Origin: an uncultured Collinsella sp.
Lineage (GTDB): Bacteria > Actinomycetota > Coriobacteriia > Coriobacteriales > Coriobacteriaceae
Direction of reading: 5' to 3'
DNA: 64,000 nt
Assembly: GCA_949285915.1 (NCBI GenBank)
Contig: CASDZW010000008.1
Coordinates: 1-64,000 of the forward strand
Part shown: one piece after another, positions 1 to 64,000 of the stretch
How the letters are laid out: the number at the start of each line of letters is the position of its first letter
How positions within the stretch are numbered: the first letter of the stretch is position 1
The notes under the pieces: model-generated
What the model saw: only the letters and a program-made list of their open reading frames with translations
Told to the model about the DNA's origin: nothing
Database searches by the model: none
Position numbers and translations under genes: made by a program

Positions 1-1
1 C

Positions 2-322
2 GGGCTGACGCTCGGGCTGTTCGGGTTCCTGTCCGGAATTATTATGAAGTACATACCGTGGAGCGGCAAAAAGGGGCTGTACGGAAAGGCGGCGGTATCG
101 TTTGCCGTGTGCTTCCTCGTGATTACCTGTTTCGTAAATTCCGTCGTAAATTATTTTTACGCCTATATTTTCATTTGGGAAGGCGTATTTAAAAAGGCGT
201 TTTGGGTGTGGTTTGGCGGCCGCATTGCCTTTCAGTCGGTCGTGTACGTTATCAATACGGCGCTGTGTTTTGCGACTCTTCCTCTCAGCGTAAAGCTGAA
301 CACGTTCCGCGAGTTGCAGTAG
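2..322 (+). CDS. ECF transporter S-component-like membrane protein, 5' partial
   Basis: The frame is already open at base 2. The first in-frame ATG is at 44, but the upstream codons (GLTLGLFGFLSGII) read as membrane protein, so I treat the gene as cut by the window edge. About 106 residues are visible with hydrophobic stretches throughout and an Arg near the last helix (GRIAFQSVVYVIN). This resembles the C-terminal half of FolT/ThiT-like substrate-binding S components of energy-coupling-factor vitamin importers. The adjacent ECF T and A genes support that. Codon use is AT-richer than in the ATPase gene downstream. The substrate cannot be told, and an unrelated small membrane protein remains possible. 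Confidence 0.5.
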   Translation, partial: GLTLGLFGFLSGIIMKYIPWSGKKGLYGKAAVSFAVCFLVITCFVNSVVNYFYAYIFIWEGVFKKAFWVWFGGRIAFQSVVYVINTALCFATLPLSVKLNTFRELQ

Positions 323-325
323 CGC

Positions 326-499
326 TCATTTACGCACAAGTACCTTTACCCATTGCGGCTGCGCGAGTCCCAGCGCGAGGATGAACAGTCCTTCCGCCGC
401 AACGAGAATACAACCGCATAAAATCGCCGCGGGCAGGGCGGGCATGAGCTTGCCGAAAAGGTCGCGCAGCAGACAACCGAATGCAATGGCGGGCACCAT
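326..499 (-). pseudogene. C-terminal membrane-protein fragment, antisense to the ecfT 5' end
   Basis: On the minus strand, 57 codons from an ATG at 499-497 to TGA at 328-326 read as two hydrophobic segments (around LMPALPAAIL and AAEGLFILALGL) with a basic tail (VKVLVRK). This looks far more like protein than the plus-strand frame over the same bases, which is a basic, Ser/Arg-rich string. There is no good ribosome site upstream, so I take it as the 3' end of a larger gene cut at about 490-500, exactly where ecfT homology begins. Its stop is 3 bases from the stop of the preceding plus gene. The family is not recognised. It could be a genuine very small membrane protein. Confidence 0.4.
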
Positions 500-1049
500 G
501 CTCGCCGCCGTGTTCCTGTGGTTTTCGAGCTACGCCGTCTGTATGGACAGCGCCGCCACCGCGTCGGTACTGGGGCGCGTGGCGCCCACCATCGCGCTTA
601 TGGTCTCGCAGGTGATGCGCCTTGTTCCGCAGTTTGCCGCACGTGGGCGCACCATTCTTGCCACGGAGCGCGCCGCGAGCGCTGCGGCGCCGCGCACCGC
701 GCGCGAACGTGCCGCCGGGAACCTGCGCGCGGTATCGGTCCTTATGGGCTGGGGGCTTGAGGACAGCCTCACCAGAAGCGACGCCATGCGCGCCCGCGGC
801 TGGGGCTGCGGCGTGCGGCGGACCTCGTACCGGCAGGACCGCCTTGGCCGCGCCGACATCGCGCTGCTGGCGATTGTGGTGGCGCTCGTGGCGGTAAACA
901 TCCCGCTCGCGGCCGTGGCGTGCGCCCAGTTCTCGTTCTACCCCACCCCGCCGCAGCTCCTTGCGTGGTGGGGGTACGTGCCCTACGCAGCCCTTATGCT
1001 CGTGGCGCCTGCGCTGTATCTGGGGGAGGTGATCCGGTGGAGAAGCTAG
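491..1049 (+). pseudogene. ecfT: ECF transporter transmembrane (T) component, N-terminally truncated
   Basis: EcfT is the membrane scaffold that couples the ECF ATPases to substrate-binding S components. From about base 491 the frame matches the C-terminal part of EcfT: a WFSSY helix, LGRVAPTIALMVSQVMRLVP, and the coupling-helix A-R-G motif in SDAMRARGWG, then two last helices. The usual first about 100 residues with several membrane helices are missing. The frame extends upstream to an ATG at 381, but those 37 residues are basic, not hydrophobic, and lie antisense to another fragment. The stop (1047-1049) overlaps the start of the ATPase gene. It is probably non-functional unless the junction is an assembly error. 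Confidence 0.6.
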
Positions 1050-3352
1050 ACGAGCAGACCACCCCCGCCGTCCGCACCGTGGACTACACCTTTGCCTATC
1101 CAGGCGGCGAGCCCGTTCTCGACCACGTCTCGCTCGAGGTGGCCGAAGGCGCGTTTTGCGTGGTCGTGGGCCCCACGGGCTGCGGCAAAACTACGCTTCT
1201 GCGCGCCCTCAAACCCGAGCTCGCCCGAGCGGGATCGCACGCCGGCACCATCGAGGTGCTCGGCCACACCCTCGTGCGCGATGGGCGCGTGACCGGCGAG
1301 CTCTCACCCGAGCGCTCCGCGCGCGAGATTGGCTTTGTAGCGCAGGACCCCGCTGCACAGATTGTGTGCGACACCGTCTGGCACGAGCTTGCCTTTGGGC
1401 TCGAGAACATCGGCACCCCCGCGCCCGAGATGCGCCGGCGCATCGCCGAGGTCGCCCACTTCTTTGGTATCGAGACGCTCATGCACGCCGCATGCGAGGA
1501 GCTCTCGGGCGGCCAGCAGCAGCTCGTGAACCTCGCGGCGGTGCTTGCACTGCGGCCGCGCCTCATCGTGCTCGACGAGCCCACCGCGCAGCTCGACCCC
1601 CACGCGCGCCGCCAGTTCCTCTACCTGCTCGGACGCGTAAGGCGCGAGCTTGGCATCACGGTCATGCTCTCCACGCACGCGCCCGAGGAGACCGAGACCC
1701 TCGCCACGCAAACGCTCACCATGGGCACGCTCTCCCCTCTCGCCCGCCGTGAGGATGCCGAGCGCCTGCTCGAGCCCCGGCGCCGCACGTGCGAGCACGC
1801 CCTTGCAGCCGCCGCGACCGTTGTGACCGCGCACGACCTCCACGTCCGCTACCGGCGCGAGGACCCGTGGGTGCTCCGCGGTGTCGACCTCGCCGTCCGG
1901 CGCGGGACTATCCACCTGATCGTGGGCGGCAACGGCTGCGGCAAGTCAACGCTTCTTGCCGCGCTTGCCGGCGTGCGCGCGCCCCAGCGGGGCAGCGTCG
2001 ACAACGCGCTCGCCGGTCGCCAGGCGCTTCTCCCCCAGGATCCCAAGGCTCTCTTTGTGTGCGACACCGTTGCCGAGGAGCTGGCCGAGTGGCGCGCCCG
2101 CTGCGGCTATGCCGCAGATGAGGAGCGCACCCTCGTAGCGCGCCTTGGCTTAACCGGGCTCGAGGGCGCCTCTCCGCTCGATCTCTCCGGCGGCCAGCAG
2201 CAAAAGCTCGCCCTTGCAAAACTCCTGCTCACCAAGCCCGAGCTGCTCTTTTTGGACGAGCCCACCAAAGGCCTTGACCCCGCGAGCGCTGCCGAGTGCG
2301 CCGAGATGCTGCACGAGCTTGCCGATGCGGGCTGCACCATCGTCGGCGTGACGCACGACCTCGACTTTGCCTGCGCGGTGGCAGATGAGGTCTCGATGCT
2401 CTTTGACGGCGAGATTGCCTGCACCGAGCCCGCTCGGGCATTTTTTGCGCACAACCTCATCTACCGTCCGCACGATGCGTCGCGCTTCTTTGGCGCCCTG
2501 CTAGAGCGGATGGACGAGGGCCGCGCAGGCGGCTCGGAGCCTCCCGGTGCGGCCGTGGCCGCAGGCGCGTGCACCGACAAGACCGCAACGGCGGCGCCCA
2601 GCAACGTCGCGCGCAAGACCGCACCCCACCGCGCGCGCGGCATCGTGGAGGCCGTCGCGCTCGCCGCAGTGCCCGCCATGCTCGCCATCACCACGCTTGC
2701 GGGAATCCGCCAGACCGCAATCCTATCGTTTGCCGTGGTCATCGCCGCCCTCGGCATCTTCTTTGCAAGCTTTGAGGCCAGCGGCGCGCGCCTGCGCGAG
2801 CTTATGCCCACCGTTGTGCTTGCCGCACTCGCCGCGGCGGGGCGCATCGTCTTTGCCGCGGTACCGAGCATGAAACCGGTGAGCGCCGTCGCCATCATCG
2901 CTGGCGTCATGCTCGGCAGGCGCAGCGGCTTTATGGTGGGCGCGCTCGCCGCGCTCGCCTCCAACTTCTTTTTTGGCCAGGGCCCGTGGACCCCCTGGCA
3001 GATGTACGCCTGGGGCCTTGTGGGCTGGGGCGCCGGCGCCCTCGCGCAAACGGGCGTCTTTGGCGTGCGCCCCCGCGCTGCCGACAGCCCGTCCGCACGG
3101 CGCCGCGTGGTGGGCACCGCGTGTCTTCTTGCCTATGGATTTGTCTCTTCGGTCGCGTACGGATGGATCCTCAATGCGTGGACGGTGCTCGGTTTTTTGC
3201 ACGCGCACACCACGTTTCAGGTGCTTGCCGTCTACGCGGCGTCGCTTCCCTTTGACATTGCCCACGGCATCGCAACCGTCGGCTTTTTGCTCGCGCTCTG
3301 GGCGCCCTGGCAGCGCAAGCTCGCGCGCGTGCTCAGGTCCTACGCCGCCTAA
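1037..3352 (+). CDS. ECF transporter fusion: two ATPase domains plus S component
   Basis: The predicted protein of 771 residues fuses the two ECF ATPases to a membrane substrate-binding domain. I chose the GTG at 1037, which follows GGGGGAGG with a 7-base gap and overlaps the ecfT stop. ABC domain 1 has Walker A GPTGCGKT (about 45-52), LSGGQQQ (about 156) and Walker B IVLDEPT (about 175). ABC domain 2 has GGNGCGKS (about 297), LSGGQQQ (about 383) and LFLDEPT (about 404). After an Ala-rich linker, residues from about 535 form several membrane helices containing SNFFFGQGPWTPWQMYAWG, typical of cobalamin-type (CbrT-like) S components; that substrate is inferred. EcfA1, EcfA2 and the S protein are normally separate. 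If ecfT is broken, this transporter would lack its scaffold. Confidence 0.88.
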   Translation: MEKLDEQTTPAVRTVDYTFAYPGGEPVLDHVSLEVAEGAFCVVVGPTGCGKTTLLRALKPELARAGSHAGTIEVLGHTLVRDGRVTGELSPERSAREIGFVAQDPAAQIVCDTVWHELAFGLENIGTPAPEMRRRIAEVAHFFGIETLMHAACEELSGGQQQLVNLAAVLALRPRLIVLDEPTAQLDPHARRQFLYLLGRVRRELGITVMLSTHAPEETETLATQTLTMGTLSPLARREDAERLLEPRRRTCEHALAAAATVVTAHDLHVRYRREDPWVLRGVDLAVRRGTIHLIVGGNGCGKSTLLAALAGVRAPQRGSVDNALAGRQALLPQDPKALFVCDTVAEELAEWRARCGYAADEERTLVARLGLTGLEGASPLDLSGGQQQKLALAKLLLTKPELLFLDEPTKGLDPASAAECAEMLHELADAGCTIVGVTHDLDFACAVADEVSMLFDGEIACTEPARAFFAHNLIYRPHDASRFFGALLERMDEGRAGGSEPPGAAVAAGACTDKTATAAPSNVARKTAPHRARGIVEAVALAAVPAMLAITTLAGIRQTAILSFAVVIAALGIFFASFEASGARLRELMPTVVLAALAAAGRIVFAAVPSMKPVSAVAIIAGVMLGRRSGFMVGALAALASNFFFGQGPWTPWQMYAWGLVGWGAGALAQTGVFGVRPRAADSPSARRRVVGTACLLAYGFVSSVAYGWILNAWTVLGFLHAHTTFQVLAVYAASLPFDIAHGIATVGFLLALWAPWQRKLARVLRSYAA

Positions 3353-4101
3353 AAGTCGAACGCCTCGGCAATGTCGCAGCTAATCAGCACATCCGCCAAA
3401 GAATCCTGCGGCGTGGGGTCGCGGTTCACAATCACCAGCGTATCGCCGCCAAAGTAGCGGATAAGCCCCGCCGCAGGGTAGACCACAAGCGACGTTCCGC
3501 CCACCACAAGCAAATCAGCCGAGGCAATGGCGGCAAGCGCGCCCTCGACCACCCGGTCATCAAGCGCCTCGCCGTAGAGCACCACGTCCGGCTTGATGGG
3601 CCCGCCGCACACGGGGCAAACGGGTATGTGGCGCGGATCCTCGCGCCCGTCCTCGAGCACCCACGCGGCGTCTTGAACAGCTCCGCAACGTGCGCAGATA
3701 TTGCGATGCACCGAGCCGTGGAGCTCCCACACCTGCTTGCTTCCCGCTGCCTGGTGCAAGCCGTCGATGTTTTGCGTCACCACCGCGCTGAGCACACCCG
3801 CGCGCTCGAGCTCGGCCAGCTTGGTGTGGCAGCGGTTGGGGCGGGCGTCTAGGGCAATCATCTTCTGGCGATAGAACGCAAAGAACTCGCCGGTGTGCGT
3901 CTCGTAAAACTCATGGCTGAGCATGGTCTCGGGCGGATAGGCAAACTGCTGGTGGTAGAGACCGTCCACGCTTCTGAAGTCGGGGATGCCGCTTGCGGTG
4001 GACACGCCCGCGCCGCCAAAAAAGACCGCGCGGCGGTGCCGGTCAAAAAACTCGCGAAAGCGCGCCTGCGCCTCAGCCGGATCCGTGATGTTTGCCCTCA
4101 T
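3349..4101 (-). CDS. cobB: SIR2-family NAD-dependent protein deacylase
   Basis: A sirtuin of 250 residues that removes acyl groups from protein lysines, using NAD and releasing nicotinamide and O-acyl-ADP-ribose. Visible motifs: the NAD-binding [15 protein letters not shown] (about 30-44), TQNIDGLH, the catalytic His in ELHGSVH, and a zinc ribbon formed by CARC and CPVC pairs. GTSLVVYPA and VNRDPTPQD near the end complete the Rossmann fold. The length suits a cytosolic class M or U sirtuin. The gene converges on the ECF fusion gene, and their stops overlap by four bases. No regulatory site was seen. The family is certain; the in vivo acyl specificity cannot be read from the sequence. Confidence 0.95.
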
Positions 4102-4178
4102 ATCGTTGCCTCCTCGCCCGCAAGTGCCCGCTATCGGATACGATAACGCGCGAGACCCTTCGACTTCAGGAGTTTCTG

Positions 4179-5021
4179 ATGACCAAAACGTATTCGTTCG
4201 CCTCGTGGAACGTCAACGGCCTGCGCGCCGTGCTCAAAAAGGAACCGAGTTTTACCGACATCGCGCGCGAGCTCGACGCCGATATCCTCGCCATACAGGA
4301 GACCAAGCTGCAGGAGGGTCAGGTCGCGCTCGACCTGCCGGGGTACACGCAGACCTGGAGCTATGCCGAGCGCAAGGGATACTCGGGCACGGCGGTCTTT
4401 AGCCGCGAGGAGCCGCTCTCGGTCCGGCGCGCCGACGAGCTGCTCGCGCCGGCGGTGCTTGACGCCGCGGGCATTGCAGAGACGAGCGACGCGGCCGAGC
4501 TTCTCGCCGAAGCCGTGCGCGAGGGCCGCGTCTGCGCGCTCGAGTTCGATCGCTTCTGGTTTGTGGACGTCTACACCCCCAACGCCAAGGACGGCCTCGC
4601 GCGCATCGACGGGCGCATGGTGTGGGACGACGCCTACCGCGCCTTTTTGCGCGCGCTTGAGACCGAGACGGGAAAGCCCGTTGTTACCTGCGGCGACTTT
4701 AACGTGGCGCACGAGGAGATCGACCTCAAGAACCCCAAGTCCAACCGCGGCAACGCCGGTTTTTCTGACGAGGAACGCGGCAAGTTTGGCGAGCTTTTAG
4801 ACGCCGGCTTTACCGACACCTTCCGCTACCTCCACCCCGACGAGGTAGGCGCCTACAGCTGGTGGAGCTACCGCTTCAACGCCCGCAAAAACAACGCGGG
4901 CTGGCGCATCGACTACTTCCTCGTGAGCGACGCGGTGCGCGAACAGGTGCGCGCGGCGGGCATCCGCAACGACATCTTTGGGTCCGACCACTGCCCGGTC
5001 ACCCTCGAGATCGAGCTGTAG
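4179..5021 (+). CDS. xth: exodeoxyribonuclease III (AP endonuclease)
   Basis: A 280-residue Mg-dependent exonuclease III/AP endonuclease of base-excision repair. It cuts 5' of abasic sites and removes 3' blocking groups. I chose ATG 4179 behind AGGAG (4168-4172); the frame extends further upstream but only as non-homologous sequence. Motifs of the exonuclease-endonuclease-phosphatase fold: SWNVNGLRA at the start, QETKLQ with the metal-binding Glu, VDVYTPN, the catalytic GDFN, and the C-terminal SDHCPVTLE with the catalytic Asp-His. Length is typical of the ExoA branch. It starts about 80 bases from the divergent sirtuin gene, so the two may share a regulatory region. Confidence 0.95.
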   Translation: MTKTYSFASWNVNGLRAVLKKEPSFTDIARELDADILAIQETKLQEGQVALDLPGYTQTWSYAERKGYSGTAVFSREEPLSVRRADELLAPAVLDAAGIAETSDAAELLAEAVREGRVCALEFDRFWFVDVYTPNAKDGLARIDGRMVWDDAYRAFLRALETETGKPVVTCGDFNVAHEEIDLKNPKSNRGNAGFSDEERGKFGELLDAGFTDTFRYLHPDEVGAYSWWSYRFNARKNNAGWRIDYFLVSDAVREQVRAAGIRNDIFGSDHCPVTLEIEL

Positions 5022-5233
5022 CACGCAGGAGCGGCGGCTCCGATTGGCAGAGGGCCCCGCGTGCGCCGCTGCCCCGCCCCTGCCGCCGCAGCGCCGCCCT
5101 CGGCAACCACTCCAGCCGTGGCCCGTTCGTGGACAACCTGCGTGCGGGCTCCAACCACAGCTGGCTGCGGTATCATCAGATAGGTTGGCTTTGCGCCGAC
5201 CCATCTGCACGCGCAGCATTCCGGGGAGCCTAC

Positions 5234-6613
5234 ATGGAAGCAACCGTCATCATTCTCGCCGCTGGCGAGGGCACCCGCATGAAGTCCAACCATGCCAAGG
5301 TGTCGCATCAGATTCTCGCTAAACCTATGATTCGCTGGGTCGTCGACGCCGCGCTTGCGGCGGGCGCCGGGCGCGTCATCACCGTTGTGGGCAGTCATGC
5401 CGACGAGGTCCGCGCGCTGCTCGCAGAGCTCGACGGCGTCGAGTGCGTCGAGCAGGCCGAGCGCCTGGGCACCGGTCACGCCGTGCGTGTGGCCCTCGAG
5501 GCCACCGGCGTCTGTGAGGGGCCCGTCGTCATTCTGAACGGCGACCTGCCGCTTATTGAGCCCAAGACCATCCGCAAGTTCGCAGACACGGTCGCTGGCG
5601 GTACCGCCGCGGCGGCCGTTCTTAGCATGACGCCGCCCGATCCGTTTGGCTACGGCCGCATCGAGCTTAACGAGGCGGGCCAGGTGCTCCGCATTATCGA
5701 GCAGAAGGATTGCACCGACGAGCAGGCAAAGACGCTCTTGGAGTGCAACGCCGGCTGCTACGCCTTTGACGGCGCGGCGCTCGCAGCCCACATCGGCGAG
5801 GTCGGCTGCGACAACGCGCAGGGCGAGTACTACCTGCCCGACATGCTCGAGATCCTGCGCAACCACGGCCTCGGCGTCACGTACTTCCACTGCAACGACT
5901 TCCGCGAGGGCCTCGGCGTCAACAGCCGCGCGCAGCTTGCCGAGCTAACCGCCATCGCGCGCGACCGCATCAACGCGCGCCTCATGGCAGAGGGCGTCAC
6001 CATGATCGACCCCGCGAGCACCTGGATCGGTCCGGACGCAACCGTCGGCCGCGACACCATCATCTACCCCGCCACCATGCTCATGGGTGAAACTGTGATT
6101 GGCGAGGAGTGCACCGTCGGCCCCAACACGCGCCTGACCGACACGCGCGTGGGCGACCACTCCGTCATCGACGAGACCGTCGCCGAGAACGTCCAGATCG
6201 ATAACTTTGTCACCTGCGGCCCGCGCGCCTACCTGCGCCCCGGCACGCATCTGTGCGACCACAGCAAGGCCGGCACCCACGTAGAGATCAAGAAGTCCAC
6301 CATCGGCGTGGGCTCCAAGGTCCCGCATCTCTCCTACATCGGCGACACCACCATGGGCGAGGGCGTGAACGTGGGCGCGGGCTCCATCACCTGCAACTAC
6401 GACGGTGTGCACAAGAACGCCACCACCATCGGCGACAACACGTTCATTGGCTCCGACACCATGATGGTGGCGCCCGTGAACATCGGCGCAAACGCGGTGA
6501 CGGGCGCGTCGAGCTGCATCACCAAGGATGTTCCTGACGGGGCGCTCGCCATCGAGCGTTCCGAGCAGCGCATCATAGAGGGCTATACCGCACGCAAGCG
6601 CGCGCGTCAGTAA
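5234..6613 (+). CDS. glmU: bifunctional GlmU: UDP-GlcNAc pyrophosphorylase / GlcN-1-P acetyltransferase
   Basis: A 459-residue enzyme making UDP-GlcNAc, the precursor of peptidoglycan and of the surface glycan encoded further right. The N-terminal uridylyltransferase domain has LAAGEGTRM (about 8-16), GTGHAV and NGDLPL. From about residue 250 a left-handed beta-helix of hexapeptide repeats carries the acetyltransferase, with RPGTHLCDHSKAGTHVEIKK and the NYDG acetyl-CoA/active-site region. ATG 5234 follows GGGGAGCC. A TATCAT -10-like element lies at 5171-5176, and the 212 bases before the gene show nothing else. glmU is followed by prs after 63 bases, a pairing common in Gram-positives. GlmS, which acts earlier in the same pathway, is at 21.1 kb. 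Confidence 0.97.
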   Translation: MEATVIILAAGEGTRMKSNHAKVSHQILAKPMIRWVVDAALAAGAGRVITVVGSHADEVRALLAELDGVECVEQAERLGTGHAVRVALEATGVCEGPVVILNGDLPLIEPKTIRKFADTVAGGTAAAAVLSMTPPDPFGYGRIELNEAGQVLRIIEQKDCTDEQAKTLLECNAGCYAFDGAALAAHIGEVGCDNAQGEYYLPDMLEILRNHGLGVTYFHCNDFREGLGVNSRAQLAELTAIARDRINARLMAEGVTMIDPASTWIGPDATVGRDTIIYPATMLMGETVIGEECTVGPNTRLTDTRVGDHSVIDETVAENVQIDNFVTCGPRAYLRPGTHLCDHSKAGTHVEIKKSTIGVGSKVPHLSYIGDTTMGEGVNVGAGSITCNYDGVHKNATTIGDNTFIGSDTMMVAPVNIGANAVTGASSCITKDVPDGALAIERSEQRIIEGYTARKRARQ

Positions 6614-6676
6614 AGCAAACCGGTCAGGGCAATCGAGCGCAAACGGGAGCGCGCTCAACCAAACGAAGGGGAGAAC

Positions 6677-7660
6677 ATGCCGACCACAGACTTCAGCCAA
6701 TCGATGCCGATGTTCAAGACCATGCGCGTCTACTCGGGCACCGCCAACCGCCCGCTTGCCGAGAAGGTCGCGAAGATCCTGGGCGTCGAGCTCTCTGGCC
6801 TTGCGCTTGAGAAGTTCGCCAACGGCGAGATCTACGCTCGCTTTGACGAGACCGTCCGCGGCGCCGACGTGTTCTTCATCCAGTCCATCTGCGGCGACGT
6901 CAACGACGCCCTGATGGAGCTCCTTATTGCGACCGACGCTGCCAAGCGCGCCTCGGCCCGCACCATCACCGCGTGCATCACGCACTACGGCTACGCTCGC
7001 CAGGACCGCAAGGCCGCCCCGCGTGAGCCCATCACCGCCCGCCTCGTGGCAAACCTTCTCGAGCGCGCCGGCGTTGACCGCGTGATCACACTCGACCTGC
7101 ACCAGGGCCAGATCCAGGGCTTCTTCGACATCCCGGTGAACCACCTCTCGGCGCTCCCGCTTTTTGGCGAGTACTACAACAACAAGGGCTTCGACACCGA
7201 CAACCTCGTGGTGGTCTCCCCCGACGTGGGCCGCGCCAAGGCCGCCAAGAAGCTCTCCGATATGCTCGGCTGCTCGCTCGCCATCGCCCACAAGGGCCGC
7301 CCGCGCCACAACGCCGCTGAGGTCATGGGCATCATCGGCGACATCGAAGGTAAGACCTGCATCATCAACGACGACATGATCGACACCGCTGGCACGCTCT
7401 GCGCGAGCGTCCGCGAGCTCAAGAAGATGGGCGCCGGCGACATCTACGTGTGCGCCACGCACGCCATCTTCTCTGGCCCCGCGGTCGAGCGCCTGAACGA
7501 CGCGCCGATTGTCGAGTGCCTCGTCACCGACTCGATCCCCGTCGAGGTCGGCGGCAAGATCAAGACCATCACCGTTGCCGACGAGTTTGCCAACGCCATC
7601 GCTGCGGTTTACGGCGAGGAGAGCGTGTCCGACCTCGTGGGTGGCGACTTCGCGCTGTAG
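6677..7660 (+). CDS. prs: ribose-phosphate pyrophosphokinase
   Basis: The 327-residue PRPP synthetase transfers pyrophosphate from ATP to ribose-5-phosphate, feeding purine, pyrimidine, histidine and NAD synthesis. Motifs include the N-terminal KFANGEIYARFDETVRG, the YGYARQDRK flexible loop, the DLHQGQIQGFF metal-binding segment, and the PRPP-binding loop DDMIDTAGTL (about 232-241). ATG 6677 follows a strong AAGGGGAG. An additional ATG at codon 9 or 11 could also serve, because the first ten residues precede the usual start of the fold. The gene ends at a clear hairpin terminator, so it closes the glmU-prs unit. Length is normal for class I enzymes. Confidence 0.97.
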   Translation: MPTTDFSQSMPMFKTMRVYSGTANRPLAEKVAKILGVELSGLALEKFANGEIYARFDETVRGADVFFIQSICGDVNDALMELLIATDAAKRASARTITACITHYGYARQDRKAAPREPITARLVANLLERAGVDRVITLDLHQGQIQGFFDIPVNHLSALPLFGEYYNNKGFDTDNLVVVSPDVGRAKAAKKLSDMLGCSLAIAHKGRPRHNAAEVMGIIGDIEGKTCIINDDMIDTAGTLCASVRELKKMGAGDIYVCATHAIFSGPAVERLNDAPIVECLVTDSIPVEVGGKIKTITVADEFANAIAAVYGEESVSDLVGGDFAL

Positions 7661-7692
7661 GCTCCGGAAACACGGCGCCAAAATAACCGCTG

Positions 7693-7732
7693 AGGCCGGC
7701 GAGCGCTACGATGCGTTCGCCGGCCTTTCTTT
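7693..7732 (+). terminator. intrinsic terminator after prs
   Basis: Arms AGGCCGGCGAGCG and CGTTCGCCGGCCT pair around an 8-base loop and are followed by TTTCTTT, 32 bases after the prs stop. Confidence 0.88.
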
Positions 7733-7780
7733 ATCTTCAAATGGAGAGGCAGAGAACCGCGCCCGGCTTTGTGCGGCGCT

Positions 7781-7789
7781 TGCTACAAT
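7781..7789 (+). promoter_or_regulatory. extended -10 promoter element before pth
   Basis: TGCTACAAT (TGn plus TACAAT) lies 34 bases before the pth start, downstream of the prs terminator. No convincing -35 hexamer is seen, as expected for an extended -10 promoter. Confidence 0.45.
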
Positions 7790-7822
7790 AGCTCGCTGAT
7801 AGAACTACGCAAAGGAGCAGCA

Positions 7823-8452
7823 ATGGCAGCAGCGCAGCCGGGCAAGATTCGTATGGTCGCAGGACTTGGCAATCCGGGCGACGAGTACGCCGCGACTCGT
7901 CACAACGCGGGCTTTCGCGCCGTCGATGAGCTTGCGCGCCAGGCGGGCGTGAGCTACTGGAAAAACCAGCTCGGTGCCGAAGTCGCCGTTATCAAGGTAA
8001 ACGACGCTGAGGAAGAGGGCAGCAAACGCGAGGTCGTGCTGGTAAAGCCCCAGAGCTTTATGAACACGAGCGGCGGCCCCATCTCCAAACTCTGCACCAC
8101 CTACAAGGTGCGCCCCGAGGAGGTGCTCGTCATCCACGACGAGCTCGATATCCCCGAGGGCGACGTGCGCGTGAAGGTCGGCGGCGGGCACGCCGGACAC
8201 AACGGCCTGCGCTCCATTATCGACAAGCTAGGCAGCCGCGACTTTAGCCGCATCCGTGTAGGGATCGGCAACCCGCCTGGGCGCATGCCGGTGGCGGATT
8301 TTGTGCTGAAGCAGTTCCGCCCCAAGGAGCTCGAGGAGTTTGACGAGACCTGCGCCCGCGCGGCAGACGCCGCGGCGCTTGCCCTCGTGCGCGGCGTCGT
8401 GTTTGCGCGCGACCATGTCAACGGGGCGGCCGCGCAAAACGGCAAGCACTAG
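7823..8452 (+). CDS. pth: peptidyl-tRNA hydrolase
   Basis: A 209-residue esterase that releases tRNA from prematurely dropped peptidyl-tRNA. ATG 7823 follows AAAGGAGCAGCA; the frame runs further upstream but without homology. Family motifs are GLGNPG (14-19), TRHNAG with catalytic His27, KPQSFMNTSG with the substrate Asn, VIHDELDIPEG with the catalytic Asp, and GGHAGHNGLRSI. Length is normal for bacterial Pth. The gene has its own candidate promoter after the prs terminator. No other gene is close downstream in the same unit: 216 bases separate it from the oxidoreductase pair, and a TATAAT box lies in that gap. Confidence 0.96.
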   Translation: MAAAQPGKIRMVAGLGNPGDEYAATRHNAGFRAVDELARQAGVSYWKNQLGAEVAVIKVNDAEEEGSKREVVLVKPQSFMNTSGGPISKLCTTYKVRPEEVLVIHDELDIPEGDVRVKVGGGHAGHNGLRSIIDKLGSRDFSRIRVGIGNPPGRMPVADFVLKQFRPKELEEFDETCARAADAAALALVRGVVFARDHVNGAAAQNGKH

Positions 8453-8634
8453 AACGGCGGGCGTCGCGTAGCCTGCTGCCGCAACCCGCCGCGGCGGGCC
8501 GCGCCTCCCGAGCGCCCTTGCCTCAAGCCCCCAACAGGATCCCTCGGCTAATGTAGCTCTTAAACCTTGCTTAGCCAAGTGTTACCGCTTAATGCGCGCG
8601 GCCGCATGCGCGACGAGCGGCAAGCGGCGCACGG

Positions 8635-8640
8635 TATAAT
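8635..8640 (+). promoter_or_regulatory. -10 element for the nfnAB-type operon
   Basis: A perfect TATAAT lies 28 bases before the start codon at 8669. The -35 region is weak. A 6-base inverted repeat (GGCTAA/TTAGCC, about 8543-8576) further upstream is a possible regulator site but short enough to be chance. Confidence 0.55.
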
Positions 8641-8668
8641 CAGAACATGACTGTCAGAGAGGGGTCCT

Positions 8669-9505
8669 ATGTACCAAATCCTGAAGAAGACGCAGTTCTC
8701 GGAGAACGTCTTCGAGTTCCGCGTTGCCGCGCCGCGCATGGCCAAAAAGGCGCACGCCGGCCAGTTCCTCATGGTGCGCGCCGACGAAACGGGCGAGCGC
8801 GTGCCCTTTACCTTTGCCAACTGGAACCCTGATGAGGGGTGGATCGAGTTCATCTTTATGGTGGTTGGCAAGACCACCCGCGCGCTCGCGCAGATGAACG
8901 AGGGCGACTACCTCCGCGATGTGACGGGCCCGCTGGGCTGCCCGACCGAGATCGAGGGCGAGCGCGTCACCGTCATCGGCGGCGGCGTGGGTCTCGCCAT
9001 CGCCTATCCAGTGGCGCGCATGCTCTGCGAGCAGGGCAAAAAGGTCTCCGTCATCATGGGCGCCCGCACCGAGAGCCTGCTCATCCTAACCGAGCAGTTC
9101 CGCGCGCTGCCGCTCGAGAACCTCTACATCACCACCGACGACGGCTCCGCCGGCGAGCAGGGCGTGGTGACCGCGCCGCTCGAGCGCATCTGCGAGGCCG
9201 GCGAGGTCGACAGCGTCTTTTGCGTCGGCCCCGTGCCGATGATGAAGTTCTCGGCACTTACCTGCGAGAAGTACAACGTGCCCGTTGTTGCGAGCCTGAA
9301 CCCCATCATGGTCGACGGCACCGGCATGTGCGGCTGCTGCCGCGTCGAGGTGGGCGGCGAGACCAAGTTTGCCTGCGTCGACGGCCCCGACTTTGACGCC
9401 ACCAAGGTCGACTGGAACGACCTCGCCCACCGTCAGGCGAGCTACAAGACGGAAGAGGCCGCGTCCATCGCTCACTTTGAGGAGGCCTGCGCATGCCAGA
9501 AGTAA
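8669..9505 (+). CDS. NfnA-type FAD/NAD-binding ferredoxin reductase subunit
   Basis: A 278-residue protein of the ferredoxin-NADP reductase fold, like the small subunit of NADH-dependent ferredoxin:NADP oxidoreductase (NfnA), also called sulfide dehydrogenase subunit or dihydroorotate-dehydrogenase-like FAD/NAD-binding protein. FAD contacts lie in VPFTFANW; the nucleotide-binding stretch is VTVIGGGVGLAIAYPVA. The [2Fe-2S] ligands lie in GMCGCCRVEVGG (about 220) with a further Cys in FACVDGP. ATG 8669 follows GAGGGG. Its last 13 bases overlap the next gene, the flavoprotein large subunit, so both are made together. Flavin-based bifurcation is inferred from the pairing, not shown. Confidence 0.88.
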   Translation: MYQILKKTQFSENVFEFRVAAPRMAKKAHAGQFLMVRADETGERVPFTFANWNPDEGWIEFIFMVVGKTTRALAQMNEGDYLRDVTGPLGCPTEIEGERVTVIGGGVGLAIAYPVARMLCEQGKKVSVIMGARTESLLILTEQFRALPLENLYITTDDGSAGEQGVVTAPLERICEAGEVDSVFCVGPVPMMKFSALTCEKYNVPVVASLNPIMVDGTGMCGCCRVEVGGETKFACVDGPDFDATKVDWNDLAHRQASYKTEEAASIAHFEEACACQK

Positions 9506-10929
9506 CTTCCACCGGCGCGAACGCCGCCGAGCCCAAGAAATACCGTCCCAACCTCAAGGCGCCGCGCACCCCCGCCAACGAGGAGCCCGCTGCCGAGCGC
9601 GCCTGCGATTTCCGCCCCGTCGACACCGGCTACACCAAGGCCGACGCCGTCGCCGAAGCCAACCGCTGCCTCGACTGCAAGCGCCCGCTGTGTATGGAGG
9701 GGTGCCCTGTCGGCGTGCACATCCCCGAGTTCATCGCCAAGATCCGCGACGAGGACTGGGCGGGCGCGCTCGAGACCATCAAGCGCGACAACCTCCTTCC
9801 CGCGGTCTGCGGCCGTGTCTGCCCGCAGGAGAACCAGTGCGAGGGCAAGTGCATCCTCGGCAAGAAGGGCGAACCCGTGGCCATCGGTCAGCTCGAGCGC
9901 ATGCTCGGCGACATGGCGGACGAGGTTGGCACCGCACCTGTCTGCAAGCCCAAAAACGGCCACAAAGTCGCGATCGTGGGCTCCGGCCCCTCTGGCATCG
10001 CCTGCGCCGGCGAGCTCGCGCGCGAGGGCTTTGACGTCACCGTCTTTGAGGCGTTCTTCACGGGCGGCGGCGTGCTCACCTACGGCATCCCGGAGTTCCG
10101 CCTGCCCAAGGACATCGTCAAGCGCGAGATCGACAGCCTGGAGAAGCTCGGTGTGCACTTTGAATACAACGCGGTTGCCGGGCGCCTCTTCACCGCCGAC
10201 GAGCTCTTTGAGGAGGAGGGCTTTGACGCGCTCTACCTCGCCGTCGGCGCTGGCCTGCCGCGCTTTTTGAACGTCCCGGGCGAGAACCTCCCCGGCGTGT
10301 ACTGCGCAAACGAGTACCTCACCCGCGTGAACCTCATGAAGGCGTACGAGTTCCCCACCTACGACACGCCCGTGCGTCGCGGCAAGAACGTCGTGGTCTT
10401 TGGTGGCGGCAACGTCGCCATGGACGCCGCGCGCACGGCGCTGCGTCTTGGCGCCGAGAAGGTCACCCTCGCCTACCGCCGCACCGAGGCCGAGATGCCC
10501 GCGCGCAAGGCAGAGATCCATCACGCCAAGGAAGAGGGCGTTGAGATCCTCGAGCTGGTGAGCCCCATCGAGTTCACCGCAGGCGAGGACGGTTTTGTAA
10601 ACGGCATCCGTCTGCAGCAGATGGAGCTCGGCGAGCCGGATGAGTCCGGGCGGCGCCGCCCCGTCGTCGTGGAGGGCGTCACGCACGAGATTCCCTGCGA
10701 CGTTGCCATCACCGCCATCGGCACGAAGGCCAATCCCTTTGCAAGCCCGGCATCTGGCGTTGAGGCCAACAAGTGGGGCTATATCGACACCGATGAGGAC
10801 GGACGCACCTCGAACCCGCGCGTGTGGGCGGGCGGCGACATCGTCACCGGCGCCGCAACGGTCATCCTCGCGATGGGCGCAGGCAAGAAGGCCGCCCACT
10901 CGATTGCGAAGACGATCCTGGAGGCATAG
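9493..10929 (+). CDS. glutamate synthase small-chain-like flavoprotein (NfnB/GltA family)
   Basis: A 478-residue flavoprotein. The N-terminal double [4Fe-4S] region is visible as NRCLDCKRPLCMEGCPV and CGRVCPQENQCEGKC. The FAD Rossmann motif VGSGPSGIACAGELA sits in the middle, followed by the NADPH-binding GGGNVAMDAARTALRLGA. The family includes gltD/gltA 'NADPH-dependent glutamate synthase' small chains and NfnB. No glutamate synthase large subunit is nearby, and the NfnA-like partner overlaps it directly, so an electron-bifurcating ferredoxin:NADP(H) oxidoreductase is the better reading. Its role would be balancing NADH, NADPH and ferredoxin in an anaerobe. A strong hairpin follows 35 bases after the stop. 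Confidence 0.9.
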   Translation: MPEVTSTGANAAEPKKYRPNLKAPRTPANEEPAAERACDFRPVDTGYTKADAVAEANRCLDCKRPLCMEGCPVGVHIPEFIAKIRDEDWAGALETIKRDNLLPAVCGRVCPQENQCEGKCILGKKGEPVAIGQLERMLGDMADEVGTAPVCKPKNGHKVAIVGSGPSGIACAGELAREGFDVTVFEAFFTGGGVLTYGIPEFRLPKDIVKREIDSLEKLGVHFEYNAVAGRLFTADELFEEEGFDALYLAVGAGLPRFLNVPGENLPGVYCANEYLTRVNLMKAYEFPTYDTPVRRGKNVVVFGGGNVAMDAARTALRLGAEKVTLAYRRTEAEMPARKAEIHHAKEEGVEILELVSPIEFTAGEDGFVNGIRLQQMELGEPDESGRRRPVVVEGVTHEIPCDVAITAIGTKANPFASPASGVEANKWGYIDTDEDGRTSNPRVWAGGDIVTGAATVILAMGAGKKAAHSIAKTILEA

Positions 10930-10964
10930 CCCCTGGACCAGGCGCAGCGAATATCTCGCAAAGT

Positions 10965-11007
10965 AGCGGAGGGCCCGCGCGTACGTGCGCTCGGGCCCTC
11001 CGCTTTT
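10965..11007 (+). terminator. intrinsic terminator after the oxidoreductase pair
   Basis: AGCGGAGGGCCCG and CGGGCCCTCCGCT form a GC-rich stem followed by TTTT. Confidence 0.88.
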
Positions 11008-11079
11008 AGGAACCATCGTCGCCAGTCCAACGAAAATGTAGCGCATCCTGGCCCGGCGTGACTTGAAAATCGCCCTCAA

Positions 11080-11264
11080 TGGTCAAAGACCCCCGCAGAA
11101 TAATAAACAACCCCCTATGAGGCAGCCCCAACTGAGGCCCATGGCGGGCCTCAGCGTCCAAATGGTGCCAAAAATGACTCTGCTGGACATCTTTTTGGCT
11201 CCTGCGGGCCGGTTTCACCCGCATCTGGCGAGCCGAATCATTATTCTACGGGGGTCTTTGACCA
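11080..11264. repeat. MITE-like 185-base element, copy 1
   Basis: The element is bounded by 25-base terminal inverted repeats (11080-11104 and 11240-11264) that differ at one position; each begins TGGTCAAAGACCCCCG and continues into AGAATAAT. A second element of exactly the same length, inverted relative to this one, is at 30094-30278. Inside are further short hairpins (GAGGCCC/GGGCCTC). Short frames run through it on both strands, but they have no ribosome sites and follow the repeat, so I do not call genes. The rest of the gap 10930-11323 holds only the terminator before it and a short spacer to the kinase-like gene. Confidence 0.7.
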
Positions 11265-11323
11265 ATGAGGGGCCCTCTTGCGAGAGCCCCTCCTCAAAAC
11301 AAGCTATGTTGCGATCCGGCGTG

Positions 11324-12079
11324 CTACTCCACCGTCGCAGGAACGCGCAGCGGACGCGCCGCCTCAGCCTCGGCGGCCGCCTTAGATGCCGCTTCCTCGC
11401 AGATGCCGAGCTCGCGAAGCTTCGCGCGGTACGCGGCGGCGATGACCTCCATGCAGCCCTCGCGACCGAGCTTGGCGCGGTTCACCACCAGGTCCTTGCC
11501 GCTGTCCATGCGCCACTTACCCGCCGAGTAACGCTTGTAGAAGTCCTCGCGGAAGCGCTGCATGCGCTTCACAAGGCGCGCGCCCTGCTGACGATTGAGC
11601 CCGCGCTTGCCGGCAACGATCTTCACGCGCTCATCAAAGGGTGCGGTTACAAGCACGGCGATGTGGTTGGGGTTATGGCGCAGGATGTAATCGGAAAGGC
11701 GCCCCTCGATGATGCAGCTCTCGGTGGAGCCGAGGTCGAGGATGACCTGCGTCATCTGCTCAAACAGCTTGTCAGCAAGCGTGCGGGAATCCACGCGGTC
11801 GGGCAGAAACGCCGTGAACTCGGCGGCGAGCTGCTCGTCGTACTGGGCAATCTTGTCAACGGACTCGCCGGCGCGCTGGCTGGCGCGCACGAGCACCTCT
11901 TTGTCGTACAGCGGGATGCCGAGCTCCGCGGAGAGCATCTTGCCAATCTCGTGTCCCTCGGCGCCAAAGTCGCGCGCGATGGTGATGATAACAGGCTGGC
12001 CGGCGCGCTCGGCCTCGCTCGCCGCGGCGCGCGCCTCGAGGACGGCGCGCTGACGGCTGATGAACGGAATGAAGGGCAT
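11324..12079 (-). CDS. cytidylate kinase-like family protein
   Basis: A 251-residue protein of the AAA_26/cytidylate-kinase-like family. The nucleotide-binding start ITIARDFGAEGHEIGKML (about 31-48) has the degenerate P-loop typical of this family, followed by GIPLYDKEVL, an IEGRLSDYIL core and the RQQGARLVKRM region. Biological substrates of this family are not established. It starts behind AAAGGAGG, 24 bases after the second permease gene, so it is probably the last gene of the amino acid transporter operon. A link between the two is unexplained. The C-terminal 25 residues are Ala/Glu-rich and look unstructured. True Cmk is shorter and has a canonical P-loop, so I do not assign cmk. Confidence 0.8.
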   Translation of the reverse strand: MPFIPFISRQRAVLEARAAASEAERAGQPVIITIARDFGAEGHEIGKMLSAELGIPLYDKEVLVRASQRAGESVDKIAQYDEQLAAEFTAFLPDRVDSRTLADKLFEQMTQVILDLGSTESCIIEGRLSDYILRHNPNHIAVLVTAPFDERVKIVAGKRGLNRQQGARLVKRMQRFREDFYKRYSAGKWRMDSGKDLVVNRAKLGREGCMEVIAAAYRAKLRELGICEEAASKAAAEAEAARPLRVPATVE

Positions 12080-12103
12080 GGTGCCTCCTTTGCTCGACGC
12101 CGG

Positions 12104-12751
12104 CTACGCGGCGACCACGCGGCGCTGGTAAGCGCGCACGATCAGCGAGATACCAAAGTTCAAAACGAAGTACAGAGCAAAAACGAATCCGTAAAGCAAC
12201 AGGACCTGCGAGAGGTCGCTTGTGTAGCCCATGACAACCTTTGCCGAGAACATAAATTCCGCGACATTGATGCCGGCGAGATACGACGAGTCCTTGATGA
12301 CCGTCGTGCACTGGCTAAAGAGCGCCGGGATGATGGTCTTGAACGTCTGCGGCAAGATGATGAGACGCATGCTCGCGAAGAAGCCGAAGCCCTGGCTCTG
12401 CGCCGCCTCAAACTGGCTCTTGGGAATGGAGTTCAAACCGCCGCGGATGATCTCGGCCATAACGGCGGAAGTGAAGATCGTAAACGCCAACACGGAGATA
12501 AAGATATCGTTACCCTTCACCGTGAAGTAGATGAAGAGAATCCACAGCAGGTTAGGCGTGCATCGGAAGAGCTCGATGTAGGCGGAGACCAGCCATTTGA
12601 AGATGCTGAGCTTACCGGTGCAATACTGTTTAACAAGCGCGAGCACCGTTCCCAAGATGACCGAGAAGATGATAGCGAGTATCGAAATCTCGATCGTCTT
12701 CAGGAAGCCCTGCATGATGAAGGAGACGTTTGCGGGAGTAAAGATTTCCAT
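12104..12751 (-). CDS. polar amino acid ABC transporter permease (second)
   Basis: A 215-residue inner-membrane permease of the HisM/GlnP type with about five helices. The conserved EAA loop reads EAAQSQGFGFFASMRLIILPQ (start near residue 136), which contacts the ATPase. The early segment ELFRCTPNLLWILF is the usual R-x-TP motif of this family. Its start lies directly behind the first permease's stop (TAAGGCATGG), so the two are translationally coupled and form a heterodimer. Neighbouring ATPase and binding-protein genes complete a glutamine/glutamate/aspartate-type importer; the exact amino acid cannot be told. Confidence 0.9.
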   Translation of the reverse strand: MEIFTPANVSFIMQGFLKTIEISILAIIFSVILGTVLALVKQYCTGKLSIFKWLVSAYIELFRCTPNLLWILFIYFTVKGNDIFISVLAFTIFTSAVMAEIIRGGLNSIPKSQFEAAQSQGFGFFASMRLIILPQTFKTIIPALFSQCTTVIKDSSYLAGINVAEFMFSAKVVMGYTSDLSQVLLLYGFVFALYFVLNFGISLIVRAYQRRVVAA

Positions 12752-12754
12752 GCC

Positions 12755-13501
12755 TTACGCCTCCTTTGCAGGCTCAGGGGCGATACCGGGGATAGTTTTG
12801 GCGCGCGGACGCTTCTTGGAGCGCTTCTCGAGCCACTGAACAAGAAGCGCCAGCGGGAAGCAGATGATGAAGTACAACACGCAAGCCATGATGTAGCCCT
12901 GCAGGTATCCATACGTGGATACGAAGTTGTCGGCGTTGTACATAAGGTCGCCGCCAGCAATGAGCGCGAGCACCGAGGTGTTCTTGACGAGGTTGAGCGC
13001 CTGGTTGCAGAGCGGGGGCAGAATCACTTTAAAGGTCTGCGGCAGGATGATGTAGATGTAGGCCTGCACGCGCGTAAAGCCCTGCGAGAGCGCCGCCTCC
13101 ATCTGACCGCGCGGCACCGCCTCGATGCCGGTACGGATGACCTCAGAGATGTAGGCCGCATGGTAGAGGCCCACACCGAGGGCGCCGATGGCAAACGACG
13201 AGAGGCGGACCGGGCTCGGAGCGCCGAGGATCGCCTGCAGCACACGCGGACCCGCCATGTAGTAGAAAAACACCTGCACGGGAAGGGGCGTGTTCTGGAA
13301 GAACTCAACATACACACGGCTAATACCGCGTAGAATCCGCGAACGCGTGGTCGAGAACACGCCAAGGACGGTTCCCAAAACCAACGACAGCGCCAAGCCG
13401 GCGATGACCACCTGCAGCGTGAAGGCAAACCCCTCCCAGAAGCCCTCCATGCTGCTGAGGGTAATCTCCCAGCGCCGCGGATCGAATAGGCCTTCGAGCA
13501 T
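12755..13501 (-). CDS. polar amino acid ABC transporter permease (first)
   Basis: A 248-residue permease of the same family as its neighbour. Helices begin at about residue 20; the R/Q-x-TP motif appears as EFFQNTPLPVQVFFYY, and the EAA loop reads MEAALSQGFTRVQAYIYIIL. The C-terminus is a basic cytoplasmic tail (EKRSKKRPRAK). ATG 13501 follows GAGAGGAG. A strong hairpin with a U-run separates it from the binding-protein gene upstream, which would let the lipoprotein be made in excess over the membrane subunits. It pairs with the permease directly downstream. Confidence 0.9.
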   Translation of the reverse strand: MLEGLFDPRRWEITLSSMEGFWEGFAFTLQVVIAGLALSLVLGTVLGVFSTTRSRILRGISRVYVEFFQNTPLPVQVFFYYMAGPRVLQAILGAPSPVRLSSFAIGALGVGLYHAAYISEVIRTGIEAVPRGQMEAALSQGFTRVQAYIYIILPQTFKVILPPLCNQALNLVKNTSVLALIAGGDLMYNADNFVSTYGYLQGYIMACVLYFIICFPLALLVQWLEKRSKKRPRAKTIPGIAPEPAKEA

Positions 13502-13529
13502 ATCGCTCCTCTCTCATGCCAATACGTGC

Positions 13530-13561
13530 AAAACGCCCGGGCGGATGGTGCCGCCCGGGCG
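13530..13561 (-). terminator. attenuating hairpin between binding protein and permease genes
   Basis: CGCCCGGGCGG and CCGCCCGGGCG form an 11-bp stem followed on the minus strand by TTTT. It is inside the operon, so it probably lowers rather than ends transcription. Confidence 0.75.
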
Positions 13562-13609
13562 AGATGTCCCTCAGACCAGTCAGAACCGGATCGAGGGATT
13601 AAGCTCAAC

Positions 13610-14467
13610 TTAGAGCAGATTCCAAGTCGTGGCTTCCTCCTCGAGCCAGCCATTGTCGAGCAGCTCGTTTACCTTGTCGTTCACAACCTCGGACAGGTCG
13701 GAACCCTTCTTGGTAGCGATGCCGTACTCCTGCTCGCCAAACTCAACCTCGGGCTCCAAAAGCTCTTTCTGGTCGTTCATGTAGGTGTTCAGCGTAGAGC
13801 GATCCATGGCGAACGCGTCGATGTTGCCCGACTCGAGCGCGGAGTTGATGGACGGATAATCCGGGTACTCGTTGAAGTTACCGTCAGTGAGCTCCACGCC
13901 CTCCTCGGCAACAGCTGCGGTGACCGCATCCTTGGTGGTCGAGCCCTGGCTAACACCGATAAGCTTGCCGTCGAGGTCGGCGAGCTTCTCCATACCGGAG
14001 CTCTTCATGATCATGACGCCCACGTGGTCGACACGGTACGGATCGGAGAAGTCCCAGTCCTCCAAGCGCTCATCGGTGATGGTGTAGGTGGCGCAGACGA
14101 TATCAAGCGAGTCGTTGTCGATAAGCGGGCCGCGCGTCTTGGGGGTCACGGTCGTGAACTCGCAGAGGCCCTGCTCCTTGGCCTCCTCGTAGGAGACGCC
14201 AAAGACGGCCGCAGCGATCTGATAGCACAGGTCGATCTCGAGACCCTCGTACTCACCGGTCTCGGTGTTGAGGTAGCCGTAACCGAGCACGTCGGCCTTA
14301 ACGCCACAATTAAGCTTGCCGCGCGACTTGATGGCCTCGACCTTGGACGAAGCGTCACCGCTACCGGAAGCCGCCGGGTCGGAATTGCAACCAGCGAGTG
14401 CACCGGTGCCGAGCACCGCAGCAGCCGCACCGAAAACCTGCACGAACTGACGACGAGACAGAGACAT
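13610..14467 (-). CDS. amino acid ABC transporter substrate-binding lipoprotein
   Basis: A 285-residue family-3 (GlnH/HisJ-type) solute-binding protein. I start it at ATG 14467, preceded by AAAGGAGG; a longer frame upstream has no signal. The N-terminus is SLSRRQF followed by a hydrophobic stretch and the lipobox GALAGC (Cys27), so it is a lipoprotein and the twin arginine suggests Tat export. The mature part has the ligand-binding landmarks GYLNTETGEYEGLEIDL, FTTVTPKTRGPLI, FSDPY and VSQGSTTKDAV. It lies between the ATPase and permease genes of the same importer. Ligand identity is not visible. Confidence 0.92.
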   Translation of the reverse strand: MSLSRRQFVQVFGAAAAVLGTGALAGCNSDPAASGSGDASSKVEAIKSRGKLNCGVKADVLGYGYLNTETGEYEGLEIDLCYQIAAAVFGVSYEEAKEQGLCEFTTVTPKTRGPLIDNDSLDIVCATYTITDERLEDWDFSDPYRVDHVGVMIMKSSGMEKLADLDGKLIGVSQGSTTKDAVTAAVAEEGVELTDGNFNEYPDYPSINSALESGNIDAFAMDRSTLNTYMNDQKELLEPEVEFGEQEYGIATKKGSDLSEVVNDKVNELLDNGWLEEEATTWNLL

Positions 14468-14569
14468 GAGAGGTACCTCCTTTTGGTACGGGCGCCGTTT
14501 GGGATGGTTAAAGACTAGGGCGCCAAAGGTCCGCTGCGCAGGGCGCGGCGGGCGAGCCAAAACTACGCG

Positions 14570-15301
14570 CTAGTGCAAGATCTTGTTGAGGAAGTCCTTG
14601 CAGCGCGGGTTCTGCGGGTTGGTGAAGAAGTGCTCGGGCGTGCCCTCCTCCAGAATCTGACCGTCGTCCATAAAGATGACGCGGTCGGCGACCTGGCGGG
14701 CAAAGTTCATCTCGTGCGTCACGCAGATCATGGTGATGTTGTCCTGCGCGAGCTCGATCATGACGTCGAGTACTTCCTGGATCATCTCGGGGTCAAGCGC
14801 CGAGGTAGGCTCGTCAAAGAGGATGATCGGCTGCTTGGTGCACATGGCGCGCGCAATGGCCACGCGCTGCTGCTGGCCGCCGGAGAGGTTCTGCGGGTAC
14901 TCGCCCGCCTTCTGGGCAAGACCCACACGCTCGAGCGCTGCCATGGCAGCCTTGTTGGCCTCCTCCTTGCTCTTCTTCTGCAGCTTGATGGGGGCAAGCG
15001 TAAGGTTGCCGAGCACCGTCATGTTGGGGTAGAGGTTGAACTGCTGGAACACCATCGAGGAATACTTGCGCGTAAGCTCGAGGTGGTTCTTCTTGGTCAT
15101 GAGGTGACCGTCGATGGTCACAGTGCCGGTCGTGGGCTCCTCGAGAAAGTCCACGCAGCGGATGAGCGTCGACTTGCCGGAGCCGGAGGGCCCGATGATG
15201 ACGACCTTCTCGCCGCGCTTCACGGTGAGGTCAATGTCCTTCAGAACATGGAGGTCGCCGAAGTACTTGTTGAGGCCACGAATCTCGATCATCTCGGCCA
15301 T
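14570..15301 (-). CDS. amino acid ABC transporter ATP-binding protein
   Basis: A 243-residue GlnQ-type ATPase. Walker A is GPSGSGKS (37-44), the Q-loop lies in [16 protein letters not shown], the signature is [14 protein letters not shown] and Walker B is [14 protein letters not shown], with the switch His in [11 protein letters not shown] start at ATG 15301 (MAEMIEI) behind GAAAGGA; the frame continues 13 codons further up without homology. It is the first gene of a five-gene minus-strand operon (ATPase, binding protein, two permeases, kinase-like protein). A roughly 170-base leader with several hairpins precedes it. Confidence 0.93.
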
Positions 15302-15471
15302 GCGGTGAATCCTTTCTATCTGGCCGCGGAGCCGGGGCATCCGCGGTTCGCGTGCTCATTGTAGAACAGCGGGGTTGGGGTGCATCCGGAGGGGGTTACC
15401 CGCAACAGAGGAGTAACGCGCTCGGCACACACCCGTAACCAATGCGCCCCATCACTGGGGCGCAAAGCGAT
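15302..15471 (-). promoter_or_regulatory. long structured leader of the amino acid transporter operon
   Basis: From the probable transcription start (about 15471) to the first ATG there are about 170 bases without a gene. They include a perfect hairpin GCGCCCC/GGGGCGC (15443-15462), a possible GTTAC/GTAAC pairing across the next 30 bases and CCGCGGA/TCCGCGG near the start codon. No known riboswitch or T-box consensus was recognised. Confidence 0.4.
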
Positions 15472-15477
15472 TTTCTA

Positions 15478-15505
15478 ATGATACCCTAAATATTTAGCAA
15501 GTAAA
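15478..15505 (-). promoter_or_regulatory. promoter of the amino acid transporter operon
   Basis: On the minus strand TTTACT (15505-15500) and TATCAT (15483-15478) are separated by 16 bases in an AT-rich patch, pointing toward the ATPase gene. Confidence 0.55.
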
Positions 15506-15614
15506 CACTTTAGCGTGATGGAGTATCACTCCTTCACAAGCGCGTACGGAGCGCTTCTTTGCCCGGACGCAGCATTCTCGCCAGCAAGGGCAATGGCGCA
15601 CACGCCAGTGGTGC

Positions 15615-16058
15615 TTACGCCAAACGGGAGCCAACCTCTTTTGCCGCAGCGGCCTTGTCGAAGTTCCCTCCCGTAGCCTGGTTGAGCGCGCCCATGACGC
15701 GGCCCATGTCTTTCTTGGTGGTGGCGTCGACCTCGGCGATTGTCTTCTCGATCAGCTGGACGAGTGCCTCGCCCGAGACCTGCGCCGGCAGCAGGCTCTC
15801 CAGAATCTCGACCTGCTCGCGCAGCGTATCGGTGCGTTCCTGGTTGGTGCCGGCCTTCTCGGACATCTCGAGCGTCTCGGAGGTCTGCTTGATAAGGCGA
15901 CGGATCATGTTGGTCACGTCCTGCTCGGTGGCATCGCGGCGCTCGTTCACCTCGACGTTTTTCACCTCGCCCATGACCTGGCGGATGATGGAGAGCCGTG
16001 TCTTGTCCTTCGCCTTCATGGCGGCAACCATCGCGTCGTGAAGCTCCTCGTTAGTCAT
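15615..16058 (-). CDS. GatB/YqeY domain-containing protein
   Basis: A 147-residue YqeY-like protein. The family shares the tRNA-binding C-terminal helical domain of the GatB amidotransferase subunit; a role in tRNA metabolism is assumed but unproven. The start MTNEELHDAMVAAMKAKD and the end DMGRVMGALNQATGG are typical, as is the length. I chose ATG 16058 behind TAGGAAG; the frame is open for 93 codons upstream, but that part is antisense-like sequence overlapping the foldase gene. It lies 31 bases after the foldase stop in the same direction and may be co-transcribed with it. Confidence 0.93.
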   Translation of the reverse strand: MTNEELHDAMVAAMKAKDKTRLSIIRQVMGEVKNVEVNERRDATEQDVTNMIRRLIKQTSETLEMSEKAGTNQERTDTLREQVEILESLLPAQVSGEALVQLIEKTIAEVDATTKKDMGRVMGALNQATGGNFDKAAAAKEVGSRLA

Positions 16059-16089
16059 AGTGCACTTCCTATCTGCGTAGATCTCAACG

Positions 16090-17502
16090 TTATTCTGTTG
16101 CGGCGGTATCGTCAGCGGCGTCAGAACCGTCGGACGCGGCCGCGTCGTCAGCGGTGCCCTCGGCCGAAGCATCGGCATCGTCAGCCGCATCGTCCGCGCT
16201 CTCATCCTCAGTGCCGGCAAGCGCCATGTCCACGTTGTAGGGAACCTCCTCGGGCATGGGGTTGATCTCAATGCCGGCGTCCTCGACGTACTGGTCGAGC
16301 CACGCGTTGTACGCATCACTCTGGGCGTTGGACGCAATGGTGTCGGAGATGGTGTCGCGCAGGTTCTCGGGAATCTGGTCGATGGAGGTGACCTCGCCGT
16401 CCTCGTGGAAGAGCTCGGTGCACTGGATGAGGTGGTAGCCGTAGGTCGTCTCCACGATGCCGCTCATCTCGCCGGGCTCGAGCTCGGCGAGCGCGTCGCC
16501 GTACTCGGTCACAAAGCTCGTGAGCTTGTCCCAACCCACGTCCCCGCCGTCCTCGGCAGAGCCGTCCTCGGAGTTCTCCTTGGCGGCATCGGCAAACGAA
16601 ATCTCGCCCGCCTCAATCTGGGCGCGCAGGTCCTCGAGCTTCTGACGCGCCTCCTCGCGCGTGGCGTCATCGGCCTCGGAGTCAACCTTGATGAGGATGT
16701 GGCTCGAGCGGCGCGCATCGTTCAGCGAATCGAGGTTCTCGTTCACGTAGTCGATAATCTCCTGGTCGGAGGGATCCTCGAGCGGGGCGACCTCGTCGCG
16801 GAGCTTCTCGAGCGCAACCGAGCTCTCAAGCTGCTGGCGGTAGGTGTCCTCGGTGTAGCCGTACATCTGGATGATGGAAAGGAGCGTCTCCTCGGAGCCG
16901 TACTGGGCAACCTCGTTGTCCCACGCCTCGTCGATCTCCTCGTCGGAAACCTCGATGCCGTACTCGCTCACGGCTTGGGTGAGCAGGTACTGGCGAGCGA
17001 GCGAGTCGATGACCTGCTCGCGTAGGGTCTCGGGCGTGAGGCCCTGGCCTTCGAGGTAGGTCGCCCACGCGGCGTCGGTGTCGTAGCTGCTGCGCGTGGC
17101 CATGATCTGCTCGGTAACGGTGTCCTCGGTAATGTTCACGCCCAAGACCTCGGCCGCAACGCCGCCGGTGAGGTGGTAGTCCTCGCCACCGGAGCTGATC
17201 TGGTTCAAAACGCCCGAGCACGCCATCGCGGTGACCGAAAGCAGCATCGCGGCAACGCCGATGGCAACCAAAACGTACTTGGCTGCCTTGCTCATCTTCT
17301 CCTTGCGCGCGTGCTTGCGCTCGGCCTTGGTGGCGCCGTCCTTGGCGCCGGCGGTGCGACCGCGACCGTCCTTGGCGTCCGCCTCGGCGGCTGCCTTGCC
17401 ACCGGTGAGCTTGCTCGACGCGGCGCGCGTGGCACCCTGCGCCTTCTTCTTAGGGTCGGCCTCGGGCGCGGACCCGTCGTTTTTCTTCGTAAAGAGAGCC
17501 AT
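16090..17502 (-). CDS. membrane-anchored PpiC-type peptidyl-prolyl isomerase (PrsA/SurA-like)
   Basis: A 470-residue extracytoplasmic foldase. A basic, Lys/Ala-rich cytoplasmic tail (1-74) is followed by one transmembrane helix (about 75-97). A SurA-N-like helical domain (about 115-245) precedes the parvulin rotamase domain (about 262-360: RRSSHILIKVD, SFADAAKENSEDGSA, GDVGW, YGYHLIQC). The last about 60 residues are Asp/Ala/Ser-rich, acidic and disordered. The helix lacks a clear lipobox (TAMACSG is only similar), so a plain membrane anchor or an atypical lipoprotein are both possible. It probably folds exported proteins. Its long basic N-tail is longer than in typical PrsA. Confidence 0.9.
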   Translation of the reverse strand: MALFTKKNDGSAPEADPKKKAQGATRAASSKLTGGKAAAEADAKDGRGRTAGAKDGATKAERKHARKEKMSKAAKYVLVAIGVAAMLLSVTAMACSGVLNQISSGGEDYHLTGGVAAEVLGVNITEDTVTEQIMATRSSYDTDAAWATYLEGQGLTPETLREQVIDSLARQYLLTQAVSEYGIEVSDEEIDEAWDNEVAQYGSEETLLSIIQMYGYTEDTYRQQLESSVALEKLRDEVAPLEDPSDQEIIDYVNENLDSLNDARRSSHILIKVDSEADDATREEARQKLEDLRAQIEAGEISFADAAKENSEDGSAEDGGDVGWDKLTSFVTEYGDALAELEPGEMSGIVETTYGYHLIQCTELFHEDGEVTSIDQIPENLRDTISDTIASNAQSDAYNAWLDQYVEDAGIEINPMPEEVPYNVDMALAGTEDESADDAADDADASAEGTADDAAASDGSDAADDTAATE

Positions 17503-17643
17503 AAGAAGCGTTCCCTCTCACGCGGCGATGCACAACCATCGCACGGGCGGCGCTCGGGCGCGCACCCAAAAGCTGGCAGATAAACGTTCCTATTTTCGCA
17601 CAAAGCGAGCGCCGAGGCCTCCCCCGCCGTGCGAAGAGCAGCC

Positions 17644-17733
17644 AGCCGACACATCGCCTGCCACCGCCGCGCCGCGCAATGCTCCAACGGCGCTCCGTCG
17701 CGCCCCTCTTGGTGCAGCCGACACATCGCCTGC
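17644..17733. repeat. 18-base direct repeat, two copies 72 bases apart
   Basis: AGCCGACACATCGCCTGC occurs exactly at 17644-17661 and 17716-17733, upstream of the PTS EIIA gene and just before its candidate -10 (TGCTACGAT, 17751-17759). It may be a regulator-binding repeat. Confidence 0.5.
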
Positions 17734-17801
17734 GCGCAGGGGGGTTGTTCTGCTACGATGCCTCCACAGCAAATTTATCCGTGCAGCAAAGGGGAAGCAC
17801 C

Positions 17802-18260
17802 ATGGCCATCGACCTCAGCCTCTTCAAACCCAACCTGGTCTTTTTTGGGTGGGAGTGCGCGACGTCGGACGAGATCTTTGACCACCTCGCCGCCGAGCTC
17901 GAGGCGCGCGGCCTTGTAACCCCCACCTGGCGCGAGGCCGTCGGCGCGCGCGAGCGCGTCTTCCCCACCGGCCTCAAGACCATCGGTTGCGGACTTGCGC
18001 TGCCCCATGCAGATGCCGAGCACACGCTCGCACCCTTTATCGCCATCGCGCGGCCGGCGGCGCCCGTGCCGTTTGAGCCCATGGGCGGCATTGGCAGCAC
18101 GGTTCCGGCGGACATTGTCATCGCACTCGGCTTCAATCATGCCGACGACCAGATCGGCGCCCTCCAGCACCTCATGGGTGTTTTTGCAGACGAGGAACGC
18201 GCCCACGCCGTGCTTGCCGCCGCAGCGCCCGAGGAGTTGGTGGCCGAGCTGAGTGCCTAG
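17802..18260 (+). CDS. PTS sugar transporter subunit IIA (fructose/galactitol type)
   Basis: A 152-residue EIIA domain of the PtsN/FruA/GatA superfamily. The phospho-accepting His is His69 in LALPHADAEHT. ATG 17802 follows AAAGGGGAAG. No EIIB or EIIC gene is adjacent: the neighbours are a foldase (divergent) and a phosphoketolase (convergent). So it is either a lone EIIA serving a transporter elsewhere or a regulatory EIIA. Two exact 18-base direct repeats and an extended -10 (TGCTACGAT) lie upstream. A very long hairpin follows the gene. The galactitol-type assignment rests on general resemblance only. Confidence 0.85.
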   Translation: MAIDLSLFKPNLVFFGWECATSDEIFDHLAAELEARGLVTPTWREAVGARERVFPTGLKTIGCGLALPHADAEHTLAPFIAIARPAAPVPFEPMGGIGSTVPADIVIALGFNHADDQIGALQHLMGVFADEERAHAVLAAAAPEELVAELSA

Positions 18261-18339
18261 GCCGTAGCGCCCGAGGAACTTGCAGAGCGCTCGCCGCTGA
18301 GACCGCAGCACTGGTAAACCCCGCGTTGTTAGCGTGTCG

Positions 18340-18407
18340 TTTCATCAAAACCGTGTTTGCCAGCTCTCCAAGCCGCTGGAGAGCTGGCAAACACGGTTTT
18401 GGCGAAA
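18340..18407. terminator. bidirectional terminator with a perfect 24-bp stem
   Basis: Arms 18347-18370 and 18377-18400 are perfect reverse complements around the 6-base loop AGCCGC. The stem starts AAAACCGTG and ends CACGGTTTT, and extends imperfectly to 18340/18407. It sits between convergent PTS EIIA and phosphoketolase genes, with A/T runs suiting termination from both sides. Confidence 0.75.
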
Positions 18408-18518
18408 TAGGGCCCCTGCCGAGGGGCAACCGCGGAGGCGGGAGGTGCTGGCCAGCAAGAACGTTGCCGCCCATAGCGCGCATTTGTAAGCGGGAGGCGA
18501 GCGCCCTTCGCCCGAGCG

Positions 18519-21020
18519 CTACATCAACTCGAGCGAGGGGTGGTCGATGCCGTGCTCGACGGAGTAGGCCCACAGCTCGTCGCGCTTGGCAGCAAAGTCG
18601 CTGCACGTCGCCTCAAACCGCGCCGCATCAACGAGGGAAAGGCCTGTCTTGGCGAGCTCGAAGCGGTCCATACCGTTTGCGTAGAGCATGCCGTAGGGCG
18701 TGGTCGTGGCGCCTTGGTTGCGGAAGCCGCGGACGCAGAATCGGCTCGCACCCGGGCGACGCGCGATCAGGCGCAGCACCTGGCCTTCGTACCCGTGGAA
18801 ACAGAAGAGCACTGGCACGTCCGTGCCAAAGAGCTCCTCAAACTCGTCGGCGCTAAACGCGCCGGCGGCGTCGCCCGGAGCCGCCAGGCGGAGCAGGTCG
18901 ACCACGTTCACAAAGCGCACGCGCACGCCCGCCTCACTCATGAGGCGCGCGGCGGCAAGGGCCTCGACCGTCACCACATCGCCCGCGCTCGCCACCACAA
19001 GATCGGGGCGCTCGCCTGCGGTCGTGCTTGACGCCCAATCCCACACGGCGGCGCCGCGCGCGAGCTCGGCGGTTGCCTCCGCGAGCGTGAGGTAGACCGG
19101 GCTCTCGTGCTTGCCGGCAATGATGGCGTTCACGCGGTTGGTGGACGCGTAGCAGCGGCGCATCACGGCGAGCATCATGTTGGCATCGACCGGGTAGTAC
19201 AGGCGCGCGATGTCGAGCGCGCCCGCCTTGTTGATGAGCAGGTCGGCAAAACCGGGATCTTGGTGCGTGAAGCCGTTGTGGTCCTGGCGCCACACGTGAC
19301 TGGTGAGCAGAATGTTCAGGCTCGAGAGCGGCTTGCGCCAGGCGCCGGGGGCCAAGCTCTCCTCTAGCCATTTGAGGTGCTGGCCCACCATGGAGCCCGC
19401 CACCTGAGCAAACGCCTCGTAGGTGGCCCAGATGCCGTGGCGCCCCGTGAGCACGTAGCCCTCGAGCATGCCCTCGCACTGGTGCTCGGAGAGCACCTCG
19501 ACCACTTTGCCGGACGGCACAAGGTCAAGGTCCGCGGGGTCGTCGACGGGGTCTGCCACCGGCGTGGCACCGTCGTCGCGGGCGATGGCACCCGCGTTCC
19601 ACTGCTTGCCCGTGACCTCGAGCGAGGCGTCCATGCGGTTGCTGGAGAGCTCGTCGGGGCTGAACAGGCGGAAGTTGTCGGGGTTCTCGCGCATGACCTC
19701 GCGCGTGTATGCACCGCACATGCCGGCAAGCCCCACCTTGCGCTGGCCACGCGTGCGGTCGGAGATGAGAAGCGCCCAGTCCGCCGGGTCAGGCAGCGCA
19801 AGGGCGCGCCGGCAGGTACCGCCGTCGGCGAGCGGGTTCACCCCAAGGCGCATCGCGCCCATGGGCATGATGGAGCGCACCGCGGGCACAAAGGCGCCTG
19901 TGTCGTCAAAGAGCTCCTCCGGCCGGTAGGAGCGCAGCCACTGCTCAAGCCACGCGAGCCGCTCAGGATCCGCGCCAATGCGCAGGGGCACTTCGTGGAT
20001 GGAGGTCGTGTCCTCAAAGGGCGTGCCGTCAGGACCCGCGGGCGTGGTCCAACCTTTGGGCGACTGGAAGATGATAAGCGGATAGGCCGGCCCCGCCGCG
20101 GGCTCCGTGCGGGCGGCACCGCGTGCAGCGGCGTCGGCCGCCTCGGCCTTGATCGCGCAGATGCGTGCGTATACGTCCTCAAGAAGCTCGGCAAACCGCG
20201 TGTGGAACGAAAGCGGATCCTCGTCATCAAAACCCACGGTAAAGGTCACCGGGTCGTAGCCGAGGCCGCGGAAGTACATCGCGCGCTCCTCGGGCGTGGC
20301 CGCCGCAATGAGCGAGGGCATGGTGATCTTGTAACCGTTGAGGTGAAGAATCGGCAGCACAATGCCGTCGGTTGCCGGGTTCATGATGCGCGACATGCTC
20401 CAGGCGGACGCGATGGCGCCCTCCTCCGACTCGCCGTCGCCCACGATGGGCACGATCAGCTGGTCGGGGTTGTCAAAAGCGGCACCAAAAGCGTGGCTGA
20501 GGGTATAGCCGAGCTCGCCCCCGGAATGGATGGAGCCGGGCAGCGCCGGCGTGCAGTTGGAGGGCATACCGCCGGGCGCCGCATAGGCGCGCATAAAGGT
20601 GGCGAGGCCTTCCTCGGTAGGCGTGACCTGGGGATAGCGCTCGGTGTAGGAGCCGTCAACAAGCGCGCTCACCGCACCGGCGTTGCCGCCGTGACCGGGG
20701 CCGAGCACCACAAGCGCGTGCTGGGCGTGCGCCGCAACGAGGCGGTTCACGTGTGCGTAGATAAAGTTGAGGCCGGGGATGGTGCCCCAGTGGCCCACCG
20801 GGCGCGGCTTCACGTCGTCAAAGGTGAGGGGCCGGCGCAAAAGCGGGTTGGCGCGCAGGTAAATCTGACCGAGGGACAGGTAGTTTGCGCAGCGCCAGTA
20901 GGCGTCGAGCGACCGCGCCGTCGCAGGCGTGATGGAGACGCGTTTGGCACGCCAGGCGCCCTCGGCGCTATGCGGGACGGTGCCGACGGGTCCCTCGGCA
21001 TATGCCCGTTGAGACGCCAT
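18519..21020 (-). CDS. xfp: xylulose-5-phosphate/fructose-6-phosphate phosphoketolase
   Basis: An 833-residue thiamine-diphosphate enzyme that splits xylulose-5-P (and often fructose-6-P) with phosphate to acetyl-phosphate plus a C3 or C4 sugar phosphate. Landmarks: NYLSLGQIYL, VGHWGTIPGLNFIYAH, VVLGPGHGGNAG, the TPP/Mg site GDGESEEGAIASAW, and the second half with HVWRQDHNGFTHQDPGF. Length is typical. ATG 21020 follows GGGAGGGA; an ATG-proximal TATGAT lies upstream on the minus strand. glmS lies just upstream in the same direction, with a 126-base gap. It implies heterofermentative or bifid-shunt-type carbon flow. Confidence 0.96.
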   Translation of the reverse strand: MASQRAYAEGPVGTVPHSAEGAWRAKRVSITPATARSLDAYWRCANYLSLGQIYLRANPLLRRPLTFDDVKPRPVGHWGTIPGLNFIYAHVNRLVAAHAQHALVVLGPGHGGNAGAVSALVDGSYTERYPQVTPTEEGLATFMRAYAAPGGMPSNCTPALPGSIHSGGELGYTLSHAFGAAFDNPDQLIVPIVGDGESEEGAIASAWSMSRIMNPATDGIVLPILHLNGYKITMPSLIAAATPEERAMYFRGLGYDPVTFTVGFDDEDPLSFHTRFAELLEDVYARICAIKAEAADAAARGAARTEPAAGPAYPLIIFQSPKGWTTPAGPDGTPFEDTTSIHEVPLRIGADPERLAWLEQWLRSYRPEELFDDTGAFVPAVRSIMPMGAMRLGVNPLADGGTCRRALALPDPADWALLISDRTRGQRKVGLAGMCGAYTREVMRENPDNFRLFSPDELSSNRMDASLEVTGKQWNAGAIARDDGATPVADPVDDPADLDLVPSGKVVEVLSEHQCEGMLEGYVLTGRHGIWATYEAFAQVAGSMVGQHLKWLEESLAPGAWRKPLSSLNILLTSHVWRQDHNGFTHQDPGFADLLINKAGALDIARLYYPVDANMMLAVMRRCYASTNRVNAIIAGKHESPVYLTLAEATAELARGAAVWDWASSTTAGERPDLVVASAGDVVTVEALAAARLMSEAGVRVRFVNVVDLLRLAAPGDAAGAFSADEFEELFGTDVPVLFCFHGYEGQVLRLIARRPGASRFCVRGFRNQGATTTPYGMLYANGMDRFELAKTGLSLVDAARFEATCSDFAAKRDELWAYSVEHGIDHPSLELM

Positions 21021-21146
21021 GGCTCCCTCCCCTGCACGGTCGACCTCAAGCTACGGTTCTATCCATCATAGGTCATCGCCGCGCCGGCGCCCCTCGATTC
21101 CCGGCAGACGGTGGGAAAGCTCCTGCTCACGCAACGGGGGACACAA

Positions 21147-23081
<1,935 letters not shown>

Positions 23082-23159
23082 AATCGCTCCCTCGCTTGCG
23101 CGCAGACAGATATGCGGACCATTCTAGGGGCGGCCCGGCGCGCGCTAGCGCACAACCAC

Positions 23160-23185
23160 ACTGGTAACAATAATCACATACCAGT
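23160..23185. promoter_or_regulatory. inverted repeat in the glmS / LacI divergent region
   Basis: ACTGGTA (23160-23166) and TACCAGT (23179-23185) form a 7+7 inverted repeat with a 12-base AT-rich spacer, about 80 bases upstream of glmS. A perfect TTGACA adjoins it on the plus strand at 23186-23191, without an obvious -10. Confidence 0.4.
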
Positions 23186-23290
23186 TTGACACACGTGAAA
23201 CACCGCGTGGACCCGCTGGCAAGCGCCGAACACCGCCCGTAGCCGACGCTTCGGGCAGCACGCGTTGCCAAAACACCGCGCGCCCGTTGC

Positions 23291-23302
23291 TGAAACGCTT
23301 CA
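23291..23302. promoter_or_regulatory. LacI-type operator-like palindrome
   Basis: TGAAACGCTTCA is a near-palindrome with the central CG usual for LacI-family operators. It lies 49 bases before the regulator gene, consistent with autoregulation. Confidence 0.4.
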
Positions 23303-23351
23303 ATTGTTGCTATGCTGAGGCCAGCTGACCACCCGCACGCAAGGAGATGCC

Positions 23352-24524
23352 ATGGCCAAGGTGAGAATCGTCGACGTCGCCCGCGAGGCCGGGGTCTCAC
23401 TCGGCACGGTCTCCAACGCGCTCAACCACCCCGAGAAGGTGCGGCCCGACACGCGCCGCCTCATCCAAGACGCAATCGACCGGCTCGGCTACACCCCCAA
23501 CCAGAGCGCGCGCATGCTCGCGGGCGGGCGCAACGCAACCATCGGCCTCGTGCTGCCGCGCCTCAACCACGGCCCTAGCCTGCAGATTGCCAACGGCGCT
23601 CACACCGAGGCTCGCCGCCACGGCTTTGACCTGCTGATAGCAAACGCCGACGGCAACTCCGTGCTCGAGAAGCACTACAACCGGTTCTTCATCGGCAGTC
23701 AGGTGTCGGGTGTGCTCATCAACCCGGTTGAGACCTCGCACTGGCACCCCTGCCCCACACTGCCTGTTCCCGTGGTCTACCTCGGCATTCACAGTGCGGA
23801 GCCGGGTCTTTACGTTACGGCCGACCATCGCGCGCAGGGGCGCATTGTCGCCGCGCATCTGGTAGCGCAGGGGGCGCGGCGCGTGTGCATCATTGGCCAC
23901 GCGGACAACCAGTCGATGCAGCTGCGCCTTGAGGGCGCGCTCAACACGTTTGCTGCCACGCCCGATATTGAGGTCGAGGTGATCGACGCGGGCGAAGGCG
24001 GCGTCTCGGGCGATGGCTACACGCTGGGCGCCCAGCTCATGCGGCGCGACGAGGCCAGCCGCCCGGATGCGGTACTGGGTCTGAGCGACGTGCTTGCCGC
24101 CGGCGCCATTGCGGGTGTGATGTCGCTTGGGCTCAACGTGCCGGACGACGTGATGGTCGCCGGCTGCGGCGGCAACCCGCTTGCCTGGTGCGGCGCGGTG
24201 CCGCTCACCACAAGCGCGCCCACCGGCTACGAGGTAGGACGCAAGGGCGTGCAGCTGCTGCTTGAGGCCATCGAGCAACAGCGGGCGGACGAGGAGGCGC
24301 GCGCACGGCTCGCACGCGGCGCCAGCGCGGGCACCTGGCCTGCCCAAAGCGGGCGAGCGGCCGAGCCCCTCGCCCACGAACGCGCCGCCGAGCCCCTCAC
24401 CCACTGGGAGCTCGTGCGACCGTTTTTGCTCGCGCGCGAGAGCACGGGCGGGCACGACGGCTCGATTGTGCCGGGCGCGCACACCGTGCCGATCCCCGAG
24501 CTCAACCTCGGCGTCTACCTGTAG
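23352..24524 (+). CDS. LacI family transcriptional regulator
   Basis: A 390-residue LacI/GalR repressor. The N-terminal helix-turn-helix and hinge read IVDVAREAGVSLGTVSNALN and DRLGYTPNQSARMLAGG. The periplasmic-binding-protein-like effector domain starts at about 62 (TIGLVLPRL). ATG 23352 follows AAGGAGATGCC. An Ala/Arg-rich segment of about 35 residues near 317-352 carries a short internal repeat (AAEPLAHE, AAEPLTHW) that interrupts the usual C-terminal part and is probably a surface insertion. The gene is divergent from glmS. A near-palindromic site just upstream could be its own operator. The effector is unknown; a link to amino-sugar supply is only a guess from location. Confidence 0.93.
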   Translation: MAKVRIVDVAREAGVSLGTVSNALNHPEKVRPDTRRLIQDAIDRLGYTPNQSARMLAGGRNATIGLVLPRLNHGPSLQIANGAHTEARRHGFDLLIANADGNSVLEKHYNRFFIGSQVSGVLINPVETSHWHPCPTLPVPVVYLGIHSAEPGLYVTADHRAQGRIVAAHLVAQGARRVCIIGHADNQSMQLRLEGALNTFAATPDIEVEVIDAGEGGVSGDGYTLGAQLMRRDEASRPDAVLGLSDVLAAGAIAGVMSLGLNVPDDVMVAGCGGNPLAWCGAVPLTTSAPTGYEVGRKGVQLLLEAIEQQRADEEARARLARGASAGTWPAQSGRAAEPLAHERAAEPLTHWELVRPFLLARESTGGHDGSIVPGAHTVPIPELNLGVYL

Positions 24525-24587
24525 CCCAGGCCCTGCACATAATAGCAGCGCCCCGCGCCGCGCAACGCAGCACGCCATTCCGCTCGC

Positions 24588-25913
24588 CTAGATATGGCCC
24601 TGTTCCTCGGGGTCAAAGTCCACGCCCTCGTCCGCGCTCGTTGCATCAAACGACGCATCGAACGCGTCGTCGAGGTCGGTGCCGAGCGGGTCGATATCAA
24701 TCTCGTGCAGCTCCTCTGCAAGCGACGCCTCGTTGCGCGCCGCACGCAGCCGGTCCGCCTGCGCAACCGACATAACGCGCGTGTTGGAAATGACGCCGTT
24801 TAGCATCACAAACGGCCGCTTAAAGGCAGAGAGTATCGCGCGCACCGCAACGGTGATGAGCCACACGCCGTAGACACTCATGAGCACGATGGTGATGCCC
24901 TCGGCGCCAATCGAGACCTCGTCACCAAGCAGCATGAGCGGGCTTGAGGACGACGGAAAGAGCGTCGCCACCCACGTAGGCAGCAGCAGAAACGCCCAAA
25001 AGAGCAGGCCATAGCGCACCACGTACGACCACCAGCGCGCGCTCGAGCCGTCCGGGCGCACCACGCGCAGGCGCACAATCGCGTGGCCGACGGTCTGGCC
25101 GCGCGTAACGATGGGCACGAGCATAAAGGTAATGCCGGTTGCCGCCATAAGGAGGCCGATGTGGCCGGGCGCGGTGTCGTCCGCCCCGGGGAAGGCAAAC
25201 CGCAGCAGCGCGAGCACAAGCGCGCAGACCACCATATCGATCACAAACGCCACAAGGCGGCGCGAGAACGAGGTGTGCGCGGCGCCGCGCTCGAGGGCGC
25301 GCTCCTCCACCTCGTCGATACTCGGCAGGAAGTGGCAAAGCGGAATCGCCACAAGGGAGCCCAGCACGGTGCCCGTGGTGTTGGTGATGAGGTCGTCCAC
25401 GTCAAACAGGCGGTACGGATGTGCGTACAGACCAAAGAGGCCTGTCACCTGCGAGATCTCAAAAAAGAGTGAAAGCCCAAAGCCCGCAAGCAGCGCCTGC
25501 CACCACGGCCGGTCAAACAGATAGCGCAGATACACGCCAAACGGCAGCGTAAGCAGCACGTTAAAGAGCGTGGTGTAGACCGTCGGGTTCTTGAGGAAGG
25601 CGAGCCACGACGCAGGCGAGGTTACGTCCAGCCGCGCGAGCGCGGGCGCCATGATGTCGAGCGCGTAAAAGGGGTTGAGCTGCGGGTGCGCGGCGTTGGC
25701 GTAAAACGCGGTGCGGTCCGCCGGCAGCGGCAAGATCACCATAAAGTAGGCGCAAATGAGGTAGAAGATGAGCGAAAAGACAAGAAACGTCTTCCAGACC
25801 GAAATGCTGCCAAATCGGCGGTACTGGTAGATAGCGTAGGGCAGCGAGAGGGCAGCGGCGATAAGCGGAAAGAGCAGCGCCGCCACCACAACGTTGTTGA
25901 CATACGAACTCAC
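24588..25913 (-). CDS. VanZ-like / RDD two-domain membrane protein
   Basis: A 441-residue membrane protein joining two families. The first half is VanZ-like: early helices, then TLPFGVYLRYLF, FGLSLFFEISQ and FDVDDLITNTTGTVLGS. From about residue 205 an RDD domain begins (FSRRLVAFVIDMVV), with TRGQTVGHAIVRLRVV and RWWSYVVRYGLLF. The last about 70 residues are acidic and cytoplasmic. Roles of both families are poorly defined; VanZ proteins alter sensitivity to glycopeptides and related lipid-II binders. The start is a GTG 3 bases after the HAD gene stop, so the two are translated together. The fusion itself is seen in the sequence; a cell-envelope role is inference. Confidence 0.85.
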   Translation of the reverse strand: MSSYVNNVVVAALLFPLIAAALSLPYAIYQYRRFGSISVWKTFLVFSLIFYLICAYFMVILPLPADRTAFYANAAHPQLNPFYALDIMAPALARLDVTSPASWLAFLKNPTVYTTLFNVLLTLPFGVYLRYLFDRPWWQALLAGFGLSLFFEISQVTGLFGLYAHPYRLFDVDDLITNTTGTVLGSLVAIPLCHFLPSIDEVEERALERGAAHTSFSRRLVAFVIDMVVCALVLALLRFAFPGADDTAPGHIGLLMAATGITFMLVPIVTRGQTVGHAIVRLRVVRPDGSSARWWSYVVRYGLLFWAFLLLPTWVATLFPSSSSPLMLLGDEVSIGAEGITIVLMSVYGVWLITVAVRAILSAFKRPFVMLNGVISNTRVMSVAQADRLRAARNEASLAEELHEIDIDPLGTDLDDAFDASFDATSADEGVDFDPEEQGHI

Positions 25914-25916
25914 CGG

Positions 25917-26573
25917 CTACGCCCTCGCAATCGCTGCCGGGAGGTCGGCAAGGGTGCTGAGCACCTCGCGCGTCATGGCCTCAATCTCGGGCGTGGGGGC
26001 GATAATGTCGGGCACGAGGTAGACCTGCATACCCGCGGCGTGACCTGCGCGGACGCCGTTGGGCGAATCCTCGATCACGGCCGCGCGCGCCGGCTCGACG
26101 CCGAGCTTTTGGGCCGCTAGCAAGAAAATATCCGGCGCGGGCTTGCCGTTTTCAACCTCGGTACCAGCGGTAATGGCATCAAAGTAGTCGAGCATACCGG
26201 CACGCGAGAGGTTGATCTCAATAATCTCGCGGCCCGAGGAGGACGCCACCGCAAGGCGGTAACCCTCTGCCTTAAGGGCGCGCAGCGCGTCGAGCGCGCC
26301 GGGCTTGGCCTCGAGCTCCGTCTCGGCAAGCTCGCGGCGCTTTTGCCAGTGCAAGTCAAACACGCGGCGGGCGAGGTCCGCGTCGCCAATCGCATCGGTC
26401 AGCATGGCGAGTACCGCCGGCTCGTTGTGGCCAACAAAGCTCACGGCAAGCTCGCGCGGCACATCGGCACCGAGCTCCGCCGCAGCGAGGTCCCACCCCT
26501 TGAACCCAAGGCGCTCGGTATCGACGAGCGTACCGTCCATATCAAAAATGATGGCGTCAAAGGCACGTGCCAT
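25917..26573 (-). CDS. HAD superfamily phosphatase (beta-phosphoglucomutase-like)
   Basis: A 218-residue haloacid-dehalogenase hydrolase, subfamily IA. Motif I is IIFDMDGTLVDTE with the nucleophile Asp and acid/base Asp, motif II AVASSSGR, motif III KPAPDIFL, and motif IV VIEDSPNGVRAG. The cap is the helical PGMB/YhdB type. The substrate is likely a small sugar phosphate; beta-phosphoglucomutase is possible, but the next genes give no support. I chose ATG 26573 behind GAGAAAGGA; the frame extends 16 codons further with no homology. It forms a two-gene unit with the VanZ-RDD protein and is divergent from larE. Confidence 0.9.
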   Translation of the reverse strand: MARAFDAIIFDMDGTLVDTERLGFKGWDLAAAELGADVPRELAVSFVGHNEPAVLAMLTDAIGDADLARRVFDLHWQKRRELAETELEAKPGALDALRALKAEGYRLAVASSSGREIIEINLSRAGMLDYFDAITAGTEVENGKPAPDIFLLAAQKLGVEPARAAVIEDSPNGVRAGHAAGMQVYLVPDIIAPTPEIEAMTREVLSTLADLPAAIARA

Positions 26574-26713
26574 GGCAAATCCTTTCTCGCAAGCGCGCAG
26601 GTGCAGGCCCGTCTGACTCAACGGCGGGCAACATGGGTATTGTGCCAGAATGGACGCGTGGGCGCGCCCCGCTCAACGCATCTGCGACACACCGCCATCT
26701 TCCGGAGGACCCC

Positions 26714-27622
26714 GTGACCGACACACCCGCCACCAAACACGCCGCGAGCGCGGGCCCCTCTTGCCCCAGCTCAAACGAGACCGCCCGCAAGCTCGCCGCG
26801 CTAGAGGCGCTGCTGCGCGACCTCGCGCCCGTGGCGCTCGGCTTTTCGGGCGGGGTGGACAGTACGTTTCTTGCCGCGGTGTGCGCGCGGGCCATTCCCC
26901 AAAAGGCCCTGCTTGTGCACCTCGACTCGCCCTTTGTAGGCACCCCCGAGCGCGCCTCGTACGACGAGCTCGCGCGCTCCTTCGGCCTGCCCGCCGTCTC
27001 CCTTGCGTTTGACCCCTTTGCGGACGAGGACATTGTCGTCAACGGGCCCGACCGCTGCTACCTCTGTAAGCGCGCCGGCTTTACCCGCATTACCGAGGCC
27101 GCGCGCACGTGGGCTGCCGAGCAAGGCTTCGACCCAAACGTCGTCTGCGTGCTCGATGGCAGTAACGCCAACGACGCAGCCGCGACCGATCGCCCCGGCA
27201 TGCGCGCGCTCCGCGAGCTCGGTGCGCGCTCCCCTCTTATGGAGACCGGCTGGACCAAGGCCGAGGAGCGCGAGATGCTTCGCACTTGGGGCTACAGCGT
27301 CTGGAGCTTGCCCGCCGGCGCCTGCCTCGCCACGCGCGTTGTCACCGGCGTGCACCTGACGCCGCAAAAAGTCGCAGCGGCGCGCGCTTGTGAGGACTAC
27401 CTCCACACCCTCGGCTGCACACAGGTTCGCGCGCGCATCGCAGGCGGCGAGCTCCATATCGAGGGCTCGCCCGAAGACCTCGCCCGCATCTGCACGCCGA
27501 CGAGCGAACTCCAACTCAGCAGCAATATCCTCACCCAGCTCAACGCGCTTGCGAAGGCAAACGGCATCGCCCGCGTCTCGCCCACAGCATGCCTCTACCG
27601 CCGTGGCAGCATGAACCGTTAG
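26714..27622 (+). CDS. larE: LarE-type ATP-dependent sacrificial sulfur transferase
   Basis: A 302-residue PP-loop ATP pyrophosphatase. LarE adenylates the pyridinium dinucleotide precursor and donates sulfur from its own Cys (or via a cluster) to build the nickel-pincer nucleotide of lactate racemase and related enzymes. PP-loop motif: FSGGVDSTFLA; then RCYLCKR, CVLDGSNANDA, DRPGMRALRELGARSPL, and the late LPAGACLATR. The GTG at 26714 follows CCGGAGGA; ATG codons further up would add non-homologous sequence. No larA, larB or larC is in the window, so partners would lie elsewhere. A hairpin terminator follows. An N-terminal about 35-residue tail is longer than usual. Confidence 0.9.
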   Translation: MTDTPATKHAASAGPSCPSSNETARKLAALEALLRDLAPVALGFSGGVDSTFLAAVCARAIPQKALLVHLDSPFVGTPERASYDELARSFGLPAVSLAFDPFADEDIVVNGPDRCYLCKRAGFTRITEAARTWAAEQGFDPNVVCVLDGSNANDAAATDRPGMRALRELGARSPLMETGWTKAEEREMLRTWGYSVWSLPAGACLATRVVTGVHLTPQKVAAARACEDYLHTLGCTQVRARIAGGELHIEGSPEDLARICTPTSELQLSSNILTQLNALAKANGIARVSPTACLYRRGSMNR

Positions 27623-27671
27623 CCTTTGCCAAACGCAGGGCAAACCTCGCGCCACAGTAATATCCAGCAGA

Positions 27672-27709
27672 AAGGGCGCTCCGATGCATCGCATCACCGG
27701 AGCGCCCTT
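27672..27709. terminator. terminator between larE and the EF-G-like gene
   Basis: AAGGGCGCTCCG and CGGAGCGCCCTT form a 12-bp stem between convergent genes, usable in both directions. Confidence 0.78.
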
Positions 27710-27767
27710 GGTCTAATCTCTCGGGCAACAGAGGCGTCCGCCCCTGCATCACCCCTTACGGAATCCG

Positions 27768-29837
27768 TTACTTGTTACCCGCAGCGCGAGCCTCCTGGTA
27801 CTCCTTCACCAAGCGCTCCTGCACGTCGTGCGGAACCTGCTCGTAGCCGGCCGGCTCCATGGTGAAGTCACCGGTGCCGCGCGTGAGCGAGCGCAGGCGC
27901 GTGGCGTAATCGGTCAGCTCGGCGTAAGGCACGGTCGCCGTGACCACGGTGTCGCCGCGGTCGTTGGTATCCATACCGGTCACGCGGCCGCGCGAGGCAG
28001 AGACATCGCCCATCACGGCACCGGCGTAGCTCTCGGGGATCGTAACGGTGATGTTCTCCATAGGCTCAAGCACCACGGGGCTCGCCTCGGCGCAGGCCTT
28101 CTGCAGGCCAATGCGCGCCGCCGTGCGGAACGCCATCTCGTTGGAGTCGACGGGGTGATAGGAACCGTCGTAGACCGCCACGCGAATGCCCGTGAGCGGG
28201 AAGCCGGCAATGACGCCGCCCTTCATGGTCTCCTGGACGCCCCTGTCGACCGCGGGGATGAGCGCGCGCGGGATGTGACCGCCCACGACCTCGTCCACAA
28301 ACTCGTAGTCGCGCCCGTCGGTCAGCGGCTCAACGCGGAGGTAGCAGTCGCCAAACTGGCCGGCGCCACCGGTCTGCTTCTTGTGGCGACCCTGAGCGCT
28401 CGCCACGCGACGGATGGTCTCGCGATACGGGATCTTGATGGGCACGCTCTTGGCCACAACCTTGGTGCGCTCCTCCAGGCGGTTGAGTAGCACGCTTACC
28501 TGCGCCTCGCCCACCGCAGAGATGATGGTCTGGCCCGTCTCCTCGTCGCGCTCGATCTTCATCGTGGGGTCGGCCTCGCAGGCGCGTTCGACAAAGGTGT
28601 AGAGCTTCTCCTCGTCGCCGCGGTTCTCCGCCTCGATAGCGATGCGGTACTGGCTGTTGGGGAACTGGAACGCGGCGGCCTCAACCTTGCCGGTGACAGA
28701 CAGCGTGTCGCCCGTGTCGGCGGCAATCTTGGTGGTGACAATGATGTCGCCCGCCTCGGCCTTGCCGACCTCAGTCATCTCGCGCCCGCACATCACATAG
28801 AGGTGTGCCAGGCGCTCGCCCTTGCGCGTGCGCGCGTTCACAAGCTCCACGCCTGGGGTGAGGGTGCCGGTGAGGACCTTCAGGAAGGAGATGCGTCCCT
28901 GCTGCGGGTCGTTCAGCGTCTTGAAGACAAAGGCCACGGGGCGCTCGTCATCCGAGCTGATCTTGAGCGTGTCGCCGTCAACGAGCGGCATCTCGCCGTA
29001 ATCGGTCGGCGCCGGGAAGTAGGTGACGATGTCGTCCATAACAGAGTGAACGCCGAGCTCCTTGGTGCAGGAGCCCACAAACACGGGCACAAACAGGCGC
29101 TGGGCGATGGCCTTGCCAAGCAGCCCCTCAACCTCTTCTTGCGTGAGCGGCTCGCCCTCGAGGTACTTCTCCATAAGCTCGTCGTCCGCCTCAGCCACGA
29201 GCTCGCAGAGCGTCTCGCGCGCTGCCTCGGCCGCCGCCTGGTACTCGGCGGGGATGTCGAACTCGGTCTGCGTGGTACCCTCGCAATGGCGGGCCTTCAT
29301 ACGGACGATGTCGATAACGCCCTCAAAGTCCTCGCCCGTGCCCCACGGCAGCGTGACGGCGCCCAAGCGCATGCCAAAGCGCTCGCGCAGGGTCGCCATG
29401 GTGGTGTCGTAATCGGCGTTCTCTTTGTCGATGCGGTTGATAAAGAGGGCGCGGGCCAGACGCAGGTCCTCGGCCGCATACCAAAGTTTGACGGTTGTGG
29501 GCTGCGGCCCCTCGGCGGCGTCAACCACAAAGAGCGCCGTCTCAGAAACGGCCATGGCCGCATACGCGTCGCCAATGAAATCGGGGTAGCAGGGGGCGTC
29601 GAGGACGTTTAAGCGCGCGCCCTTCCAATCGATGGGGGCAATGGAGGTCGAGATGGAAACTCCGCGCTTGACCTCCTCGGAATCATAATCGAGCGTGGGC
29701 TTGGTGCCCGCGTGCCCGCCCAAGCGGGCGGTTTTGCCTGAAAGGTGCAACATCGCTTCTGCCAGGGAGGTCTTTCCTACTCCTCCCTGGCCAACCAAGA
29801 CGACGTTCCTCACTTTGGCGGTCTCGGGCGCACCCAT
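27768..29837 (-). CDS. elongation factor G-like GTPase (EF-G2 group)
   Basis: A 689-residue translational GTPase of the EF-G fold that is not the main fusA. G1 is GQGGVGKT (16-23), but G3 reads DAPCYPDF rather than DTPGH and G4 reads NRID rather than NKxD. These changes are typical of the actinobacterial EF-G-like group with uncertain function. Domains II to V follow, with the domain IV QTGGAGQFG and PVDSNEMAF. ATG 29837 follows GAAGGAGG. It stands alone, without rpsL, rpsG or tuf, which also argues against canonical fusA. Ribosome-linked stress or recycling roles are possible. Divergent sequence upstream holds no recognised gene. Confidence 0.9.
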   Translation of the reverse strand: MGAPETAKVRNVVLVGQGGVGKTSLAEAMLHLSGKTARLGGHAGTKPTLDYDSEEVKRGVSISTSIAPIDWKGARLNVLDAPCYPDFIGDAYAAMAVSETALFVVDAAEGPQPTTVKLWYAAEDLRLARALFINRIDKENADYDTTMATLRERFGMRLGAVTLPWGTGEDFEGVIDIVRMKARHCEGTTQTEFDIPAEYQAAAEAARETLCELVAEADDELMEKYLEGEPLTQEEVEGLLGKAIAQRLFVPVFVGSCTKELGVHSVMDDIVTYFPAPTDYGEMPLVDGDTLKISSDDERPVAFVFKTLNDPQQGRISFLKVLTGTLTPGVELVNARTRKGERLAHLYVMCGREMTEVGKAEAGDIIVTTKIAADTGDTLSVTGKVEAAAFQFPNSQYRIAIEAENRGDEEKLYTFVERACEADPTMKIERDEETGQTIISAVGEAQVSVLLNRLEERTKVVAKSVPIKIPYRETIRRVASAQGRHKKQTGGAGQFGDCYLRVEPLTDGRDYEFVDEVVGGHIPRALIPAVDRGVQETMKGGVIAGFPLTGIRVAVYDGSYHPVDSNEMAFRTAARIGLQKACAEASPVVLEPMENITVTIPESYAGAVMGDVSASRGRVTGMDTNDRGDTVVTATVPYAELTDYATRLRSLTRGTGDFTMEPAGYEQVPHDVQERLVKEYQEARAAGNK

Positions 29838-30093
29838 GGCAACCTCCTTCGGTTGGGCGCACGGCGCGATTGCCAAAGGTGGGAGCGCTTTTGGGATGCG
29901 GTCCGGTTATCGGGTCCGCGCGCCGTGCGCGCACGAACACATACGTTACCGTTGACCCTACCCCGCGCGGACACCCCTCATGCCCGCGTTTCGCCGAGCG
30001 CGGCGGGTGCACCCGGTGAGCGGGCCCGCTAGGACAAATCCAAATGATCCAGCGCAATCTAAACCACTGTCAAAGCAGGCTAATCAAGATGCT

Positions 30094-30278
30094 TGGTCAT
30101 TGAAGCGCTTAGAATAATGATTTGCTCACTGAAAACCGCCATCTGATGTCCCTGCCGGGGCTGAGAGCACCTCTCGAGGAATCCTTTCCTGCGAAAATGC
30201 CGGCGGTCGCGGGCCCGCCGCCGCCAATCAATCCCATTTCAAGGGGGTTATTTATTATTCTACCGGGGTCTTCGACCA
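30094..30278. repeat. MITE-like 185-base element, copy 2
   Basis: Same length as the element at 11080-11264 and in the opposite orientation. Its right terminal repeat (30254-30278) reads on the minus strand TGGTCGAAGACCCCGG and then AGAATAATAA plus a C-run, closely matching the left end of copy 1. The left end (from 30094, TGGTCATTGAAG then AGAATAATGATT) is more diverged and matches the right end of copy 1 beyond the terminus (AGAATAATGATT). The interior contains GC-rich hairpins. It lies in the 720-base gap between the EF-G-like gene and the Abi_2 gene. Bases 29838-30093 show only the gene's upstream region. Confidence 0.65.
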
Positions 30279-30406
30279 AAACACACGGCATGCCAAGGAA
30301 TTAGGTCCCTCATGCGGTCAGCACCGCACGAATGCGCTTTGCGACCGCTCGCTCAAGCTGTTGGATAGATGGTATAGCCTTTCGATTTCCGTGGTATACA
30401 TAACTG

Positions 30407-30466
30407 AACATTTGGTCATGCTTGTGGCCACAACTAATACGGACCGGTTAACCCCGGTCCTTTTTC
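30407..30466 (+). ncRNA. candidate short RNA with terminator, upstream of the Abi_2 gene
   Basis: An extended -10 (TGG-TATACA, 30392-30400) would start a transcript near 30407. It would run through a perfect 12-base palindrome TTGTGGCCACAA (30422-30433) into a strong terminator: GGACCGG (30441-30447), CCGGTCC (30454-30460), then TTTTTC. The roughly 60-base unit carries no coding frame and ends about 94 bases before the HEPN gene. It is laid out like RNA-antitoxin systems, in which a structured RNA and a leaky terminator precede the toxin. It could instead simply be an attenuator or the end of a lost gene. Confidence 0.5.
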
Positions 30467-30559
30467 ATTACAGGAGGAGGTCTTGAGCGCCTGTTTGAAC
30501 ATCATCAAAGGTGATTTCTTATCGAATCCATATTCTTCTATTTGCACCAGGAGGTAGTT

Positions 30560-31603
30560 ATGGGTAGGATAAACGACAACAGAGGCGGGGGTAGCCACCG
30601 CAAGGTCGACGTAAAGCCCCCGTCCGCTCTCTCTCGTGACTTTACTCCGATTAACAACAATCTGTTGCCCATGTCCTTAGACGATATGGTTGATAAGGCG
30701 CTGAGCGCAGGATTCAAAGACGCAGACTCGCAACCAGCTCGCTTTCTTTTGGGAAGAGTGAGCTTTCAGCACATTAGCGAGTATTTCCCGCTGTTGGAAA
30801 ACGAATCCTACAACGCGATTCGCTATATCAAAACAATCAACTCGCTTATGACGGTAGACAGGAAATTCCAGCTAATTCTACTCGAGTTCATTGGTATGTT
30901 TGAACTGCAGCTTAGATCGCGCTATTCCCGCGACATGGCGCTGAAATATGGCCCATTCGCCCACAGAAAACCAAAGCTATTCAAAGATCAGAATTATTAC
31001 GATGACTTTCTAAAACGCTATGCACAGATTCAAAGAGCCGCGCGTCAAAGGACGGGATCGCGCGCCAAACGAGATATCGTCCGCTTTGGAGACATGCCTA
31101 TTTGGGAAGCCGTCGAAGAGATGCCTTTAGGAATGATTTCGAAATTATATTCGAACACAAAAAGCCGCTCTGTTAGAGAATCCGTGGCAAATTCATTTGG
31201 AGTTGACCCGGACATATTATCGAACTGGATGAGGACGATTTCTGTCACAAGAAATCGATGCGCTCATTTTGGAAAACTTCTTGGCGAGAAACTACCTATC
31301 ATGCCAAAGTGCATGCCAGAAATCGAAGCAGATAACGAGGCGCCGTTTTACGTTGCGCTTATGTTGCTCAGGCTTCTTCGAACCAATACTTTTTTTCACG
31401 ACTTTACGCTTGCGCCCAGCATCGCAATGGCGATGCAGCTTATTCATCTATTCGATTCAAACAGAAAGACGGTCCACATCCTACTTGTTCAAGATGATTG
31501 GGAGTCAATCATCTGCTCGAAATCACTTACCGGTGTTGAGCTTGAGATTAATGGAAGGACCGTAGCGGCGAAAGGTGAGGTGCTTGCTGCTAAATATGAC
31601 TAA
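30560..31603 (+). CDS. Abi_2 (AbiD/AbiF-like) HEPN abortive-infection protein
   Basis: A 347-residue protein of the Abi_2 family (PF07751-like), which includes the lactococcal abortive-infection proteins AbiD and AbiF. Family signs are the N-terminal LDDMVDKALSAGF, YNAIRYIKTINSLMTVD, LEFIGMFELQLRSR, and the HEPN ribonuclease motif R-x4-H in RNRCAH (Arg231, His236). ATG 30560 follows AGGAGG. Base composition is clearly AT-richer than surrounding housekeeping genes. A short structured region with its own terminator lies just upstream, and a 16-bp terminator closes the gene. An RNase toxin triggered by phage infection is the expected role; the phage target is unknown. Confidence 0.85.
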   Translation: MGRINDNRGGGSHRKVDVKPPSALSRDFTPINNNLLPMSLDDMVDKALSAGFKDADSQPARFLLGRVSFQHISEYFPLLENESYNAIRYIKTINSLMTVDRKFQLILLEFIGMFELQLRSRYSRDMALKYGPFAHRKPKLFKDQNYYDDFLKRYAQIQRAARQRTGSRAKRDIVRFGDMPIWEAVEEMPLGMISKLYSNTKSRSVRESVANSFGVDPDILSNWMRTISVTRNRCAHFGKLLGEKLPIMPKCMPEIEADNEAPFYVALMLLRLLRTNTFFHDFTLAPSIAMAMQLIHLFDSNRKTVHILLVQDDWESIICSKSLTGVELEINGRTVAAKGEVLAAKYD

Positions 31604-31610
31604 ATGGCAC

Positions 31611-31646
31611 GAGGAGCCTCCCTGGCGTATGCCAGGGAGGCTCCTC
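31611..31646. terminator. bidirectional terminator between Abi_2 and PTS genes
   Basis: GAGGAGCCTCCCTGGC and GCCAGGGAGGCTCCTC form a perfect 16-bp stem with the loop GTAT, directly after the Abi_2 stop and facing the convergent PTS gene. Confidence 0.85.
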
Positions 31647-31745
31647 TCGTTAGCCCGCTAGCCATATGGGGGCCAGGGGAGATGCGGGCCGTACCGATCA
31701 GGACAATCCAAGGCGCGGGTTCGACCCGGCCGCGTTCAACAAAAC

Positions 31746-33350
31746 CTACTTTGCAGTAGCGGTGGCTGCGAGATCGGCGGCGCGAACAGCGTCCTTCAGG
31801 GCGTGGGCAGCGTTCTCTACCTGCGTGCCGTACACCACCTGAACGTTCTCCTCGTTGATCTTGATGACGCCAAGTGAGCCCGTCTCTTTAAGCGCAGCCT
31901 CGTCGACCACTGCCGTATCCTTAAGCACGAGACGCAGACGGCTGATGCAGTTGTCGATATCGACAATGTTGTCGCGGCCACCCACGGCCTCCATAATGGC
32001 AAGGCCCATCTCGCTCACGTCGACCGAACCCGTCTCATAGCTCGCATCTGTATCGCGACCGGGAGTCTTGAGGTTCTGCTTGGTAATCACGAACTTGAAG
32101 ACGTTGTAGTACACGATGGCGTAAACAATACCCACGGCGACGTTGAGATACCAACGCGTCTCGGGACCGCGCAGAATACCAAAGAGCGTGAGGTCGATAA
32201 GGCCGCCGCCAGCGTTTCCAATGCATACGCCAAGCAGCGTGTTGATAAGGAACGACAGACCAGCCATGCAGGCGTGGAAGAGCCAAAGCACCGGCGAGAT
32301 GAAGATGAACGAGAACTCGATGGGCTCGGTGATGCCCGTCACAAAGCTGGTGAGGCCAGCGGCGAGCAGAATGCCCTTAACCTTTGCCTTGTTCTCGGGC
32401 AGAGCGCATCGATACATCGCGTAGCAGGCAGCGGGCAGGCCGAAGACCATGAACGGATGCGTGCCCTGCGTGAGGAAGCGCGTTGCCATACGCATGATGT
32501 CCATATCGGGGTCGGACTGCATGAGCAGCGCATTGAAGATATTGAGCGCGCCGGAGACCTGCTCGCCATCGACCATTGCGGTACCGCCGATGGGCGTGAA
32601 GCGGATGAGCTGATTCAGGATGTGGTGCAGGCCCGTGGGGATAAGCAGGCGCTCGAGGAAACCGTAGATAAAGGTACCAAACGCACCAGCAGCCTGGATG
32701 AGGTCACCAAACGCGTTGATGAGCATACTGAAGATGGGCCAGACAAAGTACATCACGATGGCGACAAACGGAATGGTCACCGTAATCATGATGGGCACAA
32801 ACCGGGTACCGCTAAAGAAGCTGAACGCTGCCGGCAGCTGTGTGCGGTGGAAGCGATTGTGAATAAACGCCGTCCACAAGCCGCAGACAATACCGCCAAA
32901 GATGCTCATGCGGTAGGTGAAGATGCCAAAGACGGTATCGTAGGCAGCGTTTTGCTGCGTTGCCTCGGTGAGGCTCAGACCCGTCTTTTGCAGAGCCTCA
33001 ATCGACGTGGTCTCCGCCGTTATGCCGTTCAGCCCCAGGAAGAAGTTGATTGTGGTGTGGAACAGCACAAACGCGATGACCGAGGCAAAGGTGGCGATCT
33101 CCTTATCCTCGCGCGTCATACCCATGGCCAGCGACATGCAGAACAGCACCGGCAGCAAGCCAAAGAGAGCACTTGCCAGCGCATTCACGCAGCGCACAAG
33201 CGCGTCGATAAATGGCACGCCTGCGAGCGCGTCGCCAAAGATCATCTGATTGGTAAGCAGCGACGCCAGGCCGAGCATCAGGCCCGCGGCAACGATCATC
33301 GACAACGGGGCCATTAATGACTTACCGAGCTTCTGAATAAATGTTCGCAT
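31746..33350 (-). CDS. PTS alpha-glucoside/maltose-type EIICB
   Basis: A 534-residue PTS permease of the glucose superfamily. It has an N-terminal EIIC membrane domain (about 1-415; helices plus GLHHILNQLIRFTPIGG and TEPIEFSFIFI, typical of the sugar site) and a C-terminal EIIB domain with the phospho-Cys in IDNCISRLRL (near residue 468). No EIIA domain is attached, so a separate EIIA is needed. The next gene, a GH4 6-phospho-alpha-glucosidase, lies immediately upstream with a 33-base gap, so the pair imports an alpha-linked disaccharide as its 6-phosphate and splits it. MalX or GlvC-like is the closest description. ATG 33350 follows AGGGGGAG. Confidence 0.9.
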   Translation of the reverse strand: MRTFIQKLGKSLMAPLSMIVAAGLMLGLASLLTNQMIFGDALAGVPFIDALVRCVNALASALFGLLPVLFCMSLAMGMTREDKEIATFASVIAFVLFHTTINFFLGLNGITAETTSIEALQKTGLSLTEATQQNAAYDTVFGIFTYRMSIFGGIVCGLWTAFIHNRFHRTQLPAAFSFFSGTRFVPIMITVTIPFVAIVMYFVWPIFSMLINAFGDLIQAAGAFGTFIYGFLERLLIPTGLHHILNQLIRFTPIGGTAMVDGEQVSGALNIFNALLMQSDPDMDIMRMATRFLTQGTHPFMVFGLPAACYAMYRCALPENKAKVKGILLAAGLTSFVTGITEPIEFSFIFISPVLWLFHACMAGLSFLINTLLGVCIGNAGGGLIDLTLFGILRGPETRWYLNVAVGIVYAIVYYNVFKFVITKQNLKTPGRDTDASYETGSVDVSEMGLAIMEAVGGRDNIVDIDNCISRLRLVLKDTAVVDEAALKETGSLGVIKINEENVQVVYGTQVENAAHALKDAVRAADLAATATAK

Positions 33351-33383
33351 GAAAACTCCCCCTCTACAGAGTTACCGCGCGCG

Positions 33384-35095
<1,712 letters not shown>

Positions 35096-35884
35096 ATGGG
35101 AAGTTCATTCGACCGCATCGTCAACCAGAGCTATCGCAACCTCACGGATATCGATATCCAGATTCTGCAGCAGATATCTGACGAGATGGACCTCGTCCCC
35201 AACATGTCCATCGGAGAGCTGGCAGATCGCTGCAACGTTTCCACCGCAACTATCGTGCGCATGACGCGTCACCTGGGATTCGACGGATACAGCGACTTCA
35301 AGTATTTCCTGCGTCATGAAAGCGAGCGTGGGCGTAAGCAGCGGACAAACTCCCTCGCCGTAACCTCGGCCGCGCAGACGGTTGCCGAGGACCTCGCCCA
35401 AACCATACGTTTGTTTGAGCGCACCAATCAGCTCGACGAGCTGTACGCGCGCATGGCATCGGCACGCAAGATATACGCCTTTGGCACTGGTTACGGGCAG
35501 CGCCTCATGCTCGAGGACTTTTGCCGTTGCATGCAGATGATCGGCCGCGATGTGGTTATGATTCCCGCAACGGGCGAGCTCCGGCTTGTAAAGCAGTTTC
35601 TGACCCGTGATGACCTGCTCATCATCGCGTCGCTCTCGGGCTGCATCGACCGCTACCGAGACGTCTTCCAGACCATCAACGTCTGCGGCACACCCATTGT
35701 CTCCATCACGAACCTCGGTAACAACGAACTCGCAAGCTATACCGCCTACAGCCTCTATTTCCAGAACGGCAACATCTTCGACGACATCAACATGTCCTCA
35801 AGCTCGTTTGTCTCCATGCACCTCGTTTTGCACCTACTGTTTGAGGGGTTCAAAGCGTGGCTGGAGCAGAACACCAGCAGTTGA
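35096..35884 (+). CDS. MurR/RpiR family transcriptional regulator
   Basis: A 262-residue sugar-phosphate-sensing regulator. The N-terminal RpiR helix-turn-helix shows SIGELADRCNVSTATIVRMT and LGFDGYSDFKYFLR. The C-terminal SIS domain (about 110-250) includes IYAFGTGYGQRLM and the sugar-phosphate region. ATG 35096 follows GGAGG. It is transcribed away from the PTS and 6-phospho-alpha-glucosidase genes and probably controls them, sensing the imported sugar phosphate. A perfect palindrome with TTTCA/TGAAA arms in the shared region is a likely operator. Whether it activates or represses cannot be told. Confidence 0.92.
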   Translation: MGSSFDRIVNQSYRNLTDIDIQILQQISDEMDLVPNMSIGELADRCNVSTATIVRMTRHLGFDGYSDFKYFLRHESERGRKQRTNSLAVTSAAQTVAEDLAQTIRLFERTNQLDELYARMASARKIYAFGTGYGQRLMLEDFCRCMQMIGRDVVMIPATGELRLVKQFLTRDDLLIIASLSGCIDRYRDVFQTINVCGTPIVSITNLGNNELASYTAYSLYFQNGNIFDDINMSSSSFVSMHLVLHLLFEGFKAWLEQNTSS

Positions 35885-35977
35885 CCGCAGTCACTCATGA
35901 GAGCGGCATACGGCATTTAGGGAAATCCGCAGCACAAAGCAAACCCTTGACCATAGACTCCCGCGTCTAGGGCTTTT

Positions 35978-35985
35978 GCTATACT
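35978..35985 (+). promoter_or_regulatory. extended -10 promoter of the unknown two-gene cassette
   Basis: TG-C-TATACT (TG at 35977-35978, TATACT 35980-35985) lies 31 bases before the start at 36017. A small hairpin TAGAC/GTCTA (35955-35969) precedes it and may end rpiR transcription. Confidence 0.5.
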
Positions 35986-36016
35986 CGCTGGTATACGTAA
36001 CGCAAAGGGGAGAACA

Positions 36017-36925
36017 ATGCCAAAACGCTCCTTAGAAGTCAGGCGGATTTCCTTCAGAAAGAAGCGTGACCGCTCTGACAATCCGCAAAAGTTTGCGCCG
36101 TCCGATCTTAAAGGCACTAACCTCTTAGAGATTTTTTACACATGGCTCAGCGACCCAAACGCCATCCCCTTTATGGAGGATGATTCCGAGGATTGCGTTG
36201 TAATCAAAGAAATTACCCGCCCTAGCTCCCTAACGATCTTTATTGATACGAATTCGGGGAAGCGTGGCGAGGCGGGAGAAGTATATACTCCTGCAAGCAC
36301 AAAGTCGGTATACCACATTACTGAAGAAGAAGCACCCACCGGCCACACCAGAGCCCTACTCTATGTTCCAGAACAAGGGCGCAACGCATTATTCTTTTCA
36401 GAGTATTGCCAGAGAGGAACCGCAGGTACTAGACTAATCAAGCTCTTTAAGAGATGGTTCGACAAAAACTATCCAGATATTCTTATGGAAACCGAATTCG
36501 CTCTCGAGGGACAAGAGTGGTTTGAACATATCTCAGCAGTAAAAAGTATAGAATTTAGAGCCCATCGCTTGCCTGCAAACTCTTACGGGGCGCTCGGCAC
36601 TGAAAAGGGCTCATTTTGTTTTGAAGTAAAGCCGGACAAGGGCAGGTCCTTCCCAGTTAAAACACTGCTCGATATGAAAGGGCAGGAAAAAGTCGCATCG
36701 ACCGTGTTCGGTATCCCAGAGCTGGATGGGGTGGGCGAAAGCCGGTTGCTGGCAACCGTAATCGGAAAAGACGGTCGAAGCAAGAAAGTTGATCTTGCTG
36801 ATGAGGTTATGCCGCATTTCCGTAGAACGCTCAGTGAATCTGGCGAGCCGGAAATATCTAATGATGAGTTTATCGAACGATGCCTGGGCTATTCTGACGA
36901 GATTATTTCTCGTCTTGACGGGTAG
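36017..36925 (+). CDS. protein of unknown function, first gene of a two-gene cassette
   Basis: A 302-residue soluble-looking protein I do not recognise. It begins with a basic segment (MPKRSLEVRRISFRKKRDR) and has no signal peptide or membrane helix. Recognisable stretches are LLEIFYTWLSDPNAIPF, LLYVPEQGRNALFFSEY with GTAGTRLIKLFKRWF, and an acidic C-terminus. ATG 36017 follows AAAGGGGAG. The gene is AT-richer than its rpiR neighbour, and its stop is 9 bases from a four-helix membrane protein gene. It sits between a sugar locus and a reverse-transcriptase defence locus. A sensor or effector partner of the membrane protein is a guess; no enzyme motif is seen. Confidence 0.75.
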   Translation: MPKRSLEVRRISFRKKRDRSDNPQKFAPSDLKGTNLLEIFYTWLSDPNAIPFMEDDSEDCVVIKEITRPSSLTIFIDTNSGKRGEAGEVYTPASTKSVYHITEEEAPTGHTRALLYVPEQGRNALFFSEYCQRGTAGTRLIKLFKRWFDKNYPDILMETEFALEGQEWFEHISAVKSIEFRAHRLPANSYGALGTEKGSFCFEVKPDKGRSFPVKTLLDMKGQEKVASTVFGIPELDGVGESRLLATVIGKDGRSKKVDLADEVMPHFRRTLSESGEPEISNDEFIERCLGYSDEIISRLDG

Positions 36926-36934
36926 ACGATTTTA

Positions 36935-37435
36935 ATGATCCGCCATTATTTGAGAACCCTTTGTTATCTCGGCGATAATGGGGAGAGGAAGCTCAACCTC
37001 CTCCATGCAACAGTCCAAATTGGCGTCCCCATCATAGGCGCAATTGCCTCTTATTTCTTGGGAGTAAGAATTGATCAGCGACAGAATATTTTCTCTCTTA
37101 TTTCGGTCATAACGGGGCTCATGTGCACCGTAGCCGCGTTGCTCTTTGAAACAAGAACCTCTACCCTACGGTCAGATGCACTGACAACATGCCGAGATGA
37201 GAATTCGGTCGACGAGCTTTTCTATCTCTGCTGCTGGCTAATTGTCGTTGGAATTCTCGGCTCCCTTCTTCTTTTCCTTCCAGACCTTAGTTACCCCGTA
37301 TCCATACCTATTCTATTACGCGACTTATATTCATGCGTTTGTATGGCGTTTGTCCTGCATTTCGCAATGTCCATGTCATCCTTTGCCACAAGATTTATTC
37401 GGATTTATATAAGAACCGCTGAACATAGAGATTAG
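36935..37435 (+). CDS. four-helix membrane protein, second gene of the cassette
   Basis: A 166-residue protein with four likely membrane helices: around residues 25-45 (VQIGVPIIGAIASYFLG), 54-71 (LISVITGLMCTVAALLF), 95-113 (CWLIVVGILGSLLLFL) and 128-150 (CVCMAFVLHFAMSMSS). Basic residues flank the ends. I do not recognise a family. It starts 9 bases after the stop of the 302-residue gene, with only a weak ribosome site, so translation is probably coupled. Membrane proteins paired with a cytosolic partner are common as effectors in phage-defence pairs. That is inference from layout and position only. Confidence 0.7.
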   Translation: MIRHYLRTLCYLGDNGERKLNLLHATVQIGVPIIGAIASYFLGVRIDQRQNIFSLISVITGLMCTVAALLFETRTSTLRSDALTTCRDENSVDELFYLCCWLIVVGILGSLLLFLPDLSYPVSIPILLRDLYSCVCMAFVLHFAMSMSSFATRFIRIYIRTAEHRD

Positions 37436-37791
37436 CCGTCTTCTTATCATTTAGGGGCGCGGCTCCAAGCCTCCAGAGATTTCCGCTTAGCTGGCGCCTT
37501 CTTCCATATGGCCGGCATCATCTTCATTGGAACGGAGGCGGGCGTTCCGCTGCGGGGGCCGAGCATCAAACTAGTTGCTATTTGAGCCTACCTTGGAAAC
37601 TTTCAAGCCCGAGAGAGCACGTTGCTCGGGCGAGCGCGTTCAAGCAGATTTGTTTAACTGCCACGATTGTTAAATCAATCTGCTGAATTGAACACGCCGC
37701 CGATGATAAAACCAGTTCCCTTCAAAGGTGACGCTGAAAGCCGTCTATTATCAAAAGAGTTAATCACCATGCCTGCCGAGATTCTACGACC
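37436..37791. other. non-coding 356-base region with hairpins, 3' of the reverse transcriptase
   Basis: No gene is seen. It holds GCCCGAG/CTCGGGC (about 37607-37631) and a larger imperfect hairpin spanning 37638-37693. The arms of the latter share GTTCAA, GCAGATT and TTTAAC with a 4-base bulge and about two mismatches. The region lies between convergent genes and could be a terminator zone or part of a non-coding RNA used by the reverse transcriptase. Confidence 0.4.
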
Positions 37792-39168
37792 TTAAGAAAT
37801 CAATCCCACATCCCTCTCAAGAGATTTCGTTATGCGATGTATCGCCTTTCGATACAGCAGGGCTATTTTTTCGTCTGAGAGGCTCGCTATTGCTCCATCT
37901 CCCAATAATTCCGCAAGCTTATGCCTCATTTCTTCTACGGTCGCGTCATAATTGAACGCCGGAAAATAACTGCTTTCTTTTCCGTTGTATCTCATTTGGT
38001 AATACGCCTTTTTAAAAGATGGAGTGTCAGCAGCTAGCCCGACTCCATAGCGTTTTGCCATTTTACGAACTAAAGCGTCAAGCTGCGCAAGATAGGAAAC
38101 ATCGTTGATTCTCGAATAATAAAAAAGCCATCCATATCTTGCAAAACTGGCACCATCGTACGTGACCTTGCAACCAGTAATTGTCCTATACAGGTCGCCT
38201 CTGCACCTAATCGCGTCATTAACGCTCGATGTGTTTCCGTGGTTCTTTTCCGCTCTGGCTATTTTTTTGATGCCCTGCTCCAGGGAGCGTTCAATAGACC
38301 TCTTGGAAGACGATCGTACCGATATCAGATTGGGAGAAAATCTATACCCGAGATACTCAAAGCAATCCGTTTTAAGATGTCCTCGCACGACCTTCTCTTC
38401 ATTTAGACAAAGGTGCGATCTTCTTGCGAGTGCAGTGATCTTTTTTTCCGCTTTCCCATATTCGGCAACCGAGCAGACTATCAGAATGTCATCAACATAT
38501 CGTCGATAAAAACTCGATGGGAATGCCTTTATCATGCGTCGATCTATTTTTGAGGCAACTAGGTTTGCCAGAGAACTCGAGATGGACAGTCCTTGAGGAA
38601 TTCCCCTTGACCGTATGTAAGATGAGGATCTCTTTACACCCATGGGAACTGTTTGATTTATGATCGCATCCTCGATTAACGACAGGATTTCTCTCTTCCT
38701 TATTTTCGAGCGAAGCGTCTTCATTAGGAGTTCTTGATCAATTGAGCCATAGAAATCTCTGAAATCTATTTTTATGAAACAGTCGTATTTCCCATTTAGG
38801 GCATCCTGCTCTACCTCTGTTATAAGCGATTGCGGATTTGGAGTCTTGCAATCCAATCCAAACAGCTCACTAATAATATTGGACAAGACCTTAAGAACAA
38901 GCCTGTCGCGCACCGTCGGAATGCTAAGAACCCTTGGACAACGATCGGCTCCTTTAGAAAGAAGCACCTGCTTGTATGGAGCGAAATGATATTTCCCTTG
39001 TAAAACTCTCCGAGAAATATCGTTTACATTCTCATCAAGATGCCTTTTGAAGTTCTCCGTTGTGACACGATCAACTCCAACCGTCGTGGAGCCATAAATT
39101 GATTGGAGAAATACTTCGGCTAGATGCTTAGGAGCATAATAGCGCTTAAAGAGCTCAGCTGCTGTCAT
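37792..39168 (-). CDS. reverse transcriptase, defence-associated type
   Basis: A 458-residue RNA-directed DNA polymerase. The palm is complete: IKIDFRDFYGSID with catalytic Asp135, RGIPQGLSISSSLANLVAS (188-206), and YVDD (224-227) with the two further catalytic Asps. The N-terminal GVDRVTTENF and SIPTVRDRLVLKVL resemble group II intron-type enzymes. There is no maturase X or HNH endonuclease domain and no intron around the gene, so it is not a group II intron protein. The last about 150 residues form an unassigned domain. ATG 39168 lies 3 bases after the SLATT gene stop, so the two are coupled. This matches the 'unknown group' (UG/DRT) reverse transcriptases of phage defence; I cannot assign the subgroup. 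Confidence 0.9.
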   Translation of the reverse strand: MTAAELFKRYYAPKHLAEVFLQSIYGSTTVGVDRVTTENFKRHLDENVNDISRRVLQGKYHFAPYKQVLLSKGADRCPRVLSIPTVRDRLVLKVLSNIISELFGLDCKTPNPQSLITEVEQDALNGKYDCFIKIDFRDFYGSIDQELLMKTLRSKIRKREILSLIEDAIINQTVPMGVKRSSSYIRSRGIPQGLSISSSLANLVASKIDRRMIKAFPSSFYRRYVDDILIVCSVAEYGKAEKKITALARRSHLCLNEEKVVRGHLKTDCFEYLGYRFSPNLISVRSSSKRSIERSLEQGIKKIARAEKNHGNTSSVNDAIRCRGDLYRTITGCKVTYDGASFARYGWLFYYSRINDVSYLAQLDALVRKMAKRYGVGLAADTPSFKKAYYQMRYNGKESSYFPAFNYDATVEEMRHKLAELLGDGAIASLSDEKIALLYRKAIHRITKSLERDVGLIS

Positions 39169-39171
39169 CTC

Positions 39172-39756
39172 TTACCTGCATATTATTAGGGAAACGAGAA
39201 CCAACACCAGCGGGATAAGGACGTAGATGAAAACACGCAGACCCCAGATTCTGATTTCTTGATTACGCCGAACTGTTTTATCAGCGCCTTCTTTTCCAAT
39301 GAAATAATCTTCCTTTGTATGGTTTTCTGTACTTGCGACGATGTCGACATAACGATTACCGATCGCATCCATTTCTTTGGTCAGCTCTGTTTCCTCTAGT
39401 CGCGCCTTAGCTGAATCGACCTCAAGCCAAAGTCTCTGCAGTTCGAGGTACACAAACTTCATTCGCTCGGCGCGAACCGCATAGTTTTGTCCGGAAACGT
39501 ACATTGTGCATATGGTGATAATTGCAGCTGAAGCTATCGATAAGAATGAAAGAACATTCTTTGCTGTGTCAGAGGCTCCCGTCAGGAATAATGGCGCCAA
39601 AGAAAGGATAAGGGTCAGGCAGGAATAATAGACCGTAGCGTGTTTCACCAAGGCGTCTAACCCGAGCAAGCGCTTTTCTGCTTGAATTCTAGCCGCACGA
39701 GTATTCTTGATTAGCAAGGGAAGATAATGATCTTTCGGGTGCTCGCAACCGTCCAA
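39172..39756 (-). CDS. SLATT-domain membrane protein
   Basis: A protein of about 194 residues with the SLATT layout. An N-terminal helix (RAARIQAEKRLLGLDALVKHA) is followed by two close membrane helices (about 40-60 and 68-90), a cytosolic helical stretch rich in charged residues (ERMKFVYLELQRLWLEV), and a last hydrophobic segment (VFIYVLIPLVLVLVSLII). SLATT proteins are proposed membrane-pore effectors in conflict systems and are known beside reverse transcriptases. I prefer TTG 39756, which has AGGAG 7 bases upstream; a GTG at 39762 would sit too close to that site. It is the first gene of the pair with the reverse transcriptase. Confidence 0.8.
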   Translation of the reverse strand: MDGCEHPKDHYLPLLIKNTRAARIQAEKRLLGLDALVKHATVYYSCLTLILSLAPLFLTGASDTAKNVLSFLSIASAAIITICTMYVSGQNYAVRAERMKFVYLELQRLWLEVDSAKARLEETELTKEMDAIGNRYVDIVASTENHTKEDYFIGKEGADKTVRRNQEIRIWGLRVFIYVLIPLVLVLVSLIICR

Positions 39757-39774
39757 AGCCACTCTCCTTAATAT

Positions 39775-39898
39775 GGGGACAGTGCTATTCTAAATCGAAA
39801 ATACACTCAGAAGAGTCGCGAGGCAGCCAGAGGCTGTGCTTTACCGCTATTCGAGAATCCTGGTCTCGAATCGGCAGAAAACTGCCAGCGCTGTCCCC
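39775..39898. ncRNA. 124-base multi-hairpin element next to the SLATT-RT operon
   Basis: The ends pair: GGGGACAGTGCT (39775-39786) with AGCGCTGTCCCC (39887-39898), 12 bp with one wobble. Inside are three local hairpins: GCAGCC/GGCTGT (39823-39837), ATTCGAGA/TCTCGAAT (39849-39871) and GGCAG-AAAA-CTGCC (39873-39886). The two non-Watson-Crick pairs are G-U if read on the plus strand and C-A if read on the minus strand, hinting at plus-strand RNA. It lies 18 bases upstream of the SLATT start. Either it is a structured RNA belonging to the system, or a MITE/REP-type element with GGGGACAG ends. Confidence 0.55.
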
Positions 39899-39900
39899 GT

Positions 39901-40090
39901 CTATATTGTAGGCATCAGCCATTGAGTGCTGTCAATCTCTCCAATTGTTCTCAACGGGACATGTGAGATGTCCGAGTCAATCAGCCCCAACAATCTCGCG
40001 CACTCGCAATTGCTTAGGCTTTCCCTAAGCGCTTCGCAGACATAGACCTGGTTATATTCCGTTCGTGCCGGAGTTAGGAGAGGCGTTTGC
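39901..40090 (-). pseudogene. 3' fragment of an unrecognised gene
   Basis: Downstream of rfbB, a minus-strand frame different from rfbB's reads about 63 plausible codons ending at TAG 39903-39901: ARTEYNQVYVCEALRESL, then a Cys-rich NCECARLLGLIDSD and TQWLMPTI. It has no start codon after the rfbB stop and is AT-richer than rfbB, so it looks like the tail of a gene cut by a rearrangement at the end of the polysaccharide operon. The family is unknown. Confidence 0.35.
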
Positions 40091-40093
40091 TCC

Positions 40094-41134
<1,041 letters not shown>

Positions 41135-41308
41135 TTACCACACAATCCTTTCAACGTTGAACATCTGTTCAAGTAGCCAACCCGACACAAACTAATTTAT
41201 CCAACTATTTGGTGGAGATAGTGGTGGTGGAAGGGGAATTGACAATATAGAATCGAGTGGCTCCAGCTTAGTTATGTAATTCTCATCGATAGATTTAAAC
41301 CCATTGCG

Positions 41309-42355
41309 CTAATTGAACGAAATACGTGTTTTCCCAGTTAGAACCGGTGTGTAACGATTCATTAACCAATTAACTGGAAACATTAAAGCAATGACCACCA
41401 AGGCGACAAGCACCGGTTGTGGAGAAATGTCAAAGATGTTGTTTAGGCTATTCTCAATGAAGCGCATAACCGGAACATGGAATGCCAAGCTTCCCAAGGT
41501 GTTGCTTCCAAACCACCGAAGCGCTTGACAGGTCGGTGATGCAATCAGGACCATCGCGATTCCGGAGGATATCACCACTGCGGCCATCAATCCTATAGGC
41601 GGCAAACCGATGTCGTTGCGCATTAGAGAAACATTTTCTCCAGAAATACGCACAGAGTACATCGCGACGGTAAACCCGAGCAAAATCACAACCATACCGA
41701 GGACGGCAATTCGAAGTTTTTGATTCCGCGGAGCAGACGCCATAGAGTTTGACAGCTTAATCGCATGTGGCATCAGACCCCCCCCGAACAGGAAGAAAAA
41801 CATGCACAGTGGCACGGCGTTTAGAGTCCAGGGTAGCGTTTTAATATCGCAGATTTTTAGAAAGCATCCCACACATAGACAGACGAGCGCAACAACAAGA
41901 GGGTTAAGACGCCCTTCCTCATCTTTTTCGATAACCCTATAAACAAGCCAAGTCGCAACTGTAGTAAGAAACAAAGTTGGCAAAAACCATAAAGCCCCAT
42001 TAGCCATAGGCTTAAGAAGTTGATTGGCATAATATAAGCCCGCTAGGATCGAATCTCCCGATGAGGAGCTATCACCAATTACGCGCCAATTGATGTACCA
42101 TAACGGAATGTTAACTGAATACAGCAAGAAATATGGCAGCAACAATGATGCGAAATACTTCTTCAAGCAGTCTATGAACTTTCGATATTTTTCAGCATGA
42201 AATAGAGCTCCGGAAATCATAAAGAACAACGGCACATGAAACGAATAACATAATGAGGACAACATACCGGGATTGGCAGCAGGATGACCGCAGATGATAG
42301 CTATCATTGCTACCCCGCGTAAGGAATCCACCCATTCGAATCGCTTGCCCGACAT
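41309..42355 (-). CDS. acyltransferase family 3 membrane protein
   Basis: A 348-residue protein with about ten membrane helices of the acyltransferase-3 (OafA/NodX-like) family, which transfers acyl groups such as acetyl onto sugars at the membrane. The N-terminus VDSLRGVAMIAIICGHP holds the conserved R and His, followed by SFHVPLFFMISG. I start at ATG 42355 (MSGKRFEW), with GGGGTG upstream; the frame extends into the preceding gene. It is AT-rich compared with the chromosome. Its place after wzy suggests it modifies the repeat unit or finished glycan. Substrate unknown. Confidence 0.88.
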   Translation of the reverse strand: MSGKRFEWVDSLRGVAMIAIICGHPAANPGMLSSLCYSFHVPLFFMISGALFHAEKYRKFIDCLKKYFASLLLPYFLLYSVNIPLWYINWRVIGDSSSSGDSILAGLYYANQLLKPMANGALWFLPTLFLTTVATWLVYRVIEKDEEGRLNPLVVALVCLCVGCFLKICDIKTLPWTLNAVPLCMFFFLFGGGLMPHAIKLSNSMASAPRNQKLRIAVLGMVVILLGFTVAMYSVRISGENVSLMRNDIGLPPIGLMAAVVISSGIAMVLIASPTCQALRWFGSNTLGSLAFHVPVMRFIENSLNNIFDISPQPVLVALVVIALMFPVNWLMNRYTPVLTGKTRISFN

Positions 42356-42377
42356 AGTAATCACCCCGGTTGCAATG

Positions 42378-43619
42378 TTATTGTCCCTCTTTTTGCAGAA
42401 GATAGCTTCTCCCCGAAGAATCTTGTTTGCCCGCATTCAGCAAAACCGGTGCGAGACAGAGTAAGTACGCATCATAAACCAGTTGCAAGAGCTGGGGTGT
42501 TAGCATCATGTGGATGAACATCGCGCACAATACGATATGCAAATATGGGTCGTCAATCCTTCTGCAAAGTAAATTGAAACCATACAGAAGAACAATAAGT
42601 ACTATAGGACCATAGTTGAGAAGTATGTTTATGTATCCGTTATCAACAATATTAAAGTTATCCCTACTTTCTCCTTCAGCCAGATCCTCCCAGTTTTTCC
42701 ACTCGATATGTTGTCCCAACAACTCAAACCCATACTCATCAACCGCGTCGTTGGCAAGTGCAAGTCGATCGCTTAATAAGTTATTCAACGTCTTAAGACA
42801 GGCATTGCTCGGTGTGTACGTGTAGGCAAGGACAAGCGATAGCGCCAAAAGAACCGGGGGCAGCACAATGGTCCCCCATCGGAGAATAAACCTAAGCACA
42901 TTATTAAATTTACTACGGAGAAGCCCGCCACATACGAGGATAAGAACAACAAGGATGATTTCAGTCCTTGTAGCGGTAAGCAAATAAAAAAAAATGTTTA
43001 TCAAAAAGATGGCAACATACTCAATGATACGAAGCTGATTAGATCGCGTGTAAACAAATAGCCCAGACAAATAGTATGCAAGTATTGCGGGGTAGGTTGG
43101 GAATGTGAAACCGAGGGAGTACCTTATACTATCTGTCGATGCTCGATAATTTACCATAGTCGGACTTGTTCCCGTAAGAGCGAGCACCACGATTAGAGCG
43201 ATAAGAACAGACTGACTTACTATAATCCATTTTGCGATTTCTCGAAATGGTATACGGTATGCTCCAACAACAATTATTTCATAATGGAGCAACGTACGAG
43301 AGTCATTGAAGTGTGATACGAGTAGCAGAAGCCCTGTAAGCAACACCAAGCATCGCACGCCGCGTTTCGAATAGTATCGATAATCACGAGCAAATATTAT
43401 CTTCACAACAATTAGTAATATACATATATACCTTATGGCGGTAAAAACCAAAGAAGGAAAACATTGCCGTAGTAGCGTTTTCTCGTCAATCATTGTGACA
43501 GATAGGTAACAGATAAATGAAACAATATAGAGGACTGTCCATCGTTTTTCGGTTTGCACGGCATTAAGATCAACGTCTACTGTCCCACATCGATTGATAA
43601 CATTATCCCAGAAAGACAT
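42378..43619 (-). CDS. O-antigen/capsule polymerase-like membrane protein (Wzy)
   Basis: A 413-residue protein with about eleven predicted helices, a long extracytoplasmic loop (around PSNACLKTLNNLLSDRLALA, followed by the WKNWEDLAEGES region) and no strong motif. Such polymerases are poorly conserved, and I assign it by topology, by the DNGYINILLNYG stretch common in Wzy proteins, and by its place between the flippase and an acyltransferase. It would join lipid-linked repeat units outside the membrane. It is one of the most AT-rich genes here, as usual for serotype-specific genes. ATG 43619 follows GGGGGG. Confidence 0.75.
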   Translation of the reverse strand: MSFWDNVINRCGTVDVDLNAVQTEKRWTVLYIVSFICYLSVTMIDEKTLLRQCFPSLVFTAIRYICILLIVVKIIFARDYRYYSKRGVRCLVLLTGLLLLVSHFNDSRTLLHYEIIVVGAYRIPFREIAKWIIVSQSVLIALIVVLALTGTSPTMVNYRASTDSIRYSLGFTFPTYPAILAYYLSGLFVYTRSNQLRIIEYVAIFLINIFFYLLTATRTEIILVVLILVCGGLLRSKFNNVLRFILRWGTIVLPPVLLALSLVLAYTYTPSNACLKTLNNLLSDRLALANDAVDEYGFELLGQHIEWKNWEDLAEGESRDNFNIVDNGYINILLNYGPIVLIVLLYGFNLLCRRIDDPYLHIVLCAMFIHMMLTPQLLQLVYDAYLLCLAPVLLNAGKQDSSGRSYLLQKEGQ

Positions 43620-43634
43620 GGCAACCCCCCAGAA

Positions 43635-45137
43635 TTAATGCTTTTTAAAATAAGGCGAGCGAGTCGACGACGAACCATCAGAACCCGCCAAAAGGAACTT
43701 ACCGAATATGCGTGCGTAATGGGGGTTTCGGGTTAACACACAATAGAGTAGGGTTGCAACCGAATAGAATGCGGCCCCCATCACAACCTCCAATATGAGG
43801 GAAACAACCCCGAGCCCCATCGTTGCCAGAATGAAAGGTGAAGTTAAACGGACCAGTAAACACATTGCCGCCCCAATAAAACAACAGGGTATTGATTGGA
43901 TGGCATAGGTGAAAAGAGGCAATTCACGCCTCACCTCAAACACTTGAACCACCAAAATGGTAACTTCTGCAGCAACGGTTGCAATTGCTGTGCCGAGAGC
44001 TGCAAACAGCGGAATCAGCACAAGATTTAAAATCACATTCACCGCAGCGCCCGCAATAAGCGAGAGTGTGTATTCTCGATCACGTTGCGAGGGCAACAGA
44101 TACTGCTTGCCAATCACATTTGTCACGCAGATAACAGGAATGATTCCACACATGACCACCATCAACAGCTCGCAGGGATCGTACCCATCTCCCAGAAAAA
44201 CCGGAACGAACTCTGGTGCAACGGCGAGGATACCGAACGCAAACGCAAAGGCACAAACCAGCATGAACCAGAGCGAGGTGCCCAGAGCCGAAACTGCCTC
44301 TTCACGTCGCCGCTCCGTGAGCAGTGAAACCATGCGCGGCATCATGACCGTGCCCAACGCCGTTATGACATGCAGCGGCATGCGGCTGACCTGCTCAGCG
44401 TACTGGAAGTAGCCAGACTGCGACATGTCCGACATCGAACCCAGCATGATCTTGTCGAGCGACGTGTACAGGCTCACCGCAATCACAGGGATGAAGAGCC
44501 CGATGTTCGGCTTGAAGTGAGCATGGACCTCACGCCAATTTGGACGGTATGGATCAACGTAACGACGAACGAACGGCCAGACAAGAACCATGTTCACAAA
44601 GTTTGAACCCGCTGCAGCTAGTACATACAGCCATACATCATCAGGTTGGTGTACAAACCCAAAGATGATAACGAGCGAGGCAAGCTTGGTCGCAAAGCTC
44701 CGCACCGTCGGAATCTTGAACTCTTCGCACCCAAACAGCAGCCACGAGATATCGCCGACCGCACTGAGCACCCAGAGACCCCATGTGAGAGAAACTATCA
44801 GACCGCCGGCATGTACAACAATCACATACACTAAATATGCCGCCGCGACTACCACGGCTACGCAAAGCTGCGAGCCATACGCACTCCAAAACGCGCGCGA
44901 GCGCGCGGCGCGGTCTTCACCGCAAAGCGCAATCACCCGCACGCCGTAGGTCGACATGCCGAGCGTAGCGAACATCACGAAATAGTTCGCAATGGACTGC
45001 GTATAGGAGAAGACGCCCGTTTGCGAGGCACCAAGCACGCGCGACAGATAGGGCGCCGTGACAAGCGGCGTGATGACCAGAAGAATCTGGTATGCCGAGT
45101 TAAGCAGGAAGTTGACCTTGACGCTGCGTTTCGCCAC
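43635..45137 (-). CDS. oligosaccharide flippase (Wzx-type)
   Basis: A 500-residue flippase of the MOP superfamily that moves undecaprenyl-linked repeat units across the membrane. Features: VNFLLNSAYQILLVITPLVT and APYLSRVLGASQTGVFSYTQ at the N-terminus, fourteen likely helices, and SLDKIMLGSMSDMSQSGYF mid-protein. Start GTG 45137 follows AGGAGG and overlaps the stop of the SDR gene by one base. Only 15 bases separate it from the polymerase gene. Together with Wzy and the sugar transferase it defines a Wzy-dependent pathway. Confidence 0.92.
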   Translation of the reverse strand: MAKRSVKVNFLLNSAYQILLVITPLVTAPYLSRVLGASQTGVFSYTQSIANYFVMFATLGMSTYGVRVIALCGEDRAARSRAFWSAYGSQLCVAVVVAAAYLVYVIVVHAGGLIVSLTWGLWVLSAVGDISWLLFGCEEFKIPTVRSFATKLASLVIIFGFVHQPDDVWLYVLAAAGSNFVNMVLVWPFVRRYVDPYRPNWREVHAHFKPNIGLFIPVIAVSLYTSLDKIMLGSMSDMSQSGYFQYAEQVSRMPLHVITALGTVMMPRMVSLLTERRREEAVSALGTSLWFMLVCAFAFAFGILAVAPEFVPVFLGDGYDPCELLMVVMCGIIPVICVTNVIGKQYLLPSQRDREYTLSLIAGAAVNVILNLVLIPLFAALGTAIATVAAEVTILVVQVFEVRRELPLFTYAIQSIPCCFIGAAMCLLVRLTSPFILATMGLGVVSLILEVVMGAAFYSVATLLYCVLTRNPHYARIFGKFLLAGSDGSSSTRSPYFKKH

Positions 45138-46183
45138 TATACGGCCTCCTTGAGGTAGGCCACAAGGCGCTGCAATGCCTCCGGCATGGCAACAGCCGGT
45201 TTCCAGCCCAGCGCACGCAACCGCCCGGCATCAAGGAACAACTTGGTATCGGGCGCGAATCCTGATTGATTTTGCTCGTCTAGTTCAAACTTGAGCCGCA
45301 CACCCGCCGTACCAACCGTATCGATTGCCAGCTGCGCCATCTCGGCAATCGTCATATGACACGCCTCGTTGGCAACGTTGTAGGCATAACCTGACTCGCC
45401 TCGAGACAGCAGAAGTAGAAGCGCAGCAACCGCATCGGATGCGTACACGTAGTTCGCCTCAGATTGACCGCGCGTCTTCAAGACAACATCCTCCCCTGCC
45501 GCCGCAGCGCGGGCAAAGGCAACAACGGCGCGATTCTCACCAGGAAGCACGCCGGCTCCAAACGTCTGTGCCAAGCGCGCAATACACGCATGAACACCAT
45601 GCTGCACACCGTAAGCAACGCACAAGTTCTCGCAGAGCCGCTTGCCCTCCGGATAGCACGACCGTACCGCAAGGGGATCGATGAAGCCCAGGATGTCTTC
45701 GCTAGCACGAACACCCTCGGTGAGCGTTCCGTACACCTCCATGGAAGAAAGGTACACGACCTTTGCCTGCTTTTCTGCAGCAAGTTGCAAAACGGCATGC
45801 GTGCCATTCAATGAGAGGTCAATCACATCAACTGGACGTTCGACCATGATTCGAGACGTTGTAACTGCGGCACCGTGAACGATGTAGTCAACTGGGCCCT
45901 CAAAATTCAGGGCTTCCGTAGCAAGATTGCAGACAACAAAAGCGACCTCGTTTGCACGCTGACCAAATATCATCCGAGCCTTTGTCGGATCGCGCACCAC
46001 ACCGATCGGCTTGATGGCAAGACCATACCGCTCGTTGGCGTACAAAAACGCTTTAATCAGTAGAGAGCCCACCAAACCGGTCGCCCCTGTGATCAATACG
46101 GAAGCATTGTTGAAATAGCGGAAGAGTTGCTCGTCAATATGCTCAAAATCTTCATCGAGCGTGGGTGTCCACATCCCTCTCAT
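45137..46183 (-). CDS. NAD-dependent epimerase/dehydratase (extended SDR)
   Basis: A 348-residue SDR. NAD-binding ITGATGLVGSLL (about 31-42), HGAAVTTS, LSSMEVYG with the active-site region, and the CYPEGKRLCENL Y-x3-K. Such SDRs lie beside IspD/TarI-like cytidylyltransferases in pneumococcal-type capsule loci, where the pair makes CDP-linked polyols. The same role is suggested here by the adjacent cytidylyltransferase gene 8 bases upstream. The substrate is not evident. Start ATG 46183 has GGTGAG upstream; a second ATG (MWTPT, 46174) with GAGAGGG is equally possible. Confidence 0.85.
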   Translation of the reverse strand: MRGMWTPTLDEDFEHIDEQLFRYFNNASVLITGATGLVGSLLIKAFLYANERYGLAIKPIGVVRDPTKARMIFGQRANEVAFVVCNLATEALNFEGPVDYIVHGAAVTTSRIMVERPVDVIDLSLNGTHAVLQLAAEKQAKVVYLSSMEVYGTLTEGVRASEDILGFIDPLAVRSCYPEGKRLCENLCVAYGVQHGVHACIARLAQTFGAGVLPGENRAVVAFARAAAAGEDVVLKTRGQSEANYVYASDAVAALLLLLSRGESGYAYNVANEACHMTIAEMAQLAIDTVGTAGVRLKFELDEQNQSGFAPDTKLFLDAGRLRALGWKPAVAMPEALQRLVAYLKEAV

Positions 46184-46191
46184 AGACTCAC

Positions 46192-46917
46192 CTATTCAAT
46201 ACCGTAAATCTGACGATTCTCACGAGCATCCAAGATCGCACGCATTGAGAAAAAGTCATCTGGCGTCGTGATCTTGATGTTCTCGTCGGGGCCTTCGACA
46301 AGATACAGGCTGTGCCCATACGCCATCATCATCGATGCTGAATCAATGAAGTCGCTGCGACCCTCTGCTAAAGCACGATGATGAGCGGCAATAATCTCAT
46401 CGAGCCAGAAGCTTTGCGGTGCGCGAGCCAACCGCGTTTGGGAGCGATCGGGCACGCTGGAAATCTTCTCGTCGTCATCGACTTCGAGCACGGTCTCTTT
46501 CACCTTAACCGAGGTGATTGCCGAACCGTGCTCTTTGACCGAAGCGATGTTGTCGGAGATGGTCCGCTGCGTAATAAGCGGACGCACCCCATCGTGGATA
46601 AGCACAATACTCCGCTCACCATCGGCAAGCTGTTCCGCAGCGCAGAGCCCAGCATATATTGAGAGCTGACCCGTTACGCCACCGGGGACAACGCTGCGAA
46701 CTTTGCTCAAACCGTAACGAGCAAGAAGCGCTTCGCAATACTCAATCCAATCGGGATGACAAGCGACAACGATTGCATCGATATCTTCATGCTGCTGAAA
46801 GAGCTCAGCAGTATGAACGATAATCGGTTTTCCGTGAATCTCGAGGAACTGCTTGGGCAAATCCTTCGAATGCATGCGGCTACCAACGCCGCCGGCAAAC
46901 AACACCGCAATATTCAT
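46192..46917 (-). CDS. IspD/TarI-family cytidylyltransferase
   Basis: A 241-residue nucleotidyltransferase. LFAGGVGSRM (about 6-15), LPKQFLEIHGKPIIVHT, HDGVRPLI and the catalytic Lys region VKVKETVLEV fit the IspD/TarI group. The sequence fits D-ribitol-5-phosphate cytidylyltransferase-like proteins better than housekeeping IspD, and the location in a glycan operon with a TagB/F-like polymerase supports CDP-polyol supply (inference). ATG 46917 follows GGAAGGAG and overlaps the preceding gene's stop by 4 bases, so translation is coupled. The upstream nine codons of the open frame are not used. Confidence 0.87.
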   Translation of the reverse strand: MNIAVLFAGGVGSRMHSKDLPKQFLEIHGKPIIVHTAELFQQHEDIDAIVVACHPDWIEYCEALLARYGLSKVRSVVPGGVTGQLSIYAGLCAAEQLADGERSIVLIHDGVRPLITQRTISDNIASVKEHGSAITSVKVKETVLEVDDDEKISSVPDRSQTRLARAPQSFWLDEIIAAHHRALAEGRSDFIDSASMMMAYGHSLYLVEGPDENIKITTPDDFFSMRAILDARENRQIYGIE

Positions 46918-48113
46918 GATGCGAGCTCCTTCCCAAAGCCGCAATGCTCGTTGATAATGTGCGCGACCGCTTCGCAGGCGTGTCCCGTTTCAAACGAGCC
47001 GAGTGCCTCATGATGGCGTTCCATGCGTTGGCGGAAATCCACCCCAACGAAGTCCATGATCGCTTTAACAAGCTGCTCCGTCGTCTCGCACACGGGGAAA
47101 CCCCACTTATGGATGTCAACGTCAAAGCCGCGGTCCGCCTCATATTGAGCAAGATCGGGCGTGTACAAGAAGCACGGCCGATAGGTGAACGAGTAATCCC
47201 AGATAAGTGAGGAGTAGTCGGTAATTACGACATCGCATGCCAGCAGTAGACCTTGCATATCGCGATAGTCGTTGAGCGAGCAGTCGAAATCCTCCGACGC
47301 AAAACCCGAGAAATAGTGTCCGCGAAACGCCATGATGACGTTCCGCTCAAAACGCTTGACAACCGCCGCTCGGACGGCAGCAACATCCAAGCCCTGAGCC
47401 TCGCCGGCAAAATCCCGCCATGTTGGTGCATATAATACGAGAGCGTCAGATTCGCTGAGACCGAGCTCTTTGCGTATGTGAACACGCTCGGACGCATCGT
47501 TGCGGACCAGACGATCGTTTCGTGGCATGCCGCACTCTAAAATTGTTCCAGCAAATGCATATTGACCACGAACAACCTCTCGAGAGAAAAACGCGCTGCT
47601 AGAAATGAAGTAATTGTAGCGGTGGAACTGTCGCTCTGTTATATACCGCTGAATTGGCATCCCTGTGTGCAATGCGGTGCCAACCTTTTTATAACAACCT
47701 CCACCATGCCATGTTTGAATCTGCAACTGATCCCAGCGGGCAGGCAGTTCGTTTGAACGAGGGCCATTTGTTACGAGTACGCTTGCCAAACAAGCGTATT
47801 TCCAATGCTCAGAAGAGCGATAGCGCACGACTTCTGTATCAGGCCGAGCGGCAAGGTCTGCCCAATCTTCTGGCCGTTCCGCAACCCACACATACCGGTA
47901 GCGGTGATGAAACGCTGCCTGAAGATATTCATATATTGCTCGCGGATTGCAATCAAGACGGGTGCCGTGAAAGCTCTCAAGCAGTACGAGATTGGATTGC
48001 GTGGGCATCGAGGCATAGCGAAGCAACAGCCCACCCTGGAGCATGCGTGCACCGATATACTTTATGCCACGCTGCAGCTCTGCGACTACACCTGTTTTTC
48101 TTCGCTCTCGCAA
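46914..48113 (-). CDS. CDP-glycerol/ribitol glycerophosphotransferase family protein (TagB/TagF-like)
   Basis: A 399-residue enzyme of the teichoic-acid polymerase family, which transfers polyol-phosphate from a CDP-polyol. Motifs: QTWHGGGCYKKVG (the catalytic His region), YFISSSAFFSRE, GMPRNDRL, VLYAPTWRDF, and VITDYSSLIWDYSF near the end. It should work at the inner face of the membrane. The start is a TTG at 48113 with AAGG 8 bases upstream; no ATG is nearby. LicD lies upstream and the cytidylyltransferase downstream, so this enzyme probably adds the polyol-phosphate made by its neighbours. Confidence 0.9.
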   Translation of the reverse strand: MRERRKTGVVAELQRGIKYIGARMLQGGLLLRYASMPTQSNLVLLESFHGTRLDCNPRAIYEYLQAAFHHRYRYVWVAERPEDWADLAARPDTEVVRYRSSEHWKYACLASVLVTNGPRSNELPARWDQLQIQTWHGGGCYKKVGTALHTGMPIQRYITERQFHRYNYFISSSAFFSREVVRGQYAFAGTILECGMPRNDRLVRNDASERVHIRKELGLSESDALVLYAPTWRDFAGEAQGLDVAAVRAAVVKRFERNVIMAFRGHYFSGFASEDFDCSLNDYRDMQGLLLACDVVITDYSSLIWDYSFTYRPCFLYTPDLAQYEADRGFDVDIHKWGFPVCETTEQLVKAIMDFVGVDFRQRMERHHEALGSFETGHACEAVAHIINEHCGFGKELAS

Positions 48114-48135
48114 GTCCGGCCCTTAAATTGACTAG

Positions 48136-49077
48136 TTATTTTATATCTTTATCGAATGAATTGGCGGGGATCGCGTCACCTAAATCGAACTCAAGGGCAA
48201 TATGGCGCTCCTGCTTGTCTGACGGAGGGGGTGTCATATAATCGGGACCATACAGTGCTTTCATATATTTTTCTGTGTCCCTCGGCAACGGAACTCTCAA
48301 GCCTTCAAACTCTCCAAATGAAACGGGAAAATAATCATTGCGGTAATACAATTCGCCAAAATAATGCTTTCGGCCGAGAGGGATTGATATATATCTAGAC
48401 CGTCCATTATGAACACAACCGTTCCAAGCATCCCAAAGGCCGCACCAACGTTCCACCGTTAGAAATGAAAAAAAGAAACCTATTGTGGCTTTCAATTTGA
48501 AAGCACGAGAGGTTTTGACATCTCCTTCAACAAGCGAAAGGTATTCTTTCTTATGCTTCCAAAAGCGCCGACAGGAATAACAAAACCCAACACCCATTGA
48601 AAACATACCATGGAGACAGCGCAGCAATGTATTGTCGGGAACATCTTCGATAATAAATACGTCGACATATACCCCACATTCAATGCCGTCAATATCTTCT
48701 TTACTCCTCAAGATGGTTCCACGGCGACGGATGCGGGGAAATGCCAATTCATATCCGCTTGTCTTGCCGGGTAGTTGGATAGAATACTTCTGAGGGAAAC
48801 AATTGAGCAAAGCGTCGACAAAGCAGCGATAATCTGACCTCTTAAGGTTAATATCAAGATCATCGTCCCAAGGAATAAATCCATGATGGCGCAGGGCTCC
48901 GAGGCAATTGCCTCCCCCCAAGGTATATTCAATCCCCGTGCGTTTACAAATATCGTCAATATCTTTCAGCATATCCAACAGGACAAGATGCAGCTGCTGC
49001 AACCTTTCACCATCCAGCTGGATAACATCGACATCATTAGAAATGTGCTTGAATGCCTCAAGTGTTGATAAACCCAT
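48136..49077 (-). CDS. LicD family phosphotransferase
   Basis: A 313-residue LicD-family protein. The core YTLGGGNCLGALRHHGFIPW is followed by a DDD-type metal site, then a variable region and the late GPDYMTPPP. LicD proteins transfer phosphorylcholine or other phospho-groups from CDP-linked donors to glycans. Phosphocholine is only one option here, as no licA, licB or licC is in the window; polyol phosphate would fit the neighbouring CDP-polyol genes. The gene is AT-richer than flanking housekeeping genes. It lies 12 bases after the GT2 gene and 22 before the TagB-like gene. Confidence 0.9.
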   Translation of the reverse strand: MGLSTLEAFKHISNDVDVIQLDGERLQQLHLVLLDMLKDIDDICKRTGIEYTLGGGNCLGALRHHGFIPWDDDLDINLKRSDYRCFVDALLNCFPQKYSIQLPGKTSGYELAFPRIRRRGTILRSKEDIDGIECGVYVDVFIIEDVPDNTLLRCLHGMFSMGVGFCYSCRRFWKHKKEYLSLVEGDVKTSRAFKLKATIGFFFSFLTVERWCGLWDAWNGCVHNGRSRYISIPLGRKHYFGELYYRNDYFPVSFGEFEGLRVPLPRDTEKYMKALYGPDYMTPPPSDKQERHIALEFDLGDAIPANSFDKDIK

Positions 49078-49089
49078 AGCTAAACCTGC

Positions 49090-49929
49090 TTATCCGTTAT
49101 AGTCCAACAACTCTGGAGCGTGCAAAAGGTAGCGGTGTTTGCGATAGTAGTACGCAAGCCCTTTGATATGTTCAAGGTTGGTATGTGAGAGCAGTTTTTT
49201 ATGAGATAGGCGCTGATACTCATGGATAATGCGCGCACCCGGCACAAAGGCGACCTGATAACCTGCTTTCCAGCAGCGGAGACACCAATCAACATCTTCA
49301 GGGGCGTAAAAAATATTCTCGTCGAATAGTCCAGTCTCAGCAAAGACCGAACTCGGGACTAACCAACAGGCTGATAAGAGATAACCAACTTTCTGAATCC
49401 CCCGTAATGGCACAGAGGATGGCACTTCCGCATTTTCAGCCCACCGACGCACGACGCCAATTGGTATCACCTTGGCAAGTTTAATTGTAAACGTCGGAAG
49501 ATTGCGCCCTGAAAGCTGCTTACTACCTGCGGAATTTACCATCGACGGACCGACGACACCTAAGGAGCGATGCTCTGCGAGCGCGTTTGCCATAACTTCG
49601 AATGCAGTTTGATTGACCACGGTGTCACTGTCGAGGATGCAAATATAATCTGTTCTGGCTATTGCACAGCGAAGCGCGTGGTTTCGCGGAGCGGTAGTCC
49701 CAGCGTTATTAGCGCGATATAACACATGCACGTTCGGGTACATACTGCTATATCGTTCAAGGATTTCCCGCGTGCCGTCTGTCGAGCCATTCTCTTCAAC
49801 ATACACATCCAATTCACGGCACATTAGACTCAGCACCGAATCCAAACAAGCGCGAATAAACTTCTCAGAGTTCCAAGTGAGAATGATGAATGCGACGCGA
49901 GCATCGCTGAAACTGGGTCGCTCCATCAC
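49090..49929 (-). CDS. glycosyltransferase family 2
   Basis: A 279-residue inverting glycosyltransferase with GT-A fold. The N-terminal FIILTWNSEKFIRACLDSVL, VEENGSTDGTREIL, the nucleotide-metal DSDTVVN (DxD-like) and the late YAPEDVDWCLRCWKAGY with the catalytic Asp are typical. It would add one sugar to the lipid-linked repeat unit. A GTG at 49929 and an ATG at 49926 are both possible starts behind GGGGAGGGG; they overlap the sugar transferase stop. Donor and acceptor cannot be read. No membrane helix is seen. Confidence 0.9.
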   Translation of the reverse strand: MMERPSFSDARVAFIILTWNSEKFIRACLDSVLSLMCRELDVYVEENGSTDGTREILERYSSMYPNVHVLYRANNAGTTAPRNHALRCAIARTDYICILDSDTVVNQTAFEVMANALAEHRSLGVVGPSMVNSAGSKQLSGRNLPTFTIKLAKVIPIGVVRRWAENAEVPSSVPLRGIQKVGYLLSACWLVPSSVFAETGLFDENIFYAPEDVDWCLRCWKAGYQVAFVPGARIIHEYQRLSHKKLLSHTNLEHIKGLAYYYRKHRYLLHAPELLDYNG

Positions 49930-50576
49930 TGACCCCTCCCCATCGCCTTAAAAGTGCGTACAAAGATGCGGAAGTCGAGTCCCAAGCTCGCATGGCGGGC
50001 GTAAAACACTTCGAGCATTTGGCGCTCGTTGTTCTCCCATGTGGCATTGTTGCGCTCGGTAACCTGCCACCAGCCAGTGATACCGGGCTTCACCGATAGC
50101 ACAAGGTCGCGTGCATCTCCGTACTCCCAGGTCTCTTCTTCGGTAACCGGACGTGGACCAATGACGGATAGCTCGCCTTTAAGCACATTGAAGAACTGCG
50201 GCAGCTCATCCAAAGAAGTGCGTCGCAGCAACTTGCCAATCTTGGTGATGCGCGGATCATTATCGAGCTTCTGCTCGCGTTCCCATTGGGCAAGCTGATC
50301 AGGATTAAGATAGCGATCGGGATGCTCATGCGCATCCGCCACCATGGTGCGAAGCTTATAGATGTAGATGGGCTTACCGTTGAGACCAATACGACGCTGT
50401 TTAAAAATGGGGCTACCGGGTGTCTCGTATGCAACAGCAGCGCAAACAACCGCTAGGGGAATGGCGATGACAACGCATACACCCGCGGAAAACACGATAT
50501 CGAACGTGCGCTTTATAGCGCGATAGCCGACACCTCCCGGCTTAGGGGCGGCGACCGTATCGTCCGGCTCCGGCAA
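49926..50576 (-). CDS. undecaprenyl-phosphate sugar phosphotransferase (initiating)
   Basis: A bacterial sugar transferase of the WbaP/WecA-unrelated polyprenyl-phosphate hexose-1-phosphate family. It has one membrane helix (about 26-50), then FKQRRIGLNGKPIYIYKLRTM, RRTSLDELPQFFNVLKGE, IGPRPV and KPGITGWWQV. It loads the first sugar on undecaprenyl phosphate. The first conventional start is a TTG at 50576 with no ribosome site. The frame is open to 50630, where an ATA codon has a perfect AGGGGAAGG 8 bases before it; an AUA start would add 18 residues. The gene is second in the operon, after the antiterminator. The sugar is not evident. Confidence 0.92.
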   Translation of the reverse strand: MPEPDDTVAAPKPGGVGYRAIKRTFDIVFSAGVCVVIAIPLAVVCAAVAYETPGSPIFKQRRIGLNGKPIYIYKLRTMVADAHEHPDRYLNPDQLAQWEREQKLDNDPRITKIGKLLRRTSLDELPQFFNVLKGELSVIGPRPVTEEETWEYGDARDLVLSVKPGITGWWQVTERNNATWENNERQMLEVFYARHASLGLDFRIFVRTFKAMGRGQ

Positions 50577-50668
50577 ATGGAACGAACCGCGCTGGTTAAG
50601 CGTTGCTTTGTTGTTGCCGTTGCTGTTTATAGTAGAGACCTTCCCCTACCCTGCACATCAAGCAGCTC

Positions 50669-51181
50669 TTACTCATTCTTTCGGACTATCTCGAGCCCGA
50701 TGCGAACCGTTTTCTGTCTCCCAAACATATGCAAATCCACGTAAGCCAGCCGTTTGTGCCGATTGATTTTGATGATCATCGCCTCGTGCCCCTTCAAAGG
50801 GCCTTCGGTCACTATCACCCTGTCACCCTCTATTACTCCTTGACTCATCTCCACCAAATGCTTGTCTGCGTCGGCGAAGGTGTTGAGCCATAAGAGCTCG
50901 TAAGGGGCGAGTGGAATGAATTGATCGTTGCTGCCCAAAAGGCGCATGAACACCGGAATAGCGCGCATACGGTTACCTAGCTGCTCAGGATTGTCTGTCC
51001 TTACAAACAGATATCCCGGGAACAGAAGCTCCCTTACCCTGCACCACTCACCTTCTTTGCGCTTCATAAGCTCAAATATGGGGAGAAAGCACTCATCCAT
51101 GCAGTCCGATGCATGTTTGTACAGCAGACTCCGAGCTGTGCTCTCACGCCCGCCAATAACCTGCACCACATAAACGCCCAC
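50669..51181 (-). CDS. NusG-family antiterminator (LoaP/RfaH-type)
   Basis: A 170-residue NusG paralogue. The NGN domain covers YVVQVIGGRESTARSLL and LLFPGYLFVRTD. The KOW domain starts near 120 (GDRVIVTEGPLKGHEAMI). Such specialised paralogues start long operons and keep RNA polymerase elongating through them; LoaP does so for Gram-positive polysaccharide and antibiotic clusters. Its position as first gene of an 11-kb glycan operon fits well. GTG 51181 follows AGGAGG. The housekeeping nusG normally lies between secE and rplK, which is not the case here. Confidence 0.88.
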   Translation of the reverse strand: MGVYVVQVIGGRESTARSLLYKHASDCMDECFLPIFELMKRKEGEWCRVRELLFPGYLFVRTDNPEQLGNRMRAIPVFMRLLGSNDQFIPLAPYELLWLNTFADADKHLVEMSQGVIEGDRVIVTEGPLKGHEAMIIKINRHKRLAYVDLHMFGRQKTVRIGLEIVRKNE

Positions 51182-51582
51182 GCGACCTCCTACACCGCAG
51201 CTAGATAGAAGAGATACGGCTTCGCCATACCGACATAACGGCCCTTACCAGCAACGACTATTCATTCCCCTGCATCGCATCGGCAACGCGCACACAGCGA
51301 CGATCACCAGCCACCAGGATATGCACTGTGTAAAGGTTACACCAAAAATTCAAGGTTGGCAGCCCCTACGGCAATAACGGCGACCGATCAGTAAAACAGC
51401 ATCTGCTCGCTATGGACAAGCCGATTATGGGGTGTTTTCAATCAAGCTTGTCCCCAATGAAACACCCGTGCTTCAGTGTGTTTCACAACCTCAGAAAGAG
51501 TATCGTTTTCCCATGTAATTGGCATTGTCATTTTGTCAGTCGCATATCATGAAATCGAATGTGCAACCTATCGGAGGATGTC
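51182..51582. promoter_or_regulatory. divergent control region of the glycan operon and DUF4012 gene
   Basis: This 401-base gap holds two inverted repeats: GGACAAGC/GCTTGTCC (51414-51421 and 51446-51453) and TGAAACAC/GTGTTTCA (51458-51465 and 51478-51485). Both are 8-bp, side by side and AT-flanked. They lie roughly 100-170 bases before the DUF4012 gene and 230-300 bases before the antiterminator gene. Either could be a regulator site or leader structure. No clear -35/-10 pair was found. Confidence 0.4.
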
Positions 51583-53679
51583 ATGCCCAGCAACCCCAAC
51601 GAATCTCGCCGTGGAAACCACTTCTCCGGCGGCGGACAGTCTAACAACAATGCTCACAAAACTCCAAACACTGCTCGTCCTAGCGAGACCGCGGAGTTTA
51701 TGAGCGCCTATTTTACAAGCGTGCCGCGCAGCACGCGGACACAGCAGACCCGCACTGTCCATCCCAAAAACAAAAACAACGACCATGTCGCCGGTAACCC
51801 ACCATGTAGCAACACCGCGACACCGCGGGAATCCACTCGCATCCCCTCACATCGCATCAGCGGCAACGAGTGCACACCCCATAGGCAGCAGCCCCCTCAA
51901 AGGAGTCGACTTAAAGGAAAAACCGTAGCAGCCGTTATAGGAACTTTCGTTGCCCTCGTGGTAGTCATTGGTGGCGTTTGCGGATTCACCATGTATCGCG
52001 ACTACAAAGACATCACCGCACGTGTACCCGCCCTCACTGAGCAGGCTCATGCTCTTGTCGATGCTGTTAAAGAGGCAGATGGAGATACCCTGCGCAACAC
52101 TGCGGCCGGCATCGCAACCGAAGTAAACGATATTCACAATAAGCTCGAGGGCACTCCTTGGCAGATTGCCTCCTTTATCCCGATACTCGGCCAAGACGTG
52201 CGCTCGGTCCGCACCGTAGTCGATCAGGCAGACAATCTGTGCCAATACGCACTCATCCCTGTTTGCAATGACCTCGGCAACATCAAGCTCGGCAATCTTC
52301 TTGAAAACGGCGCCATTAATGTAGACCTGTTCACCTCCCTTGCTAACACCCTCTCTCAAGTCGCACCGGTTGTTCAGCAGAGCGCGGATATAATCGATGG
52401 GCTTCCTGACCCAAGCTTAAGTCAGCTCGCTGAACCGATGAAGAAGGTAAAGGACCTGATTGGCACTGCCAATACCGCAGTCACCAAACTCAATGAGATG
52501 GCACCCTATCTGCCGCAGATGCTCGGCGCGAACGGAGAGGTGCGCAACTACCTCATTATTGCGCAGAGCAATGCAGAACTCCGTTCGACTGGTGGCTTCC
52601 CGGGCTCCGCGGGAGTGATGACCGTCGCCAATGGCTCAATCACCCTTGGAGGCTTTTCCTCTTTTGCAGACATGAACTGGTACGATACCCCTGGATTTGG
52701 TGTTACCGAAGAGGAACTGACCATCTTCGGTGATGGAGCGGGCAATGACAACCGCATTGGTCGTATCCCCGCCGACACCAATATCATCCCTGATTTTTCA
52801 CGCGCTTCGCAGATTATCAGCGCCATGTGGACCGATCAGCACGGCGGGACCATCGATGGTGTCGTCGCGATCGACCCCGTCTTCCTCCAAAGCATGCTCG
52901 CCCTCACCGGTGGTTTCAACACCTCGAGTGGTGTCACGGTCGACGGCTCCAATGCCGCCGCCATGTTGCTGCATGATGCCTACAACACCTTCTCCACCTC
53001 AAACCAGGACCTGTTCTTCGCAGAGGTGGCTGGCACCGCCTTTTCACAGCTCACTTCATCGCTTGGTAATATCGATTTCACTCAATTCATCAACACCATC
53101 ACTTCCGGAATTGAGAATCACCGTCTCCAGGTATGGATGGCAAATCCCGATGAAGAGGCTCTTATGGCGGAAATTGGCTGCGACGGCACCATTCCCACAG
53201 ACCCATCCGCTCCCGAACTTGGTGTCTATGTGTCCGATGACACCTACTCCAAAATTGCTTGGTTCCTTTCACTTCATACCACCATCAACTCTTCAGTAAA
53301 GAATGCGGATGGCACCACGACCTACAATGTAACCACCACACTTACTAACAACCTAGATCCCAACGACGCCTACAATCAAGTTGACTACATCGTGGGATCG
53401 AACCCCAACAAACGAAATCGTTCTGACATGGTTGATAAGGTCTATCTCTTTGCACCCGCGGGCGGCAATATCAGCGATGTAACTGTTGATGGGTACGCAC
53501 CGGCTGAGTTCCCGCTCAAGGAAGGCACTTACAACGGGAACCAGGTCTGGTATGTGACCATCCAGACCTCTGGTCTCGAGACCTCCACGCTTACCTACAA
53601 TGTGACGACCGCCGCGAATGCTGCGGATCTCACGGTCCGACAAACCCCAACCGCACAGGAGGTTGCGGGCTGGCAGTAA
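51583..53679 (+). CDS. DUF4012 domain-containing membrane protein
   Basis: A 698-residue protein. A long low-complexity cytoplasmic N-tail (1-112, Ser/Thr/Asn/Arg-rich) is followed by one membrane helix (about 113-136: AAVIGTFVALVVVIGGVCGF) and a large extracellular part with the DUF4012 region (NYLIIAQSNAELRSTGG, AMLLHDAYN). Function is unknown. DUF4012 proteins are often encoded beside surface-polysaccharide genes in actinobacteria, as here, and an envelope-assembly role is inferred from that. ATG 51583 follows CGGAGG. It is divergent from the LoaP-led operon. The C-terminal domain is rich in Asn/Thr beta-type sequence and may be a cell-wall-exposed module. Confidence 0.88.
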   Translation: MPSNPNESRRGNHFSGGGQSNNNAHKTPNTARPSETAEFMSAYFTSVPRSTRTQQTRTVHPKNKNNDHVAGNPPCSNTATPRESTRIPSHRISGNECTPHRQQPPQRSRLKGKTVAAVIGTFVALVVVIGGVCGFTMYRDYKDITARVPALTEQAHALVDAVKEADGDTLRNTAAGIATEVNDIHNKLEGTPWQIASFIPILGQDVRSVRTVVDQADNLCQYALIPVCNDLGNIKLGNLLENGAINVDLFTSLANTLSQVAPVVQQSADIIDGLPDPSLSQLAEPMKKVKDLIGTANTAVTKLNEMAPYLPQMLGANGEVRNYLIIAQSNAELRSTGGFPGSAGVMTVANGSITLGGFSSFADMNWYDTPGFGVTEEELTIFGDGAGNDNRIGRIPADTNIIPDFSRASQIISAMWTDQHGGTIDGVVAIDPVFLQSMLALTGGFNTSSGVTVDGSNAAAMLLHDAYNTFSTSNQDLFFAEVAGTAFSQLTSSLGNIDFTQFINTITSGIENHRLQVWMANPDEEALMAEIGCDGTIPTDPSAPELGVYVSDDTYSKIAWFLSLHTTINSSVKNADGTTTYNVTTTLTNNLDPNDAYNQVDYIVGSNPNKRNRSDMVDKVYLFAPAGGNISDVTVDGYAPAEFPLKEGTYNGNQVWYVTIQTSGLETSTLTYNVTTAANAADLTVRQTPTAQEVAGWQ

Positions 53680-53720
53680 AGCTTATCGGCTGACAAACGT
53701 TCTTTCTCGGCTTTAATCGG

Positions 53721-53753
53721 AGCGCCTCGACGGATTTACCGACGGGGCGCTCA
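53721..53753 (+). terminator. probable terminator after the DUF4012 gene
   Basis: GAGCGCCTCG and CGGGGCGCTC form a stem 41 bases after the stop. There is no good T-run. Confidence 0.45.
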
Positions 53754-53868
53754 TCCTATACGACGTATCCTTTTGACCCATGAAAAGTAGATGCGGTTGC
53801 GCATTGGCGTAAGGTTTTGGGTATCATAGCGTATCGATTCAAACAAGCGGCAGTACAGGAGGTGCCAT

Positions 53869-54384
53869 ATGATTCGCGTTGATATTGAGACCATCATCAT
53901 GGCCTCTGGTCCGGTGCCGTCGCTTATCGTGCTCAGGGAGCGCTCCGGCAACGCCGGCGCGGGTGCGCCGTTGCGTTCGCTCTCTATTCAGACCGGCTCG
54001 TTTGAGGCGGCGTCCATCAGCCGTGGCATCGACAACGGCCAGGGCGGGCGCCCCATCACGCACGACCTCTTTATCGACACGCTCGGCAAACTCGACGCCA
54101 AGATTGAACGCGTTGAGGTTAACCATGTTGACGCACCCGTCTTCTTCGCGCGGCTCGTGCTTGCCGCGCCCGATGCCGAGGGCAAAACCCGCGAGGTCAC
54201 CATCGACGCGCGTCCGAGCGACGCTCTCGCGCTCGCCGTGCGCGCGAACGCGCCTATCTATGTTGAGGACGACGTCATGAACCGCGCGGGCACGGTCTCG
54301 CTCCGCACGGACGCCGAGACCAGCGAGGATGAGCTCAAGCAGTTTGACCAGTTTGTGCAGACGCTCTCGCCCGACGACTTCTAA
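53869..54384 (+). CDS. bifunctional nuclease family protein (DUF151)
   Basis: A 171-residue BFN-domain protein. The family core DARPSDALALAVRANAPIYV is plain near residues 108-127, preceded by the RPITHDLF and VFFARLVL stretches. Members have reported DNase/RNase activity in plants and are common in actinobacteria and thermophiles, often near DNA or glycan genes. The cellular role is not established. ATG 53869 follows ACAGGAGG. A hairpin lies between it and the convergent gyrA. The C-terminus (about 130-171) is acidic. Confidence 0.9.
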   Translation: MIRVDIETIIMASGPVPSLIVLRERSGNAGAGAPLRSLSIQTGSFEAASISRGIDNGQGGRPITHDLFIDTLGKLDAKIERVEVNHVDAPVFFARLVLAAPDAEGKTREVTIDARPSDALALAVRANAPIYVEDDVMNRAGTVSLRTDAETSEDELKQFDQFVQTLSPDDF

Positions 54385-54517
54385 GGACGTCTGTCAATTT
54401 CACAAGAGGTCGGTTGGTCAAATCACCTTACGAGAGGGCAGTTCTCCTTACCAAACTCGCCATGGAGTGGATCTTCGTAGCTTGGAGCAGCACCGGCGAG
54501 GAGTCCTTTGAACAACA

Positions 54518-54554
54518 AACCGCCTGCAGCGCGCAGTGTGCTGCAGGCGGTTTT
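54518..54554. terminator. terminator between the DUF151 gene and gyrA
   Basis: AACCGCCTGCAGC and GCTGCAGGCGGTT form a perfect 13-bp stem, followed on the plus strand by TTTT and suited to gyrA on the minus strand too. The preceding 133 bases hold no gene I can recognise. Confidence 0.88.
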
Positions 54555-54579
54555 GCCTCGTCTTAGGGACTAGGTGCCG

Positions 54580-57339
54580 TTACTCCTCGAGCAGGTCCTC
54601 GAGAGCAGCGTCGCCAGAGCCGATGTCCACATGGTCATCGGTATCAGCGCCGGCATCGGTCGCAGCGCCGAGGTCGAGCGCCTCCTGGCCCTCCATCACG
54701 GCGGGAGCCTTGGGCTTCTTCTTGGCGCTCGTCATACGTGCCACAGCGGTCACGCGGTCGCCATCGGCCACGCTCATCATCTTCACGCCCTGCGTGGCGC
54801 GGCCGGTACGGCTGATCTCGTCGGTCTTAACGCGAATCACGGTCGCGTTCTCCGTGATGATGAAGAGCTCGTGCTGCGGACCCACCGTCTTCATGGCGGC
54901 GAGCTTACCCTTGCGCGCGGTCATCTGGATGGTGTAGACACCCTGGCCACCGCGGTTCTGCAGCGGGTAGTCCTCAACCGGTGTGCGCTTGCCGTAGCCG
55001 TTCTCGGTAATCACAAAGAGGTCGCCGCGGCCGTTGGAGATCTCCATGCCAAGCACGGTGGCGTCGCCCTTCATGCGGATGCCGAGCACGCCCGAGGTGT
55101 CGCGCCCGGTCGCGCGGACCTGGTCCTCCATGAACATGATGGCCTTACCCTCGGTGGTGGCCATGATCACGCGGTCGCCCTCGCGCACGCGGCGGACGTC
55201 GAGCAGTGCGTCGCCGGCCTTGAGGTTGATGGCGATGATGCCGTCGCGGCGGCTGCGGTCGTACGCGCTCATGACGGTCTTCTTGACCATGCCCTGCTTG
55301 GTGGCAAAGAGCAGGTACTCGTTGTCGGGGAACTCGCGGCAGCTGATGACGCTCGCAATCTTCTCGCCGTCCTCAAAAGGCAGCAGGTTCACGATCGCGG
55401 TGCCGCGCGCCTGGCGCGTGCCCACGGGCAGCTCGTGCACCTTCAGGCGGTAGACCTTGCCCTTGTTGGAGAAGAAGAGCACGTACTCGTGGGTGCTCGC
55501 GATGAACATCTCACTGATGACGTCGTCCTCTTTGAGGTTCACGCCGCTGACGCCCTTGCCACCGCGCTTCTGCGCGCGGTAGGCCGCCACGGGGATGCGC
55601 TTCACGTAGCCGGTGTGGGTGATGGTCACGACCATGTCCTCGTCGGCGATGAGGTCCTCCACGTCGAGGTCGCGTTCCGCCTGAGAAATCTCGGTGCGGC
55701 GCTTGTCGCCGTACTTCTTGGAGATCTCGCGCATCTCGTCCTTGATGACGCCGAGGATCTTCTCCTCGTGGGCGAGCAGGTCCTCGTAGTAGGCGATGGC
55801 CTGACGGAGCCCGGCGAGCTCTTCCTCGATCTTGTTGCGCTCGAGGCCGGTCAGGCGGCGCAGCCGCATCTCGAGGATGGCGCTCGTCTGCTCGGGCGTA
55901 AAGCCAAAGCGCGCGATCAGGCGCCCGCTCGCCTCGGTATCGGTCTGAGAGGAGCGGATGATGCTGATGACCTCGTCGATATGGTCGAGTGCGAGCAGGT
56001 AGCCCTCGAGGATGTGCGCGCGGGCCTGGGCCTTCTTGAGGTCGTAGCGGGTGCGGCGGGTCACCACGTCGACCTGGTGGTCGATGTAGTGGCGCAGCAT
56101 CTCCGGCAGGCTCAGGCACTTGGGCACGCCGCCCACGAGCGCGAGGTTGTTCACGCCAAAGGTCGACTGCAGCGAGGTGAACTTGTAGAGGTTGTTGAGC
56201 ACAACCTGCGGGATGACGCCTTTCTTGAGCTCGATGACGAGGCGGATGCCCTTCTGGGTGGACTCGTCGCGCATGTCGGAGATGCCCTCGATGCGCTTCT
56301 CGTTTACGAGCTGGGCGATCTTCTCCTGGAGCGTGCCCTTGTTGACCTGGTAGGGAATCTCGGTAAAGACCAGACGGTTGCGGCCGGTCTTGGTGGACTC
56401 CACATGTGCCTTGGCGCGCACGGTGATGGAGCCGCGGCCGGTCTCGTAGGCCTGGCGGATGCCGTCGGTGCCCATGATGACCGCGCCGGTGGGAAAGTCT
56501 GGGCCGGGCATGACCTGCATGAGCTCGTCAACCGTTGCGTCGGGGTTGTCGATCAGCATGCACGTGGCCTCAACGGCCTCGGTGAGGTTGTGCGGCGGGA
56601 TGTTGGTGGCCATACCGACCGCGATGCCCGAGGAGCCGTTGACGAGCAGGTTGGGGAAGCGCGCGGGCAACACCTGCGGCTCGGCGAGCGACTCGTCGTA
56701 GTTGGGCTGCCAGTCAACGGTGTCCTTCTGCAGGTCGCGCAGAAGCTCCATCGCCGGGCGCGCAAGGCGGCTCTCGGTGTAACGCATGGCCGCGGCGCCA
56801 TCGCCGTCGATATTGCCGAAGTTACCGTGACCGTCGATAAGCGGGGTGCGCATGCTGAACCACTGTGCGAGGCGGACCATGGTGTCGTACACCGCGGAGT
56901 CACCGTGCGGGTGGTACTTACCAATAACCTCGCCGACCGTCCATGCACTCTTCTTGTGCGGGCGGTTGGGGTAGATGCCGCTCTCGTTCATGGCGTAGAG
57001 GATGCGGCGGTGCACCGGCTTTAAGCCGTCGCGCACGTCAGGCAGGGCACGCGCCGTGATGACCGACATCGAGTACTCGATGAAGCTCTGGCGCATCTCG
57101 TGCCCAAACTCAGAGATCTGCAGCTGGCCGCCGTTGATGTCCTCGCCGGCACTCTCGCCGCGGTCGACGGTGCCAAAGCTCTCCTCAAGCTCGCCGTCGT
57201 CTTCCTCTTCGTCCTCGACCTCGGCATCCTCAACGTAGACGTCGGTGCCCTCGTCGTCGGCCTCGGCACGCGCCAGCAGGCGCTTGAGGTCGTCGGAGAG
57301 GCCCTCGCCCTCGGGCTTGTTGTTCATATCGTCTGCCAC
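54580..57339 (-). CDS. gyrA: DNA gyrase subunit A
   Basis: A 919-residue GyrA, the DNA-cutting subunit. [10 protein letters not shown] shows the quinolone region with Ser and Asp at the usual positions (sensitive-type). [10 protein letters not shown] contains the catalytic Tyr, and the GyrA-box variant QKRGGKG in the C-terminal wrapping domain marks gyrase rather than topoisomerase IV. GTG 57339 follows AAGGAG. The protein carries an acidic N-terminal extension of about 55 residues ([14 protein letters not shown]) before the conserved [16 protein letters not shown]. It follows gyrB after 9 bases in the origin-linked order. Confidence 0.97.
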
Positions 57340-57348
57340 GTGTGCTCC

Positions 57349-59379
57349 TTACGCGTCCAGGAAGCGCGCGTCGTGCGCGTGCTTCTCGATGTACTCGCGG
57401 CGATACTCCACCTGGTTGCCCATGAGCTCGCGCACCGCGCGGTCGGCGGCCATGGCGTCGTCGATGGTCACGCGCTGCAGGATACGGGTCTTGGGGTCCA
57501 TGGTGGTCGAGGCGAGCTGCTTGGGGTCCATCTCGCCCAGACCCTTGTAGCGCTGGACGGTGTAGCCGCGGCGCTTCTTGGTGACCTTGCCAGACGCGGC
57601 AGCATCGTCGTCGGCACCCTCGTCGGGGTTGAGGCCGAGACTCTTGATGGTGTCGCGCAGGATCTCCTCCTCCGGCTGGCGGCCGTTGGGGTAGACGTAG
57701 TGGATCTTGTTGCGCACCTTGATGCCAAAGATCGGCGGGCAGGCCACGTACACATAGCCGGCGTCGATGAGCGGGCGCATGTACTTGTAGAAGAACGTGA
57801 GCAGAAGGATGCGGATGTGCGCGCCGTCAACGTCTGCATCGGTCATGATGATGATCTTGTGGTAGCGCGCCTTGGTGATGTCAAAGTCGCCGCCGTCGCC
57901 CGCGCTCGTGGTCACGCCGCAGCCGATGGCGGTGATGAGCGACTGGATGGTGTCGGAGCTAAAGGCGCGGTGGTCGCCCACGCGCTCGACGTTCAAGATC
58001 TTGCCGCGCAGGGGCAAAATCGCTTGGATATCGCGGCGGCGGCCGTCCTTGGCCGAGCCGCCTGCGGAATCACCCTCTACGATAAAGAGCTCGGTCATCT
58101 CGGCGTCGCGCACCGAGCAGTCGGCGAGCTTGCCAGGCAGGCTCGCGGTCTCGAGCAGGCTCTTGCGGCGGGTTGCCTCGCGCGCCTTGCGGGCGGCGTT
58201 GCGGGCCTTCGACGCCTGCTGGGCCTTCTTCACGATCTCGCGGCCGGCCTTGGGATGCTCCTCAAGATAGTCGGTGAGGCCCTCGGTCACAACCTTGAGC
58301 GTAAGGGTACGCATGAACGAGCTGCCGAGCTTGGCCTTGGTCTGGCCCTCAAACTGCGGGTCGGCAAGCTTAACGGAGATGACCGCGGCAAGGCCCTCGC
58401 GCACGTCGTCGCCCGTGAGGTTAGCATCCTTCTCCTTCAGAATGTTCTGCTTGCGCGCATAGTCGTTAATGACACGGGTGAGCGCGGTGCGGAAGCCCTC
58501 GAGGTGCATGCCGCCCTCGGGGGTGTAGATGTCGTTCGCAAAGCTCATGACGTTCTCGGAGTACGAGGTGTTCCACTGGAGCGCCACCTCGACCTCGCCC
58601 GCACGCTCCACCGGCGCGCCGTCCTCGCTCTTACCAAACAGGTAGATGGGGCGCTTGAGACCGTCGGGGATCTCCTTGCCCTCGTTCAGGAACTTGACGA
58701 AGTCGACGATGCCGCCCTCGTAGCAGAACTCGTCCACACGCGGGGTGAGCTCGCGCTCGTCACGCAGGATGATCTTGAGGTTGCGGTTCAGGAAGGCCGT
58801 CTCCTGCAGACGGTTGCGCAGGGTCTCGTAGTCGTAGACGGTCGTCTCAAAGATCTCGTCGTCCGGCCAGAAGGTCGTGGTGGTACCCGTGGCCTTGGAG
58901 TCGCCGATCTGCTTCATCTTCTGCGTGGTCTTGCCGCGGCTGAACTCCATCTCGTAGATGTGGCCGTCGCGCTTGACCTGCACGTTCATCTTTTTGGAGA
59001 GCGCGTTTACCACCGACACGCCCACGCCGTGCAGGCCGCCGGAAACCTTGTAGGCGTTGTTGTCGAACTTACCGCCCGCGTGAAGCACGGTCATGACCAC
59101 CTCGAGGGTGGGGATCTTCTTCTGCGGGTGCTTGGCCACCGGGATGCCGCGGCCGTTGTCGACCACGGTGATGGAGTTGTCCGGGTGGACGGTGACCTCG
59201 ATCTTGGAGCAGAAGCCGGCCATTGCCTCGTCGACGGAGTTGTCGACGATCTCCCACACAAGGTGGTGCAGGCCGCTTGAGCTGGTGGAACCGATGTACA
59301 TGCCGGGACGCTTGCGAACTGCCTCGAGACCCTCGAGGATCTTAATGTCGCTCGCGCCGTAATCGTTCGATTTAGCCAC
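57349..59379 (-). CDS. gyrB: DNA gyrase subunit B
   Basis: A 676-residue GyrB, the ATPase and TOPRIM subunit. RKRPGMYIGST, IVDNSVDEAMAG, VVDNGRGIPV and GGLHGVGVSVVNALS form the GHKL ATPase. EGDSAGGSAKDGRRR, ILPLRGKILNVE and MTDADVDGAHI form the TOPRIM part. GTG 59379 follows GGAGAAAAC. A promoter with TATCAT and TTTAGA, 17 bases apart, lies 64-92 bases upstream. The gene is followed by gyrA. Length fits actinobacterial GyrB. Confidence 0.97.
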   Translation of the reverse strand: MAKSNDYGASDIKILEGLEAVRKRPGMYIGSTSSSGLHHLVWEIVDNSVDEAMAGFCSKIEVTVHPDNSITVVDNGRGIPVAKHPQKKIPTLEVVMTVLHAGGKFDNNAYKVSGGLHGVGVSVVNALSKKMNVQVKRDGHIYEMEFSRGKTTQKMKQIGDSKATGTTTTFWPDDEIFETTVYDYETLRNRLQETAFLNRNLKIILRDERELTPRVDEFCYEGGIVDFVKFLNEGKEIPDGLKRPIYLFGKSEDGAPVERAGEVEVALQWNTSYSENVMSFANDIYTPEGGMHLEGFRTALTRVINDYARKQNILKEKDANLTGDDVREGLAAVISVKLADPQFEGQTKAKLGSSFMRTLTLKVVTEGLTDYLEEHPKAGREIVKKAQQASKARNAARKAREATRRKSLLETASLPGKLADCSVRDAEMTELFIVEGDSAGGSAKDGRRRDIQAILPLRGKILNVERVGDHRAFSSDTIQSLITAIGCGVTTSAGDGGDFDITKARYHKIIIMTDADVDGAHIRILLLTFFYKYMRPLIDAGYVYVACPPIFGIKVRNKIHYVYPNGRQPEEEILRDTIKSLGLNPDEGADDDAAASGKVTKKRRGYTVQRYKGLGEMDPKQLASTTMDPKTRILQRVTIDDAMAADRAVRELMGNQVEYRREYIEKHAHDARFLDA

Positions 59380-59442
59380 GTTTTCTCCTATCGGATACCC
59401 CGCCGGGTATCACTTCGAACCGATACGCGTTCAAGCCTATCT

Positions 59443-59471
59443 ATGATACCTGATTAAAGTGGCTCTCTAAA
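59443..59471 (-). promoter_or_regulatory. promoter for gyrBA
   Basis: On the minus strand TTTAGA (59471-59466) and TATCAT (59448-59443) are 17 bases apart, in the gap between dciA and gyrB. Confidence 0.6.
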
Positions 59472-59509
59472 GGCGGTTCAAAAGGCTCTACAAGGCCACC
59501 AGATTGCCG

Positions 59510-60127
59510 TCACGCGCCGTTTTGAGCGTCGCCGGTCTTTTTCCACTCAAGACTCGCCTTCATGGCGTTTTTAAGCGCCGCTGCGAGCTTTTGGTCAGAA
59601 ATTGGTGAGACGGCGGCGTCCAATTGTGCATATTCCTCTGCCGAGAGCTCCGCATGCGGCCGCTCGGGCGCGCGGGCGGCGGCGCCGGAAGGACCGGCGG
59701 GCGCGCAGGTGCCGTATGAAGCGCGTTGACGCGTGCCCGAGGACGCCGCATTTGGTGCGTTGGACGCAGCGCCGGCCACACCACCTTTGGCGAGGTGACT
59801 CTTTACGTGACCCGGCTTGGTGGTGCGAAACTTGAAGCCCGCGAGGGAGACGCCCTGGCGCTCCATGCGCGTGCGGATGATCTCGCGGAGCATCGACATC
59901 TCCTGCGTCCAGGACGCGGCGTCGAGGTAGACGAGGAGCTCGTTGGTATCGGGCAGGTAGCGCAGGCCCGTCACGTGCGCGCCCTCGCGCGTGCCGCCGC
60001 AGACGACGTTCCACGCGCGGTAGACCTCGCGCGAGCGCTCGGCACGCGCCATCTGCTCGCGGCGCTCGGGCGTGGCGGCGCCGAGGATGCGCCGGCGCTC
60101 GGCATCCAGATACTCGTTGAGGTCCAT
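59510..60127 (-). CDS. dciA: DciA/DUF721 family protein
   Basis: A protein of about 205 residues of the DUF721 family. In many bacteria without DnaC, DciA helps load the DnaB helicase, and its gene lies between recF and gyrB, as here. The KH-like domain covers about residues 20-110 (VYRAWNVVCG, LVYLDAASWTQEMSMLREII, VSLAGFKF). The rest is Ala/Pro-rich and disordered, ending in a helical tail (AALKNAMKASLEWKK). I prefer ATG 60127 behind GAGGGGG; an ATG at 60148 is possible. Its function here is inferred from family and synteny. Confidence 0.88.
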   Translation of the reverse strand: MDLNEYLDAERRRILGAATPERREQMARAERSREVYRAWNVVCGGTREGAHVTGLRYLPDTNELLVYLDAASWTQEMSMLREIIRTRMERQGVSLAGFKFRTTKPGHVKSHLAKGGVAGAASNAPNAASSGTRQRASYGTCAPAGPSGAAARAPERPHAELSAEEYAQLDAAVSPISDQKLAAALKNAMKASLEWKKTGDAQNGA

Positions 60128-60163
60128 GCGCACCCCCTCAGGCGACATGAAGGCGATCTTCCA

Positions 60164-61363
60164 TCACACCGTGCCGATGGTTACGACCTTTGCACGGTCA
60201 AGTATAGCGTCCGAGAAGTAGCCGAGGTTCGTGGTGGTGATGACCGTCTGAACCTCGTCCTCGATACCGCGCACAAAGGCCTCGCGGCGCTCGGCGTCGA
60301 GCTCGCTCATCACGTCGTCGAGCAGAAGCAAAGGCGGCCGACCAAGGATGTCGCGCGTGACCGCGACCTCGGCGACCTTCCATGCGAGCACAAGCGAGCG
60401 CTGCTGCCCCTGCGAGGCAAAAGCGCGAGCGTCCCGTCCGTCGATAGAGAAGCGGATCTCGTCGCGGTGCGGGCCCACGAGCGTGATGCCCCGGCGGAGC
60501 TCGTCATCAAAGACCACATCGAGGGCGGCGAGCATGCGCTCGCGCCACCAGGCGACTTGCGCCATGCGGTCAACGCCGGAGCGATCCGCGGGGGCGCCAT
60601 CGGCGGAGCGGTCCCCCGCAGCCACGTCCTCATCCGCGGCGGCCGGTCCCTCGGCAACCTCGCCGGAGGCGCCGCCAAGCACGGCATCCACACTCGCCTC
60701 GTACGTGATGTCAGCCCGCTCGCCGGGCGCAATCTGGGCGTACGCCTCAACAAACCGCACGCGAATACGGTCGAGCAGCGCCAGGCGGTGTGTGAGCAGC
60801 GACGCCCCTGCCTGCGCAAGCGAATCGTTCCACGCGGCGAGCATCTCGCGCGTGCACCAGCGCTCCTTCAGAAGCGCGTTTCTCTGCTCCACCAGGCGCT
60901 CGTAGGTACTCAGAAGCTGAGCGTACTGCTCGTTTAGCTGCACGCCAAAGCCGTCCAGCGCGGCGCGGCGCACGCTTGCCGAGCGCTTGATCATGTCGAG
61001 GTCATCGGGGCAGAAAAGCACGCTCGGCACCACGCCGCGCACACCGGCGGCGCGGCACTTCTTGCCGTTGCGCGAGAAACTGCGTTTGCCGTCACGCACC
61101 GTGCAGCCCAGGTCGACCACGCGCCCGTCGCCTTCCAGGCGAAGCGCAATCGAGCAGCTCTCCTCCCCTTCCTCCACCAGCTCGGCGGGCGAGGGTTTGC
61201 GAAAGCTCGCGCCCGAGGTGGCGAGCTCGAGCGCCTCGACCAGATTGGTCTTGCCCTGGGCGTTTCTGCCCACAAGGACCGTCACGCCCGGGTCGAGCTC
61301 GAGCGTGTAGTCGTTGTAGTTGCGAAAGTTGCGCACATGGAGCGTGCGCGCGAGGATGGCCAC
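60164..61363 (-). CDS. recF: DNA replication/repair protein RecF
   Basis: A 399-residue SMC-like ATPase that helps load RecA at gaps. Walker A is GRNAQGKTNLVEAL, the signature is FASQGQQRSLVLAWK and Walker B is PLLLLDDVMSELD. LHVRNFRNYNDYTLEL at the start is typical. An Ala/Asp/Gly-rich insert (about 225-265) lengthens it beyond the usual about 370. GTG 61363 is the start; the ribosome site is weak, so coupling with dnaN 24 bases upstream is likely. Order dnaN-recF-dciA-gyrB-gyrA is the canonical origin arrangement. Confidence 0.96.
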   Translation of the reverse strand: MAILARTLHVRNFRNYNDYTLELDPGVTVLVGRNAQGKTNLVEALELATSGASFRKPSPAELVEEGEESCSIALRLEGDGRVVDLGCTVRDGKRSFSRNGKKCRAAGVRGVVPSVLFCPDDLDMIKRSASVRRAALDGFGVQLNEQYAQLLSTYERLVEQRNALLKERWCTREMLAAWNDSLAQAGASLLTHRLALLDRIRVRFVEAYAQIAPGERADITYEASVDAVLGGASGEVAEGPAAADEDVAAGDRSADGAPADRSGVDRMAQVAWWRERMLAALDVVFDDELRRGITLVGPHRDEIRFSIDGRDARAFASQGQQRSLVLAWKVAEVAVTRDILGRPPLLLLDDVMSELDAERREAFVRGIEDEVQTVITTTNLGYFSDAILDRAKVVTIGTV

Positions 61364-61387
61364 GAGCCTGCCGCCGCGCGCGGGGCG

Positions 61388-62491
61388 CTAGATGCGCACC
61401 GGCATCACGAGGTAGAGGTAGTTGATCTTGTCGTAGCTCTTAAAGACGCCGGGCGCCTGGTAGCTCTTGAGCTCGAGCGTGATCTCCTTCTCACGGTTAA
61501 GCACGTTCAGGCAGCCAAAGATGTAGTGGTAGTTGAAGGCGATGGTGCCGCTCTCGCCCTCGGCCTCCACGTCGATGGTCTCCTGCGCGAGGTCCTGGTC
61601 GCCCGAGATGGAGGAGAGCGAAAGCGCACCCGCCTCGGTATCGATCTCGATCTTGACGGCCGGGTTGTTGCTCGCAATGACGGCCACGCGCTTGAGGGCC
61701 GCGGTGAACGCCGCGACGTCGATCTTCACGCTCGTGACGCACGAAGTGGGGATTAGCTGCTTGTAGTTGGGGTAGGTGCCCTCAAGGCGACGCGAGACGT
61801 AGCAGGTGTTGCCCGCCTCAAACACCACCTGGGTGTCGGTTGCACCCACCAGGATCTGCGGCTCGTCACGCATGATGGAAAGCGCGTCGTTCATGGCCTC
61901 GGCCGGGATGTTGATCTCAAAGCTGCCCTCAAGGGTCGAGGTCTCCACCTGTGTGTCGCACACGGCCAGACGGAACGAGTCGGTCGCCACCAGGCGCAGA
62001 GTGTTGTTCTCGACCGTCATGTGCACGCCGCCCAGGATGGGGCGCGCCTTGTCGGTCGAGGTGACGCGCCACACGCGGGAGGTCATCTCGGTCAGGATGT
62101 TCATGGGCAGCTCGACGCTCGCCTCGATGGCGTACGCCGGAAACTCCGGGAAGTCCGCCGGGTCGAGCGTGTTCAGGCGCACGTGCGACTTCTGGCAGGT
62201 GATGGCAATCTGGCGGTCGACGGTCTCAAAGGCAACCGCGGCGTCCGGCAGGGTCTTGATGAGGTTCGCGAGCATCTTGCAGGGGATGACGGTCGCACCC
62301 GGCTCCTCAACATGCGCGGCAATGCGATGGCGAATCGAGGTGGTGTAGTTGGAGGTCTGGAACTCCAGCACGCCGTCTGCAGCGCGCACGAGCACGCCGG
62401 CCAGAATGGGGAGCGTGGAGGATGTAGCGACGCCCTTCTGCACGGTGGCGATTGCGTCGGCGAGTGAGGTCTGGCTTACGGTGAACTTCAT
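61388..62491 (-). CDS. dnaN: DNA polymerase III beta clamp
   Basis: A 367-residue sliding clamp that tethers DNA polymerase III. Three clamp domains follow each other: ATVQKGVATSSTLPILAGVL at the start, DKARPILGGVHM in the middle, and ending KSYDKINYLYLVMPVRI, where the usual C-terminal MPVR motif is present. ATG 62491 follows AAAGGCG. It lies downstream of dnaA across a 264-base gap that carries DnaA-box-like sites and an AT-rich tract. Length is typical. Confidence 0.97.
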   Translation of the reverse strand: MKFTVSQTSLADAIATVQKGVATSSTLPILAGVLVRAADGVLEFQTSNYTTSIRHRIAAHVEEPGATVIPCKMLANLIKTLPDAAVAFETVDRQIAITCQKSHVRLNTLDPADFPEFPAYAIEASVELPMNILTEMTSRVWRVTSTDKARPILGGVHMTVENNTLRLVATDSFRLAVCDTQVETSTLEGSFEINIPAEAMNDALSIMRDEPQILVGATDTQVVFEAGNTCYVSRRLEGTYPNYKQLIPTSCVTSVKIDVAAFTAALKRVAVIASNNPAVKIEIDTEAGALSLSSISGDQDLAQETIDVEAEGESGTIAFNYHYIFGCLNVLNREKEITLELKSYQAPGVFKSYDKINYLYLVMPVRI

Positions 62492-62500
62492 GGCGCGCCT

Positions 62501-62694
62501 TTCTTTTATATATAAGTTCTAGTAACCAATGATAGTAATAAGTCGGTTGATGTTGGGGATTACGCGGCTTTTCCCAGTACGATGCCCAAAAGTTTTTCGA
62601 CCGAGCCTTGTTGAGAACCGTGTCTGTTTTCCACCAAAACAAAGGGTGCTTGATTTATCCACCGTACACCCTTGGTTTTCCACCGTTTATCTCC
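62501..62694. other. probable replication origin region between dnaA and dnaN
   Basis: Three DnaA-box-like 9-mers in one orientation, TTTTCCACC (62627-62635), TTATCCACC (62655-62663) and TTTTCCACC (62676-62684), plus a weaker TTTATCTCC, lie in this gap. The middle box sits inside an inverted repeat AAGGGTG/CACCCTT (62642-62648 and 62667-62673). An AT-rich tract (about 62505-62550, with TTTTATATATAAG) could be the unwinding element. No box is the perfect TTATCCACA. Another box cluster may lie on the other side of dnaA. Confidence 0.55.
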
Positions 62695-62755
62695 CATCTT
62701 TCCCGAGGTTTTCCCCTACCGAGGTCTCTACTCTGACCATAATCCAACCGCACGC

Positions 62756-64000
62756 TTACGAGCGGAGGATAATCTTGTTGCGCAGCTGCTGGAGGTCGTC
62801 CACGAAAGCACGGTCCTCCTTCATGCGCTTCTCGATCACCTTGACCGAGTGCAGCACCGTGGTGTGATCGCGCCCGCCAAAAGCGGCTCCCACCATAGAG
62901 GTTGTCATCTCGCACATGTCGAGCGCAAGGTAGACGGCCACGTGGCGGGCGTTCTTGATGGCGGCTTGGCGCCGGGGTCCAATGAGGTCGTTGTGGCTCA
63001 CGCGGTAGAAGTCCTCAACCACTTTCTGAACCGTCTCGACGCTGATCTTCTTGTGTGCCGCGTCAAAGTACTCGTTGGCAATACGGTCGATGTCGTCGCC
63101 CGTGAGGGTGCGCCCCTCCTGCTCACGCTCAAAGCTCTCGCCCGCGCAGCGCTCGCAAAAGCTCTCGAGCTCGCGGATGTTGGTGCCCGAGACACTCGCC
63201 ATGTGCTTGAGGTCCTCCTCGGTGAGGTGACCGCCGCCCGTGCGGATGGACGAGAGGAGCGATGTGTCGCCGCCCGCCGGCGGCAGGGCGTCCGCCGCGG
63301 GAAGCACGGTGTTTTCGTAGTAGTGCTTCAAGATCATGAACTTCATCTCAAAGCCGGGCTCCGAGACAAGGCAGAGCATGCCCGCGTTAAAGCGGCTGGT
63401 AAGACGCTCGTCCATGCCGAGGTTCTTGGGCGCGCGGTCAGACGCGATCGCAACCTTCTTGTTGTCGCGGATGAACTCGTCCATCAGGCTGAAGAAGTTG
63501 TCGATGGACGCGGTCTTGCCGATGATGTTCTGGATATCGTCGATGATGAGGACGTCCGCGTCATGATAGTCGCGCAGAATCGCGCGGTGGGCGTCCTTTT
63601 GAAGCGCTACCTCGTTGATGAAGTCGTCGATGTAGGCCTGGCTGTTGGCGTACTTGACCTTGAGGTGCGGGCAGTTCTCGTTCAGGTAGTTCTTGATGGC
63701 GAGCAAAAGGTGCGTCTTACCAAGGCCCGACTTGCCGTAGATAAAAAGCGAGCTGTAACTGCCCGGGTCCTCCGCGGTCACGGCAAAGCGCACGGCCGAG
63801 TTGTAGGCGTGCTTGTTCTCGTCGCCGTACACAAAGTTCTCAAACGTGAATTTGGAGTTGATGGGTACCGCTGGGTACGTGTCGTTGCTGGCAGCAGGTG
63901 AGGCGGATGCCGAGATAACCGCTCCGCCCATGGCGCCGGACGCCGCGTTCCCGTTGCTGCGAGACGCTCCGCCGCCCTGCCCCATGGTGCTCATGAGGCG
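62756..64000 (-). CDS. dnaA: chromosomal replication initiator DnaA, 5' partial
   Basis: At least 414 residues of DnaA are visible; the frame runs off the window end, so the N-terminal domain I is missing. The last part of the Ser/Ala/Gly-rich linker (domain II) is followed by FENFVYGDENKHAYNSA, Walker A YGKSGLGKTHLL, Walker B VLIIDDIQ, sensor 2 in the C-terminal AAA+ lid, and the DNA-binding domain IV signature GGRDHTTVLHS. It binds the boxes in the gap before dnaN and starts replication. The ATG at 63994 (MSTMGQG) is probably internal. Confidence 0.96.
   Translation of the reverse strand, partial: RLMSTMGQGGGASRSNGNAASGAMGGAVISASASPAASNDTYPAVPINSKFTFENFVYGDENKHAYNSAVRFAVTAEDPGSYSSLFIYGKSGLGKTHLLLAIKNYLNENCPHLKVKYANSQAYIDDFINEVALQKDAHRAILRDYHDADVLIIDDIQNIIGKTASIDNFFSLMDEFIRDNKKVAIASDRAPKNLGMDERLTSRFNAGMLCLVSEPGFEMKFMILKHYYENTVLPAADALPPAGGDTSLLSSIRTGGGHLTEEDLKHMASVSGTNIRELESFCERCAGESFEREQEGRTLTGDDIDRIANEYFDAAHKKISVETVQKVVEDFYRVSHNDLIGPRRQAAIKNARHVAVYLALDMCEMTTSMVGAAFGGRDHTTVLHSVKVIEKRMKEDRAFVDDLQQLRNKIILRS

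What the first reader, a model, noticed from the sequence alone, without database searches (positions are those of the whole stretch)
37792..39756. SLATT membrane protein coupled to a reverse transcriptase: likely anti-phage RT system
Seen: a complete RT palm with YVDD (residues 224-227), no maturase or endonuclease domain, and its ATG only 3 bases after the stop of a SLATT-like protein with two plus one hydrophobic segments. Known: defence RTs of the unknown groups (UG/DRT) act with partner effectors and often with a non-coding RNA, and SLATT proteins are proposed pore-forming effectors seen beside RTs. Inference: the RT makes a DNA product that controls the SLATT pore. The last about 150 RT residues match no domain I know.
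Basis: partly seen in the sequence, partly recalled or inferred. Interest (0 to 1): 0.75.

Follow-up and report, generated by a model that had tools for sequence, protein, structure and literature searches.

The report
Complete DRT10 telomerase-like anti-phage system

Summary
The RT is UG17 (PADLOC 8.8e-125; next 2.1e-35), the partner SLATT_5. UG17 was named DRT10 in an October 2025 preprint (PMC12632851): ncRNA + SLATT + RT, protein-primed tandem-repeat DNA from a telomerase-like template. The third part is here too: a covariance model built only from two relatives finds a 128-nt structured RNA at 39773-39900 (-), just upstream of SLATT (E 7.5e-18); 19 of 34 pairs show changes on both sides. 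The RT ends in Ser458, where the published priming Ser/Tyr lies; 111 of 121 distinct homologues end in Ser or Tyr. A-B-A' (ATTT-TCG-ATTT) predicts (CGAAAAT)n, but is not beyond chance in this single loop. The RT groups with Coriobacteriia UG17 enzymes; Rfam shows no group II RNA. How the DNA acts on SLATT is unproven here and in the preprint. Verdict: a complete, probably ordinary member of a known, interesting family. In passing: the pair next door may be a divergent RexA/RexB system, on fold evidence alone.

The parts
37792..39168 (-). UG17/DRT10 reverse transcriptase, 458 aa
   Evidence: PADLOC RT_UG17 8.8e-125; tree; AF2 pLDDT 94.6
38488..38499 (-). YVDD catalytic motif, residues 224-227
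   Evidence: invariant in alignment A1
37795..37797 (-). codon of Ser458, last residue, predicted priming residue
   Evidence: 111 of 121 distinct homologues end in Ser or Tyr; published priming Ser456/Tyr444
39172..39756 (-). SLATT_5 membrane protein, 194 aa from TTG 39756 (the ORF extends to GTG 39762)
   Evidence: Pfam SLATT_5 2e-26, NCBIfam SLATT_5 116.5 bits over cut-off 60, three hydrophobic segments
39764..39769 (-). AAGGAG, likely ribosome-binding site of the SLATT gene
   Evidence: sequence
39773..39900 (-). DRT10 ncRNA: long outer stem P1, four inner hairpins, template loop
   Evidence: model R2 built without the window, E 7.5e-18; fold z -4.56; covariation
39887..39898 (-). P1 5' strand, GGGGACAGCGCT
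39775..39786 (-). P1 3' strand, AGCACTGTCCCC (11 of 12 pairs standard)
39805..39816 (-). SL5 hairpin ACTC-TTCT-GAGT, presumed template boundary
   Evidence: role from PMC12632851
39792..39802 (-). candidate A-B-A' template ATTT-TCG-ATTT; predicts (CGAAAAT)n cDNA
   Evidence: not significant in this single loop
39905..39935 (-). possible promoter TTGACA-N19-TACAAT just before P1
   Evidence: sequence; not listed by the promoter scan, which allows 16-18 nt; weak

Best explanation
The locus is a complete DRT10 (UG17) anti-phage system laid out on the minus strand as ncRNA - SLATT - RT. Most likely mechanism: the RT binds the 128-nt ncRNA and starts DNA synthesis from its own C-terminal Ser458; it copies a short template in the loop after hairpin SL5, the new DNA end re-anneals at a downstream repeat of the template start (A'), and the cycle repeats, giving a long single-stranded tandem-repeat DNA attached to the RT (predicted unit CGAAAAT; an 11-nt register, AATCGAAAATA, is the second choice). 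This DNA gates the SLATT membrane protein, which kills or arrests the infected cell. Shown here by sequence: RT class, SLATT partner, a covarying structured RNA in the right place, terminal Ser. Shown in print for E. coli members: defence, ncRNA templating, protein priming. Inferred: that this copy is active, its repeat unit, and the DNA-SLATT link. The confidence is for DRT10 identity with templated repeat synthesis; for the DNA-SLATT link alone I would say 0.6.
For: RT_UG17 414.9 bits against 121 for the next family. SLATT_5. Model R2, from L015 and L016 only, finds 39773-39900 (-) at E 7.5e-18, against 0.66 for the only other hit up to E 10 in 64 kb. Given 94 sources (the window and 93 of the 173 loci then held), at E 0.1 it hits exactly five: the window and the four SLATT-first Coriobacteriia loci L015-L018, each just upstream of SLATT (for L018 judged by eye, as its open frame runs further up). 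On those five, 97.5% of cells pair, 19 of 34 pairs change on both sides, 0 of 500 shuffles as high. Ser458 is terminal; 111 of 121 distinct homologues end in S or Y and the other 10 have one within the last four residues. SLATT beside 118 of 127 distinct RTs. Tree: UG17 is one side of a branch (support 87, with the unassigned L007 inside), window within six Coriobacteriia rows (98). Family-wide A-B-A' excess: mean A 3.26 against 2.76, sd 0.11, 0 of 500 shuffles. Published behaviour of UG17.
Against: The window's own A-B-A' is not beyond chance (P 0.39; 0.19 near SL5). Model R1 from nine Firmicutes ncRNAs finds nothing in the window, although it does find right-placed hits in L074 (8.4e-5) and L054 (3.5e-4) of other clades. 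L020, in the same RT clade, has RT before SLATT, ends in Tyr and is not hit by R2 or R3. The plus strand of the RNA region folds at least as well (z -5.41). RT residues 456-458 have pLDDT under 50, so the model does not place Ser458 in the active site. No activity was tested.
Confidence: 0.9

Rival explanations
1. A group II intron maturase or its ORF remnant beside an unrelated membrane gene.
For: Group II RTs are among the nearest solved structures by fold (Z 27.2, 354 residues, rmsd 2.4, model 5-394) and NCBIfam group_II_RT_mat scores 132.8 bits.
Against: That score is below the cut-off of 300. No Rfam match in 64 kb at gathering thresholds. No maturase domain in Pfam. The tree puts it with UG17, apart from 3 group II RTs.
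Confidence: 0.02
2. A DRT10 system as above, with one stated direction of control: the tandem-repeat DNA holds SLATT inactive in healthy cells and phage infection releases it by lowering the DNA (guard model). This is a special case of the best explanation, not an exclusive rival.
For: In the preprint the cDNA is made constitutively and falls on infection, and its authors raise this model.
Against: Not tested here; the direction of control is open in the preprint.
Confidence: 0.45
3. A decayed or silent copy of DRT10.
Against: The parts look intact: open frames, catalytic motif, terminal Ser, ribosome-binding site, 11 of 12 P1 pairs.
Confidence: 0.06

Closest known systems
DRT10 / UG17 systems Eco1-3 (PMC12632851, preprint, Oct 2025)
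   Same: RT class, SLATT partner, ncRNA just upstream of SLATT with a large central stem and four smaller stem-loops, template loop after SL5, C-terminal priming residue (Ser456 in a 456-aa RT; here Ser458 in 458).
   Different: Host is in Coriobacteriia; RNA sequence differs (a Firmicutes model does not find it); RT 52% identical to its nearest relatives, 42% to the next, 28-38% to the others aligned; activity untested; whether one of the three published ncRNA models covers it could not be tested.
DRT9 (solved structures 9vma, 9nlv, 9ioa, 9vku, 9nlx)
   Same: Fold match that includes the C-terminal helical part (9vma Z 22.5, 371 residues, rmsd 3.5); ncRNA-templated repetitive synthesis (PMC12632851).
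   Different: About 20% identity; DRT9 copies a poly-U tract and primes from internal tyrosines.
DRT3a
   Same: Second-best PADLOC family (121 bits); its repeat synthesis is called analogous to DRT10 in PMC13174585 (passages).
   Different: Works with a second RT, DRT3b; no second RT stands in this operon; NCBIfam Drt3a score 105.8 below cut-off 200.
Telomerase
   Same: Template plus alignment segment with repeat addition, by analogy through DRT10 (PMC12632851).
   Different: Eukaryotic, extends chromosome ends from DNA primers; only a 16.7-bit sequence match (E 0.028) to solved telomerase.

Membership tests
DRT10 (UG17) | RT of the UG17 group | tested here: met
   RT_UG17 8.8e-125 over 1-457; inside UG17 in the tree
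DRT10 (UG17) | adjacent SLATT-domain protein | tested here: met
   SLATT_5 2e-26, ending 3 bases before the RT start; 118 of 127 distinct homologues have one; 82% in print (PMC8934634)
DRT10 (UG17) | ~137-nt structured ncRNA upstream of SLATT: central stem with four smaller stem-loops | tested here: met
   39773-39900 (-), E 7.5e-18 with a window-free model, P1 plus four hairpins, covariation
DRT10 (UG17) | A-B-A' pattern in the template loop after SL5 | tested here: inconclusive
   ATTT-TCG-ATTT present, 2 nt after SL5, but P 0.19-0.39 alone; family-wide excess 0 of 500 shuffles
DRT10 (UG17) | C-terminal Ser or Tyr primer | tested here: met
   Ser458 is the last residue; 111 of 121 distinct homologues end in S/Y. 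Position only; priming itself is not testable here
DRT10 (UG17) | protein-primed tandem-repeat cDNA and phage defence | not testable with these tools
   needs cells
Group II intron RT | intron RNA (domains V/VI) around the ORF | tested here: not met
   no Rfam match in the window at gathering thresholds
Group II intron RT | score over NCBIfam cut-off, maturase domain | tested here: not met
   132.8 bits against 300; Pfam RVT_1 only
Retron | retron RT | tested here: not met
   retron_St85 50.6 bits against cut-off 235; separate branch from 8 retron-like RTs
DRT3 | Drt3a RT with a Drt3b partner | tested here: not met
   Drt3a 105.8 bits against 200; none of the other three proteins searched between 36017 and 39762 is an RT. 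A Drt3b elsewhere in the genome was not sought

The most novel reading that the evidence does not exclude
The Coriobacteriia DRT10 systems are a distinct ncRNA subtype of DRT10, and the island that carries this one pairs it with a second, divergent RexAB-like membrane exclusion system; the two may be a jointly kept defence cassette with two DNA-controlled membrane effectors.
Probability: 0.2. Interest if true: 0.55.

Novelty: new member of a known kind. Interest (0 to 1): 0.38.

Why it matters
DRT10 is the bacterial enzyme that its discoverers link to the origin of telomerase, and how its repeat DNA works with SLATT is the open question. A complete system from Coriobacteriia, with a covarying ncRNA and a stated repeat prediction, gives a further test of the template rule. 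As a discovery in itself it is an addition to a described family.

Tried and rejected
Scanning genome contigs with the single RT found no relative; the alignment query then found 323 stretches, of which the best 80 were kept, and 111 in viral contigs, of which 79 loci were kept. So all counts over homologues come from capped lists, chosen by likeness to the RTs then in hand. Firmicutes model R1: no hit in the window; over 92 loci it hit its own nine, L074 and L054 at the right place, and weaker or reverse-strand hits. MAFFT alignment of all five Coriobacteriia ncRNAs misplaced L017 and L018, so R2 was built from the two close ones and the rest aligned to it. R3, built from the five, found no further ncRNA: its two extra hits (E 0.32, 0.64) lie away from the SLATT start. 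Distant blastn of the locus against E. coli genomes: no match. Promoter and terminator scan: counts below the shuffle means. Group II, retron and DRT3 readings were rejected. Kiwa was considered for the neighbouring pair on a KwaA match of E 0.02 and dropped: ten proteins of its relatives gave no KwaA or KwaB match at E 0.1. A profile comparison of the 302-aa family with lambda RexA gave nothing (probability 0.3%), so that link rests on fold alone. Rows left out of counts: L007, L008 (distant RTs), L071, L116, L136, L144 (odd or cut ends), 31 of 109 distinct candidate stems scoring under 26, 9 without a clear SL5, 1 duplicate loop. The tree used 32 hand-picked UG17 loci of those held, plus the window.

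L007 and L008 pass the E 1e-50 family cut, but in the tree L008 sits with group II RTs and L007 on a long branch, and neither has SLATT.

Full report
What is there. On the minus strand lie a SLATT gene (start 39756 or 39762, end 39172) and a 458-aa RT (39168-37792), 3 bases apart. The RT has YVDD at 224-227 and only RVT_1 in Pfam; the partner is SLATT_5 with two plus one hydrophobic segments. PADLOC calls the RT RT_UG17 (8.8e-125) and the partner RTasSLATT (2.9e-32). The genome as held (43 contigs, 82% complete) has one UG17 match.

Known family. [quoted passage not shown] A preprint of October 2025 (PMC12632851; abstract, introduction, results and discussion read; passages of legends) names UG17 'DRT10'. 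Three E. coli systems gave phage defence; in its tests the RT catalytic residues, SLATT and a 137-nt ncRNA upstream of SLATT were required; the RT primes from a C-terminal Ser (or Tyr) and makes tandem repeats from an A-B-A' template, as telomerase does. In the library held, 'DRT10' stands in 6 papers, 2 of them on defence RTs, and 'UG17' with 'reverse transcriptase' in 8; these listings show no other study devoted to it.

The RNA. Rfam has no match in the window at gathering thresholds. Upstream of SLATT, 39775-39901 (-) folds with z -4.56 into a long outer stem, GGGGACAG...CTGTCCCC, with inner hairpins; the plus strand folds at least as well (z -5.41), so strand is decided by gene context and by the model, not by energy. 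A model built only from Olsenella uli (L015) and Thermophilibacter provencensis (L016) finds 39773-39900 (-) at E 7.5e-18. Given the window and 93 loci it finds, at E 0.1, exactly the window and L015-L018, E 1.1e-39 to 0.011. On these five, 97.5% of cells pair, 19 of 34 pairs change on both sides, and slid structures give 34-60% paired; the alignment was fitted to the structure, which favours it. A model from nine Firmicutes ncRNAs finds right-placed hits in two loci of other clades (L074, L054) but nothing in the window.

Template. The loop after SL5 reads GTATTTTCGATTTAGAAT. ATTT-TCG-ATTT is an A-B-A' of period 7, predicting (CGAAAAT)n. In shuffles a repeat of 4 or more occurs in 39% of loops, 19% near SL5, so alone it proves nothing. 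A TA at either end allows an 11-nt register. Across 68 distinct loops of the family the longest A near SL5 averages 3.26 nt against 2.76 (sd 0.11), and 27 of 68 have 4 or more against 19% expected, 0 of 500 shuffles each; related loops are not independent.

Priming residue. The RT ends LERDVGLIS. Of 121 distinct homologues, 93 end in Ser and 18 in Tyr; the other 10 have one within the last four residues. The last three residues of the model have low confidence.

Placement. In a quick tree of 54 RTs (33 UG17 with the window, 8 Drt2-like, 8 retron-like, 3 group II, 2 unassigned), UG17 is one side of a branch (SH-aLRT 87; the unassigned L007 lies inside), the window groups with L015 and L016 (99) in a Coriobacteriia set of six (98), beside three Clostridia (96). 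UG17 at E 1e-50 occurs in 6 of 395 genomes of the order, the window's included. SLATT is next to 118 of 127 distinct RTs (113 before, 5 after the RT); 7 of the other 9 reach a contig end, and the last two, L007 and L008, are not clear UG17.

Fold. The AF2 model (pLDDT 94.6) matches group II RTs (Z 27, to residue 394-398 in the best rows), a DGR RT (Z 27, to 386) and DRT9 (Z 22.5, 371 residues, to 457). The five DRT9 entries listed are the ones that consistently reach the C-terminus; one LINE-1 entry does too. Fold similarity shows no function.

Setting. RT and SLATT are 43.5% and 46.0% G+C against 59.7% for the window. A congener (G051) is 94% identical up to base 35867 and 90-96% again from 53857; between, only 51947-52889 matches, at 63%. 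Another (G048) also loses similarity at 35867. So the locus lies in a variable region. The host's family (Coriobacteriaceae) is inferred from G057, of the same family, whose contig equals one of Enorma burkinafasonensis in length and content.

Neighbour. The plus-strand genes 36017-36925 and 36935-37435 are a separate finding: see Noticed in passing.

How it works. Shown by sequence here: the parts, their order, covariation, terminal Ser. Shown in print for E. coli members: defence, templating, priming. Inferred: activity of this copy, its repeat unit, and the link from DNA to SLATT, which the preprint also leaves open while noting that cDNA falls on infection.

Verdict.

Noticed in passing
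window 36017-36925 (+) and 36935-37435 (+): A 302-aa soluble protein without any family match and a 166-aa membrane protein (about four helices) with only weak ones (relatives), kept as a pair in 10 of 10 loci inspected, the window included (L179-L188; found in 11 of 395 genomes of the order). The AF2 model of the 302-aa protein (pLDDT 81.3) aligns to yeast Iml3 (Z 9.7, 120 residues, rmsd 3.2), phage lambda RexA (Z 8.7, 222 residues, rmsd 16.7), human CENP-N (Z 7.5, 124 residues, rmsd 3.5) and RdgC (Z 5.6, 177 residues, rmsd 6.1); the RexA structure paper groups RexA with RdgC, IML3 and CHL4 (PMC11077077, passages; that CENP-N is kin of CHL4 is recalled). With a membrane protein in the RexB position this may be a divergent RexAB-type exclusion pair. 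Against: Foldseek had nothing at E 0.001, best Z of 7-8 is common for models without relatives, and the sequence profile does not match RexA.
   Followed up: partly
L006 and L020 (uncultured Coriobacteriaceae, RUG12554; the same contig): Same UG17 clade, but the RT comes before SLATT and ends in Tyr instead of Ser; a long stem with inner hairpins lies upstream of the RT, so the RNA may stay first when the proteins swap order. Models R2 and R3 do not hit it.
   Followed up: partly
window 35868-53856: Variable region: similarity to two congeners ends at 35867 and, in one, resumes at 53857. It holds both defence-like pairs and, by eye from the ORFs, polysaccharide-type genes.
   Followed up: partly
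L181, L184: RexA-like pairs next to genes that look by eye like DNA methyltransferases (recalled motifs, no family search), as in defence islands.
   Followed up: no
L140, L141, L143 (IMG/VR contigs): RT-first, SLATT-after loci with a different C-terminus (HADEGFAY and the like), perhaps another DRT10 branch.
   Followed up: no

What the first reader, a model, noticed from the sequence alone, without database searches (positions are those of the whole stretch)
39775..39898. 124-base element with a 12-bp closing stem and three inner hairpins beside the SLATT-RT operon
Closing arms GGGGACAGTGCT/AGCGCTGTCCCC enclose three separate hairpins (8-bp, 6-bp and 5-bp stems). Two imperfect pairs are G-U on the plus strand but C-A on the minus strand, suggesting RNA function on the plus strand, divergent from the operon. 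It ends 18 bases from the SLATT start. It could be the RNA template or partner of the RT, or a mobile MITE/REP element with GGGGACAG termini.
Basis: seen in the sequence. Interest (0 to 1): 0.68.

Follow-up and report, generated by a model that had tools for sequence, protein, structure and literature searches.

The report
Template RNA of DRT10 phage-defence system
The folded element is almost certainly the small RNA of a recently described bacterial anti-phage system (DRT10) whose reverse transcriptase copies a short RNA template over and over, much as telomerase does; it is a new member of a known kind, and it is read from the opposite strand to the one first proposed.

Summary
39775-39898 is a 124-nt element with a 12-bp closing stem and four (not three) inner hairpins, far more stable than shuffles (z about -5 on either strand), and single-copy in its genome. 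The RT beside it is PADLOC RT_UG17 (E 9e-125) and the SLATT gene is RTasSLATT/SLATT_5. UG17+SLATT is DRT10 (Tang et al. 2025, PMC12632851), a three-part phage-defence system whose ncRNA lies upstream of SLATT on the same strand and templates telomerase-like tandem-repeat cDNA. A covariance model built only from two Coriobacteriia relatives, window left out, finds this element at E 2.4e-13, full length, on the MINUS strand, with 8-10 compensatory pair changes. A near-perfect promoter (TTGACA-N19-TACAAT) ends 6 nt before the minus-strand 5' end. Across the family G-U outnumbers A-C in closing stems 55:16 on the SLATT strand, so this locus's two odd pairs are an exception. The RT ends in the conserved serine that primes DNA synthesis in DRT10. 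The template loop holds a candidate A-B-A' (AUUU-UCG-AUUU), predicting CGAAAAT repeats; that detail alone is not beyond chance. New member of a known kind.

The parts
39775..39898 (-). DRT10 ncRNA (predicted), 124 nt, read on the minus strand
   Evidence: covariance model from L026+L027 only: E 2.4e-13, minus strand, full length; fold z -4.6
39887..39898 (-). 5' arm of closing stem SL1/P1 (GGGGACAGCGCU)
39873..39886 (-). hairpin SL2 (GGCAG-UUUU-CUGCC), 2 of 5 pairs changed on both sides against relatives
39849..39871 (-). hairpin SL3 (AUUCGAGA-CCAGGAU-UCUCGAAU)
39837..39848 (-). single-stranded junction AGCGGUAAAGCA, at the place of the GUAAyUAA/CUAAU motif of other DRT10 RNAs
39824..39836 (-). 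hairpin SL4 (CAGCC-UCU-GGCUG)
39805..39816 (-). hairpin SL5 (ACUC-UUCU-GAGU), expected 5' template boundary
   Evidence: role of SL5 from PMC12632851
39787..39804 (-). template loop GUAUUUUCGAUUUAGAAU
   Evidence: position downstream of SL5
39792..39802 (-). candidate A-B-A' template AUUU-UCG-AUUU (A 39799-39802, B 39796-39798, A' 39792-39795); predicted cDNA repeat 5'-CGAAAAT-3'
   Evidence: P 0.2 for this sequence alone; P 0.0002 for the set of 25
39775..39786 (-). 3' arm of closing stem (AGCACUGUCCCC)
39905..39935 (-). predicted promoter TTGACA (39930-39935) - 19 nt - TACAAT (39905-39910), 6 nt before the RNA's 5' end
   Evidence: read
39172..39762 (-). SLATT membrane protein (SLATT_5 / RTasSLATT); start either GTG 39762 or TTG 39756
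37792..39168 (-). UG17 reverse transcriptase (DRT10 RT), YVDD active site, C-terminal ...LERDVGLIS with Ser458 as last residue

Best explanation
The element is the noncoding RNA of a DRT10 anti-phage system, transcribed on the minus strand from a promoter just upstream and followed by SLATT and the UG17 RT. By homology to DRT10, the RT binds the RNA through its closing stem and hairpins and primes DNA synthesis on its own C-terminal serine (Ser458). It then copies a short template in the loop after SL5 up to the SL5 boundary, slips back through the A-A' match and repeats, giving long single-stranded tandem-repeat cDNA. In DRT10 this cDNA is thought to control the SLATT membrane protein. Shown here: homology, strand, architecture, conserved RT and serine. 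Inferred: RNA binding, priming, repeat synthesis and defence. The repeat CGAAAAT is a prediction of moderate confidence.
For: RT is RT_UG17, E 8.8e-125; next best family 2e-35. SLATT is RTasSLATT/SLATT_5. UG17+SLATT+ncRNA = DRT10, ncRNA upstream of SLATT, closing stem with four smaller stem-loops, template after SL5. A model from L026+L027 only finds the held-out window element at 66.9 bits, E 2.4e-13, minus strand, positions 1-127 of 127; it is the only match in the own genome. In the same model's wider search the hits in L028 and L029 lie on the sense strand just upstream of SLATT. W keeps 32 of 35 pairs, with 8-10 changed on both sides against L026/L027; in a plain MAFFT alignment 6 pairs change on both sides, 0 of 500 shuffles reach the covariation score, and all slid versions give 0. 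A closing-stem element lies upstream of SLATT in 71 of 96 non-redundant UG17 loci against 7 of 96 shuffled and 16 of 168 other places. Closing-stem G-U versus A-C is 55:16 on the SLATT strand. Promoter 11/12 ending 6 nt before the RNA. RT C-terminus ends in Ser, or Tyr, in nearly all homologues. A-B-A' near SL5 enriched over shuffles across the set, P 0.0002.
Against: No RNA or cDNA data. The window's own two imperfect closing-stem pairs favour the plus strand (0 G-U, 2 A-C on minus), although the family does not. The A-B-A' of this locus alone is not beyond chance (P 0.2), and the position limits of that test were chosen with the published model in mind and after an unrestricted test gave only P 0.048. 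Rfam has no match. 25 of 96 loci did not pass my simple element filter; some of these do have an element by eye (L031, L077).
Confidence: 0.95

Rival explanations
1. Plus-strand RNA, divergent from the operon.
For: Two imperfect closing pairs are G-U on plus and C-A on minus; the plus-strand fold is 1.2 kcal/mol better.
Against: The held-out covariance model finds only the minus strand; family-wide G-U bias is on the SLATT strand, 55:16; promoter on minus; all published DRT10 ncRNAs are upstream of SLATT in operon direction.
Confidence: 0.03
2. Mobile MITE/REP element with GGGGACAG ends.
For: Terminal inverted repeats and an intergenic position.
Against: Single copy by BLAST and by covariance model; no match in 66 other genomes of the family; conserved position upstream of SLATT with compensatory changes.
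Confidence: 0.005
3. Cis-regulatory leader of the SLATT-RT mRNA (attenuator or riboswitch-like) rather than an RT partner.
For: It lies in the 5' region of the operon, followed by a ribosome-binding site.
Against: DRT10 homologues bind the RNA and need it for cDNA synthesis in vitro; no intrinsic terminator after it; in L031, where RT precedes SLATT, the element precedes the RT.
Confidence: 0.02

Closest known systems
DRT10 (UG17 RT + SLATT + ncRNA; Tang et al. 2025, PMC12632851)
   Same: RT family, adjacent SLATT, ncRNA upstream on the same strand with closing stem and smaller stem-loops, loop after the last hairpin as template, C-terminal Ser on the RT
   Different: From Coriobacteriia, not E. 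coli; 124 nt instead of 137; template sequence and predicted 7-nt repeat differ from the 9-nt Eco3 repeat
DRT9 (UG28) ncRNA
   Same: Class 2 DRT; the paper reports closely similar RNA architecture
   Different: RT scores 73 bits for Drt9 against 415 for UG17; DRT9 uses a poly-U template and makes poly-dA
Telomerase RNA
   Same: Template plus alignment segment plus template boundary element is the same logic
   Different: Functional and deep evolutionary parallel only; no membership
DRT2 (UG2) ncRNA
   Same: RT-associated upstream ncRNA
   Different: Rolling-circle copying into a new gene; RT matches UG17, not Drt2, as best family

Membership tests
DRT10 | UG17 reverse transcriptase with YVDD active site | tested here: met
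   RT_UG17 E 8.8e-125 over 1-457; YVDD invariant in A1
DRT10 | Adjacent SLATT gene | tested here: met
   RTasSLATT 2.9e-32, SLATT_5 above cut-off
DRT10 | Structured ncRNA upstream of SLATT, same strand, closing stem with several smaller stem-loops | tested here: met
   held-out covariance model E 2.4e-13 on minus strand; compensatory changes
DRT10 | C-terminal Ser (or Tyr) priming residue on the RT | tested here: met
   RT ends LERDVGLIS; Ser/Tyr near the end in nearly all homologues; priming itself not tested
DRT10 | A-B-A' template just downstream of SL5 | tested here: inconclusive
   AUUU-UCG-AUUU present 2 nt into the loop; P 0.2 for this locus, P 0.0002 for the set
DRT10 | Tandem-repeat, protein-primed cDNA and phage defence | not testable with these tools
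   needs experiment
MITE/REP element | Many copies in the genome | tested here: not met
   one copy by BLAST and by covariance model
DRT9 | UG28 RT | tested here: not met
   Drt9 73 bits against UG17 415 bits

The most novel reading that the evidence does not exclude
A compact DRT10 RNA from Coriobacteriia whose RT makes 7-nt telomere-like CGAAAAT repeats. A sister locus with swapped gene order (ncRNA-RT-SLATT, L031) would suggest that the RNA travels with the RT rather than with SLATT.
Probability: 0.4. Interest if true: 0.4.

Novelty: new member of a known kind. Interest (0 to 1): 0.3.

Why it matters
It places the bacterial RNA-templated repeat-synthesis system that is proposed as a relative of telomerase in a gut actinobacterial lineage, and gives a testable template and repeat. 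It also shows that strand calls resting on one or two G-U pairs at a single locus can be wrong.

Tried and rejected
Rfam scan: nothing. Single-protein scan of genome contigs for the RT: nothing; it took an alignment. Plain MAFFT over all phyla does not align the RNA, since sequence conservation is too low, so a family-wide covariance model could not be seeded from DNA alignment; a two-sequence Coriobacteriia seed was used instead. An unrestricted A-B-A' test (any position in the loop) gave only weak enrichment (P 0.048). The second window match of R1 (18754-18876, E 0.08) and the L044 match at 8275 (E 0.05) look like chance. The sigma-70 scan missed the promoter because its spacer limit is 18 nt. 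MITE/REP and plus-strand readings rejected as above.

Full report
What is there. Plus-strand arms GGGGACAGTGCT (39775-39786) and AGCGCTGTCCCC (39887-39898) close a 124-base element. Either strand folds far better than shuffles: plus -53.6 kcal/mol, z -4.97; minus -52.4, z -4.59; 0 of 200 shuffles as good in each case. On the minus strand the inner hairpins are GGCAG/CUGCC, AUUCGAGA/UCUCGAAU, CAGCC/GGCUG and ACUC/GAGU: four, not three. The element lies between the SLATT start and the 3' end of an unrelated dTDP-glucose 4,6-dehydratase-like gene (that name is from reading the sequence).

The neighbours name it. The RT (37792-39168, minus) matches PADLOC RT_UG17 at 8.8e-125 over its whole length; the next family is at 2e-35. 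The gene before it is a SLATT_5 protein matching the RT-associated SLATT models. UG17 plus SLATT was shown in 2025 to be an anti-phage system, DRT10 (PMC12632851). There a 137-nt ncRNA upstream of SLATT binds the RT and has one large closing stem-loop with four smaller ones. The loop after SL5 carries an A-B-A' template from which the RT, primed on its own C-terminal serine, makes long tandem-repeat cDNA in the manner of telomerase.

Homology test with the window held out. UG17 loci were collected from genomes, viral contigs and plasmids. A covariance model (R1) was built from the elements of only the two nearest relatives, L026 (Olsenella uli; its RT is 52% identical, where the same locus is L005) and L027. 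Searched against the 64-kb window it finds 39774-39899, minus strand, 66.9 bits, E 2.4e-13, model positions 1-127 of 127. It is the only match in the own genome. Of 67 genomes of the family only the own one has a match; the one other UG17 genome of that family, G309, holds a more distant RT and was missed at that stricter setting, while the same locus (L028) is found weakly, E 0.0005. In the wider search L028 and L029 match on the sense strand just upstream of SLATT. Between W and L026/L027, 32 of 35 pairs are kept in W, with 8 and 10 pairs changed on both sides (an alignment fitted to the structure). In an alignment not fitted to structure, six pairs change on both sides, no shuffle of 500 reaches the covariation score, and sliding the partners leaves none (only three sequences, so the shuffle control is coarse).

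Family-wide. In 96 non-redundant UG17 loci, 71 have a 95-175-nt closing-stem element with at least three inner hairpins ending near the SLATT start. Shuffled versions give 7 of 96, and other places in the same loci 16 of 168. In L031 the order is RT then SLATT, and a closing-stem element (z -4.4) sits upstream of the RT.

Strand. With G-U and A-C treated alike when arms are found, the other 61 loci have 55 G-U against 16 A-C on the SLATT strand; W is an exception with 0 and 2. A promoter TTGACA-N19-TACAAT ends 6 nt before the minus-strand 5' end. Promoter-like sites there occur in 14 of 63 loci against 3.5 expected. The model match is on minus. The RNA is therefore most likely co-directional with SLATT-RT.

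Mechanism, inferred by homology. The RT ends in ...LERDVGLIS; a terminal or near-terminal Ser or Tyr is found in nearly all homologues, and this residue primes synthesis in the studied systems. The loop after SL5 is GUAUUUUCGAUUUAGAAU. It holds AUUU-UCG-AUUU starting 2 nt after SL5, predicting 7-nt cDNA repeats CGAAAAT. For this sequence alone such a repeat has P 0.2; over 25 loops the sum of A lengths exceeds shuffles with P 0.0002 when A must start in the first four bases, a limit chosen with the published model in mind.

Novelty. New member of a known kind.

Noticed in passing
window 36017-37435 (+): Two co-directional genes (302 aa and 166 aa, the second apparently a membrane protein) downstream of and convergent with the DRT10 operon, with no match in Pfam, PADLOC or NCBIfam; a possible uncharacterised defence pair in the same island.
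   Followed up: partly
L031:3804-6011: UG17 locus with swapped gene order: closing-stem element, then RT (ending in Tyr), then SLATT.
   Followed up: partly
L022, L037, L038, L054 upstream of SLATT: UG17 loci in which the simple element filter found no convincing closing-stem element; these may have diverged RNAs or misplaced gene starts.
   Followed up: no
L065, L084, L101, L088, L115, L086 (proteobacterial elements): A strongly conserved single-stranded CAACUAAU motif (GUAAyUAA in Firmicutes) between SL3 and SL4, replaced by GGUAAAGC in the window; perhaps an RT contact.
   Followed up: no
window 18754-18876 (-): Weak R1 match (E 0.08), probably chance.
   Followed up: no
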